From: Phylloscopus collybita
Taxonomy: Eukaryota; Chordata; Aves; Passeriformes; Phylloscopidae
Reading direction: 5' to 3'
Assembly: GCA_027886175.1 (NCBI GenBank)
Contig: JAJNNQ010000077.1
Location: 5,828,001 to 5,892,000 of the forward strand
Length of the DNA: 64,000 nucleotides
Below are positions 1 to 64,000 of the stretch, in pieces (within the stretch, counting starts at the first letter, position 1; every line of letters begins with the position of its first letter). The translations under genes were made by a program, and so were the position numbers. Below the pieces are notes generated by a model. It was given only the letters and a program-made list of their open reading frames with translations, was not told the origin of the DNA and did not search any database.

Positions 1-232
1 TTCTAAATTTACCATCTCTCTTCAAAACAACAAAAATTTTATTATTTCATATTATTCATTCTTTATACTTACAAACATCTTATTCATCAAATAAATATTT
101 TTTCCAGTTTTTCTCCAAAAATTTTTTCACAAATGAACTAAAAAAAAACAAAACAAAGGTTAAATTTACTTTCCAACAAAAGCCCTTCAAAAATTTACTA
201 ACAAATTTACCCTAAACCAAAATACACCCCAT
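1..232. other. AT-rich DNA, nothing recognised
   Basis: This is A/T-rich sequence with short A and T runs. No ORF, RNA or repeat family is recognised in it. Confidence 0.5.
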
Positions 233-329
233 TTGTGGTGTCCTGGCATGGGGATCTGTAAAAAAAGTCATCCTGGAATAGTTTGGTTTGGAGAGGACTT
301 TCAATATCCCAGCCCCGCTTGGGGGCACC

Positions 330-2440
330 TTCCCCCCACTGGCTGCCCAGGGCTCTGCTGCCTGGAGCTGCCCCTGCCTGCAGCTGCTTCCCTGTGCCCA
401 GGGCTGGGCCCTGCCACTGCTGCCAGAGCCCAGCCCAGCCCTGGGGGCTCAGCTCTGCCCTGCACAGCCCTCCCAGCTCAGGCACTGCCCAGGGGCAGCT
501 CTGCCTCTGCAGCCTCTGATGGCAACCTCAGAGCAACCCTGAGGAGGCTGGAAAAGCAACCCTGGTGCTGCCTGCAAGGGACCCTCTGCTGATTTCTGTC
601 ACTGCCTGCTTTATTAAGATCTGAGAGGAAATTGTTTTCTTTTTCTCAACCTGAATTTAGAAGTTAGTACCTATGTCCAATTTCCCATCCAGGCAACACA
701 GAGCAGTAAATTAAAAAGCAGGGTTTTCCCTTTTATATATTTCTCACTGCCTCACTGTGCTCTCTGTATAATCTACTTGGAAATGTTCTACAGTTGAATG
801 TCCTTCTGGAAGCAGTCCTGAACAATGCAGCACCCTCAGCACACAAGGAGAACACTTCCCTGCCTTCCCACCTGTCTGCTTCCACCCAGATCTTGTCCCC
901 CAGTGCTGTGAGCAGCTGCCAGGGCTGGCTGAGAGCTGTCCCTGTCAGGCAGCAGAGTCCCTGGGCCAGCACAGCACCCTGGGCTGCAGGACCCTGCTCT
1001 GCAGGACAGCCCTGGGCAGCCCTGGCTGCTCTGCACAAGAGAGAATCAGAGAATGTACTCACAGAGTCTGTAGGCATTGGGCTGTTCCAGCTTGAGGAGA
1101 TCCCTGCAGGAGCTGCAGCTGCTTTGTCCTGCAGCCAGAGGTTCCTGTGCCAAGGGCTGGCAGTGATTCTCCCCCAGTCCCTTCTCAGCTCCTTCCCAGC
1201 CCTGAGTGATTGAAGCTCTCTGTGCCTGTGTGCTGTGCCTTGGGTGGCTGCAGGCAGAGCCCCAGCCCTGCTGGGCTGGGAGAAGAGCTGCTCAGCAAGA
1301 GAAATGAGTTTTTAAGCTCTTCTTGGTTGCCAGGAGCTGCTGCCTCTGTGCCAGGAGCCCAGCCCAGCTCATCAGCACAGACACAGCACAAGGACTTTAA
1401 TTAATCTCTTGGGGATTTGGTGCTGTTTACATCAGACTGAGTCCCTCAGAATGTGCTCAAGAAACTTCTCAAGAACTCCAAGTCAGATTCACAGTCCAAA
1501 CTTCCTTGAACTTTTAATGGGTCTTGCTGAGGGACACAACTCACATGAAAAGTGTGCCCAGGTTCCAGTTTGAGCAGAACCATGCAGGCAGTGAGGACAA
1601 ATGCGGACCAACAAGGCCAAGGTGTCTCTGGTGCTGAGCAAACCTGGATGTGTTTCAGGAATGCAAAGGGCCAAGGCCTGAGCCCCAGACCCTGCCAAGG
1701 CACATCTTGTCCCTCCCTCCGTGCTCAGGCCTCTTCCCAGGCCACTGGCATGTGGGGATGTGCAATGCCAAGGGCAGCACCATGGGGCAGCCCCTGCCAG
1801 GCTGCTGAGCAGGGACAAGGAGGCCATGAGGCCCTTGCAGGCCTGCAAGGGTCACTTGTCCCCTCCTGCTGGCTCAGGCCCAGGGCCAGCAGCCATGGCC
1901 CAAGTGCTGCAGGAGTTGGCTGTGTCAGGGCCTTGCAGCTGCTGCCCATCCCTGTGCCCTGTGCAGCCCAGGCTGTCCTACGGTGTCCATGCCCTGTGCC
2001 TCTGTCCCTGCAGGCTGTCGTCACCCGCGGCTGCCCCACCTGGCTGGGCCCTTCCTTTGCTGACAGCTCTGCGTCCTGCCTGCCTCTGCCTGGGCACACA
2101 CAGCCTTGGGCTGGATACCAAAAGGGTTCATTCCATTTTTACTGTGCCTGTGAACTTCTATCACAGGAACAAGGCATGCAGGGCCTGCTTTCCCTGTAAG
2201 GGCATTTTTAAGACAAGAAGAAGCCATGTGGCTCAAGAGTGCAGTGATAGAGAAAACAAAGAGGGAATGTGGGAACTTGTGGTGGGTTTTATGGAAACGG
2301 GAACACTCTAATGCACATTTTGTGACTGCATATAAGTAACACTCTTTTAGAATCACATGTCCATGTAAGGTTACGAGTTACCACAGGTTAGATCTCAAGA
2401 CTGAATAAATGATGCCCTCTTAAACACCAAATTAGTTTAG
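330..2440. repeat. Duplicon D1, GC-rich non-coding part
   Basis: Low-copy repeat in direct orientation with 41430-43545. The match is near-continuous from about 1380 to 2440 (partner 42485-43545) and looser before that. A piece around 1054-1410 also recurs at 53688-54035 (direct) and, inverted, near 20400-20730. Several overlapping ORFs lie here in all frames, but they follow from the stop-poor GC-rich composition and show no known domain. I treat the block as intergenic duplicon sequence. Confidence 0.75.
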
Positions 2441-2462
2441 GGATTCTTATTCTGATATTTCA

Positions 2463-4236
2463 GGGATTTGGTGACAGTGGGACCTCATAGAACGAAGGAT
2501 TCAGCTGTGACAACTTGGAATCTCATGGAATCAAAATCCTTTGTGACACAGCAGGGCCACATGGAACCAATGGTCCATTGTGATACTGCAGATCCAAGGA
2601 GACCAGTGGGACCCTCTGGAACCTCATGGAATCAAAAGTACATTGTGACAGAGAAAGGCCTCATTGAACCAAGAGTCCATTGTGACACAGCAAGGCCTTG
2701 TTTGAGCAAGGGAACCATTCCTGATAGTCCAGAAACTCATGGAACCAAGGGGCCACTGTGACACACCAGGGCTGCCGGGAATGAAAGGTCCATCGTGACA
2801 ATGCAGGTCCAAGGAGACCATGGTGACATTGTGGGGCCTCGTGGAACCAAAGGGGCCATTCTGACACAGCAAGGCCTTGTAGAACCAAGGAGGCCATTGT
2901 GACACCGCTGAACCTCAGAGAACCAAAGTGACCATGCTATACTGTGGGACCTCATGGAACCAAGTGTCCATGGTGACACTACAGAACCAAGGAGACTGTT
3001 GTTGGCAGTATGAAAGCTCATGGAACCAGAACTCCATTGTGACACAGCAAGGTCTCATGGAACCAAGGGTCCATTACAACTCTGTTGATCCTCATGAAGC
3101 CACAAGCCATTGTGACACAGTGTGGCCACATGGAGCCAAGGAGCCATTGTGACTGAGGAACCTCACGGAACCAACAGTCCATTGTGACACTGCAGGGCCC
3201 TGTGGAAGCCAGGCGACCACAGTGACATTGCAGGGCCTCATGGAACAATGCAGACTGTTCTGACATTTTGGGACCCACTGGAACCAAGGGGCCATTAGAG
3301 CATAGCAGGGCCTCATGGAATCAAGGGGGCTGCAGTGAACACTGTGGGTGTCCATGGGATGAAGGGTCCATTCTGACACCATGGAACCAAGGATACCATT
3401 GTGACACTCTGGGGCATCGTGGAACCAAAGGTCAATTGTGACCCAGCAGGGCCTCATGAAACCCTGGAGGACATTTGTACAACTTGAGACCCTGAGAAAC
3501 CAAAGGACCATTGTGGCATTTCCGGGCCCTGGGGAGCCAAGGGGTCCATAGTGACACTGTGGGGCTGAATGGAACCAAGGGACAATTGTGGCCCTGTTTG
3601 ACACCGTTGGACCAAGGGGTCCATTGTGACACTGCAGGGTCCCATGGAACTAAGGATTCATGGAACAGTGCAGGACTCCATGGAACCAAAGGTCCATTGT
3701 GACATTGCGGGGCCTCTTGGAATCCTGGAGATCATGATGAAACTTTGAGGCCTCATTGAACCAAGGGGCTCTGCAGGACCTTGTGGAGCCAAGGAGACCA
3801 TTGTGACACTGCAGGGCTTCATTGAACCAAGGGTCAGTTGTGTTACTGCAGTACCAAGGAGACCATTGTGACACTGCAGGGCCTCATGGAATCAAGGGGG
3901 GACAATTGTGACACTACAGGGCCCAATGGAAGCAAGGGGTCAGTCAATGTGACAGAGCTGGGCCTCATGCAGCCAAGGGGCCATTGTGATCCTGAGGAGC
4001 CCAATAGAACCAAGGCACCACTGTGACCCTGCAGGACTATCTGGAATCATGTAGACCATTGTGACACGCTGAGTCCTTATGGAACCAAGGGGCCACTGTG
4101 TCATTGTGCAGCTCCATGGAACCAAGGATACCATTTTGGCACTGCAAGGCCTCATGGAAGCAAGGGCCCAGTGTGACACTGTGGGGACCCATGGAAACAA
4201 GGGGCCAGTGTGACACAGTGGGGCCCTGTGGATCCA
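2463..4236. repeat. Minisatellite array M1, ~38-bp unit
   Basis: About 47 degenerate head-to-tail copies of a ~38-bp unit. Its core words are GTGACACTGCAGGGCCTCAT and GGAACCAAGGGGCCATT. Copies vary by substitutions and small indels. The same unit forms arrays at 36643-37150 and 43563-45505. Minus-strand ORFs up to 170 codons through the array are read-through of the repeat and are not listed as genes. Confidence 0.9.
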
Positions 4237-5052
4237 AGTGAACAGGGAACAGGTCTGGTTGGCTGGGCCTGACTGGCTCAGCTGACCTGGGGGTCTCTTC
4301 TCATGTGCCCCTGAAACCCTGGGGCTCTGGGCTTTCCTTCCTATGGAAAAGAACCATCCCTCTTGCTCAGGCACCCATGGACAAAAATGGTACTTCTCCA
4401 TAATTCGCTGTATACAAGGGTTTCTCCCAGACTAAAGCTGCCAGGACAGACAGGTCTGGCTCACCTTGGCCTCTGGTGATCACCTCTGATCTGCCCTGGA
4501 AATCCTGGGGCTCTGTGCTTTCCTTGCTATGGGAAAGAACTGGCCTTCCCATGCAGGTGCTCATGGCTGAAATTGGGATTCTGACCACAAAATTCCATAT
4601 ATCCGAGATACAGAATCCAAGATATTTATTCCATTGCTCCCAGATGAAAGCTGCCAGGACAGACAGCTCTGGCCAGCCTTGGCCTCTGGTGCCTGCCATT
4701 CATCAGCTCCTGAAACACTGGGGCTCTGTGATTTCCTTCTGTGGAGACTATGGTTGACACTGTGAGGCCCCATGGAACCAAGGGGAGATGGAACAGGTCT
4801 GGCTGGTTTGGCCTCCCAGGGACCACCCGACTGGTCCTGCTGATCTTGGAATGCTGAGGGCTGCCTCTGGTCAGCCCCTGGAGAACTGAGCAACTCTGTG
4901 TTTTCCTTCCTATGGAAAAGAACCATCCACCTTCCTGGTGCCCACAGCCAAAACTCATACTCCCTCTGAAAAATTCCCTCTATGCAAGGATTCTCCCAGA
5001 CAAAAGCTGTCAGGACAGAGAGCTCTGGCTGGCCTTGGTCTCTGCTGGACAC
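4237..5052. repeat. Tandem repeat, ~190-bp unit, at least 4 copies
   Basis: A longer-period tandem repeat follows the minisatellite directly. Anchor words recur at about 4320, 4509, 4721 and 4884 (GGGGCTCTGTGCTTTCCTT and variants, then TATGGAAAAGAACC). A second anchor, CTCTGGCNNGCCTTGGYCTCTG, recurs near 4452, 4665 and 5018. Spacing is 163-212 bp. No coding content is seen. Confidence 0.75.
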
Positions 5053-5298
5053 CTCTCATCTCAAGGAAGCCCTGACGAAAGGATTTGAACAGGTTTGACT
5101 ACTGGAACAGCAATGAGTCTCTCATCCTCTGAAGAACTCAGATGCTCTTCTGATGATATGCGTCCTTTTTTTCTCATTGTCTATTATGCATGATATATTA
5201 TTTTCAGCTCAAAAGTATTATTCCTATCAGTCTTCCAGTGTTATCTGGCACAAAACAGCTCCTCTACATATGGGTCCAGGTCACCTGGATAAGCAAAC
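5053..5298. other. Unassigned sequence before an ERV
   Basis: About 245 bp between the tandem repeat and the first LTR. I tested it as the missing 5' part of the ERV beginning at 11744 and saw no gag or LTR similarity. Nothing is assigned. Confidence 0.4.
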
Positions 5299-5990
5299 TC
5301 TCTTGGTTTGGAAAGACAGGTATCTGCCAGGGAAACTGGAGTTCCCCTAGGATGGAGAATGCCAACCCCTCACACCCCGACGAATTATAATTTTGCAATC
5401 AAGGGCTCTCAGGCAAAGATGTTGGGAATAGGAATAACAGTTCTTTACTAGGAGATATTAACAATACAAATATGATAGGAAACAAAGCCACCCAACCAAA
5501 TAAACAAATAAACAAATAAACAAATAAACAAATAAACAAATAAACAATAATTTTGGAAGAAAACCCTGACAGAGTCAGAGCCTCAATCTGACCCTGTGAT
5601 TCAGCATGTTGGAAACAGTCCAAAAGTAAAGTCCTTCTGAAGTGGCAGACGTGATCCTGTTGGAGCAGAGATGATTCTGCGAAGAAGCCAGTTCAGGGGT
5701 GGCGAGGAGGAAAACCGGATGGCGAGCACAGGAGACGAAGGAATTCTTGCCACACCGCAGGGGAGGAAACGCAGAGCTCTCCGCCCTGCAGCAGCGCAGC
5801 ACCGGCCCGCTCCCACCCTTCCCTCCCGGCCGCCTCCCCTCCCCCCACCCCCCACCGCCAGGGCATGAGATGTATAGAAATGCAGATGCACCGCACAGGC
5901 TGGGGAAGGTGGCAATGGCCCTATCAAGATGGGTCATCAGGCGCCCCAAACAAATGGAAATAGAATACACAAAACCCGGCTCTACAACCA
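5299..5990 (-). repeat. ERV-A 3' LTR
   Basis: Matches 11096-11743 along its length in the same orientation, so the two are the LTRs of one minus-strand provirus. In viral sense it starts TGGTTGTAGAGCC at 5990, directly after the polypurine tract. Its other end reads TC where the partner reads TG (position 5300), a mutated terminus. It holds about six AAATAAAC-type units (5505-5549) against about two in the partner, which explains much of the length difference (692 versus 648 bp). Confidence 0.85.
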
Positions 5991-6003
5991 CCCCTTTTTC
6001 TAT
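5991..6003 (-). promoter_or_regulatory. ERV-A polypurine tract
   Basis: On the minus strand this reads AGAAAAAGGGGT immediately before the TGGTTG start of the 3' LTR. Position and composition fit the plus-strand primer of reverse transcription, and it fixes the orientation of the element. Confidence 0.75.
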
Positions 6004-6061
6004 TATCATCTGTATCATACCTAAATTAATAAACTCCACTATACAGAATGAACCCTCACAC

Positions 6062-9000
6062 TCAGTTCTCACTTAGGATTAGGTTTTCCTGTGGTACACA
6101 ACTGGTTTTCCCATCTTTCTGCATTACCCACCAAGTGTTACCAGGTCCTTGAGCAAAAACAATCCCACGGGTGGGTTCACCTTTGCCCAAGGTGGGGTTT
6201 ACCCAAACAGTCTTTCCTAAGATACCTCTCATATGTACCACAGGGACTTTGTCTCCATCCACTGTGTGCAAAGGGGTAGACTGGGCAGGACCAGCTCGAT
6301 TAATAGACCCTCGGGTGTTGACCATCCAGGTGGCCTTTGCTAAGTTCACTTCCCAATTTTTGAAGGTCCCCCCGCCAAGTGCTTTCAGGGTGGTCTTAAG
6401 TAGTCCGTTGCACCGTTCAACTTTCCCGGCAGCTGGTGCATGATAAGAAATGTGATATATCCATTCAATGCTGTGTTCCTTAGCCCAGGTGTTTATGAGG
6501 CTGTTCTTGAAATGAGTCCTGTTGTCCGACTCAATTCTCTCAGGGGTGCCATGTCTCCACAGGACTTGTTTTTCCAGGCCCAGGATGGTGTTCCGGGCGG
6601 TGGCATGAGGCACAGGGTAGGTCTCCAGCCACCCAGTGGTGGCTTCCACCATGGTCAGCACGTAGCGCTTGCCTTGGCGGGTTTGGGGCAGTGTGATGTA
6701 ATCAATCTGCTAGGCCTCCCCATACTTGTACTTGGACCACCGTCCACCGTACCAGAGGGGCTTCACCCGCTTGGCCTGCTTAATGGCAGCACACATCTCA
6801 CAGTCATGGATGACCTGTGAAATGCTGTCCATGGTTAGATCCACCCCTCGGTCTCGTGCCCACTTATAGGTGGCATCTCTGCCCTGATGACCTGAAGCAT
6901 CATGGGCCCACCGAGCTAGGAACAACTCTCCCTTGTGTTGCCAATCCAAGTCTACCTTGGATACCTTTATCCTCGCAGCTTGATCTACTTGCTCGTTGTT
7001 CCGGTGCTCCTCATTAGCCCAACTCTTGGGGACATGGGCATCCACATGGCGGACTTTCACAGGTAGTTTCCCTACCCTGATGGCAATGTCCTTCCACTCA
7101 TCAGCAGCCCAGATTGGTTTTCCCCTACGCTGCCAGTTGGCTTTTTTCCACCTTTCCAGCCAGCCCCACAGAGCATTAGCTACCATCCACGAATCCGTGT
7201 AGAGGTAGAGCCTTGGCCACTTCTCTCGTTCAGCAAGGTCCAGGGCCAATTGAACAGCTTTGAGTTCAGCAAGCTGGCTTGACCCACCTTCTCCTTCAGT
7301 GGCGTGTGCAACCTGTCGTGTGGGGCTCCATACGGCTGCTTTCCACTTCCGGTTCATCCCTACGATGCGACAGGAACCATCAGTGAAAAGAGCGTAGCGT
7401 GTTTCTTCTGCTGGCAGTTGGTTGTATGGTGGAGCTTCTTCAGCCCGGGTTACTTGTTCTTCTTCGTCAGTGAGACTGAAGTTCTCAGCTTCTGGCCAGT
7501 TGGTGATTACTTCCAAAATCCCAGGGCGATTCGGGTTACCAATACGGGCGCGCTGAGTGATGAGGGCGATCCATTTGCTCCATGTGGCATCGGTGGCATG
7601 GTGGGTGGAGAGAACCTTTCCTTTAAACATCCACCCCAGCACCGGTAGTCGGGGTGCCAGGAGGAGTTGTGCTTCTGTGCCAATCACCTCTGAGGCAGCT
7701 TGAACTCCTTCGTAGGCGGCCAAGATCTCCTTCTCTGTGGGAGTGTAATTGGCTTCAGACCCTCTGTAGCTTCGGCTCCAGAATCCCAGTGGCCGGCCTC
7801 GAGTCTCACCAGGTACCTTCTGCCACAGGCTCCAGGACAGACCATGGCTCCCGGCTGCAGAGTAGAGCACGTTCTTTACCTCTGGTCCCGTCCTGACTGG
7901 GCCAAGGGCTACTGCATGTGCGATTTCCTGCTTGATCTGGGCAAAGGCGTGTTGCTGTTCTGGGCCCCAGTGGAAATCGTTCTTCTTGCGGGTAACCAGG
8001 TAGAGAGGGCTCACAATCTGACTGTACTCAGGGATGTGCATCCTCCAAAAGCCAATGGTCCCTAGGAAAGCTTGTGTTTCCTTCTTGTTGGTCGATGGGG
8101 ACATGGCGGTGATCTTATTGATGACCTCAGTGGGAATCTGACGCCGTCCATCTTGCCACTTCACTCCCAGGAACTGGATCTCTTGGGCAGGTCCATTGAC
8201 TTTGCTCTTCTTGATGGCGAAACCGGCTTCCAGGAGAATTTGGATGATCTTCTCTCCTTTCTCAAAGACTTCCATTGCCGTGTTCCCCCACACAATGATG
8301 TCATCTATGTACTGTAGATGGTCCGGAGCCTCACCCTTTTCCAGTGCATCCTGGATCAGTCCATGGCAGATGGTGGGACTGTGCTTCCACCCCTGGGGCA
8401 GCCGATTCCAGGTGTACTGCACACCCCTCCAGGTGAAAGCAAACTGGGGTCTGCACTCTGCTGCCACAGGAATGGAGAAGAAGGCATTGGCAATGTCAAT
8501 GGTCGCGTACCACTTTGCTGCCTTGGACTCCAGCTCATACTGCAACTCCAACATGTCTGGCACAGCAGCGCTCAGTGGTGGCGTGACCTCATTCAGACCA
8601 CGATAATCCACTGTCAGTCTCCATTCCCCACTGGGCTTACGTACAGGCCAGATGGGGCTGTTAAAAGGTGAATGAGCCTTACTGACCACCCCTTGGCTCT
8701 CCAGTTTACGAATCATCTCATGGATCGGGGTCACAGAGTCTCTGTCAGTGCGGTATTGCCGACGGTGCACTGTTGCTGTGGCAATTGGTACCTGTTGTTC
8801 TTCAACTCTTAGCAGTCCCACAGCAGAAGGGTCATCTGAGAGACCAGGCAAGGTATTCAGTTGTTTGATCTCTTCCGTCTCTACAGCAGCTACTCCAAAA
8901 GCCCAACGATATCCTTTTGGGTCTCTGAAATATCCATTTCTGAGATAGTCTATGCCGAGGATGCACGGGGCCTCTGGGCCAGTCACAATGGGGTGTTTCT

Positions 9001-9244
9001 GCCACCCATTCCCAGTTAAACTCACTTCGGCTTCCACTACAGTCAGCTGCTGGGACCCTCCTGTCACCCCAGAAATAGAAATGGGTTCTGTTCCTACATA
9101 CCCTGATGGCATCAGGGTACATTGGGCACCAGTGTCAACCAAAGCCGTGTATTTTTGTGGGTCAGATGTGCCAGGCCATCGGATCCACACAGTCCAATAG
9201 ATCCGATTATCCCTTTCCTCTACCTGGCTAGAGGCAGGGCCCCT
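6062..9244 (-). pseudogene. pol: ERV-A pro-pol (protease, RT, RNase H, integrase), one internal stop
   Basis: Retroviral protease and polymerase polyprotein, read in one frame. The protease site LVDTGAQ lies about 20 codons after the Met at 9190. RT follows with LPQGWKHSP and an intact catalytic YIDD. RNase H shows FTDGS, the downstream Glu (AELKA) and YTDS. The integrase zinc site (H-H-C-C) ends in CEMC. The DDE residues are present: Asp just after the stop, Asp in ESDN, Glu in KVERCNG. The only nonsense codon inside is a TAG at 6710-6712, where a Trp is likely (TGG to TAG), at the start of the integrase core; the frame resumes and ends at 6062. The RT resembles bird ERV-L-like pols more than gamma or alpha types, although the PBS is of tRNA-Lys type. 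Family assignment is from memory of motifs. Confidence 0.88.
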
Positions 9245-9517
9245 CTAGCACTGGGTATTCCCTTCCTGAGCATACATACTAGAGGTTCCTTCAAGGGGAT
9301 TCAACACAGCATTGGCAGCTTGGTTATAGGAGGCTGAGGCTACTTTCATTTTTGTAGATCTCCCTTGGCGATTGTTCCTCTCTTTGAGCTCACGCACCCG
9401 TGCTGCCAGGACAGAAGTGGGTTTCCCATCCCACATTCCCATGTCTTCCCCATGGTCACGCAGATAAAACCACAGGTCAGCTCTTGGGGTGTACCCTCTC
9501 TCTCGAGCTGGGGGTCA
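9245..9517 (-). pseudogene. ERV-A gag-pro linker between two stop codons
   Basis: This stretch stays in the same frame as gag upstream and pro-pol downstream. It is bounded by TGA at 9515-9517 and TAG at 9245-9247. The intervening ~89 codons are open (9248-9514). Either stop could be the natural gag-pro terminator used by readthrough, and the other decay. The TGA could come from CGA by CpG decay. I cannot decide between them from one copy. Confidence 0.6.
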
Positions 9518-10771
9518 TTGGGCTCTAACTCTGGGGCCTGTGACTCGCACTGGTGCCACATTGGAACTGTTTGTCCTCATCTCCTCCCTCACCCCCCTTA
9601 TCTCTTCTTTGAGTTCTTTAACCACGGCAGAGATATGAGCCTGCATCGGGCCATTGATCATACCCTCATAATTCCTAAGCTTATTGGCAACAGACCCCAC
9701 TGTCTCTCGATTGTCCTCAGCATTAATTGTTGCAATAAAGGTGGTGTACTGAGATGGCCCTAGATTTGCCAGATTCCACAACATCTGCCCTGTGCATTTA
9801 ACCTTGTCAGGGTCATTATCATGCTGTCCACTCCTCCCAAAAAGTACCTCCAGCACCGCCACTTCCCTCAGCTGCTGGATCCCTTCCTCCAGAGTTTTCC
9901 AGCGCATTCTATGGTGGTGCTCCTGCATTCTTTCTTTGTGGATAAATCTCTCTCTCACACTCATTAAAAGCCGCTCCCAAAGGGAAAGGGGTCCTGGCTC
10001 TCTTACAAATACCTGATTTATACCTGAGTCCTGGGTCAAGGGTCCCAAATTCCTTGCCTCACCACTGTCCAATTGCACCCCAGTACCCATGAGGTCCCAA
10101 ACCCGAAGTAGCCAGGCTGTGTAAGCCTCACGCCCCCGCCGTACAATATCTTTTTGCAGGTTACGGAGACTTTCATACGACAGGGACTCGGTGATGATCT
10201 GAACATGTGATTCCCCTGCAGATTGTGAGGGCCCTCCTTTCTTATTGTCTGGGTTTGCTGTTTTCACCTTAGATTTCTTTGTTTCCACAGGGGCAACTGC
10301 CGCTGGCTGTGACTGCCCCTGTGGTTCAGCTGGGACCTGAGCAGTTGTAATCTCTGTGGGTTTCATTGCTGCACCATCAGACTCTCTTTTGTCAGGGCAG
10401 GGGAAGGATTTCCCACTAGCTGGGGAAATGTACTCCCTCAGCATCTGGCTCATCTTTTCTTGCATCTCCTTAATCAGAGCCCCCACCCAAACCGGGTGGT
10501 TTATCTCTGAGGCAGGCTGTGGGGCAGGAGCGGACTCTTGGGCAGCATTCTTATTCTCTGGGGTACTTATTAAGGTGCTTACCCAGGCCAATTTCCCCTT
10601 ATCTCTGAATGCCAAACAGAACAGGCATACCAGCAACACCAGCCACTGTATGATATCATTAGCACTCAGAGATTTCAACCCTTCAAAAACTGGTGGGGTG
10701 AACCCAAAAAACTGTGTGAAGGGCTGGGAGAAAATTTCCCCTGGTGCCATTTCCTCACAGATAGGTACCAT
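9518..10771 (-). CDS. gag: ERV-A Gag-like protein, 418 aa
   Basis: Open reading frame directly downstream of the 5' LTR, PBS and leader, in the same frame as pol. The N-terminal 60 residues include a hydrophobic segment around residues 40-55 (IIQWLVLLVCLFCLAF). A Pro/Gln/Lys-rich linker follows, then a helical C-terminal half ending in a charged coil. No CCHC zinc knuckle was seen, as is usual for ERV-L and spuma-like Gags. Identification rests mainly on position. The stop is the TGA at 9515-9517; upstream Met choice is uncertain. A minus-strand leader of about 300 bp (10772-11072) precedes it. Confidence 0.65.
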
Positions 10772-11072
10772 TGTTAAAGTAACCCCAGAAGCACAGAGTT
10801 AGCCTATGATAGCTATGAATCCATGTGCTTGCTTTCCAGAGGAAGTTAAAAATCCATGAATTTCTCACCTTATTAATCCACAAAATAAACTGGATGCCAG
10901 CCACAGTAGCCTTAGTCATAGGACCCATATTTACATAAGGAGTAGCAAATGGCAGAAATACAGCCACCACCACGTGCCACCCAAACCAGGGAAAACTAGA
11001 CCACATTATTCTGGCCAGTGGGCTTTTATCTAATATGCAAGAACTGTTATTCCTCTCTCTCAATGCCCTCGT

Positions 11073-11090
11073 GCCCCACATTGGGCGCCA
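11073..11090 (-). promoter_or_regulatory. ERV-A primer binding site, tRNA-Lys(1,2)-type
   Basis: On the minus strand this reads TGGCGCCCAATGTGGGGC. It differs at one base (ACG to ATG, a likely CpG decay) from the 18-nt PBS complementary to tRNA-Lys1,2 that some betaretroviruses use. It lies 5 nt after the end of the 5' LTR. Confidence 0.8.
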
Positions 11091-11095
11091 AAATC

Positions 11096-11743
11096 TGTCT
11101 TGGTTTGGAAAGACAGGTATCTGCCAGGGAAACTGAGGTTCCCCTAGGATGGAGAATACCAACCCCTCACACCCCGACGAATTATAATTTTGCAATCAAG
11201 GGCTCTCAGGCAAAGATGTTGGGAATAGGAATAACAGTTCTTTACTAGGAGGTATTAACAATACAAATATGATAGGAAACAAAACCACCCAACCAAAAAA
11301 ACAAATAAACAAATAAACAATAATTTTAGAAGAAAACCCTGACAGAGTCAGAGTTTCAATCTGACCCTGTGATTCAGGATGTTGAAAACAGTCCAAACGT
11401 AAACAGTCCAAACACTTCTGGAGTGGCAGACGTGATCCTGTTGGAGCAGAGATGATTCTGCGAAGAAAACCGGTTCAGGGGCCGCGAGGAGGGAGACAGG
11501 ATGGCGAGCACAGGAGACGAAGAAGATCTTGCCACACCGCAGCGAAGGAAGCGCCGAGCACCCCGCTCCTGCAGCAGGGCAGAACCGCCAACCCCCGGCC
11601 ACCCCCCACCGCCAGGGCATGAGATGTATAGAAATGCAAATGCACCGCACAGGCTGGGGAAGGTAACAATGGCCTATCAAGGTGGGTCATCAGGCCCCAA
11701 AACAGATGTAAATAGAATATACAAAACCCGGCTCCACAACCCA
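11096..11743 (-). repeat. ERV-A 5' LTR
   Basis: Partner of 5299-5990. The plus-strand left edge is TGTCTTGG and the right edge about ACAACCCA. No target-site duplication is visible: CAAAC precedes the left LTR, while GAACA follows this one. The flank immediately beyond 11743 is gag of a different, plus-strand ERV. Confidence 0.85.
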
Positions 11744-12143
11744 GAACATTGGGTCAATCCACAGCGGACATTAGGTGAAAGCTTCGGAAAATAGCAGGTC
11801 CTGAGGCAAGAAACCTAGAAAAGCTACTCGATGAGGCATGGAGAGTTTTTAGCAATAGAGAAGAGGGATATAGGCAAAATGCAAAGTTTTGGTAGTAAGA
11901 GAAGAGAAAGGGGAAGGACGTGGACAAACACAAGGAAAAAAAAGAGGTCCACCCCGACTGGGCAAAGATCAGTGTGCATTTTGTAAAGTGTTTGGGCACT
12001 GGAAGAATGAATGCCCCAAACAGAGGAGGGACAAAAGACAGACAACAGTTGCCTATACCAAAGAAGATTGACGAGGTACCAGGAGATCTCACCCCAGCAG
12101 ATCCCCTGGTTGTAACAATGTAGCTGGGGAAGGAGGGAAATAA
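11744..12143 (+). pseudogene. gag: ERV-B gag C-terminal fragment with one CCHC zinc knuckle
   Basis: Remnant of a gamma-like Gag on the plus strand. The end of capsid is readable (aligned helical residues from about 11789), followed by a Lys/Arg/Glu-rich stretch and nucleocapsid. A single zinc knuckle C-X2-C-X4-H-X4-C starts at CAFC near 11970. One knuckle is typical of gammaretroviral Gag. The 5' part of gag, the leader and the 5' LTR are missing; the element begins where ERV-A's LTR ends. In-frame stops lie at 12069 (TGA) and 12141 (TAA). The frame is shared with protease and pol. Confidence 0.8.
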
Positions 12144-15100
12144 ATAGAGTTTTTAATTGATACAGGAGCAACATATTTGGTATTGAACAAAGCCTTGGTG
12201 CCTGTGGGTAGGGATTATGTTAGGGTACAAGAAGCTACTGGCCGAACAGAAAAGGCTTATTTCTGTAAACCCTTAAACCACAAATTTGGGAAAGAGTGGG
12301 GTACTCACAAATTTTTATATGTGCCAAACTCTTCAAAGGCTCACCTGGGAAGAGATTTATTAGAGCAACTGCAAGCAACCGTTATGTTTAAGGATGGGGA
12401 AATTATTCTGGAGGTAAATGATGAATGATATGTGGAAGTGTTAAGTTTAATATTGACAATCATTGAGGTTGAGGAGGAAATTTGTGAAGAAATAGTTAAC
12501 CAGGTGTTCCCTGGAGTCTGGGCTTCCAATGTGCCAGGAAGGGCAAAGAACACACCTCCTATAGCAATTAACCTCAAGGAAGGAAAACAACCAGTCAGGA
12601 TCAAGCAGTACCCTTTGAGAAAAGAGGATAGAGAAGGAATTAGGCCAGTAATTGAAAATTTCCTACAACTAGAACTGCTAAAGGAATGCCAATCTGATTT
12701 CAACACTCCTATATTACCTGTCCGGAATCCTGATGGGTCATATCGAGTGGTTCAAGACTTACGGCCTGTTAACAAAATAACTGAGGATCTCTACCCAGTG
12801 GTGGCAAATCCATATACTTTGTTGACATGCTGAACACCAGAGTTAACTTGGTTTACTGTTCTAGATCTGAAAGATGCCTTCTTTTGCCTCCCTCTCCATG
12901 AAGCCAGTCAGAAAATTTTTGCCTTTGAATGGAAGAACCCTAAAAGCAGGCATAAAACTCAGCTCACATGGACAGTCCTCTCCCAGGGGTTCAAGAACTC
13001 GCCCACTTTGTTTGGGGAACAACTTGCAAAGGACCTAGAGGCCTGGGTGATCCCACCAGAGGAAGGAAAGCTGTTGCAGTATGTGGACAACCTCCTCATA
13101 GCCGCTCGGACTAAAGAAGCATGTGTGTCATGGACGGTGAGTCCATTAAACTTTTTGGGGCTCCAGGGGTACAGGGTGTCAGAGAAGAAGGCTCAGGTGG
13201 TGAAGCAAAAGGTAATTTACCTGGGGTACGAAGTTAGTGCTGGACAAAGGACTCTAGGGCAAGACTGTAAAGAAGCAATATGCCAAACCCCACAACCTTG
13301 GACAGTGAAAGAACTGTGAACCTTTTTGGGAATGACAGGATGATGTAGATTGTGGATCTACAACTATGGGCTGCTTGTCAAACCTCTGTATGCAGTCATC
13401 ACAAGTAAGTACAAAGATCTTCAGTGGACCAAGGAAGCCACCCGAGCCTTTTCCCAATTAAAGGACACCCTTATGTCGGCTCCAGCCCTAGGACGTCCGG
13501 ACGTGAGTAAACCATTTTTTCTGTTTTCCCATGAAAAACAGGGGATTTCCCTGGGGATGCTAGCACAGAACCTAGGCCCATACCGAAGGGCAGTTGCCTA
13601 CTTATCCAAGCAGCTAGATGCAGCCGCCAAGGGATGGCCAGGGTGCCTCAGGGCTGTAGCAGCCATCGTGATGAATATCCAAGAAGCACGTAAATTCACC
13701 TTGGGCCAGAAAATGACTGTGCTGGTGTCTCATACAGGGTCTGCAGTACTGGAAGGGAAAGGTGGGCACTGGCTTTCTCCTGAAAGATTTTTAAAATACC
13801 AAGCCTTCATGGTAGAACAAGATGATGTGGAAATCGTGGTAACTAATATTATCAACCCAGCTTCTTTTCTCAGTGGGAATCAAGGAGAACCAGTGCAACA
13901 CCACTGTCTGGGAACCATCAAAAACACCTACTCCAGTCATCCAGATTTGAAGGACACCCCTTTCAACAACACAGAAACTTGGTTTACTGATGGGAGTAGT
14001 TACATCATCAATGGAAAGCAACATGCTGGGTATGCAGTTACCACCAGTAAAGAGGTAATAGAATCTGGTCCTTTACCAACAGATACCTCTGCACAGAAGG
14101 CTGAGATAATTGCTCTGAGTTGTGTCTTTGAGATGGCAAAAGGGAAGAAAATAAACATCTGTACAGACTCGAGATATGCCTTTGGAGTTGTGAACGCACA
14201 TGGAGCTATCTGGAAAGAAAGAGGACTATTAAATTCACAAGGGAAGAACATTAAACATGCACAAGAAATAATGAGACTGTTGGAAGCAGTTCAGATGCCT
14301 GAGAAAGTAGCAATCATGCACATTAAGGCACACCAAAGGGTGAGCTCGGAATTGAAAGAGGGAAATGAACTGGCAAACAGAGACACAAAAGAAGCAGCAA
14401 AAGATGAAATAACAATTGAAGGAACTTTGATTCCAGATGGACAGATATCCCTTGAAGGTAAGCCAGTATACAGTAAGAAAGATAAGGAGCTTATTGAGGA
14501 TCAAAAGGGAACATATAACCAGGAAGGGCGGGCCATTACTGAGGAAGGGAAATTGGTTGTCCCCTGCCACATATTACGGCCCTTAGTAAGAAAGGAACAT
14601 CAGAAAACACACTGGGGAATGGGTGCTCTATATAATTATCTAATTGAAAAGATTACTGCTAGAAATTTGTATGCCACCGTCACTCAGGTAACCAGGCAGT
14701 GTAATCTTTGCCTCCAGACTAACCCTAAGAATACCCCTAAACCAAAACTTGGTCACATTGGAAGAGGACAGGGGCCTGGGCAGCAGTGACAAATTGACTT
14801 TTCATAACTTCCAAGAAAAGGGGGATATCGATATTTGCTGGTGTTAACAGATACCTTTTCAGGGTGGCCAGAAGCTTTCCCCACCAGAACTGCCAAAGCC
14901 CAGGAGGTAACCAAAATATTATTGCAAGAAATAATAGCATGCTTTGGAGTTCCAGCCACAATGTCCTCAGATAGAGGACCACATTTTATCTCAAAAATAG
15001 TGCAGCAAGTAAGCCGCCACTTGGGCATAGACTGGGAATTACACACTCCATACCATCCTCAGCCTAGTGTCCAAGTAGAGAAAATGAATCATTTAATTAA

Positions 15101-15602
15101 ACAGCAAATTGTGAAGCTAAGGCAAGAAGTTAATTTGCCCTGGCCCCAATCTCTCCCATTGGCATTGCTGCGAATCCAAACTAAGCCAAGGATTCAAGAA
15201 AAGTTAAGCCCCTTTGAAATGCTTTATGGAAGGCCATAGGGGGTGCAAAAGGGAATCTCTACTGAAGCTGGGGAAGAGACACTGACCACCTATCTGGTGG
15301 CCCTAAGTAAACAACTTAGAAAAATTGGAAAATATGTGGCTGGAACTCAGAGCAGAGGGCTAGATGGACCTGTGCATAATATACAGCCTGGGGATTATGT
15401 GTCTGTTAAATCTTTTACAGACAAAACTCTGGAAGCACAGTGGGAAGGACCATTCCAAGTGTTACTTACCACCTTCACTGCAACTAGGATTAAGGAATAG
15501 AATGCCTGGATTCATCATACACGAGTGAAGAAGGCCCCAAGAGCCCCTTGGAAAGCAACACTGGGTGATAATGAACTGAGACTTAAACTTACTTGGGAAA
15601 GA
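12144..15602 (+). pseudogene. pol: ERV-B pro-pol, decayed
   Basis: Protease, RT, RNase H and integrase of a gamma-like ERV in a single frame with no frameshift over 3.4 kb. The protease shows LIDTGAT. RT has DLRPVN, VLDLKDAFF, LSQG (for LPQG) and YVDN in place of the catalytic YVDD. RNase H keeps FTDGSS and CTDSR, but ANRD replaces the usual ADR, losing another acidic residue. Integrase has H-H-C-C (ending CNLC) and the DDE set (LTDT, SSDRG, VEKMN). Internal stops lie at 12426, 12831, 13317, 13341, 14787, 14805, 15237 and 15498. At least two look like TGG to TGA and one like CGA to TGA. Old and non-functional. Confidence 0.9.
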
Positions 15603-17676
15603 TGAATGGACTTTGGGTAGAAATGTTAACTTGGAAAGCTCTATCTCTTATGATGGCAGTTATAGCTGTAACCGAAATTAATGCAAGACTGCGTGTGCAC
15701 CACATGTTTAGGAGAATTTTTTGTCAGGGAAAGGCTTATGATGCCTACTCTTGCAAAATGCTGAACCAGATGCTGAAGGTTACCAGTGCATCTGTCTGGG
15801 AAGGGAAAAATGTTTGGGGTTGTGAATATGCATTTGTTCAGGATGGATTCCATGAATCTCACCAAAATCCTATTCAGCTAATTCAGATTGATTCTGGATG
15901 CTGTGAGACCTGCTTATCTACCTGTCCTGAATTTAGACTTAAAATAGAGGGATGTGCAATCAAGGTTTATAGCTTGGATTACAATATTACTCAGGATTGT
16001 GTTGTACCTCACGATGAGGGGGTAGTAAATCAGCCAACCCAAAAACCAGAGGAGACCACAGCTCATGTTCAAACCACCCCAAGGAAAATGATTCAGCCTA
16101 TAGTCTCCAAAATTGGACCTTATGCAATTAAGAAAGTAGGGATCCAAGACTGTTACTAAATCCAGAGTGGTCCTTGAAGTAAGTAGAGATGGAAATACAA
16201 GTAAATGCTTCTGCCATTTGATCAGAGTGTGCCCAATTCCTTAAAACTTCCTTTATGGATTGGACCATTTGGTTACAGAACCACTTCCAACAAAAGACAG
16301 ACCTTACAGGAGTATTAGGAACAGGACTGGGGATCTTGAATACAATGGACTCAGAGGTACTAATGAACAACTTGGCTGCAGCTGGCAGTGATGTGGTTAA
16401 ATTACAACAACCCTTACAATCTTCTTTACTAGCCCTAGGTACCAGTCAATGGAAACTGTCCAAAATATTACCAGAATGGGAAGGGATACAAGAACAAGAT
16501 CATAGACTAGTAGTAAATGCTATAGGGACAGCTAGTGAGAATACGTCTCTGGCCCTTGGATGCATACAAGCACAGTTATGGATGCAATCAGTAGCTCCCT
16601 CAATTATCAGGGAAGGTAGTGGAGGCACGTTCCCTGCTGAGGTCCGGAAAATTGTTTGGGACCATGCTTCTGATTTAGAAAGAGAACTCCAGCCATGGTG
16701 GTTCTTAGTTAACTTCACCTATGATCCTGTAACAAGCATGGTAACGGCCTTTGTTTTAACGATACATAATGCATCAGTGAGTCTGATACACCCAATAGTT
16801 GCCTTAGGACTAAACCATGAAGGAACCATCCTATATCCTTCGAAACACAGGAGGTGGGCATGAAAAGTGGAAGGGAAATGGAGGACGTTATGGAGGACAA
16901 ATAGAGAACTCTATTAGCATAGAGTCCTGTGCCGTGAGAAGACAATTAGGGTTCATATGTGAAAGGAATATAAACAGTGATCAGGATACCTGTTTGGACA
17001 CAGAACAAAGTATTTGTCACTTTGAAGTACACTCAACCATCAGACAACCTTTCTGGTATACATAGGCCAGGGTTGTGTGTGTCTCAGGACACCATGTCCC
17101 ATGATAATGGAGGATGAACTAGTCATAAAGGAAACCAAATCCAATCTGTGCATCTGCAACTTTGTCAGAATCGAAGGACGTGATTTTTCTTATCTGGCAC
17201 CAGTAGTATCCCATCAGTATATAAAGGCAAATCTGACTACTATGCAAGAAATATCACCTGTGGCCATAGGGATGAATTTGACCTTGGTTAAACAGCTATT
17301 GAGGCATGAGGATTTAAAGGAAATTCTGAGGGAAATTAGGGATATGGGAAAAAGGACTCTGATTACTATATACCGTGACACAGAAACCATAGGAAGGGTC
17401 TTTAAAAGAATGGAAACAGATGCATCTCATCATTGGTGGGATACACTTTTTGGATGGTCACCAAAAGCAACTGGGCTCCTCAGTGTAATAATTCCTCTAA
17501 CTATTGTTTTATTAATTCTGGTTAGAGTAAGTCTGATCCTGTCCATTGTAATGCTTCTTTGGAATTGGAGGATGCTACAACGAATGGCAGCACCAACTTC
17601 ATTGTCAAAGGTACATGGTAACACATTAAGGGGTGCATATTGGAGGAACGGAGAAAAGAATTTTTGTATTAAGTAA
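15593..17676 (+). pseudogene. env: ERV-B env, decayed
   Basis: Envelope region overlapping the end of pol. A first ORF (15593-16159, 188 codons) begins with a hydrophobic leader-like stretch and has a Cys-rich SU-like part with a CETC motif. After a frame change and a stop at 16219, the frame opens again at 16255-16863 (202 codons). Another frame follows at 16817-17065, then 17077-17676. The last part has a long hydrophobic segment (about 17468-17560), fitting the TM anchor, and a short basic tail. No CX6CC motif was seen. At least two frameshifts and one nonsense codon break it. Confidence 0.75.
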
Positions 17677-17695
17677 AAGAATTTACTTATTTTCT

Positions 17696-17955
17696 AGAAA
17701 TTGGGGGACTGAAACAAGGGATTTGAGGGTTAAAGGGAATTCCAGAATAGCTGAGGTCATGTATATGAACACGTAGGATTCATTATCTTGCTTTCCAAAG
17801 ACTGAAAGAAAATGAAGAGATAAGGGGCCCTTCAAAGGACACCTGGTTCCTATTAAAAAGTTTCTGAGCTTGCAAAATAAGAGGGGGCCCCTTTGTAAAA
17901 CTGGGGGGAACATCTCGGTAAAGAGGGAATACACATGCAGAGACCTCATCAGGTG
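17696..17955 (+). repeat. ERV-B polypurine tract and start of 3' LTR
   Basis: After env comes GAAATTGGGGGAC (17697-17709), a PPT-like purine run, then TGAAACAAGG at 17710, a plausible U3 start. The 5' LTR is absent, so the LTR end cannot be fixed by comparison. 17955 is a guess and the LTR may run to about 18060. Confidence 0.5.
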
Positions 17956-17984
17956 AAAAATTCATAGGTTCTGTGGAGCACGGA

Positions 17985-18130
17985 GCATGACGGGCATTGT
18001 ATCCGAGCTGCACTGGGGGTCTATTGGGCCGTGGTGCATGATGGGAGTTATAGGCAAAAAAAACCCAAACCAAACCTTGCACTGAAACAAAGCCCCGCTC
18101 CCCAAGCCCCAATCCCTGGTGCTGATTGGA
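17985..18130. promoter_or_regulatory. Two ZNF143/THAP11-like motifs plus CCAAT boxes
   Basis: GCATGACGGGCATTGTATCC (17985-18004) and GCATGATGGGAGTTATAGG (18036-18054) both resemble the reverse complement of the ZNF143/THAP11 (Ronin) site, 51 bp apart in the same direction. An ATTGGG lies between them and a GATTGGAT (reverse CCAAT) near 18121. This is a promoter-like arrangement, but no downstream gene was recognised. It may belong to the ERV-B LTR. Confidence 0.35.
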
Positions 18131-18242
18131 TGCGAGCGGTGTTGGACATGACTCTCAGCAAATGGCAGGTGGCGGAGGTGGGAGGAGCCCATTGAACCAT
18201 TCTAGTCCTTCCCACTACAGCCCAGTCCCTCCAAATTCACCT

Positions 18243-18303
18243 AAGTCCATTCCCATTCCCATTCCCATTCCCATTCCCATTCCCATTCCCATTCCCATTC
18301 CCT
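18243..18303. repeat. (CCCATT)n microsatellite
   Basis: About nine to ten perfect copies of the hexamer CCCATT. Confidence 0.95.
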
Positions 18304-18640
18304 TCCAGTTTGCCCCGGTGCCATCCATAGTATGCCCCAGTGTCCCCTAGTCCTCCCCATGGTGCCCCCAGTATCACTCCCAGTATCTCCAGTATCACTC
18401 CCAGTATTTCCCAGTATGTCTCAGTGTTGCCCAGTATCACTCCCAGTATGTCCCAGGATGTCTCAGTGTACCCCCACAGTCCATCCCAGTCAAACCAGAT
18501 TCCCCCTCAGCATTCCCCATGTTCCCAGGTTGTCCCAGTCCTCCCCAGTATCACTCCCAGTATGTCCCAGTGTCTCTCACAGCATTCCCAGTGTTCCCCA
18601 GTATGTCCCAGTCTTCCCCAGTGTTTCCAAGGAAACTGGA
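18304..18640. repeat. CCCAGTAT-type minisatellite
   Basis: Degenerate tandem repeat of short units such as CCCAGTATGTC and CCCAGTATCACT. It lies just outside the left arm of the inverted duplication. ORFs through it are repeat read-through. Confidence 0.8.
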
Positions 18641-19239
18641 ACTGCTCACGGTTGCTGTGGCACCCAAGCCCAGCAGTGGGGTCAGGGCAGTGTCCATGGC
18701 CACAGCCCCTTGCAATGGCCCAGGGCAGGTTGGGATGATGATCCACCCTCACTCCTGGCCCAGGGCAGGGCTGGAGTGGCCTTGGTGGCACCTTGGGCTG
18801 GCACACACCTAAGTAGGGTGTCTGTTTTCAATGGAGAAACTCAGGAAATTTACATTGTTAAAAAAAAACCAGGAAGTCCCTGTTTGCCTGAGTGTGGGCA
18901 GCTCTCCAAGCAAAGCAGGTCCCAGGTGAGTGAGGAGAGACAGGATGGGGTTGGAGAATGTGGAGCAAGGTTGTCCAGGCTAGGTCAGACCTCAGGACAC
19001 AGCTTCTCTAAGCAGGCCAGACCTCCTGAGAGGAGAGACCCTGGATCAGTATCAATCACTGGATGCTGCAATCAGCACTGCTCTAAACAGAGCAGTAACA
19101 AAAGACACTGTGTATAACAGGAATGTGTATTTCTTAGAAACTTAAAAATCTTTCTCCATTACTGTAGTGGGAAACTTTCCTAATGAGCTGCAGCAGACCA
19201 GAGGGAAATCAAGGCACAGGCATGGTTTGTCAGGACTTG

Positions 19240-19990
19240 CATGATCCTAATGAGCCCCATGGTGCATTCGGTGCTGAGCCCTCAGGGCCTGAGAGGAGAT
19301 TGCACAAACCTTTCCAGGAGTCCAAGTCAGAAGCAAAACCCAAAGTGTCTTGAGGCATTAATGAGTTGCACTGAGGTCCATCCCCAACACAGGCTCCTCA
19401 TGGAGTCATTGGAGGAGAGAACTGGAGGCCAGGATTGCACAAAAACCTCTCAGAGACTTAGTGTGGGAAGGAAATTCCAAAGCACCTTAAAAACTTTGAG
19501 TATCTCAAAGTAATAATGAGCCCCACTGAGTGTCAGTGCAAAGCTCTCAAGGGACTCATTAAAGCAGATAATTGGAGGCCAGGATTGCACAAAAACTTCT
19601 CAGAGACTCAGTGCCAAGAAAAAAAGTACTTTAGGAAACTTTGAGTACCTTGAAGTATTAATGAGCCCCACTGAGTGTTTTTACGGACTAACAAACCCAA
19701 GGGACTTGTTAAAGTAGATAATTGGGGCCAGGATTGCACAATCTTTCTCACAGAATCAGATTTAAAAGGGAAACACCAAGTACCTTCAAATAACTGAAGA
19801 ACCTTGAAGCATTAATGAGCCCCACTGAGTGTTGTTACTGAAAAAGCCTCTCAAGGGACTAATTAAAGCAGAAAATTGGAGGGCATTATTGCAGAAACTT
19901 CTCAGAAACTCCAAGGCAAAGGCCAAACCCAAAGTCCTTTCAAGAACCTGCAGTGTCTGGGAGCATTCAGGAGCCCCCCCCAGGGCCATT
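19240..19990. repeat. ~150-bp tandem repeat in left arm
   Basis: Six units with the word TTAATGAGCCCCACTGAGTG or close variants at about 19250, 19369, 19512, 19658, 19812 and 19966 (spacing 119-154 bp). Each unit also carries AATTGGAGGCCAGGATTGCA. The inverted counterpart is at 54470-55215. Confidence 0.8.
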
Positions 19991-20906
19991 CCTGACCAAA
20001 GCTCCCCAGGGACTGCTTCCAGCACATCCTTGAGGCCACTGGGCTGTCAGGGAGATGCTGAGGGCAGGACAAGGGGCTGAGAGTGCCCAGCCTTGCTGGG
20101 GCTGTGCCAGAAGGCCCCAGGACCTCAGGACAAGGTGTCTCCTCCCAGCCCTTGGTGGCACAGACCCTGCTGTGCCCCAGGCCACCAAGACATGGCTTCT
20201 CTTTGTCCCCTCCTGGAATCACTGCCTGCAGTTCTCTGCTCTGCCTGGGGACTGCGGACACTTTCTCTGTTGTGTGCCTCAGTGGGACCCATTAAAACTT
20301 CCAGAAACTTTGGAGTTGGATTCTGACTTGGAGTTCTAGAGAGGTTTCGTCATCTCCCTTTTAGGGACTGATGTTCAGGGCCTCAGCACAAGCCCCAAGA
20401 GGGTCATTAAAGTCCTTGTGCTGTGTCTGTGCTGATGAGCTGGGCTGGGCTCCTGGCACAGAGGCAGCTCCTGGTAACCAAGAGGAACCTTAAAACCACA
20501 TTTCTCTTGCTGAGCATCTTTTCTCTGAGCCCAGCAGGGCTGGGGCACTGCCTGCAGCCACCCCAGGCACAGCACACAGGCACAGAGAGGTTCAGCTCAG
20601 CCTGGGCTGGCAGCACAGAGCAGAGCTCACTCAGGGCTCACTGGAGGAGAAACCCTCACAGCGTTGGGAACAGTCACTCTCTGGCTGGGGGAAGATAAGC
20701 TGCAGTTCCTGCAGGGATCTCCTGAAGCTGCCACATCCCACAGATCTGGAGGACATTTGCTAAAAGAAGGTGAGCCTGGGATTGCTGTAAAGATCAGGAG
20801 CTTTCCTGAGAGTGTTTTCAATTTCCTGCTTGGAGCAGTGTGGGAGAGTTGGGGTGATGACAAAAAGATTTTTGCATTTTATGCATTTTTCATATATTCA
20901 TAGCTC

Positions 20907-21500
20907 TGTTAACTACTATTATGTAGTTATAAAACTATAATCTTTAATTTACTCTATTCAACTGCTATTGCATATACTTATTATAGTGTACATATACTTA
21001 TATACTCTAGTATATATACATATATGTACATATGCTTATATACTATAGTATATATTGTATAGTATACATATATATACTTATATACTTATAGTATACATAT
21101 ACTTATTAAGTATAATTCTTAATTAATTCTAGCATGTTTCCTACCCTTTCTATTAAGTTTTAGAACAATAAGCTGACCTTCTAATTACATTCCTGAACTA
21201 CTGTGTACTCCTATTATCAGGAAGATTCTACAAAAAGAACATTTTGGTTTTTCAACCAGACTGTGAGCAGTCATAAAAAAGTGGAGCAAAGAAGCCCTTG
21301 GACCAACTCCAGTGGGTTGATCCAGAGATGTGTAACAGGGGCAACTGAATCTCCTATTGGATGTTCCTGTTAAATATCTTAATTAATCAACCTTAATAAA
21401 TTGTTGAAATCAGGGGCTGGGTGTGCCCCATCCCCACTGGGAAACCTGGAAGCTTCCAATAAAGGTCTGGTTTTTACTTTTCTGTTCTAATGCTGTTACA
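20907..21500 (+). repeat. Probable solo LTR with AT-rich core, private to left arm
   Basis: Falls in the stretch absent from the right arm. It starts TGTTAACTACT, has AATAAA at 21461-21466 and ends CTGTTACA, as a plus-strand LTR would. Positions 20960-21125 are almost pure TATA/TACATA repeats with hairpin potential. The flanks (AGCTC and AGGGT) do not form a target duplication, so the edges are uncertain. Confidence 0.4.
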
Positions 21501-21585
21501 AGGGTTTGGGGTTTTTTTGGTTTTTTTTGTTTTTTTCTGTTTTCATTATAGGCAACAGGAGGATGAGAGCAGCAGAACAGGAATT

Positions 21586-21650
21586 GCAATCACAGAACCA
21601 CAGAACATTCTGAGTTGAAAGGGACACTCAGGATCATCAAAGGAATGTTT
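21586..21650 (-). mobile_element. CR1 LINE 3'-end fragment
   Basis: CACAGAACATTCTGAGTTG followed by AAAGGGACACTCAGGATCATC is the reverse complement of the characteristic CR1 3' terminus. The fragment is short and truncated. Confidence 0.6.
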
Positions 21651-21689
21651 GAACATTTACAGAGACTCCAGCACTGTAACTTTGGGTGG

Positions 21690-23184
21690 TCAGTCTCTCT
21701 GCTGGGAGGCTCCTCAAGGGCCTTCAGCCCCTCCTCAGCCCTGGACAGCAGCAGCAGCAGCAGCATCACCTTAGCAGGGCCCAGCAAGGTTCTCCTGAGC
21801 TGCCCTTGCCCAGCTGCAGACAGAGCCTGCCCCAGCCAGGGCCCTGCAGACAGGCAGGTTTCTGTAGGGCCGGGCCCAGGGCACAGAGGCTGGGATGGGC
21901 TCTGTCAGCGCTGGCAGGGACAAGGCTCCTCTCAGCAGGGAAATGTCCAGGCCCAGGGAGATGCTGAGGGAAGGAGAGGGGGCTGAAGAGAGCAGTGCTG
22001 GGGGCAGGAGGGCACTGTGGGTGTGTGGGAGGTGCTATGCACAGCTGGGCACGGGAACACTGTCCTGAGTGCCCGGCTGTCTCTGCCCTGCCCTCCCAGG
22101 CACAGCCCCACCACATCTTCTCTGGGTTCTGCACTGCCCTGAGATTGTCCCTGTCATCTGGTGCTCTCAGGGAGGCTCTGGCATTTGCAGCAGCTGAGTC
22201 AGGCACTGCCCTTGGCATTGCTGCCAGGCAGCTGTGGCCATGGCCATGGGGTGTCCAAGCTTCCCTGGGAGCTGTGGGGCTGTGGGCAGAGCAGTCCATG
22301 GGAAAGGGGAATGGGCTGAGCCCCCTCCCTGAGATCCCATCATGGGCACACCCAGGGATCTCCTTGCTGTGTCCTTGCAAGCTCTGAGCTGCCCTCCTGG
22401 CTGCAAATCTGTGCCAGAGCCCCTTGGAGTTCCCTGAATGTGCCCCGGGGAAGTGCAGAAATGCCAGAGCTGAGGAAATGCTGCTGGGTTTGCCAAGGGA
22501 GCCGTCAGTGTCCTTGGCAGAAGGGGGTGCTGAGACACTGCCCAGAGCCCTTTGGAGAGGGGGAGACATTCAGGGATCCCTCTGCTCTGGGCAGGGTCTG
22601 GTTTATCCCAGGGTGACCCAGGAGTGTGACTGTGCTCTGACTGCAGCCAAAGCTGCAAACCCAGGGCAGTTGGGAACAAGCCCATCCAGCCCCTCACCTT
22701 GCCCAAGGCACAGGGAATCCTTTGCCTCTCACATCTCTCAGTGGTAAACTCTGAGTGCAGCAGAAATGCTGGGGATTTCTGACCTCAGAGAATGAGGAAT
22801 GATTGTGGGAAGGAAAAAATCCTAAAACCAACTCCTGCCTTTTTTTTATTTAAGACTAGGTTTTGCAGATGCTACTGAGACTTTCTGCATTACTAGTGAT
22901 TCCCCTGACAAATCCTGAATATCCAGCCTTGTCCCTCTGCCACATGGCCACAAACCCAGGGCAGGAGGGCAGGGATGGCTCCTCGAGAGCCCCTATGCAC
23001 AAGCCTGGCTGCTCCTGGCACACGCAGACAGCACAACTGCAGCTCAGGCAGGGACCTGGGTGAGGGTTTTCCCAGAGCAGGAACAAGGGTGGGGGAGTCA
23101 CAGCAGGACAGTCTACAGGGAATGGTCCAGGTTTGGCTCAAAGCAGCCTCTGCTGACTTGTCCCTGTCCTTTCTCCATGAACAG
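21690..23184 (+). other. Upstream region of OR-1, non-coding
   Basis: GC-rich sequence with partial inverted similarity to 52240-53460 upstream of OR-3. No exon was recognised. The block ends in a pyrimidine stretch and AG at 23183-23184, 24 bp before the OR start, which could be the 3' splice site joining a 5' UTR exon to the coding exon, as is common in OR genes. Confidence 0.45.
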
Positions 23185-23207
23185 GTGTCCATGTGCAGCC
23201 AGAGCAA

Positions 23208-24140
23208 ATGTCCAACAGCAGCTCCATCAGCCACTTCCTCCTGCTGGCATTGGCAGACAGGTGGCAGCTGCAGCTCCTGCACTTCTGCCTCTTCCTGGGC
23301 ATCTCCCTGGCTGCCCTCCTGGGCAACGGCCTCATCATCAGCGCCGTAGCCTGCGGCCACCACCTGCACAGCCCCATGTTCTTCTTCCTGCTCAACCTGG
23401 CCTTCACTGACCTGGGCTCCATCTGCACCACTGTCCCCAAAGCCATGCACAATTCCCTCTGGGACACCAGGAACATCTCCTAGACAGGATGTGTTGCACA
23501 GGTGTTTCTGGTTTTCTTTTTCATCTCAGCAGAGTATTTCCTGCTGACCATCATGTGCTACGACCGCTATGTGTCCATCTGCAAACTCCTGCACTACGGG
23601 ACCCTCCTGGGCAGCAGAGCTTGTGCCCACATGGCAGCAGCTGCCTGGGCCAGTGCTTTTCTCAATGCTCTCATGCACACAGCCAATACATTTTCCCTGC
23701 CCCTGTGCCATGGCAATGCCCTGGGCCAGTTCTTCTGTGAAGTTCCCCATATCCTCAAGCTCTCCTGCTCACACTCCAACATCAGGGAACTTGGGCTCAT
23801 CGTGCTAAGTGCTTTTCTATTTTTTGGCTGTTTTGTGTTCATGGTTTTCTCCTATGTGCAGATCTTCAGGGCTGTGCTGAGGATCCCCTCTGAGCAGGGA
23901 CGGCACAAAGCCTTTTCCACCTGCCTCCCTCACCTGGCCGTGCTCTCCCTGTTCCTCAGCACTGCCATGTTTGCCTACCTGAAGCCCCCCTCCATGTCCT
24001 CCCCATCCCTGGATCTGTCCCTGTCAGTTCTGTACTCAGTGGTGCCTCCAGCCCTGAACCCCCTCATCTACAGCCTGAGGAACCAGGAGCTCAAGGCTGC
24101 AGTGCGGACACTGGTCACTGGATGGTTTCAGAAACATTAA
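23208..24140 (+). pseudogene. OR-1: OR14-like olfactory receptor, single nonsense codon
   Basis: Seven-transmembrane odorant receptor, one coding exon, 310 codons plus stop. Start MSNSSSISHF matches the two intact copies in this window (an in-frame ATG 5 codons upstream is not shared). Family landmarks are present: LLGNGL in TM1, SPMFFFLLNLA in TM2, MCYDRYVSIC at the end of TM3, FSYVQIFRAVL in TM5, KAFSTCLPH in TM6, PALNPLIYSLRN in TM7. The only break is TAG at 23481-23483 (codon 92), where the paralogues have Tyr in the first extracellular loop; the frame is otherwise open to 24140. A recent pseudogene or segregating null allele. AATAAA lies at 24171. It is the inverted counterpart of OR-3. 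Confidence 0.93.
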
Positions 24141-24170
24141 ACTGCTGGCTAATTTCCGAAAATCACTTTC

Positions 24171-24176
24171 AATAAA
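24171..24176 (+). terminator. Polyadenylation signal of OR-1
   Basis: AATAAA 30 bp after the stop codon. The same hexamer is conserved at a similar distance after OR-2 and OR-3. Confidence 0.6.
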
Positions 24177-24339
24177 AGCCATTTTCAATACTTCTTGTTG
24201 GTTTCAGTTTGGAGATTATGTTACTTTGGGTTATTATTTCAATACGACCCACAAAGAAATGTCATTGTTTGCACCAGATCCCATTTTGTTTCTCTCCACC
24301 TATCTTGTGACCACAGACTGTGTCAATGAAGGGCTACAC

Positions 24340-24790
24340 TGTAGGTGGCTTTAAAGGAACTCAAGGATGTCCCAGCCAAGTTTTCTGCAGAGATGCCCCT
24401 TTGGTTCCCTTCTCTGCAGCTGCAGCAGCAATGTCTGTGTGCAGAGCTGGGGGCAGATCAGTGCTGGCACAGCAGCTGTGGCCAGCAGCAGCAGCAGCAC
24501 TTGGTGCTGCCAGTGCTGCTGCCGTGGCCCTGCCCCGCTGCCCTCCTGGCCCTGCTGTTGCTGTAGGGCCTGAGTGCTCTCGGGGCCGGGCACAGGGCTG
24601 GGGGTGGCAGTGCCGGGGCTGCAGCAGGGACAGGCCATGGGCACTGCTGGTACAGCAGCAGTGCTGAGGCCTCAGGCCAGGGCCTGGGGGCTGCAGGCGC
24701 CTTGCCCAGGCTCTCTCCACAACACATTGCCCAGGCCAATGCTCAGCAGAGAAAAGCCCCGGCAGCAGCATGTCCAGGGAGATTACAGCC
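24340..24790. repeat. OR 3'-flank module, copy 1
   Basis: GC- and CAG-rich block about 200 bp downstream of the OR. It is shared with 38745-39140 and 50660-51045 in the same relation to each OR. A ~97-100 codon ORF on the strand opposite the OR (here 24351-24644, minus) is conserved in all three copies and contains a hydrophobic run (VLLLLLATAAVPALIC). Because the DNA is nearly identical between copies, conservation of the ORF is weak evidence for coding. The copy here fuses to 24766 onward without the ~530 bp present in the others. Confidence 0.6.
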
Positions 24791-25055
24791 GCTTGCAGGG
24801 AAACAGGCAAGACAAGTCTCTTTGTTAAGCTCGAGAATCCATTTTATTCCCCCCACCCTGGGCCGGGGAGGAGGTGAGGGCGAAGAGGGCCAGAGCAGGG
24901 CCAGGGTCGTGAGTTTTATTGGGAATTCAGAGGAGTCTTAGGGTTTGGGTCAAGGGAGGAGGTAACACAAGTCCAGTAAGATCAGACTTCAGCCTCCTCA
25001 AAACTGTGAGACTCCACAATTCCTCCATTTATAAATTGGTTATAACAAGGTGATT
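24770..25055 (-). repeat. LTR-like segment in left arm
   Basis: Inverted counterpart of about 49845-50120. Read on the minus strand it has TTATAACCAATTTATAAATGG at one end, then two AATAAA hexamers and a pyrimidine-rich end. This resembles an old solo LTR, but termini and target duplication are not clear. Confidence 0.3.
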
Positions 25056-25690
25056 CTTGGGAATATGACCCCAGTTGTCACTGAGGGATGGGCAGGAGGC
25101 ATCCACCAGCCAGGGAGTTCTGAATCACCTCAATGCAAAATAGATTCTTCTGAAATAACTGCAATGGAATAGATCACAGGCTTGTGGGTGAAAACTGTGA
25201 GTACCTAAGCTTTGCAACATCAACAAGAAATGAGAACCATCCATTCCAAAAGGAATAAATAGAAGTAGGATGCTCCAACATAAAATCAAAAGCCAATTCC
25301 ACCTCTGGGTTTGGAGGGCTGTGGGAGAGGGATGTGTGTGTGACAGTCCTGACACTTTAGAGCGTGCTTGGAGTATGTTTCCACAAGGGGAAGAATCAAG
25401 GAGCAAGAATCTAAAGGACTGAACAAGAGAAGGATGCATCCAAAGAGACAAAAGACAGGCAATTGACTGGAACTATGCAGACCATTCCTGAAGGGCAGAG
25501 CCTCCTCAGGAACCTCATTTCACTGCATTCTCTTCACATTCAAGCTGGGCACCAGAATCTGTGGGTCCCCAGGGCCCCAGGACTCCATGGCTCCAGGAAT
25601 CCATGTGTGGAATCCATGGCTCTGTGACCTCACAGCCGGACTCCAGGGCTGTCTCCTGGGCAGCCAGAGAACGTTGGTGCCAGCGGGAGG
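25055..25690. other. Non-coding part of left arm
   Basis: Single-copy-looking sequence except for its inverted partner at about 49240-49840. No gene or known repeat was recognised. Confidence 0.4.
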
Positions 25691-25870
25691 GGCAGCAGTG
25701 CAGGAGCACTGACACTTGAGAGGCACCTGCTGCTGCTGGCACTGCTGCTGCTGCTGCTGGCACTGCTGGTGCTGCTGCTGTTGGCATTTCTGCTGGTGCT
25801 GGCACTGCTGCTGCCCCTGCTGGCAGTGCCCTGGGGTGGCAGAGCAGCAGCACCTGCAGCCCTGCAGCCT
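25690..25870. repeat. Impure (CTG)n repeat
   Basis: Run of CTG/GCTGCTGGCA units. The mirrored CAG copy at 49040-49190 has a different unit number, so the tract changed length after the duplication. The Leu-rich ORF it creates (25769-26014) looks like a signal peptide but is explained by the repeat. Confidence 0.8.
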
Positions 25871-26439
25871 GCGAGGCGCTGGCAGCTCAGGGCAGAGCCC
25901 AATGACCCAGCTGGGATTGCGCTTGAGGATGGACATGGAGAAGGGAATCTGTGCCCACACAGTGCTCAGAGCAGGTCTAGGGCAAGGAGGGAGGGAAGGA
26001 AGGAGGGTGGATGAATCCCCTTCCCACCACTACCAAGGGAAGGCCTTGGTGAGGGTAAGGGGCCCTTGACCTGACACCCAGCCCTTCAGAGACCCAGCTG
26101 CCAGCTCCGGCTCAGCCCACACTGAGCGGGATTCCATCAGGCCTTGGCTCAAGGCAGTGGCAGGGGCAGAAGTGATGGCAGCAGCTGGAATGCAGGCCCA
26201 TGCTTTCCTTCTCCCCAGCCCATTTGGCAACATCTGGGCAAGGTCTCCATTGTCTGTCTGCAGCCAGCTTGGGGGCCCTTCCTCTCCTCCCCCTGCTTGG
26301 GGGACTGAGCTTGGTTTCTCTGTCATCCTCAATGCTGAACTTGTGTCTCCTCCAACCTGGCTATTCAGGGTTTGTGTTTCCTGTGTCTCTCACCTTCCTC
26401 CCCTTCCTCCTTCCCACCTGCTCCCAGATCCTCTTTGTG

Positions 26440-27015
26440 CAGCTAGCTCTGGAACTTGCAGCAGCAAAGTTTTCCAAATTTTCCAAACTCCCGTAAAAAA
26501 TTCCCCAAAATGAACCCTAGATTTACCCCAAAATTTCCCTCAAATTCTCCAAACCTCCCAAATTTCCCCAAATTTTCCCCTGAATTCCCCAAAATCTCCA
26601 AAAATTCCTGAGTTTTCCTCTGAATTCCCCAAATTTTCTGAAATTCCCCAAAGTTCCCCCCAAATTCCCCAATATCTCCCAAAATTCCTCAAAAATTTCC
26701 TCTGAATTCCCCAAAGTTTCCTACATCCCCCAAAATGACCCAAAATTTCTCTAATTTTTCCCTTAAATCCCCCAAAATCTCCAAAATTTCCCCCAAATTT
26801 CTCTCTAAATCTCCCAAGTTTTCTCTAATTTCCTCCAAAATTCCCCTCAAATCCTCCAAAACCTCCCAAAATTCCCCAAAACTTCCCCAGATTCCCTCAG
26901 ATCTCCCAAATCCCACCAAACGTTTCTCAGAATTCCCCAAATTTTCCTAAATTCCCCCCAAAATCCCCCAAAATGACCCCAAAATGACCCAAAACTTCCA
27001 TCAAATTCCCCAAAT
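26440..27015. repeat. AAATTCCCC-type minisatellite
   Basis: Degenerate array of ~20-bp units built on CCCCAAATTTTCC and AAATTCCCC. One strand is strongly pyrimidine-biased with alternating A and C runs. The inverted counterpart is 47740-48460. Confidence 0.85.
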
Positions 27016-27072
27016 ACAAAGGAAGGGTACATACTATCTCCCAATGGGAGACAAGGTGGGAGTGGAACAGGG

Positions 27073-27498
27073 TTGGAGGGACATGCAGGGGAGCAAATGA
27101 GGGTGCCTGGGGAGGGATCCCCTCTGTCCTTGCCCTATCACTCAATGCTCCTCTCTGAACTTTCTGGAAGCTGGGAGGAGCAGCTGGGTGACAGACAAGG
27201 CCCAGAGGAGGGGGCTGGGGAGAGAACAGAAGGAGGATTGACAACTGGAACAGAACTGTCAGGGAAAGAGAGGGGAGACAAGGGAACAGACCATCAAACA
27301 GAATATAACAGGGAGCAAAACCAACGACACGATACAACACTTCTTGAGGCAGTACAGTCTGAATCTGGGCTCTTTCCTCCTTTCTCTCTCTTTCAGGGAA
27401 GAATCAGCCATGGGCGACGGAATCCTGGTGCTGATGGCCGTGGTGGGCATCAACTAGCCACTGTCTGGGTTTTTTGCCATTCTCCTCTGCCCCTTTAA
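27073..27498 (+). CDS. Hypothetical 141-aa ORF conserved in both arms
   Basis: Open frame of 141 codons, hydrophilic and Glu/Gly/Arg-rich, with no recognised domain. The inverted copy at 47255-47680 encodes a protein of identical length differing at about five positions. The arms are so similar that this does not prove selection. Inside it, on another frame, a pyrimidine tract and AG (27395-27396) precede a strong-context ATG (27410) opening a 15-codon hydrophobic peptide MGDGILVLMAVVGIN with TAG at 27455-27457. That piece could be the remains of a 3' exon. Coding status is doubtful. Confidence 0.2.
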   Translation: MEGHAGEQMRVPGEGSPLSLPYHSMLLSELSGSWEEQLGDRQGPEEGAGERTEGGLTTGTELSGKERGDKGTDHQTEYNREQNQRHDTTLLEAVQSESGLFPPFSLFQGRISHGRRNPGADGRGGHQLATVWVFCHSPLPL

Positions 27499-27609
27499 GG
27501 AGTTTTCTAAAGTCTTATTTTTAGCCTTCTGTGTTTATCTTTTTCTAATGCAGTCAGACACAATTTTATATAAACAAACTTTTTGTTCTTGTAAAATCTA
27601 ACCATGTTT

Positions 27610-28085
27610 ACACTCTTTTCCCTTGACAAGCTGGATCCAGGGCCCAAATCCAACAACGTCAGGTTGAAGAAGACCAAGGGCCAGGCCCTGCACTTTGGCC
27701 ACAACAAGCCCTGCAGTGCTACAGGCTGGGGACAGAGTGGCTGGACAGCAGCCAGGCAGAAAGGGACCTGCAGGGACTGATGGACAGCAGGCTGAACATG
27801 AGGCAGCAGTGTGCCCAGGTGGCCAAGAAGGCCAATGGCTCCTGGCCTGTATCAGGAATGGTGTGGCCAGCAGGAGCAGGGAGGTCATTCTGCCCCTGTG
27901 CTCGGCACAGGTGAGGCTGCACCTCGAGTGTTGTGTCCAGTTCTGGCCCCTCAGCTCAGGAAGGACAGTGAGACGCTTGAGCGCCTCCAGAGGAGGCAAT
28001 GAGGCTGGTGAGGGGCTTGGAACACAACTCCTGTGAGGAATGACTGAGGGAGCTGGGGTTGTTTAGCTTGGAGAAAAGGAGGACA
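27610..28085 (+). mobile_element. CR1 LINE fragment (3' part)
   Basis: Contains the characteristic CR1 3' region in sense orientation: GGACAGAGTGGCTGGACAG, CACCTCGAGTGTTGTGTCCA, then CCTCCAGAGGAGGCAATGAG and GAGCTGGGGTTGTTTAGC. The upstream end encodes the C-terminus of the CR1 RT ORF in broken form. Inverted partner at about 46670-47130, related copy at 37160-37760. Confidence 0.85.
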
Positions 28086-28308
28086 AAAAACCCCAACATT
28101 TTAAAAAATATATAGTATATTATTATTGAATGCATTTCTGAAATCTGTACCATGAAACCACAGAAGAGTTGAAGACTTGAAATGAAATTATTCCCAGGGG
28201 CTTTTCTTGTTAGAGTGCTTTGGAATGTTAATGAGCCTTTGGCACTGAATTCCTGAACTGAGGAGCTGAAGACTGAACAAGCCTCTGGAGAGCGAAAATT
28301 CCACAGGG

Positions 28309-28705
28309 TGTTGCCTGAAGTTTTGGGTTTTCGGTGTTTCATTCTAATGAGCAGGCTGTCTGCTCATCACCGGGTGTGGGAGCTGGGTAGTTTGGGTTTC
28401 GGCGGGATTCACAGCTTCAAGGACACTCTTCCTCAGCTCCGGGCCCCCAAAGACAAACAACGGAGAAGGATAGAACATCGTCATCGTCATCTGGAGTGAT
28501 TGATTGGACAACGAACGGGGCATGTGCAAAATGGACTGGAATCTAGAAAAAGGGGGGGTGCCGGGAACTCGGTCTCCTTTTGACTTGCATGTCGGAGCAA
28601 CCCCAGGCAGCTGTGGCAGCTGCCGGGGCTGGCCTTGAAGGCCAGGAATAAAATTTATGGCTGCCTTACCCTAGCTCAGCGTCTGCCCTGTTGTCTCAGG
28701 CAACA
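28309..28705 (+). repeat. Provirus ERV-C (RIMBP-carrying) 5' LTR
   Basis: 397 bp, TGTTGCCTGAAG to CAGGCAACA. It differs from 32815-33212 by about six substitutions and one 1-bp indel (~98% identity). AATAAA lies near 28649, followed by TTTATGGCTG. It abuts the end of the inverted-duplication arm. Confidence 0.93.
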
Positions 28706-28708
28706 GTC

Positions 28709-28726
28709 TGGTGACCGCGGCAAGAC
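28709..28726 (+). promoter_or_regulatory. ERV-C candidate primer binding site
   Basis: TGGTGACCGCGGCAAGAC, 3 nt after the LTR. The first eight bases equal those of the tRNA-Trp PBS of avian alpharetroviruses; the rest matches only in part (about 13 of 18). A decayed tRNA-Trp-type PBS is my reading. Confidence 0.55.
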
Positions 28727-28996
28727 AGGGGGGGTTGAAGCTGCTGGGAACCCTAGAGATCTTTTTTCGTCTTATCGGCGGAGGTCCAGGCACCGGCACA
28801 AGAACCCTTTGAGGCAGGGCACGTGAGTGAGTCACCTGATCGGGGGTAAAGGGGCGGCTCGTTCCTTGTTCAGCATCCGGGTTTATTGCTGGGATCTTTG
28901 TGAGATCTGGTGCAGATTTAGGGGGAGATTTTGGAGTTCCTAGTTTGGCCTGGGGAAGGTTTGCCTCCCTATCAGGCTGCTGAGAGTCCTGAGGCC

Positions 28997-29069
28997 GAAG
29001 TGTGGCGCAGGGGATAGCTATCTGGGCTGTAGTTCGGAAGGTTGCGAGTTCAAATCCCAGCTCAGGAGT
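28997..29069 (+). ncRNA. tRNA-like (Arg-type) sequence in ERV-C leader
   Basis: Has an A box (TGGCGCAGGGGATAGC) and a B box (GAGTTCAAATCCC) at tRNA spacing. It resembles tRNA-Arg around both boxes. The T stem pairs poorly and the acceptor stem is not evident, so it is a decayed or tRNA-derived sequence and not a working tRNA. It lies between the PBS and the gag start. Confidence 0.45.
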
Positions 29070-29094
29070 GAATGCTTTTGTTTGGGATATCGGA

Positions 29095-29920
29095 ATGGGT
29101 TGTGCATACTCTAGTGACCGTGGTAGTAAATCAATCCCTAGGGACAGCCCCCTGGGCTTAGTATTGAGAAACTGGACTAAATGGGTTGGGGAGGAGTCCC
29201 ACTTACAAAGCCTAAATTGATTAGGCTTTCGGAGGCCATATGGCAAACATATAGGTTGGGTAATGGAGAGGTGTGGCCTCAATTTGGGAGCTTAGACAAA
29301 GGGTTGATATCTAGCCTAATGTCATGTTTGTGTGGGGATAGGTGCTTCGAGGAACTGAAATATGCCAGGTTGTTTATGGTGTTAGCTTGCGAAAGAGCTC
29401 GGGATAGTAAGAAGGGGAATATAATGATAGCATGGAGAAAAAAGGAAAAGCCATTTCTCTGCAGCGTGGGTAACAAGGATCAGCCAGAGGACCCTAGTGG
29501 CCCCTGTGCTGAGAGCTGGGTCTGGCCAGGGGGCGGCTGCCCCCCTGCCGCCGCCGCCCTATTCACAGACAAGGGGTCGGCCGGACCCTCGGGCTGGGAA
29601 GAGGGAGGAGGAGGGGTTTCGGCACCGAACACCGTCTCCATCCTCATCCACTTCGCCCCCCCTGAAGGGCTGAAAAAAAGGGGGGCAAGGGGCAGCGGCA
29701 GCAGCCTCTGGCCCCATCCCGAAAAAGGGGGGCCAAGGACAGAGAATATCCCAGGGACAGCACAGGCTGGACAAGTTGTAGGCGGAGGGAACACTCCCCC
29801 AATCCCGGGCCCGTTCCTTACCATAGCAATTCCGAAGGTCAAGGAGCTGTTTCTGGAGATGATGTAATCAGAAGCAAACAGACAGCAGATAGAGCCTGTC
29901 GTACCCATAGCCTGACATGG
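29095..29920 (+). pseudogene. gag: ERV-C gag 5' part (matrix and linker), frameshifted
   Basis: Starts MGCAYSSDRG, a good N-myristoylation signal (Gly2, Ser6). The matrix-like region switches frame by one base near 29180-29190 and continues through an alpha/beta/lenti-type matrix pattern (WGG..LTKPKLI, then NGEVWPQFGSL, about 29190-29300). A Pro/Gly-rich linker follows until a stop at 29867. Just before that, near 29860, the frame changes again into the one that runs on through the acidic segment into the RIMBP fusion (see 29921). Two frameshifts make it non-functional. Confidence 0.7.
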
Positions 29921-30889
29921 ATGGGGAGCAGAGCTACGCTCTTAACAGAATCTGATAGCTCTTGCTCAAGCAGTTCTGAAGACGAGAAAAGTGAGGAAGA
30001 AACAGACGAAATTGCAAACAGATGTAGGAAGGGGAAAATAGCAAAGAGAGCTATCAGAGAGCAAAGCCCAATTGCCAGGCGCACCAAGAAAGGGAAGTAC
30101 AAAGAAAACCCAGACAAGGTAGCCCAATTAAGGGAGAGGGCAATTAATTCCCAAAATCCTGATTGGATTGACTTAAATCCCATGCTCGACACATTACTCG
30201 ATCCCACGAAAAAACGAATGGTCCATAGAGCTATCACCACTTATGTTGAAGGGGGCATAGCCAGTAGAATGCTTCAGAGTACTGTCACTCCAATCTCTCC
30301 CTCCAATTTTGTTGGGCGAGTTGCAGATGATGACCTCGGGACATTTCTGCCTCCGGAGCTGAATGATTTCTCCCATAACTCATACCAAGAGAAAAGTTTA
30401 GTCAGTGCAAGCACTAGCAGTGGAGATAAGAGTGAGTTCTCCGTTGAAGAGAGTAGCATCAGTCTGTTGGGCAGCAGAGCAAAAAGAGACCAGGAAGAGC
30501 CCGTTAGTCACACAGCAGTGCCTTACCCAAGAAAACTGACTTTTATCAAGCAGCCTGCCAGAAGCATAATTGTAAGCTGGGAACCACCTCTTTTGCCAGC
30601 TGGCTGCCCAAAGATACAAAGCTACAACATCTATGTGGATGAAGAGCTACGTCAGAATGTGAAGAGTGGCCTTCAGACCAAAGTAGTGATGGAGAAGCTG
30701 GATTTATACAGCAGGCCTTACCGCATATCCGTGCAGGCGGTGACAGAGCACGGCACAGCTGACGCAAGAGTGCGATGTCACCAGGCCGAGTGTGTACTGG
30801 TACACCTTCCGCAGCCTGCAGCCCAGCGCACATTACGTGGCCAAGCTGCAGGCCCGACCCATGAAAACTCCTTGGGAAGAGGTGCCTGA
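29921..30889 (+). CDS. ERV-C Gag-RIMBP fusion ORF, 322 aa
   Basis: Residues 1 to about 123 are Gag-like: an acidic Ser/Glu segment, a basic segment, then WIDLNPMLDTLL, like the start of a retroviral capsid. From about residue 124 the protein becomes a RIM-binding protein: PSNFV with an acidic tail, as at the end of the first RIMBP SH3 domain (124-145), a Ser-rich spacer, then a fibronectin type III domain (about 201-287; VSWEPPLLPAGC, YNIYVD, YRISVQAVT). After about residue 287 the frame departs from the RIMBP frame and ends at 30889. RIMBPs link RIM and voltage-gated calcium channels at synaptic active zones (family knowledge). Exons are joined without introns, so the source was a spliced transcript. 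The frame is open about 20 codons upstream of the Met used here. Confidence 0.75.
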   Translation: MGSRATLLTESDSSCSSSSEDEKSEEETDEIANRCRKGKIAKRAIREQSPIARRTKKGKYKENPDKVAQLRERAINSQNPDWIDLNPMLDTLLDPTKKRMVHRAITTYVEGGIASRMLQSTVTPISPSNFVGRVADDDLGTFLPPELNDFSHNSYQEKSLVSASTSSGDKSEFSVEESSISLLGSRAKRDQEEPVSHTAVPYPRKLTFIKQPARSIIVSWEPPLLPAGCPKIQSYNIYVDEELRQNVKSGLQTKVVMEKLDLYSRPYRISVQAVTEHGTADARVRCHQAECVLVHLPQPAAQRTLRGQAAGPTHENSLGRGA

Positions 30890-31775
30890 GGGGCAGGAGT
30901 GGGGCTCAGCCGTGATACACTTCACTACCCCTCTAGCAGGCACACCTGATGCTCCTTTGGGTGTCCAGGTAAAAGCTGGTCCCTCTCCAGGTATCCTAGT
31001 TATCAGCTGGTTGCCTGTCACCATTGATGCAGAAGGATTTTCCAACGGGGTGTGGGTGACTGGATGTGTCATGTATGCTGACGGTCAGAAGGTAATTGAT
31101 GTTACTTCTCCAACAGCTAGGAGTGTCCTAGTGGACTTGTTCCAGCTTCAGATGTTCCAGGTCTGCCGTGAGGTTTCTGTGTGGAGGATGTCTCAGTACG
31201 GGGAGTCCGTAGATTTGGTTCCAGCCCAGAGTTCCTCGGTCCTGCTGCGACCCCCGCTCTGCAGCTCCTCTGTGTGCAGCTCTGTCCCCTGCAGAGTGCC
31301 CCGGGGGGGCCCCAGGCCCTGGCTGCCTGGCCGCAGCCTGCAGCACACGCCCATGCTCCCCCTCCGACAGGAGACTCCTGCTGAGAGCTCAGATGCCAAA
31401 TGGACTGATCCCTCCTCCAGCCCTGTGGGCTCACCACGGCCCCTGACAGGGAAAGCCTCTTCCCTACCACACCTCCCATCTCCTAGTGCTTCCTTGGTGC
31501 AGGCTCCAGGCACTGCCCCACAGGGGTCGGATGCTATGAGAGGCAAGAAATGCCTGAGTGGTCTTCCCCAGCAGGCTGGCACAGTGATCCCAGAGCAGGG
31601 CACGGAGCCCGGCCCCTCCCAAGAACTGGGATTGCAGCAGCCAGGTGAAAAGACAGAGGTTCAGATGAAAGCAACAGGTTGGGAACAATCTGTGCTGTTG
31701 GGTTTGTATTTGTACCAAGTTTTGCCAAGTATAACCGGGATATCAAATGTAAGACTTGAGACAAGTTACGCATGA
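30787..31775 (+). CDS. RIMBP-derived ORF, second half (FN3 domains and linker)
   Basis: A 327-codon frame overlapping the end of the fusion ORF in a different frame. It starts within the second FN3 domain (YWYTFRSLQPSAHYV, through about codon 45), then carries a complete third FN3 domain (about codons 50-146; VISWLPV, CVMYADGQK, GESVDLVPA). A Pro/Ser-rich linker of about 175 residues follows, like the stretch before the second SH3 domain of RIMBPs. The N-terminal half of FN3-2 is missing, so the frame jump at 30787-30792 may be an internal deletion of the captured cDNA. The C-terminal SH3 domains are absent. There is no conventional ATG at the beginning (GTG at 30792), and it may be unexpressed without frameshifting. 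The paralogue (TSPOAP1, RIMBP2 or RIMBP3) is not resolved. Confidence 0.75.
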
Positions 31776-32802
31776 CAACTGGGAGGGGAAGAACTAACAT
31801 GATGAAAGGGTGGCCTTCTCTTACATTGCCAAAGTGCCTGTCATCAAATAGGCCATCTCTGTGAGGAAGGGCTGGCTGTCAGCTTTCTTCTTTCAGTGAA
31901 GTCTGGAGTGGGAAGTCTTTTTATTTTTTCCCTGCTATTAGTAAACATTTCTATCATAGATATATTATGTACACATAATGCTGGGGTAATGGTCTCAATG
32001 GACGAGACAATACGCTGCTTTCTCACTCTTTTGCCCCTACTTTCTCTCCTACCTCCAAGGCTTTTGACTTCTAAAATACTATATTAGCTTTTGTCTTTAG
32101 TATTAAGTCTGAGAACAAGAAGTATAGATTTAATTTCTTTAAGGTTCTTTGGCTGTTTTTCTGTGTGAAAATGAATGCACCAGATGAAATTAGTTTAGAG
32201 TTCCCCTTTTTCCCTGTTGCTTGGCTTAACAGGCTGTTTTAAGTTCCAGTTTTACATGACTTTGACAATATGCTTAATTTGCAAAGGTCTTTCAAGAATA
32301 AGCATTGGTTAGTTGAGTATTGCTCACTTGGATAGTGAATTAATACGATGTTAAGCAGTAATGAAAGCTGGAATTTTCTGTTAAAATGAGACATACCATT
32401 TAGATGTCAGGATTATTGGGAATCTATTATAATAATTTTGCAGTGAATTTACTAGTATGTAGTATTGTATGTATAGGCCTTATTTGACAAGTGACTTCAT
32501 AAAACTGCACAGTTGTTTTGGCTAACAGAAATTTCCAGTGCAAATACTGTTGTTCTTACAATTTGGAATTAGATTTTTTAAACTTCTGAATTGTCAAAGA
32601 AGGGAAACATTTTTGAAAAAAAAAAAACCACATGTAAATTAATCCCAAAGTCTTACATGTAACAAATGTTCATCTGATAGGCAGTATTGTTGTTGATAAC
32701 TACTTATCTATCATTAAGTGTTACTGTGTTATCTATCACTAAGTGTTACTGTTATTGTATTTGGGTAGAGACTGGACAAGGTAGAGGTCTTGTCAAGTCT
32801 CT
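31776..32802 (+). other. AT-rich non-coding segment of ERV-C
   Basis: About 1 kb between the RIMBP stop and the PPT, with no long ORF and no pol or env similarity seen. Composition and position fit a captured 3' UTR or viral 3' non-coding DNA. A short duplication of TATCATTAAGTGTTACTGT-like words lies at about 32707-32755. Confidence 0.5.
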
Positions 32803-32814
32803 AAAAGGGGGGAC
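32803..32814 (+). promoter_or_regulatory. ERV-C polypurine tract
   Basis: AAAAGGGGGGAC immediately before the TGTTGCC start of the 3' LTR. It confirms plus-strand orientation. Confidence 0.8.
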
Positions 32815-33212
32815 TGTTGCCTGAAGTTTTGGGTTTTCGGTGTTTCATTCTAATGAGCAGGCTGTCTGCTCATCACCGGGTGTGGGAGCTGGGTAGTTTG
32901 GGTTTCGGCGGGATTCACAGCTTCAAGGACACTCTTCCTCAGCTCCGGGCCCCCAAAGACAAACAACGGAGAAGGATAGAACATCGTCATCGTCATCTGG
33001 AGTGATTGATTGGACAACGAATGGGGCATGTGCAAAATGGACTGGAATCTAGAAAAAGGGGGGGTGCCGGGAACTCGGTCTCCTTTTTGACTTGCATGTC
33101 AGAGCAAACCCCGGCAGCTGTGGCAGCTGCCGGGGCTGGCCTTGAAGGCCAGGAATAAAATTTATGGCTGCCTTACCCTAGCTCAGCATCTGCCCTGTTG
33201 TCTCCGGCAACA
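32815..33212 (+). repeat. ERV-C 3' LTR
   Basis: 398 bp, TGTTGCC to CCGGCAACA, about 98% identical to 28309-28705. The following bases CTGGG compare with CAGGG before the 5' LTR, four of five, so a target duplication is possible but not proven. The flank beyond is a different ERV and not the sequence expected from the duplication arm. Confidence 0.93.
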
Positions 33213-33957
33213 CTGGGACTACTTTGGGGAGGTGGGCTATGGGGGAAACACAACTCATCATCACTATCACTACTACACGGGTATGGTGATTTGGCAGGTG
33301 AGGGAATAGGCTGCTCAGTCTTTTCCTTTCCTAGGGGAACTGAGGTGGGGGTTAAGTGGGACAATTCTCTTCAACCCGTTTCTTCCCTTCATCTACCCTG
33401 CCTTTAGGAGGTGATCTGAACAGATCTGCTAACTCCTGTTCTTGCTTTTCTGCATGATGGACTTTATCAGGCTGTGTGCACCTCTGGTTTATAGAGCAGG
33501 CATCACAGCATTGCCTGGGTTTCCCTCTATTAGCCTTGTTGTCTTTTTCCAAAGCTAGTACAAAGGGGTCAGAGGGAGGTTTAATCCCATAACTTCTCTG
33601 CCATTCTGGATGGTTTTGGAAGAACAGAAGCACATATCAGCATAGGTCACCTCCTCCCATTTTTCCTCCCTTCTTAGAAATAACATCAGCTGCAGTAAGG
33701 TACCCAAAGATATCCAAATCCTTGGGCTCCAAATTTTTCCCACAGACTAGACTCACTATCTGACACTGATCATGTGCTACTTCCCAACTATAGTATCTCG
33801 GGAGCTCTGGGATACACTTGGGGCATCTAGGTCTTCTTCTGTGGGATAGACAAGACCATCTCCTTTTGCACCCTCTGCAGCAGAGAAGGACCCAACTTGG
33901 ATGCCATCCTGGTTCCCAATGAGAAATTGTCAGCCCACACACAATGCAAGGGGTCAC
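33213..33957 (-). pseudogene. gag: ERV-D Gag N-terminal fragment
   Basis: Minus-strand reading frame from a Met at 33957, 106 codons to TGA at 33637-33639, then in the same frame for 93 more codons to 33352. The N-terminus is Cys-rich (CIVCG, CCRGC, CPKC), which could bind zinc. After the stop comes FFQNHPEWQ and DPFVLALEKDN, resembling avian ERV matrix regions in my judgement. Downstream sequence is lost at 33213, where the ERV-C LTR ends. Classification as Gag is an inference from appearance and from the surrounding retroviral DNA. Confidence 0.45.
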
Positions 33958-34790
33958 CCTTATTCATCCCCACTGCCGTGGGTTTCTGAGATTGTCCTCA
34001 ACTGGGGGTAGTCCCAGTCAAAAGCCAAATGAGTATTCCTTCAAGTTCAATACAATCCTTTTAAAAGCATCCTCGCTCTCCTTCAGTTCTTTCACTCAAC
34101 ATTAACCCAATCCTCTCCTAAATTCAAAAATACATTCAGTTCAAGCCCAAACCACATAGAGAGTGCTTCCCTGGATGGCCAGGCTCTTGTGGCTCCAACC
34201 CAATCTTTGCTGGCCACCTTTAACAATTCACTGAGGACAAACAGCTCCTTTTAATACAAAAATTCCCAGCTTACTGCAATTATAATGTTTGACACAAGAT
34301 GGCCATGTTAGCATAAATTAAGTAGAGAGGGATTAAACCTGTTGCAATTGTAACTTTTAACACAAGATGGTAGCGTTGCCTCAAAAATACACAGCTCACC
34401 ACACACATTCGAGATGCAGAAAAAGGCAGCTCACCAAAATAGCAGCAATAAACAAGGATTTACCCAATTCACCCCCCAAACAGATGTCAACTCTTTATTG
34501 GATAATTGGGACTAAATTAGTCTCAAATAGACACCATTTTAGCTCACTTTCTCAACTTGTTAGAGAGAGCTCACATCTCCTGAGTTTTTAATAGATAAGG
34601 ATAACAAATTTCAGAGTGAGACTTCCAAAACAATGTCTCCTGAGTTTAATTCCCCTGACCTTGGAGCAGGAAAGAGACAGGCAATCCCACTGTATCAGAG
34701 CCCAGGAATCCTTGGATCTGACACAGAGGCACGTGACTAACTGAATAAAGGTGGTATTTTGTTTGTTTTAGCACCTGAGTTAGGTGTTAG
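33958..34790 (-). other. Probable ERV-D leader and LTR
   Basis: Sequence upstream of the ERV-D gag. AATAAA occurs on the minus strand near 34493. An imperfect internal repeat (TGCAATT...ACACAAGATGG) occurs at about 34277 and 34344. LTR limits and PBS could not be fixed. Confidence 0.3.
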
Positions 34791-35095
34791 GAGAACTCTT
34801 CTAGTTTTGTTTGGTGTGGAAAGATCCCCATGGGTCCAAACGGAGCTGCTTTTATGTTCATTTGTCAGGCATCAGGAAGCAAGCCTCAATTGTTACAAAG
34901 AGGGGCCTCATGGAGCCCAGGACACCACTGGAACACCCTGGAATCCCATGGGAGCAAGGCTCCACTTTCACCAAGTGGGGCCTCTTGGGACACAGGTGCC
35001 CCTGGGCCATGGCCAGGCCTTGTAGAAACAAGGCTCCATCATTGCTCAGCACGGCCTGACAGGGCCTGGGAGGAAACTGTGTCACAGTGGATTCT
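34790..35095. other. Degenerate sequence related to the 38-bp minisatellite
   Basis: Words such as GGGGCCTCATGGAGCCCAGG and TCCCATGGGAGCAAGG recall the minisatellite unit but are not in register. It leads into the next array. Confidence 0.4.
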
Positions 35096-35958
35096 GATGG
35101 AATGCACCCCCTGCAGTGACCACACCCATCCAGTGACCACTGCATTGATCACACCCACCTCAGTGACCACATCCCCCTGATTGACCACTACCCCACTGAC
35201 CACACCTACCCCACTGGCAACACCCAATGGACCAGACCCATCAAAATGGCCTCACCCACCCCTTTGACAACATCCTAAAATGGCCACACCTGCTCCATTG
35301 ATTACATCCTGCACATTGACCACTCCTATCCCAATGACCACACATCCACACTGACCACACAAACTGCAGTGACCACACCCATCCCAATGACCACACCCAC
35401 CCTCCAATGACCACACCTTAATGACCACACTGACCACACTCACCCCACTGACCACTCCCCACTGACCACACTCCACTGACCACCCCACTGACCATAACAC
35501 TGACCATAACCACTGAGCACACCCAATGACTGCACCCACTGACCACACCCACTGCCCACCCCAACAACCACCCCACTGAGCACACCCACTGACCACCCCC
35601 ATTGACAACACCTCACCACACCCACTGACCAACCCAATGACCACTCCCCTCTGAGCACACCCACTGACCACACCACTGCCCACACCCCAGTGACCACCCC
35701 ACTGATCATACCCACTGACCAAACCCACTGCCCACCACAAGGAAAACCCAATGACCACACCCATTGAGCCCACCCACTGGCTACTCTCATTGACCATCCC
35801 TCACTGACCACACCCAGTGACCACACCCAGTGACCACACCCTCTGTGCACACCCACTGACAGTAACTCCTCACTGACCACCCCACTGACCCCTCCACACT
35901 GTCCAACTCAATGAACAACCCCACTCACAACCCCAATGACTACACCCCAGTGACCACC
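35095..35958. repeat. (TGACCACACCCAC)n minisatellite
   Basis: Array of ~12-13-bp units built on CACTGACCACACCC, degenerate in places. Long minus-strand ORFs of 145-181 codons rich in Val, Trp, Gly and Ser are read-through of the repeat. Confidence 0.9.
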
Positions 35959-36642
35959 TGTAAGAGGTTGTCCCAAAGTCCCTCATCTGCTTCATGACCA
36001 TTGCCAAGGATGAAGACTGAAGACCCCAAAAGAGACTGGAACACAAACCTGAGACCCCAATACAGGAGTTCTGGCCTGGCTGAGGTGGGATGTCTGCCAA
36101 CCACTGTCTGCAGGTGTACTCGTTGGACCAATGCATCCCCATGGGAACCCACGTGGAAACAATGGGCACACCACAGCAGACTGGTTTTGGGCTGGTTTGT
36201 CCTGTACTTGCCCTGTACCTGTTCCCTGAGTGGACATTTGCTCTAAACATGCACAAGCGTTGGAGCACTTTTTCCTGTCTCAGTGCACCTACTGATGGTC
36301 TCCCCACCTTCTGGCCAGTTACCTCTTGCTTTGGAAAGGACTATAAAGAGACCCCCTAGGATAACCTGAATTGGAGATCGTCCCACGGAAAAAGCCATGT
36401 CTATTGGTCAGCGTGCGCCATGAGGGCTTTGTCTCTCTGTTGTTAGCTATACCCCTTCTTTTCTCTCTCTTTCTCTCTCTCTCTCCTCCCACTCCCTTTC
36501 CCTGTGTCACATACAGTGCTGTGTGCACTTAATAAAGTGCACTGCTGTTGAGAGCAAATTGTTGTTGTCCCCTGCTGTGTCTTTCGTGCTCTGAGATCAC
36601 TCGAACCATCACGACCCCTGCCTGCATTAGTGGGTTGTGACA
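35959..36642 (+). repeat. Solo LTR between two minisatellites
   Basis: TGTAAGAGGTTG to GTTGTGACA, 684 bp. TATA box (CTATAAAG) near 36340, AATAAA near 36531, and a CT-rich stretch (36440-36490). The left flank is the 13-bp minisatellite and the right flank the 38-bp minisatellite, with no visible target duplication. Confidence 0.75.
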
Positions 36643-37150
36643 AGGGTCCCTGGTGACACTGCAGGATCTTGTGTGACCAGGGCTCCTCTGTGACACTGCA
36701 GCTCCAAAGAATTCATGGTGGCCCTCTGAGGCCTCAATGAACCAAGAGGCCACTGTGACACTGCAGGGCCTTGTGGAACCATGCAGAGCATTGGGACAGA
36801 GCAGGACCTGGTGTCATGATGGGGCCATTGTGACACTGCAGGGCCCCATGGAACCAAGGGGCCAGGGTTGCTCCTCAGGGACTCCTGGAATGAAGGAAAC
36901 ATGTTGGACATCGTGGTGCCCCTTGGGAGCAAGAGGCCATTGTGACCCTGTGGAACCAAGGAGACCATTGCTGCACTGCCAGACCTCGTGGAACCAAGGA
37001 TCCATTGTGACCCTGCAGGGCAAAAGGATCCAAGGGACTTTGTGACACCAAGGGGTCCCATGGAACCCAAGGGACATTGTGACACTAGGAGGCCTCATGG
37101 AATCATGGAGACCAGAGTGACACACTAGGGCCTCATGGTACCATGGTGAC
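36643..37150. repeat. Minisatellite array M2, ~38-bp unit
   Basis: About 13 copies of the same unit as at 2463-4236 and 43563-45505. Confidence 0.85.
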
Positions 37151-37159
37151 ACCAAGTTG

Positions 37160-37760
37160 GCTGGGAGTGTGGATCTGCTGGAGGGCAGGAGGGCTCTGCA
37201 CAGGGCCCTGGACACGCTGGATCCAGGGAACAAATCCAACAATGTCAGGCTGAAGAAGACCAAAGGCCGGGTCCTGCACTTTGGCCACAACAACCCCTGC
37301 AGTGCTACAGGCTGGGGACAGAGTGGCTGGACAGTGGCCAGGCAAAAAGGGACCTGCAGGGACTGATGGACAGCAGGCTGGACATGAGGCAGCAGTGTGC
37401 CCAGGGGGCCAAGAAGGCCAATGGCTCCTGGCCTGGATCAGGAATGGTGTGGCCAGCAGAAGAAGGACAGAGATTCTTCCCCTGTGCTCAGCACTGGTGG
37501 AGCAGCACCTCGAGTGCTGTGTCCAGTTCTGGGCCCCCCAATTGAGGAAGGACATGGAGGGACTGGAGCGTGTCCAGAGAAGGGCAACAAGGCTGGTGAG
37601 GGGTCTGGAGCACAAGTCTTGTGAATAGTGGCTGAGGGAGCCGGGGTTGTTTATCCTGGAGGAGGCTTAAGGGAGACAAGACAGTGTCAGGGCACAGGTT
37701 GGACTTGATGATGTCCAAGGTCTTTCCTAACCATGCTAATGCTGTGATTCTCAGAATTAG
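37160..37760 (+). mobile_element. CR1 LINE fragment with 3' end
   Basis: Same family as at 27610-28085, continuing further to the 3' terminus: CAGGTTGGACTTGATGATGTC, then AAGGTCTTTCCTAACC and GTGATTCTCAG. The RT C-terminus is recognisable but broken. Confidence 0.88.
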
Positions 37761-38224
37761 AAACAGCAGCAGTTGCAGGATGAGCCCTAGGCCTCCTCTT
37801 CTGAATGTCCAGCAGCCCAGGTGCCTCAGCTTCTCCTCACAGCCCCAAAGCCCATCCTGTCAGTCCTGCAGAGCCTCTGCAGCTCCTCCTCATTGCCCAC
37901 AACAGGGAGCCCCACAGGCAGATACAGCAGCCCAAAGGTGCCCCCCTGGCCTGGGGTGCCTCTGGCAAGGGAGCAGCAGCAGGCACTGCAGGAGCCTGCA
38001 GAAAATTCCTGAAGCACTTGGAGGATGATCCTGCTCCCCAAGGGACATTCCCATGGTGCCAAGTAAGGAAGTGAAATGGGGAGTGGGGCCAAAAAGGAAA
38101 AGGGCAACCAGGGATGGGCTGTTTGCAGGGGAGGGGATAGGGGTGGGAAGCAGTAAGAAACTTGTACCAGGGAAAAGCCAAGAAAGCCAAAGTGAAGCAA
38201 AGGAAATGGTCAAGGCAGTTTGGG
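37761..38224. other. Unassigned intergenic sequence
   Basis: CR1-like words on the minus strand around 37820-37890 (CCTCAGCTTCTCCTCACAG), otherwise nothing recognised. Confidence 0.35.
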
Positions 38225-39310
38225 GGTGTCTGCCAGGCATCCCTGACTCTGAGCAACAACCTCTGCAGTGGCACAGCAAACTCCCAGCTCATAGGAACAA
38301 ACATTCTGGCTGACTTCAGAGGCCACCACAAACCTGAGGGGTTTCCCTGCTGTGGTCCAGCCCTTCCTGGCCCCAGGGGCTGCTGGCATTTGTGCTCCCT
38401 CAGCTTCATCTCCCCACACCAAGCCCATGGGGGTGCTCAGGCCTGCTCTGGGCAGGGCAAACAGGGGCTCCTGAGGCAGTGCTGCCGTGGCTGTGCCTGC
38501 AAGGCTGCGGCAGCTGTGTGAGCTGGGGGAGAGGCCAGGGCTGCAGAGGGGGGATGTTGTTGGCAGGTGCATGAGGAGGCTGTGGGCCGCTGGCCTGGGG
38601 TGTCCAGCGCAGTGGAGATGGATCAGGCCCTGCTCTGCTGCTCCTTGCCGTGTGCTTGCCCAGGGCCCTTGCAGAGCCCCAGCCGTGCTGTTTGCCCCCA
38701 GCCTGCCCACGGCCAGCCTGGGGCTGCTGCCGGGGCTTTTCTCTGCTCAGCATTGGCCTGGGCAATGTGTTGTGGAGAGAGCCTGGGCAAGGAGCCTGCA
38801 GCCCCCAGGCCCTGGCCTGAGGCCTCAGCACTGCTGCTGTGCCAGCAGTGCCCATGGCCTGTCCCTGCTGCAGCCCCGGCACTGCCACCCCCAGCCCTGT
38901 GCCCGGCCCCGAGAGCACTCAGGCCCTACAGCAACAGCAGGGCCAGGAGGGCAGCGGGGCAGGGCCACGGCAGCAGCACTGGCAGCACCAAGTGCTGCTG
39001 CTGCTGCTGGCCACAGCTGCTGTGCCAGCACTGATCTGCCCCCAGCTCTGCACACAGACATTGCTGCTGCAGCTGCAGACAAGGGAACCAAAGGGGCATC
39101 TCTGCAGGAAACTTGGCTGGGACATCCTTGAGTTCCTTTAAAGCCACCAAGAACACAGCCTTTCATCTATATAGACTGTGGTAAGAGGGGAGTTGAAAGC
39201 AAAGAAAATGAGAAATGGCACAAAGAATGGCTTTTATTTCTGGACATGATTAAAAATATAAAATACAGGGAAAAAAATAACCAAAACAACAAGTAATAAC
39301 AAAGATTACT

Positions 39311-39316
39311 TTTATT
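39311..39316 (-). terminator. Polyadenylation signal of OR-2
   Basis: AATAAA on the minus strand, about 20 bp after the OR-2 stop. Confidence 0.6.
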
Positions 39317-39334
39317 ATAACTGACTTTCAGAAA

Positions 39335-40279
39335 TTAGGTAGCAGTTAAATGTTTCTGAAACCATCCAGTCATCATTGTCCACATTGCAGCCTTGAGCTC
39401 CTGGTTCCTCAGGCTGTAGATGAGGGGGTTCAGGGCTGGAGGCACCACCGAGTACAGAACTGAGAGGGCCAGATCCAGGGATGGGGAGGACATGGAGGGG
39501 GGCTTCAAGTGAGCAAATATTATTGTGCTGAGGAACAGGGAGACCACGGCCAAGTGAGGGAGGCAGGTGGAAAAGGCTTTGTGCCGTCCCTGCTCAGAGG
39601 GGATCCTCAGCACAGCCCTGAAGATCTGCACATAGGAGAAAACAATGAACACAAAACAGCCAAGTGCTAAAGAGATGGAAAATACAATGAGCCCAGCTTC
39701 CCTGAGGTAGGAGTCTGAGCAGGAGAGCTTCAGGATCTGTGGGATTTCACAGAAGAACTGGCCCAGGGCATTGCCATGGCACAGGGGCAGAGAAAATGTA
39801 TTGGCTGTGTGCATGAGAGCAATGAGAAAGGCACTGGCCCAGGCAGCTGCTGCCATGTGGGCACAAGCTCTGCTGCCCAGGAGGGTCCTGTAGTGCAGGG
39901 GTTTGCAGATGGACACGTAGCGGTCGTAACACATGATGGTCAGGAGATAGTACTCTGCTCCAAGTAAGAACAGAAAGAAGAAGAGCTGTGCAGCACATCC
40001 TGAATAAGAGATGTTCCTGGTGTCCCAGAGGGAATTGTGCATGGCTTTGGGGACAGTGGTGAGGATGCAGCCCAGGTCGGTGAGGGCCAGGTTGAGCAGG
40101 AAGAAGAACATGGGGCTGTGCAGGTGGTGGCCGCAGGCTACGGCGCTGATGATGAGGCCGTTGCCCAGGAGGGCAGCCAGGGAGATGCCCAGGAAGAGGC
40201 AGAAGTGCAGGAGCTGCAGCTGCCGCCTGTCTGCCAATGCCAGCAGGAGGAAGTGCCTGATGGAGCTGCTGTTGGACAT
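39335..40279 (-). CDS. OR-2: OR14-like olfactory receptor, intact, 314 aa
   Basis: Class A odorant receptor of olfactory sensory neurons, coupling to Golf (family knowledge). Intact single exon. N-glycosylation site NSS at residue 3. TM1 with Asn40 in LLGNGL; SPMFFFLLNLALTD (55-68) in TM2; MCYDRYVSIC (116-125) after TM3, with Asp119-Arg120-Tyr121; conserved loop Cys95 and a Cys cluster at 167, 177 and 187; FSYVQIFRAV (214-223); KAFSTCLPH (234-242); PALNPLIYSLRN (281-292). Length is normal for the family. The start was chosen because all three copies share MSNSSSI. Upstream, CTGCAG at 40303-40308 gives a possible 3' splice site. An out-of-frame ATG precedes the start. Tail LTAT extends 4 residues beyond OR-3. 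Confidence 0.96.
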   Translation of the reverse strand: MSNSSSIRHFLLLALADRRQLQLLHFCLFLGISLAALLGNGLIISAVACGHHLHSPMFFFLLNLALTDLGCILTTVPKAMHNSLWDTRNISYSGCAAQLFFFLFLLGAEYYLLTIMCYDRYVSICKPLHYRTLLGSRACAHMAAAAWASAFLIALMHTANTFSLPLCHGNALGQFFCEIPQILKLSCSDSYLREAGLIVFSISLALGCFVFIVFSYVQIFRAVLRIPSEQGRHKAFSTCLPHLAVVSLFLSTIIFAHLKPPSMSSPSLDLALSVLYSVVPPALNPLIYSLRNQELKAAMWTMMTGWFQKHLTAT

Positions 40280-40330
40280 TTCCTGCCCCTGGACATTCTA
40301 ACCTGCAGAAGGACGAAATACAGGGACATC

Positions 40331-41430
40331 TGAGGGGAGATTTCTCATAGAAGAATGGAAGTCCTTTCTCTTAGACCCTTCCCAGCCACTAAACACCTCC
40401 CCGCTGTGTATGTTCAGGGGATCTTGTTTACTTTTTTCCTGAAGCCTTGATTGCTGCTGGCCAGTGTTGTGTGATTAGCCAGACCTTGAGCTGCAGGATA
40501 CCTAGGAGTTGGCCCTGACCCCCAGCCAGTGCAGGACTGGTGCCTGTCCTGATGGTTTAACTTGGAGAAAGCATGTGCTCCGAAGGCACAGGAGCTGCCA
40601 GGTCAATGGAGATTGGAGGAGGCAGAAGGAGAGGTTCTGCTGCACCTGGGGAGAACAGAGTCCAGTGAGGCAGGAGGATTGTCTGAGCCTTAGTGCAGAC
40701 TGAGGGGAGCTGCTCTGTCCCTCTCTCCTGTTCCCAGGTGCACTGGACTGGCACCTTTTTGTGCTCCGTTCCCATGGTTCCCTGGAAATGCAGGAGACAC
40801 TGCTGAGAACAGAGGGATCCCTGGCACACAGAGTGGCTCCTGCCTTTCCCAAAGTCAGGGAGAGTCAGCTCATTCCCAGCCTGCCAGCCTGCCCTGCCCA
40901 GAGCTCCCCAGGCAGAGGGAGCTGGGACACCCCACTGCTGTGCTCAGCCTGAGCAGAGGGAGCCCAAGGGCTGGGCCTGAGCCTGCAGCTGGAAGTGCCA
41001 TTCCCAGAGAGCCCCTCAGCAATGGCAGCAGCAGCTGAGCAAGGCAAGGAGAGAGAGAGCCGGGCCCTGAGGAAAAGCCTTTCCCTGCCCAGCCCTGCCC
41101 AGCCCCTGCAGTGCAGGCAGCAGCAGTGCAGGACAGTGGCCCTCAGGCCCTGGGCAGCAGGCAATGGGCACATGGCAGCAGAGATGCCCTTCATCTCTGG
41201 AGCTGCTCTGCCGGCCCAGGAGGGGACTGAGGGCCCCCAGCCCCCGGGCTGAGGGCTGTGCTGGCTGCCAGGGGACACAGCAGCTGTGCTGCTCAGGCCA
41301 GTGTCTGCCCTGCAGGGCAGGGCTGGCAGCTGCCACATCTCCCCTGCAGCAGCAGCAGCAGCAGGGCTGCCCTCAGCACTGCCTCCCTCCCTCCCTGCCC
41401 AGGGCTCTGCTGCTGCAGCTGTCCCAGCCC
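40331..41430. other. Non-coding sequence between OR-2 and D2
   Basis: GC-rich with short overlapping ORFs and no domain. Parts resemble sequence upstream of the other ORs (52240-53050). No exon recognised. Confidence 0.4.
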
Positions 41431-43545
41431 GAGCTGTTCCTGTGGGCCCGGGCTCCTTCCCTGCCACAGCTGCCAGAGCCCAGCCCAGCCCCTGGGCCAG
41501 CTCTGCCCTGCAGCTGCTCCCGGCTGCAGGCATTAAAGAACAGCTCCCCCAGGCCTGGGCACCATGGAAAGCTGATGCTGCATGGATCTGGAGCCTGGGC
41601 AGCTGCAGGCACTTGCTGAGCTTCCCAGGAAAACTCCGTGGGATGGTTGAAGAGCCTCAGCCCCTGCTCTGCCCTGCACAGCTGAGTTTCCATTGCCACC
41701 AAGCTGAGCCAGGGAAAAGTGGGAGCACAGATTCAGGAAAGCAGAGACACAAGCAGGAAACTCCTGCCCTGAATGAGCTCATGCCAAGTCCCCTCAGAAA
41801 TGACCTGGGCATGAGCTGGAGCTCTGAGCAGCCCTGGCACACACAGCACCCTCTCCACAGCAGCAGCAGCAGGACCTGCCCTGGCAGGAGTCTCTCCTTG
41901 CACCCACTGCTCCCCTCCAGCATCCATGGGAGCTCCCAGGCAGGCTGAGAGCTGCCCCTGGCAGGTGGCAGATGCCCTGGGCTGGCCAAGAGCCCTGAGG
42001 GCTGCAGGAGCTGCTGTGCAGGACAGCCCTGGGCAGCTCTGGCTGCAGCCCCATCTTCAGCCCCTGCAGCCGTCCCTGGCAGCAGGAGCCGTCCTGCCCT
42101 GTCCCTCTGATGGTGCCCAGGGCAGCCCCACTCTGGAGCACATCCTCCCCCAAAGCAGAAAGGGCAGCAGAGCCATCCTTACAGTCACATCAGTGCTGTC
42201 CTGGGTCAGCTTGAGGAGATCCCTGCAGCCAGAGGCTGACTGTGTCAGAAGTGATGAAAATTTCCCCAGGAAGAAATTCAAAGTTTTCAAAAGCTGTGAA
42301 CATTTCTTCGTGAATAATCTCAGAATTGTCTTTGCTGTTTCTTTAAGCCTCTGTCTGCTTCACTGCTCTCAGGTACCTGCAGGGCTGGGAGAGGAGCTGC
42401 TCCTCAGGAGAAATGTCCTTTTGTAGCTCTTCTTGGTTGCCAAGATCATCCTCTTTTCCAGGAGCCCAGCCCAGCTTATCAGCACAGACACAGCACAAGG
42501 ACTTTAATTAATCTCTTGGGGATTTGGTGCTGTTTACATCAGATTCAGTCCCTCAGAGTGTGCAAAAAAAACTTCTCAAGAACTCCAAATCAGATTCCAA
42601 GTCCAAACTTTCTTTAAGTTTTAATGGGTCCCACAGAGAAACACAACTATTAAAGTTTCTCCAGGATCCTGGTAGAGCAGAACACTGCAGGCAGTGAGGA
42701 CAGGTGGGGACAAACAAGGCAAAGGTGTCTCTGATGCTGAGCAAACCTGGATGTGTTTCAGGAATGCAAAGGGCCGAGGCCTGAGCCTCAGCCCCTGCCA
42801 AGGCACATCCTGTCCCTCCCTCCTTGCTCAGGTCTCTTCCCAGGCCACTGGGATGTGGGGATGTGCAATGCCAAGGGCAGCACCATGGGGCAGCCCCTGC
42901 CAGGCTGCTGAGCAGGGACAAGGAGGCCATGAGGCCCTTGCAGGCCTGCAAGGGTCACTTGTCCCCTCCTGCTGGCTCAGGCCCAGGGCCAGCAGCCATG
43001 GCCCAAGTGCTGCAGGAGTTGGCTGTGTCAGGGCCTTGCAGCTGCTGCCCATCCCTGTGGCCTGTGCAGCCCAGGCTGTCCTATGGTGTCCATGCCCTGT
43101 GCCTCTGTCCCTGCAGGCTGTCGTCACCCGCGGCTGCCCCACCTGGCTGGGCCCTTCCTTTGCTGACAGCTCTGCGTCCTGCCTGCCTCTGCCTGGGCAC
43201 ACAGAGCCTTGGGCTGGATACCAAAAGGGTTCATTCCATTTTTACTGTGCCTGCGAACTTCTAGCACAGGAACAAGGCATGCAGGGCCTGCTTTCTCAGC
43301 AGGGATGGTTGGAAGAGAAGAAGACATCTGGCACAAGGGTGCAGTGATAGGGAAAACAAGGAGTGAATCTGGGAACTTGGGGTGGGTTTTATGGAAATGG
43401 GTCAATTGTAATACACATTCAGTGACTGTATATAAGCAATACACTTGTAGAATTACGCATCCACATAAGGTTAGGAGTTATCCCATGGTGGACCTGAGGC
43501 CTGAATTAGTGATGCCCTCTTAAACACCCAATTAGTGTTAAAGGA
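41430..43545. repeat. Duplicon D2, GC-rich part (direct copy of D1)
   Basis: Offset about +41.1 kb from D1. The best match is 42485-43545 with 1380-2440. No gene recognised. Confidence 0.75.
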
Positions 43546-43562
43546 GTCTTATTCTGATCTTT

Positions 43563-45505
43563 TGGACATTTGGTGACAGCAGAGGCTCACGGAACCAAGG
43601 AGTCAGCTGTGACACCTTGGAACCTCATGGAACAAAGGCTCCATTGTGATGCAGTGGAACTCCGTGGAACCAAAGGTCCATTGTATCAGAGCAGGGCCTC
43701 ATGGAACCAAGGAGACCATTGCTGGCAGTATGGAAGCTCATGGGATCATTGTGAAGGTGTGAGGCTGCATGGAACCAATGGTCCATTGTGACACTGCAGA
43801 ACCTTCTGGAATCAAGGGGATCATGGTCTGCTATGGAACCTCATGGAACAAAGGATCCTTGGTGACACTGCAGAACTCAGACCATTGCTGACAGTGCAAA
43901 AGCTCATGGAGCCAGAATTCCACTGTTACAGAGCAAGGCCTCATGGAACCAAGGGTGTGCTGTGGCTCTGTAGGGCTTCACAGAACCAAGGAGACCATTT
44001 GGACACTGTGGGGCCTCATGGAACTGTGACACAGCGGGGTCACATGGAGCCAAGGGGCCACTGAGACCCTGAGGAACCTGATGGAACCAAAGGTCCATTG
44101 TGACACTCTGGGGCCCTGTGGAACCAAGGGGACCACAGTGACACTGTGGTATTCCATGGAACAAAGGGGCCACTCTGATTCTGTTTTGCCTCATGGAACC
44201 AAGGGGCCACTACCACACTGCAGGGCCTCCTCAAACCAAGGCAGCCTTCTGACACTGCGGGACCCCTTGGAACCAAGGGTCCTTTGGGATATTGTGGGGC
44301 CTCCTGGAACACTGGAGACCATTGTGACCCTTGGGAACCCACTGGAACCAAGGGGCCATGGTGACACTGCAGGGCCTTGTATAATCAAGGGGCCATGGTG
44401 ACACTGCAGGGCCTGATGGAATCCAGGGGACCACAGGGACACTGTGGGGATCCATGGGACAAAGGGGCCACACTGACCCCATGGAACCAAGGAGAGCTTT
44501 GTGACACTGCAGGGCATCATGGAACCAAGGAGGTCCTTGTGACACAGCAGGGCCTCATGGAACCATGGAGACCATTATGACACATGGGGCCTCGTGGAAC
44601 CAAAGCACCATTGTGGCACTGCAGGGCCTCATGGAACCAAGGGCACAATAGTGACACTCTGGGGCTCCAAGGGACCAAGGGGGGAATCTTATAGTGCAGA
44701 ACCAATGAGACCATTGTGACACCATGGGGCATCTTGGAACCACAAATCCATTGTGACACAGCATGGCCACATGAAACCACAGAGGCCATTTTTACACTTG
44801 GAGGCCTTGTTAAACCAAAGGGCCATTGTGGCACTTTGCATCCCCATGGAACCAAGGAGTCCATTTAGACATGACAAGGCCTCATGGAACCGTGGAGTCC
44901 ATTGAAATATTGCAAGGCCTCATGGAAGCATCGGGTCCACTGTGACACTCTGGGGCCATGTTGGGCTAAAGGGCAGTTGTGGCACTGTGTGGCACCATTG
45001 AACCAAGGAGACAAATGTGACACTACAGGGCCCCATGGAACTACAGATTCATGGAAGAATGTCAGACCCATGGAACCAAAGGTCCATTGTGACATTGTGG
45101 GGCCTCATGGAATATTGCAGACCATTGTGACACCTCAAGGCTTCATTGAGCAAAGGGTCAGTTGTGATACTGCAGTACCAAGAAGACCCCTGTGACACAG
45201 CAAGGCCACATGGAAGCAAGGAGGGGATAACTGTGACCCTACGGGGCCCAATGGAAGCAAGGGGCCAGTGTGACAGAGCTGGGCCTCATGCAGTCAAGGA
45301 GCCATTGTGATTCTGAGGGGTCCAATAGAACCAAGGGGCCAATATCACACTGCAGGAACATATGCAATCATGGAGACCATTGTGACACTCTCTGGCCTCA
45401 TAGAACCAAGGGGACACTGCATCACTGTGCAACTCCATGGAACAAAGGAAATCTTTTTGACACTGCAAGGCCTCATGGAACCAGGGGACCATTGTGACAC
45501 CTCAG
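43563..45505. repeat. Minisatellite array M3, ~38-bp unit
   Basis: About 51 degenerate copies of the same unit as M1, in the same order relative to the duplicon. It lacks the ~190-bp tandem repeat that follows M1 and runs directly into an LTR. Confidence 0.9.
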
Positions 45506-45508
45506 AAG

Positions 45509-46232
45509 TGTTATAAATGGGCCAGGAGACCAGCTCCTTTGAAAAAGCCTTTATTAGAAATCAGCTCTGGGTAGGGGGCCCGAGGGGCTGCGCACGCCGC
45601 CGCTGCTCCCAGTAGACACCACGGAGGAGGAGGTGCAGGTCGAATCTGCTGCTGCTGGTGCTGCTGCAGAGTCGGGATTCCTTCCTCACGGGGGTTCCAA
45701 TAGAATCGCGTTGGCTCGTGTGGTCCAGGGGGGTCACTTCTCTCCAGTTCCTTTCAGGTCATGGCGAGAAAGTAACAAAAGAATACCTGCTGCCTGCAGG
45801 TAGCTGGACGTGTGCCTCGCACAGCTTTGTCCTTCTTAGATCCAGTTTTTGTGGCGGCTCGCTGTCCCAGGGGTTTTTTTAGCTCTAACTGGACTCTCGG
45901 CTGCAGCCAGGCACCATGGGAGGTGATCTCCATATTGGGCGGAGCCCACAGCTCGACGGGCAGGCAGGCAGGGAGCAGCAAGAAGCAGCAGGGGGCAGCA
46001 GGAAGTGGCAGGGGGAGCTACAAGGCGGCGGCGGCGTGCTTTCCTCGGGGGAGGGGAAAGCTCAGGATTTAGGGAGAAAGGGTACAGAACTTGGACATAA
46101 CGAACAGAAATTCAGGGTACAGATTCAACATGAACAGTTTAAAACAGGCAAGTAACAGTGCAACTTTAATTTTACAGCAAAACAGTGTAACAGTACAACT
46201 TAGGAGTGCATAACCTGGGGCTATTTCTTTCA
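45509..46232 (-). repeat. LTR, family F1 (copy 1)
   Basis: 724 bp, nearly identical to 57318-58040. Plus-strand edges TGTTATAAATGG and TTTCTTTCA. Minus-strand AATAAA near 45550 sets the orientation. Flanks CAGAAG and CTCATG do not match, so this copy lacks a target duplication and may sit at a rearrangement junction between D2 and the right arm. Confidence 0.8.
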
Positions 46233-46450
46233 CTCATGACGCTTTGGAAGATTAAGGAGCCCTGGGATGTCGCCACAGAGCCCCTGTGACTGAGTGTGAC
46301 CAAAGAGATCTTCAGGAGTCCAGAGACCCCTCAGATGCCACCATGGAGCCCCTGGGCCTGCACGTGAGCTCACAGCTCTTGAGCAGCTGGAAACCCCTGG
46401 AATCTCTTCAATCTGCTCTGCTGAGGATGGATCCTCAGCAACTTGGAGGT
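46233..46450. other. Unpaired sequence at inner end of right arm
   Basis: Present only on this side; the corresponding position in the left arm is occupied by the ERV-C LTR. No gene recognised. Confidence 0.5.
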
Positions 46451-46669
46451 TCCCTGATGAATTTCAGCTCTCCAGAGGCTTGTTCAGTCTTCAGCTCTTC
46501 AGGAATTCAGTGCCAAAGGCTCATTAACATTGCAAAGCACTGTAACAAGAAAAGTCCCTTGAAATAATTTTATTTCAAGTCTTCAACTCTTCTGTGGTTA
46601 ATTGTACAAATTTCAGAGGTGTATTCAATAATAATATACTATATATTTTTAAAAATTTTGGCATTTTTT

Positions 46670-47130
46670 TGTCCTCTTTTTTTCCAGGCTAAACAACCCC
46701 AGCTCCCTCAGCCGTTCCCCACAGGAGTTGTGTTCCAAGACCCTCACCAGCCCTGTTGTCTCCTCTGGACACTCTCAAGCGTCTCACTGTCCTTCCTGAG
46801 CTGAGGGGCGAGAATTGGACACAGAACTCGAGGTGCAGCCTCACCAGTGGCAAGCACAGGTGAAGAATGACCTACCTGCTCCTGCTGGCCACACCATTCC
46901 TGATCCAGGCCAGGAGCCATTGGCCTTCTTGGCCACCTGGGCACACTGCTGCCTCATGTCCAGCCTGCTGTCCATCAATGCCCCAGGTCCCTTTCTGCCT
47001 GGCACTGTCCAGCCACTCTGTCCCCAGCCTGTAGCACTGCAGGGGTTGTTGTGGCCAAAGTGCAGGACCCGGCCCTTGGTCTTGTTCAACCTGACATTGT
47101 TGGATTTGGGCCCTCAATCCAGCCTGTACA
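46670..47130 (-). mobile_element. CR1 LINE fragment in right arm
   Basis: Reverse-strand copy of the CR1 piece at 27610-28085 (GGCTAAACAACCCCAGCTCC, then CCTCTGGACACTCTCAAGCG). Duplicated with the arm. Confidence 0.85.
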
Positions 47131-47254
47131 GGGAAAAGAATGTAAACATCATTAGATTTTACAAGAACAAAAAGGTTGTTTATATAAAATTGTGTCTGAC
47201 TGCATTAGAAAAATGTAAACACAGAAGGCTAAAAATAAGAATTTAGAAAACTCC

Positions 47255-47680
47255 TTAAAGGGACAGAGGAGAATGGCAAAAAACCCAGACAGTGGCTAGT
47301 TGACACCCACCACGGCCATCAGCACCAGGATTCCTTCGTCCATGGCTGATTCTTCCCTGAAAGAGAGAGAAAGGAGGAAAGAGCCCAGATTCAGACTGTA
47401 CTGCCTCAAGAAGTGTTGTATTGTGTCGTTGGTTTTGCTCCCTGTTATATTCTGTTTGATGGTCTGTTCCCTTGTCTCCCCTCTCTTTCCCTGACAGTTC
47501 TGTTCCAGTTGTCAATCCTCCTTCTGTTCTCTCCCCAGCCCCCTCCTCTGGGCCTTGTCTGTCACCCAGCTGCTCCTCCCAGCTTCCAGAAAGTTCAGAG
47601 AGGAGCATTGAGTGATAGGGCAAGGACAGAGGGGATCCCTCCCCAGGCACCCTCATTTGCTGCCCTACATGTCCCTCCAA
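47255..47680 (-). CDS. Hypothetical 141-aa ORF, right-arm copy
   Basis: Counterpart of 27073-27498, same length, about five residue differences and no stop. The nested splice-site and ATG arrangement is also present: AG at 47357-47358, ATG at 47343, TAG at 47296-47298, peptide MDEGILVLMAVVGVN. No known domain. Coding status is doubtful. Confidence 0.2.
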   Translation of the reverse strand: MEGHVGQQMRVPGEGSPLSLPYHSMLLSELSGSWEEQLGDRQGPEEGAGERTEGGLTTGTELSGKERGDKGTDHQTEYNREQNQRHNTTLLEAVQSESGLFPPFSLFQGRISHGRRNPGADGRGGCQLATVWVFCHSPLSL

Positions 47681-47739
47681 CCCTGTTCCACTCCCACCTT
47701 GTCTCCCATTGGGAGGTAGTCTGACCCCTCCCTTTGTAT

Positions 47740-48460
47740 TCGGGGAATTTGATGGAAGTTTTGGGTCATTTTGGGGTCATTTTGAGGAGTTTTGGGGGAA
47801 ATTTAGTTAAATTTGGGGAATTCTGAGGAAAATTTGGGGGGATTTGGGAAATCTGAGGGAATTTGGGTGAAGTTTTGGAGAATTTTGGGAGGTTTTGGAG
47901 TATTTGAGGGGAATTTTGGACGAAATTTCAGAAAACTTGGGGGATTTGGAGGGAAATATGGGGGAATTCTTGGAGATTTTGGGGGATTTAAGGGAAAAAT
48001 TGGAGAAATTTTGGGTCATTTTGGGGGATGTAGGAAAATTTGGCAAATTCAGAGGAAAACTTTGAGGAGTTTTTGGAGATTATAGGGAATTATGAGGAAA
48101 TTTTGGGGAATTTTTTTAAAATTTGAGGAATTTGCGGGGTATTTTGGGGGAAATTTCAGAAACTTAGGGGAATTTGGGGGACTTTTGGGTCATTTGATGT
48201 CCTTTTGGGTGATTTTAATGGAAATTAAGTAAATTGGGGTAATTTGGGAAGAATTTTGGGGAATTTGGGAGGAATTGAGGAAAATTAGATGAATTTTGAG
48301 GAAAACTTTGAGAAATATTGGGAGATTTGGGGGAATTTGGGGGAAATTTTGGGGAATTTCGGGAGGTTTTGGAGAATTTGAAGGGAATTTTGGGGTAAAT
48401 TTTGGGGTTCATTTTGGGGAAATTTTGAGGGGAATTTGGGAAATTTGGAAAACTTGGCTG
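47740..48460. repeat. GGGGAATTT-type minisatellite (right arm)
   Basis: Inverted copy of 26440-27015 and about 145 bp longer, so the array changed length after duplication. The purine-rich strand has GGGGAATTTTGGGG words. Confidence 0.85.
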
Positions 48461-49039
48461 CTGCAAGTTCCAAAGCCAGCTGCCCAGAGATCTGTGAGCA
48501 GGTGGGAAGGAGGAAGGGGAGGAAGGTGAGAGACACAGGAAACACAAACCCTGAACCTCCAGGTTGGGGGAGACACAAGTTCAGCACTGAGGATGACAGA
48601 GAATCCAAGCTCAGTCCCCCAAGCAGGAGGAGGAGAGGAAGGGCCCCCAAGCTGGCTGCAGACAGACAGGGGAGACCTTGCCCAGATGTTGCCAAATGGG
48701 CTGGGGAGAAGGAAAGCATGGGCCTGCATTCCAGCTGCTGCCATCACTTCTGCCCCTGCCACTGCCTTGAGCCAAGGCCTGATGGAATCCCGCTCAGTGT
48801 GGGCTGAGCTGGAGCTGGCAGCTGGGTCTCTGAAGGGCTGGGTGTCAGGTCAAGGCCCCCTTGCCCTCACCAAGGCCTTCCCTTGGTAGTGGTGGGAAGG
48901 GGATTCATCCACCCTCCTTCCCACCCTCCCTCCTTGTCCCAGACCTGCTCTGAGCACTGTGTGGGCACAGATTCCCTTCTCCATGTCCATCCTCAAGTGC
49001 AATCCCAGCTGGGTCATTGGGCTCTGCCCTGAGCTGCCA

Positions 49040-49190
49040 GCGCCTCGCAGGCTGCAGGGCTGCAGGTGCTGCTGCTCTGCCACCCCAGGGCACTGCCAGC
49101 AGGGGCAACAGCAGTGCCAGCAGCACCAGCAGAAATGCCAACAGCAGCAGCAGCAGCAGCAGCAGGTGCCTCTCAAGTGTCAGTGTGCCT
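49040..49190. repeat. Impure (CAG)n repeat (right arm)
   Basis: Inverted copy of 25690-25870 with a different, shorter run of repeats. Confidence 0.8.
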
Positions 49191-49844
49191 GCACTGCCAC
49201 CCCTCCCGCTGGCACCAACGTTCTCTGGCTGCCCAGGAGACAGCCCTGGAGTCTGGCTGTGAGGTCACAGAGCCATGGATTCCACACGTGGATTCCTGGA
49301 ACCATGGAGTCTTGGGGCCCTGGGCACCCACAGATTCTGGTGCCCAGCTTGGATGTGAAGAGAACGCAGTGAAATGAGGTTCCTGAGGAGGCTCTGCCCA
49401 TCAGGAATGGTCTGCATAGTTTCAGTCAATTGCCTGTCTCTTGTCTCTTAGGATGCAATCTTCTCTTGTTCAGTCCTTCAGATGCTTGCTCCTTGATTCT
49501 TCCCCTTGTAGAAACATACTCCAAGCATGCTCTAAAGTGTCAGGACTGCCAAGCCCACATTCCTCTCCCACAGCCCTCTGAAGCCAGAGGTGGAACTGGC
49601 TTTTGATTTTATCTTGGAGCATCCTACCTCTATTTATTCCTTTTGTAATGGATGCTTCTAATTTCTTGTTGATGTTGCAAAGCTTAGGTACCCACAGTTT
49701 TCACCCACAAGCCTGTGATCTATTCCATTGCAGTTATTTCATTGGAATCTATTTTGCATTGAGGTGATTCAGAATTCCCTGGTAGGTGGATGCCTCCTAC
49801 CCATCCCTCAGTGACAATTGGGATCATATTCACAAGAATCACCT

Positions 49845-50120
49845 TGTTATAACCAATTTATAAATGGAGGAATTGTGGAGTCTCCCTCTTTTGAGGAGGC
49901 TGAAGTCTGATCTTACTGGACTTATCTTACATCCTGCCTTGACCCAAATCTTAAGACTCCTCCCCTGAATTCCCAATAAAACTCACGACCCTGCCCCTGT
50001 TCTTCCTCTTGGTCCTCACCTCCTCCCTGGCCTGGGGTGGGGGAATAAAATGGATTCTTCAGTTTAACAAAGAGACTTGTCCTGCCTGTTTCCCTGCTGG
50101 CAGCTGTAACCTCCCTGGAC
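49845..50120 (+). repeat. LTR-like segment in right arm
   Basis: TTATAACCAATTTATAAATGG, then CAATAAAACTC (near 49975) and GGAATAAAATGG (near 50042). Counterpart of 24770-25055. A solo LTR is possible but edges are unclear. Confidence 0.3.
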
Positions 50121-51219
50121 ATGATCACTGTTGCTTGAACCCATGACAGCTGGATCTGAGAAACATCTGCAGTGGCACAGGAAACTCACAGCTCATGGGA
50201 ACAAACTTTCTGGCTCTGACTTCAGAGGCCACCACAAACCTGAGGGGTTTCCCTGCTGTGGCCCAGCCCTTCCTGGCCCCAGGCCCTGCTGGCATTTGTG
50301 CTCCCTCAGCTTCATCTCCCCACACCAACCCCATGGGGGTGCTCAGGCCTGCTCTGGGCAGGGCAAACAGGGGCTCCTGAGGCAGTGCTGCCGTGGCTGT
50401 GCCTGCAAGGCTGCGGCAGCTGTGTGAGCTGGGGGAGAGGCCAGGGCTGCAGAAGGGGGATGTTGTTGGCAGGTGCATGAGGAGGCTGTGGGCCGCTGGC
50501 CTGGGGTGTCCAGCGCAGTGGGGATGGATCAGGCCCTGCTCTGCTGCTCCTTGCCGTGTGCTTGCCCAGGGCCCTTGCAGAGCCCCAGCCGTGCTGTTTG
50601 CCCCCAGCCTGCCCACGGCCAGCCTGGGGCTGCTGCCGGGGCTTTTCTCTGCTGAGCCTTGGCCTGGGCAATGTGTTCTGGAGAGAGCCTGGGCAAGGAG
50701 CCTGCAGCCCCCATGCCCTGGCCTGAGGCCTCAGCACTGCTGCTGTGCCAGCAGTGCCCATGGCCTGTCCCTGCTGCAGGCCCAGCACTGCCACCCCCAG
50801 CCCTGTGCCCGGCCCCGAGAGCACTCAGGCCCTACAGCAACAGCAGGGCCAGGAGGGCAGCGGGGCAGGGCCACGGCAGCAGCACTGGCAGCACCAAGTG
50901 CTGCTGCTGCTGCTGGCCACAGCTGCTGTGCCAGCACTGATCTGCCCCCAGCTCTGCACACAGACATTGCTGCTACAGCTGCAGAGAAGGGAACCAAAGG
51001 GGCATCTCTGCAGAAAACTTGGCTGGGACATCCTTGAGTTCCTTTAAAGCCACCAAAAGCACAGACCCCCATTGACCCTGTGTTTCGCACAGTCAAGGTG
51101 GAGAGAAACAAAATGAGAAATGGGAAAATCGGTGACATTTTTTGTGGACAATATTAAAATAGTAAAACAAAGAAAAAGAACCTCCAAACTGAAACCAAAC
51201 TAATAAATCAAAGATTGCT

Positions 51220-51225
51220 TTTATT
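51220..51225 (-). terminator. Polyadenylation signal of OR-3
   Basis: AATAAA on the minus strand about 30 bp after the OR-3 stop, in the same relation as in OR-1 and OR-2. Confidence 0.6.
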
Positions 51226-51255
51226 ACAAGTGATTTGGAGAAATTGGCCAGCAGT

Positions 51256-52188
51256 TTAATGTTCCTGACACCATCCAGTCATCAGTGTCCACACTGCAGC
51301 CTTGAGCTCCTGGTTCCTCAGGCTGTAGATGAGGGGGTTCAGGGCTGGAGGCACCACCGAGTAAAGAACTGACACTGACAGATCCAGGGATGGGGAGGAG
51401 ATGGAGGAGGGTTTCAGGTAGGCAAATGCTGAAGTGCTGAGGAACAGGGAGAGCACAGCCAGGTGAGGGAGGGAGGTGGAAAAGGCTTTGTGCCGTCCCT
51501 GCTCAGAGGAGATCCTCAGCACGGCCCTGAAGATCTGCACATAGGAGAAAACTATGAACACAAAACAGCCAAGTCCTAAACAGGCACTAACAGCAAGAAG
51601 CCCAAGTTCCCTGAGGAAGGAATTGGAGCAGGAGAGCTTGAGGATGTGTGGGATTTCACAGAAGAACTGGCCCAGGGCATTGCCATGGCACAGGGGCAGG
51701 GAAAATGTATTGGCTGTGTGCAGCAGTGAATAGAGAACGGCACTGGCCCAGGCAGCTGCTGCCATGTGGGCACAAGCTCTGCTGCCCAGGAGGGTCCCGT
51801 AGTGCAGGGGTTTGCAGATGGACACGTAGCGGTCGTAGCACATGATGGTCAGCAGGAAATACTCTGCTCCAATGAAGAACAGAAAGAAAAAGAGCTGCAC
51901 AGCACATCCTTTGTAGGAGATGTTCCTGGTGTTCCAGAGGGAATTGTGCATGGCTTTGGGGACAGTGGTGCAGATGCAGCCCAGGTCAGTGAGGGCCAGG
52001 TTGAGCAGGAAGAAGAACATGGGGCTGTGCAGGTGGTGGCTGCAGGCTACAGCGCTGATGATGAGGCCGTTGCCCAGGAGGGCAGCCAGGGAGATGCCCA
52101 GGAAGAGGCAGAAGTGCAGGAGCTGCAGCTGCCGCCTGTCTGCCAGTGCCAGCAGGAGGAAGTGGCTGATGGAGCTGCTGTTGGACAT
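51256..52188 (-). CDS. OR-3: OR14-like olfactory receptor, intact, 310 aa
   Basis: Intact counterpart of OR-1 in the right arm and close paralogue of OR-2. The same hallmarks are intact: NSS glycosylation site at residue 3, LLGNGL, SPMFFFLLNLALTDLG, MCYDRYVSICKPLHY, FSYVQIFRAVL, KAFSTSLPHLAV (Ser where OR-1 and OR-2 have Cys), PALNPLIYSLRN. It ends in GWCQEH. Residue differences from OR-2 cluster in TM3, TM5 and the extracellular loops, the usual ligand-facing parts. Upstream on the minus strand, TTCATGAACAG then GTCCCC (about 52210) gives a possible 3' splice site as in OR-1. Confidence 0.96.
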   Translation of the reverse strand: MSNSSSISHFLLLALADRRQLQLLHFCLFLGISLAALLGNGLIISAVACSHHLHSPMFFFLLNLALTDLGCICTTVPKAMHNSLWNTRNISYKGCAVQLFFFLFFIGAEYFLLTIMCYDRYVSICKPLHYGTLLGSRACAHMAAAAWASAVLYSLLHTANTFSLPLCHGNALGQFFCEIPHILKLSCSNSFLRELGLLAVSACLGLGCFVFIVFSYVQIFRAVLRISSEQGRHKAFSTSLPHLAVLSLFLSTSAFAYLKPSSISSPSLDLSVSVLYSVVPPALNPLIYSLRNQELKAAVWTLMTGWCQEH

Positions 52189-52240
52189 TTGCTGTGCCTG
52201 GGCATGGGGACCTGTTCATGAAGAAAAGGACAGTGAATAG

Positions 52241-53690
52241 TTAGAGGAGATATCTGGAACCAAAATCAAAGCCATTTCCCAAACACCCTTTCCTTGGGAC
52301 ACACAGATAGCCTTTTCTGTTTAAGAGTTCTGAAGTTTTCTCAAAGGCTCCCACATGTCTCTCCTGGTATTCTTGGATATCAAACCCTCAGCATTTCTGC
52401 TGTCCCCAGGGAGAACAGAGCAAGTTCTGTGAGGCAAAGTGATTAGGGGAGAGAGAGGGGACATGGTCTGTCATTCTGACCTGTTCTGATCTTCTCTGGT
52501 CTTTAGCCTTTCTGAGGCGGAGGATGATCAGCTTCCCTTATTTCCCCTAAAAATCCCCAGGTACTCCTGAGAGCAGATGGATCCACCACAGCCCAGCCCC
52601 ATTTTGTAGCCAAGGACTCACGTTGCTCATTTCACCAACCCAACAGCATTTTCAGTGTCAGAACATCCCTGCCTTTCCCCAGGGGTCCTTCAGATAACAC
52701 AGAGATGCTGCAGGACAGGTTTGCATCCTGGATTGAAGCTCCCAGCTTGGACTGAAATCTCTGGGAGACTTCCAAGTGTCCTTGTGCTGGCATTGGACTG
52801 AGGGAGATGCAGCTCCTGGCCTGGCTGCACTGACAGCATTGCCCAGAGCCGGGCACTGGGGACAGCGTCACCCTGAGCCAGCTGTGCCCCCTCCCAGAGC
52901 CCCCCAGGGCCGGGCAGCTGCTCCCAGCCCTGTGCTCTTCAGAGGGAACTGGGCCCTGGGCTGCAGAGCTGCCCCAGGGCTCTGCTGCAGCTCTGCCTGC
53001 ACAGGAGGGGCTTCAGGCCTTGGAGCCCCAGCCCTGAGGGCAGAGGCTTGGCTGGGGGACAGGAGGGAGGGGGCTTGTTCAGAGGGAGGGGCTGCACTGG
53101 AGGGGCTCCTGTGGACATCTCTGAACTCTCCCTGCCACAACATTGCTGGCGTTTGTTTTCTCTCATTGCCTCATCTTCTCTCTGCTTCCTGCAGATTTTC
53201 CTGCTGCAGGGGTTTCCCTGTGCCTGAGCTCTCCCTGCCAGCACTCCCAGACCCCAAATCTCTGTGCCCTCTCCTTGGCCCTACAGAACCCTGCCTGTTT
53301 GCAGGGCACTGGCTGGGGGCAGGTTCTGTTGGCAGCCTGGAGAAAGGACAGCTCAGACTAAGCCTGATGGGCCCAGCAAAGGTGATGCTGGGGCTGTCCA
53401 CAGGCAGAGGAGTGGCTGAAAGCACATCAGGGAACTCCTGCACACCTGCTGATCACTGAGAGTTCAGATGTCCCAGAGACTTGTCAAGATTAATGACACC
53501 TTTATCATTTGTTCTCCCTCTCCCCTATTATTTAATGTTGGAAAATGAAAACTAAGTCTCAGAAAATGTCCTCATTTTAAAATAAACCCTTCTCTTGGAA
53601 ATATTTTGGGAATGTGCAGAAGCTCTTAGTGTGTCAGAGCTTCATGAGCATTTCACCTCCCCTGCACCAGAAATACTCAGAGAGTTGTAC
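52241..53690. other. Upstream region of OR-3, non-coding
   Basis: GC-rich with a run (53170-53460) that is the inverted match of 21700-21990. Overlapping ORFs show no domain. The part at 53460-53690 has no left-arm counterpart. Confidence 0.4.
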
Positions 53691-54469
53691 TCACAGAGTC
53701 TGCAGGCATTGGGCTGTTCCAGCTTGAGGAGATCCCTGCAGAAGCTGCAGCTGCATTGTCCTGCAGCCAGAGGTTCCTGTGCCAAGGGCTGGCAGTGATT
53801 CTCCCCCAGTCTCTTCTCAGCACCTTCCCAGCCCTGAGTGATTGAAGCTCTCTGTGCCTGTGTGCTGTGCCCGGGGTGGCTGCAGGCAGTGCCCCAGCCC
53901 TGCTGGGCTGGGAGAAGAGCTGCTCAGCAAGAGAAATGTGTTTTAAGCTCTTCTTGGTTGCCAGGAGCTGCTGCCTCTATTCCAGGAGCCCTGCCCAGCT
54001 CAGCAGCACAGACAAAGCACAAGGACTTTAATTAACCTCTTGGGGCTCTGTGCTGAGGCCCTGAACATCAGTCCCTGAGAGGGAGATGAAGAAACCTCTC
54101 AAGAACTCCAAGTCAGAATCCAACTCCAAAGTTTCTGCAAGTTTTAATGGGTCCCATTGAGGCACACAACAGAGAAAGTGTCCGCAGTCCCCAGGCAGAG
54201 CAGAGAACTGCAGGCAGTGATGCCAGGAGGGGACAAAGAGAAGCCAAGTCTTGGTGGCCTGGGGCAAAGCAGGGTCTGTGCCACCAAGGGCTGGGAGGAG
54301 ACACCTTGTCCTGAGGCCCTGGGGCCTCCTGGCACAGCCCCAGCAAGGCTGGGCACTCTCAGCCCCTTGTCCTGCCCTCAGCATCCCCCTGACAGCCCAG
54401 TGGCCTCAAGGATGTGCTGGAAGTAGTCCCTGGGGAGCCCTGGTCAGGAATGGCCCTTGGGGGGGTGCT

Positions 54470-55215
54470 CTTTAATGCTCCCAAGGAATGCAAGTTCTTC
54501 AAAGGACTTTGGGTTTGGCTTTTGCCTGGGAGTTTCTGAGAAGTTTGTGCAATCATGGCCTCCAATTATCTGCTGTAATTAGTCCCTTGAGAGGCTTTGT
54601 CAGTAACAACACTCAGTGGGGCTCATTAATGCTTCAAGGTACTTCAGTTATTTGAAGGTACTTGGTGTTTCCCTTTTAAATCTGATTCAGTGAGAAAGAT
54701 TGTGCCATCCTAGCCCCAATTATCTACTTTAACAAGTCCCTTGGGATTCTTAGTCAGTAAAAACACTCAGTGGGGCTCATTAATACTTCAGGGTACTCAA
54801 AGTTTCTTAAAGAACTTTTTTTTTGGCACTGAGTCTCTGAGAAGTTTTTGTGCAATCATGGTCTCCAATTATCTACTTTAATGAGTCCCTTGAGAGCTTT
54901 GCACTGACACTCAGTGTGGCTCATTAATAGTTTGAGATACTCAAAATTTTTAAGGTATTTTGGAATTTCCTTCCCACACTGAGTTTCTGAGAGGCTTTTG
55001 TGCAATCCTGGCCCACAATTCTCTCCTTCAAGGAGTCCATGAGGAGCCTGTGTTGAGGATGGACCTCAGTGCAACCCATGAATGCCTCAAGACACTTTGG
55101 GTTTTTCTTCTGACTCTGACTCCTGGAAAGGTTTGTGCAATCTCCTCTCAGGCCCTGAGGTTGCAGAGGTCAGCACCAAATGCACCACGGGGCTCATTAG
55201 GATCAAACAAGTCCT
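54470..55215. repeat. ~150-bp tandem repeat in right arm
   Basis: Inverted copy of 19240-19990, with CACTCAGTGGGGCTCATTAA recurring about every 150 bp. Confidence 0.8.
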
Positions 55216-55804
55216 GACAAACCATGGCTGTGCCTTGATTTCCCCCTGGACTGCTGCAGTTCATTAGAAAATCTTTTTTCCTGGAGTTATGGAGAAATAT
55301 TTCAAAGAGCTTCTAAAAAGATATGTATTCCTATTTTCAAGGATCTATTTTATTCTTTTTCCTATTATGCAAAGGGTGATGGCAGCATTCTTTGATTAAT
55401 ATTGACCCAGGGTCTCTCCTCAGGAGTCTGGCCTGCTCAGAGAAGCTGTGCCTTGAGGTCTGACCCAGTGTGGACAACCTTGCTCCACATCTCCCAACCG
55501 CATCCTTTTTCTCCTCACTCACTTGGGACCTTCTTTGCTTGGAGGACTGGCTGCACTCAGCCGAAGAGGTTTTTTTTTTTGGTTTTCGTTTGTTTGTTTG
55601 TTTGGGTTTTTGTTTGTGTTTTTTTTTTGTGGTTTTGGTTTTTCTTTTTGTTTTTGTTTTAATTTTATTTTTAGGCAGTCTAAAACTTCTGAGTTTCCCC
55701 ACTGAACACAGACACCCTTCTCAAGTCTGTGCCAGGCCCAAGGTGCCACCAAAGCCACTCCAGCCCTGTCCGGGGCCAGGAGTGAGGGTGGATCACCATC
55801 CCAA

Positions 55805-56371
55805 TGTGAAAAACAACGTTTCACCTTTTTATATTAATTTAGAAGTTTAATAAAAATAAAATAAAATAGAATAAAAATAGACAATAAGGAGACAAAAGAA
55901 GATATCTTCTCAGCTGAGGGTGCAAAGCAACATACTGCCTATTCTAAATTTTTGGTATTTAAAAGTCTTGGTGTTACACATTTAAATAAGCTAATGCATG
56001 ATTCAAATACTCGTTTTGGTTTCATGACCCCCCGAAGCATACAGGTTATCTGTGAGATTCCACGAAGTCTAGAAGTATGTTGTAAATCTGTATTCCAAAG
56101 ATTCAAAACTCTCAAAGGCTTAATTGTTCCTTATCAGAAATCTTTAGTTCAGGAATTCCAGATGTCCCTTCTGTCTTCTATCTAGTTGAGGAGTTAAAAA
56201 AAAACCAACACAACCCTCATATCTACTTTGTTACAATTAGGAAATATAACTTCATTGCATTTTTAAATTCTACAAATAAATGAAAATACAGTACAACCTT
56301 CTTACATTATATATATAACATTCATTTCAATATTTGCAAAAAAGCCAACTCTAAAGTATGCATTTATAACA
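55805..56371. repeat. Solo LTR with 4-bp target duplication, right arm only
   Basis: 567 bp, TGTGAAAAACAACG to GCATTTATAACA, flanked by CCAA at 55801-55804 and 56372-56375. The left arm keeps the empty site (one TTGG on the plus strand at about 18730-18733), so insertion followed the inverted duplication. A 4-bp duplication suits a gamma-like ERV. Orientation unclear; the minus-strand start TGTTATAAATGC looks like family F1. Confidence 0.88.
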
Positions 56372-56470
56372 CCAACCTGCCCTGGGCCATTGCAAGGGGC
56401 TGTGGCCATGGACACTGCCCTGACTCCACTGCTGGGTTTGGGTTTGGGTTGCCACGACAACCTCCATCAG

Positions 56471-57317
56471 TTCCAGTTTCCTTGGAAAGCACCGCAAGGA
56501 GCCATTTCTGTAGCCAGGTTCCATGGCCAGGGGGATGTGGGGGCCTGCAGGTGGCCACTGCCCCGTCCCTGGAAACATTCCAGTCCAGCTGGGACAGGGC
56601 TCTGAACAACCTGATCTGGTGAAAGATGTCCCTGCTCATCCCAGGCCTGGACAAGAGGACTGAGTGAGGCCTGAACAACAGACCCTGAGACAAAGGTGAC
56701 CTCTGGGTGAACCTTCCAACCAAAGGTTGTCTTTGGATCTGCTCGTTAGTGAAATATGCATGGTCATTAGCACTGTGATAGGTGTATCCACTCATTAGTG
56801 AAACATGGATTGACCTTTCTGGGTTTGGAAGCTGGACAAGGCCATGAAATCTGACATCTGGCCTTGTTTGGGGCTGTATGGTCAGAGTTACCTCCCTTGG
56901 TTCCTCCTTGGGCCCTGGCCAGGCTTTGGGAGGGACCCAAGAGGAGGATGAAAGAGACCAGAGAACCCCTTATTACATGGGAAAGCTGGACAGCACAACA
57001 CAGATACAACCAATGTGGTCAATCATACGTTCTCCTTTTATTAACTAGAAATGGCAGGTTATATACAGTTCCAAATAGTTTACAGTTACAAGTGCTTTCT
57101 CACTGGTATTCAGTGTGAAAAAAAAATACAAACACTCATTATTTATCTTAAACTTCAGGTGACTACCATGTTCACCCTATAAATATACTACCTAATACCT
57201 AAACACAGCTTAATCTAGTTTTTGCTGCACCACAGGCTTAGCAAAAGCTTCTACACAGGCCTGAATCCGAGGCCCAATCTGGGATAGCTCAAATCTCATT
57301 CCAAAACACATCATACC
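56471..57317. other. Intergenic sequence with a CR1 remnant
   Basis: Positions 56569-56650 (CAGCTGGGACAGGGCTCTGA, then ACCTGATCTGGTGAAAG) resemble a sense CR1 3' segment. The rest, including the AT-rich 57000-57230, is unassigned. Confidence 0.5.
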
Positions 57318-58040
57318 TGTTATAAATGGGCCAGGAGACCAGCTCCTTTGAAAAAGCCTTTATTAGAGATCAGCTCTGGGTAGGGAGCTCGAGGGGCTGC
57401 GCACGCCGCCGCTGCTCCCAGTAGACACCACGGAGGAGGAGGTGCAGTCGAATCTGCTGCTGCTGCTGCTGCTGCAGAGTCGGGATTCCTTCCTCACGGG
57501 GGTTCCAATAGAATCACGTTGGCTCGTGTGGTCCAGGGGGGTCACTTCTCTCCAGTTCCTTTCAGGTCATGGCGAGAAAGTAACAAAAGAATACCTGCTG
57601 CCTGCAGGTAGCTAGACGTGTGCCTCGCACAGTTTTGTCCTTCTTATGTCCAGTTTTTGTGTCGGCTCGCTGTCCCAGGGGTTTTTTTAGCTCTAACTGG
57701 ACTCTCGGCTGCAGCCAGGCACCATGGGAGGTGATCTCCATATTGGGCGGAGCCCACAGCTCGACGGGCAGGCGGCAGGGAGCAGCAAGAAACAGCAGGG
57801 GGCAACAGGAAGTGGCAGGGGGAGCTACAAGGCGGCGGCGGCGTGCTTTCCTCGGGGGAGGGGAAAGCTCAGGATTTAGGGAGAAAGGGTACAGAACTTG
57901 GACATAACGAACAGAAATTCAGGGTACAGATTCAACATGAACAGTTTAAAACAGGCAAGTAACAGTGCAACTTTAATTTTACAGCAAAACAGTGTAACAG
58001 CACAACTCGGGAGTGCATAGCCTGGGGCTAATTTCTTTCA
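57318..58040 (-). repeat. Solo LTR, family F1 (copy 2), 5-bp target duplication
   Basis: 723 bp, almost identical to 45509-46232. Flanked by ATACC at 57313-57317 and 58041-58045. The intact duplication shows this is a complete solo LTR formed by LTR-LTR recombination. Confidence 0.9.
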
Positions 58041-61000
58041 ATACCCATGTTCTCTAAGAAGTTCTGCTACAGAAGAGACTTTCCTGTCTCCCAAGATTCC
58101 CCCTCTTCCTTCAGCAGCCAGACCCCAATCAATCAGAGTTCATATGATCTCTTACATGCCAGGGAGCACAAGGCACTCAGAACTGAACCCTGCCAGAGCC
58201 CAGCCCTTTCTGAGGCTGGGGGGGAATGGAATTTCAGTAGGAGTTGACCTGCAATGATACTTTACCACTTGTGGGTTCCTCACAGCCTTAGAAGTTGTGA
58301 GATCTCTGTCCTAGCACCCACTCACCCTTCAAATGCTCACACGTGCCTGGGAGCAGTTCAGGTTCCCTGCAGTGGTGGCTGCTCCCCTTTGAAACAGAAG
58401 TTGTTGCCTTTTCCAGGGCACTTAACTCCCTTTTAACTATTAGAAAGTGGGTGAGTAAAGGAAATTACCCTGGAGGAAGGGGACCAGAACCTTGGAAAAG
58501 GATGAAACACATCTGAATTACAAATCCATTTCATTTATTTATTTAATCTATTCTTACAAACAAAAAACATGTTTTTGAGCTGAAGCTGCTCACACCCTGG
58601 AAAGATTTTTCGGTTGCTGTATTATTTAAAGGATGTCCAGAGGCTGTGGAGCAGCCCGGCTCTCTGCCCCTCTGCCCAGAGGGCTGCAGCACTCCCAGCT
58701 CCCCCAGGAGCCACAGGAGGGCTGGGAGAAGGGCAGGCGTCCTCAGAAGTGACACCACCACTGCACTGTTCTCCCTGCTCTGCCCCTGTGGAGCCTCGGG
58801 ATGGCCAAATCCCCCCAGGCTGCGCATTCCACAGCAGGGATGTGCTTTTCAAGCCACAATTCCCCTCGGGAGCATCCCACACCCAGTTTGGCTTGAGGTG
58901 GGTGATGAGTCCTGTCCCAGGAAGAGGCACCCAGGGCCGGGCTGCTGCCACTTCCTGCTCCAAGTGCCTCCTTCCAGCCGGGCTCTGGGGCTGCTGAGGC
59001 TGCTCTGGGCTCTGCCAGGGCTCTGCTGGGCCTCAGCTCTGGGCCACGCTGGGCTCGCTCCCCATGACATTGCTCCAGGCACCTGAATCACATGGGGAAA
59101 GAAGGGAAACTTGCAAGGGAGTTGAGGTTTAATAGAGGTTTTATTCAAAAAATCCTAACTAGCACAACAAAAAGCTGTCCTCAAGTGCTGCATCTCCTCT
59201 GCACCCATGTGTCCTGCCTCCTCAGTGCCAGCTCTTTCTCTCCAGTTGCTCCTCACAGACCATGAGGAGCCAGCAAAGACCCTGTGCAGGCACCATGGCC
59301 AGGTTTTAAATGCTGAGTTCAATTTATCTTCAACTAGTTAATTTGGTAGTAGAATCAACCTTTCCTCAAAAAATAACCCCTGCTTGCCCGTTTTTACACA
59401 TAGTGTAAATTTGCCTTATCTTGTACATGTTAAGTTTACCTGAAAGATGTTTTGAAGACAAAAACACATTTACTATTTTTGTCTTTCAGTTTTCATAAGG
59501 AAATTTGGCTGGCTTTGTTTTCTTCTGTTACTATAGACTTTAGACCCATTACTTGCAGTCTAATTGAAGATGTGTTTCATGGTATAGAAGAATCTACCAC
59601 AGAGAGTGAAGGGTAATAGTTTGAAATTATTCTTATTTGGAATATTACTTGTGGTCCTTATCAAAACCCTTTCCAAGGGCTGGGTTTTCAAGCTGGAGGT
59701 TGAAGCACAGTGAGTTTCTCTGGATAATGCTGCAGCCCCATCTCACCAGATGCAGAAATGGGCCAGAATCTGGCATTTTGAGTGTGAATTTGGGGTCCTG
59801 GCCTTGCCCCAAAGGAGAGACAGGATGTTCCCTGCAATGTCTGCAGGGAGCAGAACAGATGGGGAAGTGTTTGCAGGGCCCCTGGGAGGGAATACTGGGG
59901 TTCCTGTCAGCAGGATCCTTCTGTAGCTTCAGGCTGGGGTGGGCAGCACTTCCATCTGCAGCTTCCATGTGCTGCTCCAGCAGCTGCTGCTGGGCACCCT
60001 GAGGGAAGAGGCCACGGCAGGGATGGAAATGCTGCATGGACAGCAGCAGCCAGGGCCAGGAATGAGCTTTGCCTTCCTGGCTGGTGAAATGAGGCTGCTT
60101 TAGTGCAAGACAAGGCAAAGAGAAAGTCAAGTTCAACGATTCAAGGAAAATGTAGAAAATTGGAAGGCTCTCAAATGCCGCACACATTCATCTGTTAGCT
60201 CTTCAGTGTCAGTCCTTGTAAAAAGCCTTTCCAGTTTTCCTTTGGATTCCAGGGCCCACAGCTGGGCTTCAGAGTTGAACTATTTTTATTTTCCAGGGTT
60301 TTAAACAGAGCTCTGAATTGGGCCGCTCTTGTCATTTCTTGTGCTCTCCTGACCTTGAAAAAGGTTCTGTGCTCCTGTGAGCCACATTTGGAGGGGTGGT
60401 TGGCAACCATGGAATCCTCTGGGAAAGCACTTGATTGACTGCAGGGCCTGGCTGGAAAGCTCAGCCTGGGGAAAGAACTGTTCCAGATACCTCTGTCCAT
60501 GTCCAGCTCCTCACAACTGAGTCCCTGAACACTCAGAGTGGTTTACAGGGATTTATTTTCCCCTCCTGTTCACTTGGAGGTGATTTAGGATCCTTTAGAG
60601 GAACATCTGAACAGCCCCTGCCCCCATTCCATTTTATTCTCTCTGCTTTGGAGTTGGCCTGCTGGGTTTGACATGGAAATTGGTGGTGTCTCCCCATTCT
60701 TCCCTCCAGCCCTCAATTGTAACTTGTATTAAACACTGCAAATAGCCTTATTTATCTGGTGGGGAAGGTGTGAGGTGGAGAAAGTGAATAGGATTTGTTT
60801 ACATGAACCTTGTGATAGTAAAGAAAAATGAGGTTTGTCATTTTGGTGTGGTGCTGGGTGTTGGGATTTGGGAGTTTATTTCTTGTTATTGTTATTATTA
60901 TTTATTAGTATTACTTTTCATTGGTAAGACTCCTAAATCTTAGACATTATTAACAGTGGCTGGATGTCACTCACTGGGAAAATTTCCATACTTTTTCCCA

Positions 61001-61309
61001 CCAAGATTAAACTTTCCAGTTGACTCCAAATTGCCAGAGGATTCTAAAGATGGAAAATCCTGTTAATGGTGGGTTTGGTGTGGTTTGGAGCTGGGGAAGG
61101 GTCTCATCCCCTCCTGGAGGTGCCCCAAGCCCGCTCTGCTGCTACGTCTGCACTTGTGGCCCCTCACAGCTGCCCTGCCCTTGGGAGGGACATGGTGGGA
61201 TCCCTCTCCTACCAGGGCTGAGGCTCCCTATGGCTCCTCACAGCCCTTCATTGGCCCCATAGAACCTCACTGGCCCCTCTTGGCTTCTCACAGCTCTTCA
61301 TTTCCCCTT
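58041..61309. other. Unique-looking DNA, no gene recognised
   Basis: Mixed composition. GC-rich patches at 58640-59090 and 59890-60060 carry overlapping ORFs up to 180 codons without domains. No LTR, CR1 or exon with clear splice sites was recognised. Confidence 0.4.
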
Positions 61310-61556
61310 ATGGTGTCTCACAGCCCTTCATGGCCCCTCACTTTTCCTTACAGCCCCCACACTCCCTCATGGTCCCTCACATCCCCCAATGGCCCCTCAC
61401 ATCCCCTCACATCCCCTCACTGCCCCTCACAGCCCCTCACATCCCCTCACTGCCCCTCACAGCTCCTCACAGCCCCTCACGGCCCCTCACAGCCCCTCAT
61501 GGCCCCTCACTGTCCCTCACATTCCCTCACAGCCCCTCACGGCCCCTCACAGCCCC
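61310..61556. repeat. (CCCCTCACAG)n minisatellite
   Basis: About 25 units of a 10-bp repeat, CCCCTCACAG, CCCCTCACTG and CCCCTCATGG. ORFs here are repeat read-through. Confidence 0.9.
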
Positions 61557-61639
61557 AGGCATGGGGCTTCTCCCAAAGGAGAAGGGGTCGGGCCCTGCTT
61601 GTTCTCCTTTCATTCCGGTCCCTTCACGGCCCTGAGTAA

Positions 61640-61920
61640 AGAAAGGCTGAAATGGAGCCTTTCCCCAGCGTTTCCCTCGGGGTTAATTGCGGCTGAAGCT
61701 CCCTGCTGGCGCTGGCCCGAGCACCACCATCCCTGCAGCCCCGCAGCCTTTGCTGTCCCCCCGTGCCCGTTCGCTGTCCCCGAGTCCCGCCCGGCTCTGG
61801 CAGCAGCAGCAGCCGCAGCGCAGCAGCGCCGGCCCGGCCCAGCCGGGGCTCCCGGGCAGGAGCAGCAGCAGCGCCGGCCCCTTCCCACCCGCTCCTGCCT
61901 CGGCTTCCAAAGGGCTTTTC
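61640..61920. promoter_or_regulatory. CpG-rich patch, possible promoter
   Basis: Many CpG dinucleotides and CAG/CGC runs (GCGCCGGCCCGGCCCAGCCG), unlike the CpG-poor surroundings. It could be a small CpG island at the start of a gene lying to the right, but no first exon was recognised. Confidence 0.35.
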
Positions 61921-62559
61921 CAGCTGAATCCTGGAGTCGAGCAACAATCACCCACAAACAGCCCTGATTCCTCAGGGCCCGGCTGTGCTGCCCTGACCCA
62001 GGCTCCAGAGAAAGAAAGGATCGGGTTCCAGCGCTGTTTTCAGCACTGTGTTACTCACCCTGAGGTGACAGCAGGAGGCTGCTGCTGCCTTTGCCTTGGC
62101 AATTGTAGATCCTGGCTGCTCTTGCCCCTCTTCTGCTTGCCACTTGAATTTTACCTGTAAAACTGCAATTGCTTTTTTTGATCAGTGCCACCCAGAGCAC
62201 TTTTGTGATGGGAAACTCTGGCATCATGAGTAGCAGATCTCCAAATGTTCACAAGCCCCTAAGCACAAAGTTGAGGAGAATTAAAGCCACACAGGCCACA
62301 TTTGCAGCACTCAAACACAGCCTCATTTCTGCTGCTGCTGAAATAGAATCCACTGACAGAGGCCATCACAGAAATTGCCTCTGCAGTGTCAAATAAAATG
62401 AAAAAATCCACCAGGAGAAAGAGAAACCAGAACTTCTTGACTCACTTCACTGCTTTCTCTGAGCAGCAGCAGAAAGTGGAGATGCCCAGAGGTATTTCCA
62501 GCTGCTGCTGATCCCAGCTGGAGCCCAGCCTGCTGCCCAGTCCCAGCAGAACCTGAGCC
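61921..62559. other. Unassigned sequence
   Basis: No gene or repeat family recognised. Confidence 0.4.
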
Positions 62560-62564
62560 CAGCC

Positions 62565-62975
62565 TGTAATAAATTACCATCAGTAATTGTTCACTGAACC
62601 GTGCTACAAAAAAAACCTTGTTATCTCATTGAGACTATTTCTTCAGACATCCGGCAAAGTAAACAAGAAGATAAGCAGAAGTAAAGAAGCTGAACAACCA
62701 GTTTTCTGCAAGAGTTTGAGTATAAGACCCCGTTCTCACAACCACCAAGAAAAACCCCCCGCAACACTTCACAAACACAAAAGAAACAAAAGCGTGTCAC
62801 GAAAAACTGCAAAGTATAAAAAGCAAAGACTTTCTGTAGTATAGTGCGAGCTTAGTGAAACAAAAAATCCCCCAGCCGCCCAGCGCTGTTTTGCTTACTG
62901 TTGCTTGCTTAATAAATTCCAATATTATTTTAATTAAGCTTGTGTCCAGTCAATTATTGAAACACACTTATAACA
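62565..62975 (+). repeat. Solo LTR with 5-bp target duplication
   Basis: 411 bp, TGTAATAAATTA to CACACTTATAACA, flanked by CAGCC at 62560-62564 and 62976-62980. TATA box AGTATAAAAAG near 62813 and AATAAA at 62911-62916 give plus orientation. No internal viral sequence remains. Confidence 0.9.
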
Positions 62976-62980
62976 CAGCC

Positions 62981-64000
62981 CAGGGAGCTCCCGCAGTGTC
63001 GGGAGCTCAGCACAAGCGGGGCCAGGCCCAGAGCCTTGGGCACGACCGCTGATTGTGGGGCAGCAGAGCAGGCGGAATGTCCTGCAGCCCAAACCTCCTG
63101 CTCCTGCCACACAGCGCCCATCCTTCTCCCCCTTCTCCTCCTCCTCTCCCAGCACAACACCAATTCCAGCTCGGAGGAGGCTTCCCCAGAGGGAGCTCAG
63201 GCTCCTGCTTCAACCTGAGTGTCCCTGCAGAGGAACAGGGCATCTTTCAGGCAGTTCCACAAGCTCAGGCTTCTCATTTCATGAGGCATCTGAGATGAAA
63301 ATGGCATTTTTCAGAAACACAACAGCAGAGGGAATGGATTAGAAATTATTAGAAAAAATGACCCTTCTTACAGAGTTCACCAAGTCATTCCCTGCATTTC
63401 TCCTTTTCAGATTCTTTCAGTCATCTCCTCGGAGAGGTTCAGCTTGTTCTGATGCTTATCATGAACTGATTGTACTCTTGATTTATATCAATGCATGAGA
63501 TGTAGAATCATCTAAAGTGAACACAGAAACAAACTCTCTCTATCAGCCCATTTTCATGTCCTAGATCATTTTCCAGATCCATGGGCATGTTGGAATGATT
63601 ATCACACAACTCTCCACTTCTGCCTGCAGGCTCTGGAGATTCTTTCTCTGCATTCAGCCAGGCTTGTATTCTCTAACAATTCCTGGTAACGTGTCACGTT
63701 TTCTTAGGGTAGAACCAGAATATTGAAAACCTTACCAATGGCACAACTCCCCAGTCCACAAGGAAAAGAAAGAACAAGTTGTCAAGTTCTCCAAACATTT
63801 GTCCTCCTTTGCTGCAAGACTCCTGCTGCACACACGGTGTGGAAAGCCAAGAGAAGCTGCACTCGGTGGCACATCCTGTGACAGAAGCTGCACCTTGTTC
63901 TCCAGGAAAGGTTCTTGAAAAGAGCAGACAGGACTGTGGAGAAGATCCCTGGAAAACTGGAACAGCTTTCCAGAAGTGAAATGAAAATGGAAGGAAACAA
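62981..64000. other. Unassigned sequence to window end
   Basis: GC-rich at 62990-63240, then AT-richer. Short ORFs only, no domain or repeat family recognised. Confidence 0.4.

What the first reader, a model, noticed from the sequence alone, without database searches (positions are those of the whole stretch)
28309..33212. A provirus that has captured a host RIM-binding protein (RIMBP) cDNA
Seen: two ~98% identical LTRs (397/398 bp), a PBS-like site, a tRNA-like leader, a partial gag, then ~1.5 kb encoding the tail of an SH3 domain and FN3 domains typical of RIMBPs, then a PPT and LTR. No pol or env is present. RIMBP genes are multi-exon, so continuous coding across SH3 tail and FN3 domains implies a spliced transcript. 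Established: acutely transforming retroviruses have this layout (LTR, partial gag, host cDNA, LTR). Inference: an endogenised transducing retrovirus carrying a synaptic scaffold gene. I know of no description of such an element.
Basis: partly seen in the sequence, partly recalled or inferred. Interest (0 to 1): 0.9.

Follow-up and report, generated by a model that had tools for sequence, protein, structure and literature searches.

The report
Bird retroelement carrying two host-gene pieces
In a bird genome, a virus-like jumping element has picked up part of the spliced message of a nerve-cell scaffold gene (TSPOAP1), later also picked up the tail of a splicing-factor message, and spread the package to about a dozen places, some of them apparently very recently.

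Summary
Window 28309-33212 is one of 17 loci in this genome where a gammaretrovirus-like LTR element carries spliced TSPOAP1 (RIMBP1) sequence. The parent gene lies on another contig with its introns. All 17 copies skip the introns as far as they reach and share one in-frame gag junction at a 5-nt microhomology. In the 15 that reach it, the 3' junction lies exactly at the exon C/D boundary. TSPOAP1-less relatives looked at already lack env, so capture probably occurred in an env-less element, not an infectious virus. Eight copies have 4-bp target-site duplications. LTR pairs differ by 0-3.9% (one probably recombinant pair 6.7%). Six copies, including the window's, share a 3' flank and stem from one insertion. 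The captured frame is broken in 14 of 17 copies, including the one with identical LTRs; purifying selection is not clear. Best reading: a non-autonomous passenger element mobilised in trans by gag-pol relatives. Host-gene capture by ERVs is known; seven text searches listed no report of this family.

The parts
28309..28705 (+). 5' LTR (397 bp)
   Evidence: direct repeat of 32815-33212; 374 first-look LTR candidates in the genome, 40 scored
28709..28726 (+). primer-binding-site-like stretch, tRNA-Trp-like
   Evidence: 10 of first 11 bases match the complement of recalled tRNA-Trp
29002..29056 (+). tRNA-Trp-like stretch in the leader with A-box- and B-box-like motifs
   Evidence: score 54, best of 1000 shuffles 36; no Rfam or ARAGORN tRNA
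29095..29570 (+). gag matrix remnant, broken over two frames
   Evidence: tblastn with finch gag P0014 at 29131-29181 and 29193-29384; no Pfam hit; end coordinate approximate
29819..30298 (+). gag p12/N-terminal capsid, in frame with the host part; internal capsid deletion near 30091-30097
   Evidence: tblastn with P0009-P0014; genome search; weak PDB matches to gag/capsid P30 chains, E 0.31-0.37
30297..30302 (+). gag|TSPOAP1 junction at a 5-nt microhomology (TCCCC), in frame; the window copy differs from it by a point change
   Evidence: junction lined up in 17 of 17 copies, the host gene and 4 gag-bearing relatives; TCCCC itself stands in the 4 early-branching copies
30299..30939 (+). captured TSPOAP1 exon A from the SH3 tail through FN3-1 and part of FN3-2; 143-bp deletion at 30763/30764
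   Evidence: 92.7% and 91.7% to L018; deletion in this copy and C32:4.269, not in the other 15
30940..31091 (+). captured TSPOAP1 exon B
   Evidence: 89.5% to L018; intron between A and B in the gene absent here
31092..31664 (+). captured TSPOAP1 exon C, ending exactly at the exon boundary
   Evidence: 90.4% to L018; intron between B and C absent; gene reads GTTCGG|GTAAGT
31665..31751 (+). retroviral segment after pol, probably the start of env (signal-peptide-like; inferred by eye)
   Evidence: present in TSPOAP1-less relatives, joined directly to the 32657-32814 part
31752..32656 (+). second host capture: sense 3'UTR of an SR splicing-factor gene
   Evidence: 92.7% and 89.3% to C18:34290862-34291950; the C18 match begins about 43 nt after an SR-type reading frame and ends about 20 nt before AATAAA
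32657..32814 (+). retroviral 3' region with polypurine tract at 32803-32812
   Evidence: shared with TSPOAP1-less relatives
32815..33212 (+). 3' LTR (398 bp)

Best explanation
This is one copy of a non-autonomous, gammaretrovirus-like LTR element. An already env-less gag-pol ancestor acquired a spliced fragment of TSPOAP1 mRNA by template switching during reverse transcription. The fragment replaced the rest of gag and all of pol and was fused in frame to capsid. Later a derivative acquired 3'UTR sequence of an SR splicing-factor gene in the same way. The RNA keeps LTRs, leader and polypurine tract and was copied and integrated in trans by gag-pol relatives; the host pieces are mostly passengers. 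Shown: intron-free joins, shared junctions with microhomology, separate insertions with target-site duplications, the order of events, open pol frames among relatives. Inferred: co-packaging, trans-mobilisation, env loss before capture, passenger status.
For: Parent gene on C22 in exon pieces; 17 of 17 copies follow the spliced reference as far as they reach, the closest full one at 95.2% over 1509 nt without gaps. One 5' junction in 17 of 17 and one 3' junction in the 15 of 17 that reach it; TCCCC shared by host and relatives at the 5' join, ATGGA shared by host exon D and relatives at the 3' join. Second insert absent from 4 copies and from 4 of 4 relatives looked at; ATGTA shared at its 3' join. 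4-bp target-site duplications in 8 of 15 copies with both LTRs. Host-rooted tree nests the copies. In 2 of 11 pol pieces (of 23 TSPOAP1-less gag loci listed) one unbroken frame of over 1,150 codons runs to within about 60 nt of the short 3' segment, leaving no room for env; the pol of one relative is nearest to 4hkq (RT/RNase H p80; XMRV, recalled), E 3e-143.
Against: Copies read ATGAA (one ACGAA) where relatives read ATGGA, so the strict overlap at the 3' join is 3 nt or less. At the 5' join 13 of 17 copies no longer read TCCCC in full. Of the 8 target-site duplications, two lie in C- or CT-rich sequence and one needs two changed LTR bases. No expression, packaging or mobilisation data. Relatives with env could exist among unscored LTR candidates (40 of 374 scored). 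The duplicated cluster that includes the window has no target-site duplication, and near-identical flanks (99.9%) could partly be haplotype copies. Some tree nodes have low support (0.24-0.80). Two full-length copies and one truncated copy keep the frame open. LTR identity can also come from gene conversion.
Confidence: 0.92

Rival explanations
1. A LINE-made processed retrocopy of TSPOAP1 landed inside a provirus and was then carried along.
For: The host part is intron-free, and LINE retrocopies are common in general (recalled).
Against: It starts in mid-exon and ends at an exon boundary, shows no poly(A) and no evident flanking duplication in the printed junctions, and stands in place of capsid with an in-frame microhomology join. 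Two unrelated host messages are joined to the same element.
Confidence: 0.03
2. An infectious transducing retrovirus captured TSPOAP1 and was endogenised afterwards.
For: The layout LTR, partial gag, host cDNA, LTR is that of acutely transforming retroviruses (recalled).
Against: The basal complete TSPOAP1 copy (C127:1.322) shares the env-less 3' join with TSPOAP1-less relatives, so env was probably lost before capture.
Confidence: 0.08
3. The captured frame encodes a Gag-TSPOAP1 protein that was kept because it helps the element or the host.
For: In-frame gag fusion; open frames across the junction of 223+539 and 262+532 codons in two copies, and 148 (cut by the fetched edge)+565 in a third whose host part is truncated. 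One neutral model gives P 0.02 for singleton changes.
Against: Shared changes N:S 37:19 and singletons 54:30 against neutral 2.3-2.9 (one-sided P 0.02-0.33). The copy with identical LTRs already holds 2 stops in the host frame. 14 of 17 copies are broken.
Confidence: 0.1

Closest known systems
CrocERV31 (nectin3) and CrocERV29 (KIT-ligand), crocodilian ERVs (PMC4299795; abstract and two sections read)
   Same: Multi-copy ERV groups carrying a captured spliced host mRNA; nectin3 capture at the expense of env
   Different: Different ERV groups and hosts; there purifying selection on the captured frames is reported, though in Alligator sinensis no copy keeps a complete nectin3 frame. Here the host piece is a gag fusion in place of pol, most frames are broken, and a second host message was added.
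Acutely transforming retroviruses, including those with two host genes (recalled, e.g. avian erythroblastosis virus)
   Same: LTR, partial gag fused in frame to host cDNA, no pol or env, helper needed
   Different: Germline element, probably env-less at capture; no known oncogene; one captured piece is non-coding 3'UTR; transformation not testable
Patch insertions and non-homologous recombination of packaged host RNAs (PMC4997597; passages read)
   Same: Host RNA inserted by reverse-transcriptase template switching at short microhomology
   Different: Here fixed in a germline and amplified to many loci

Membership tests
Gammaretrovirus-like (class I) ERV | LTRs with TG...CA ends | tested here: met
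   window copy; a few other copies have altered end bases
Gammaretrovirus-like (class I) ERV | 4-bp target-site duplication | tested here: met
   8 of 15 copies with both LTRs; absent in the 6-copy duplicated cluster that includes the window, not found in 1
Gammaretrovirus-like (class I) ERV | gamma-type pol | tested here: met
   not in this element; in one relative, best PDB match 4hkq RT/RNase H p80 (XMRV, recalled), E 3e-143, RVT_1/RNase_H/rve
Gammaretrovirus-like (class I) ERV | gamma-type capsid | tested here: inconclusive
   window piece matches PDB gag/P30 chains only at E 0.31-0.37 and no capsid Pfam; its homologue P0010 carries PF02093
Gammaretrovirus-like (class I) ERV | tRNA primer-binding site | tested here: inconclusive
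   Trp-like over 10 of first 11 bases, recalled tRNA
Host-gene-transducing retroelement | spliced host sequence between retroviral sequences | tested here: met
Host-gene-transducing retroelement | same virus-host junction at several independent insertions | tested here: met
   17 of 17 copies; 11 with flanks unlike the duplicated cluster
Acutely transforming retrovirus | cell transformation by the captured gene | not testable with these tools
   no assay
Acutely transforming retrovirus | arises from an infectious, env-bearing virus | tested here: inconclusive
   relatives and the basal complete copy share an env-less 3' end; env-bearing relatives not exhaustively sought
LINE processed retrocopy | poly(A) tail and flanking duplication around the retrocopy | tested here: not met
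   no poly(A) and no duplication evident in the printed junctions; no systematic search for a duplication

The most novel reading that the evidence does not exclude
An env-less germline retroelement keeps assembling its genome from host messages: a Gag-TSPOAP1 fusion protein made from still-open copies, plus an SR-factor 3'UTR that serves as a borrowed RNA export or stability signal and explains the success of the lineage with both inserts, which includes the copy with identical LTRs.
Probability: 0.1. Interest if true: 0.82.

Novelty: new variant of a known kind. Interest (0 to 1): 0.66.

Why it matters
Capture of host genes by retroviruses is best known from tumour viruses selected for their oncogenes (recalled). 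Here capture can be followed in a germline without that filter: the source genes, the junctions, the microhomologies, the order of two captures and the dated insertions are all in one genome. It suggests that env-less elements can capture messages with no evident benefit, that such hybrids spread while their reading frame decays, and that two unrelated messages can accumulate in one element.

Tried and rejected
The TSPOAP1 locus itself flanked by solo LTRs: rejected, the parent is on C22 with introns. A four-residue match (EQSV) between the window after exon C and a pigeon exon D (P0018): dropped once the retroviral relatives explained those bases. The 0.9-kb AT-rich part as a retained intron of TSPOAP1: rejected, the search reports no match on C22 and does report C18 (40 of 84 candidates scored), and the gene's intron after exon C reads differently. 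A full tRNA gene in the leader: not supported by ARAGORN or Rfam.

Led nowhere: protein-database searches for other fused reading frames (14 hits, and, 3 hits; sequences opened: none holds both gag and TSPOAP1); viral contigs and phage collections with the 162-residue host piece (none); a genome search with the tRNA-like leader (not completed).

Text searches: seven on the subject and one on mechanism. In the listings, which are capped, no title or abstract start describes TSPOAP1/RIMBP in a retroelement. PMC6523648 was searched for five terms only (one passage, a reference). Most subscription journals and preprints are not covered.
Full report
What is there. The window lies at C79:5828001-5892000 of a 1.25-Gb genome; gag relatives from Zosterops, Hirundo, Mimus and Haemorhous suggest a songbird, which is an inference. 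The element has two LTRs 98.2% identical, a Trp-like primer site and leader stretch (against a recalled tRNA), gag remnants in three frames, a host-derived part, and a polypurine tract. No pol or env was seen in it.

Which gene, and is it a cDNA? Protein hits name TSPO-associated protein 1 or peripheral-type benzodiazepine receptor-associated protein 1, i.e. TSPOAP1 or RIMBP1 (P0038-P0040). The parent gene in the same genome is at C22:1459835-1464365, minus strand, in separate exon pieces. Exon A stops at CAG|GTAC, exon B is bounded by CACAG| and |GTAC, exon C by GCAG| and |GTAAGT. I joined the three host exons and compared 17 copies: all follow the spliced reference as far as they reach. Fourteen run to within a few bases of the end of exon C; C9 does so after an internal gap of about 129 nt; C26 ends in exon C and C59:17.703 in exon B, so that one shows only the A-B join.

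One capture event. In 17 of 17 copies the gag|TSPOAP1 junction is at the same place (C6 has a small change just before it). Four of four TSPOAP1-less relatives continue with capsid sequence there, and 5 nt (TCCCC) are shared by those relatives and the host; the four early-branching copies still read TCCCC, the others have point changes. The join is in frame. At the other end, the 15 copies that reach it pass from the last base of exon C straight into retroviral sequence. Host exon D begins ATGGAGCAAC and relatives read ATGGAAGCAAC, so 5 nt are shared there too, although the copies read ATGAA (C9 ACGAA), a strict overlap of 3 nt or less. This fits template switching on a spliced message; PMC4997597 (passages read) describes that mechanism for packaged host RNAs.

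A second capture. The AT-rich stretch 31752-32656 is absent from four TSPOAP1 copies (C30:1.321, C6, C127, C9) and from four of four TSPOAP1-less relatives looked at, and present in 11 copies; in the stretches fetched for C26 and C59:17.703 the 3' region was not found. The only other match reported is C18:34290862-34291950 (40 of 84 candidates scored). That match starts about 43 nt after an arginine-serine-rich reading frame and ends about 20 nt before AATAAA; an upstream frame of the same strand has an RRM end whose best PDB match is an SRSF6 construct, E 1e-9 over 35 residues. I call it the 3'UTR of an SR splicing-factor gene; the exact paralogue is open. Four copies outside the duplicated cluster hold about 185-190 bp of it that the window lacks, while C59:5.818 has its own internal gap.

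Loss of env before capture. In TSPOAP1-less relatives the segment that corresponds to 31665-31751 is followed directly by the 158-bp 3' part. I fetched pol pieces from 11 of the 23 TSPOAP1-less gag loci listed; in 2 of 11 one unbroken frame of over 1,150 codons ends within about 60 nt of that segment, which leaves no room for env there, and shows that enzymes able to act in trans may exist. The basal complete TSPOAP1 copy, C127, has the same 3' join. Hence env was probably lost first. LTR loci were scored only in part (40 of 374), so env-bearing relatives are not excluded.

Spread and age. Fifteen of 17 copies have both LTRs. Eight have matching 4-bp flanks, two of these in C- or CT-rich sequence and one (C9) counting two changed LTR bases. 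Six, including the window, share the 3' flank: the other five match it at 93.5-99.9% over 0.8-1.1 kb. They stem from one insertion that was duplicated, or are partly haplotype copies; they have no target-site duplication, and one has a probably recombinant LTR pair (K2P 0.067). For C59:5.818 no duplication was found, and two copies lack a 3' LTR in the fetched stretch. LTR K2P values otherwise run from 0 (398 of 398 identical) through 0.0025 to 0.039. With a recalled rate of 2-3.3e-9 per site and year, 0.0153 for the window gives 2.3-3.8 million years, a figure blurred by exchange within the cluster. The host-rooted tree (node support 0.24-1.0) places C127 and C59:17.703, which lack the capsid deletion, at the base, then C26 and C9, then the rest.

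Does the captured frame matter? Against the host, dN/dS is 0.30-0.66 in 17 copies, a value that includes the constrained host branch. Among 12 copies taken as independent (11 plus one representative of the duplicated six; the other 5 dropped), changes shared by two or more copies are 37 nonsynonymous, 19 synonymous and 1 stop; singletons are 54, 30 and 6; 48 codons with more than two states and 4 with double hits were left out. Neutral expectation is 2.3-2.9 to 1; one-sided P values range from 0.02 to 0.33 depending on model and class. So weak constraint is not excluded. Yet 14 of 17 copies have a stop or frame-breaking gap in the host frame, and the copy with identical LTRs has 2 stops, which suggests that its template already carried them. 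Two full-length copies keep the frame open across the junction to the end of the host part, and a truncated one as far as its host part goes. I read the host pieces as passengers, at about 0.85.

Novelty. ERVs with captured KIT-ligand and nectin3 are known in crocodilians (PMC4299795: abstract and two sections read). New here, as far as seven text searches show, are TSPOAP1 as cargo, two host messages captured one after the other by a probably env-less germline element, and a dated series of copies.

Noticed in passing
window 27000-28308 and 46452-47753: The 5' flank has an inverted duplicate at 93% that lacks the insertion, but its sequence beyond the site does not match the 3' flank, so one of the two sites was probably rearranged.
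   Followed up: partly
window 6062-10798 (-): ERV with an 844-codon open frame holding RT and RNase H domains; neighbouring frames look integrase- and gag-like by eye.
   Followed up: no
window 12282-17700 (+): Second ERV, with RT similarity to swallow P0012 and an RNase H frame; frames at 15.6-17.7 kb look env-like by eye, but Pfam gave no env hit for the one tested.
   Followed up: no
window 39335-40297 (-), 51256-52215 (-), 23484-24140 (+): Olfactory-receptor-like reading frames in an ERV-rich duplicated region (identification by eye).
   Followed up: no
window 33627-33740 (-): gag matrix-like fragment on the other strand just beyond the 3' LTR.
   Followed up: no
L018 3836-3943: A decayed partial copy of exon C lies in the TSPOAP1 region downstream of exon C (74%).
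   Followed up: no
window 29002-29056: The leader stretch resembles the likely primer tRNA (Trp, recalled); it may be a tRNA copied into the element during reverse transcription (inference).
   Followed up: partly
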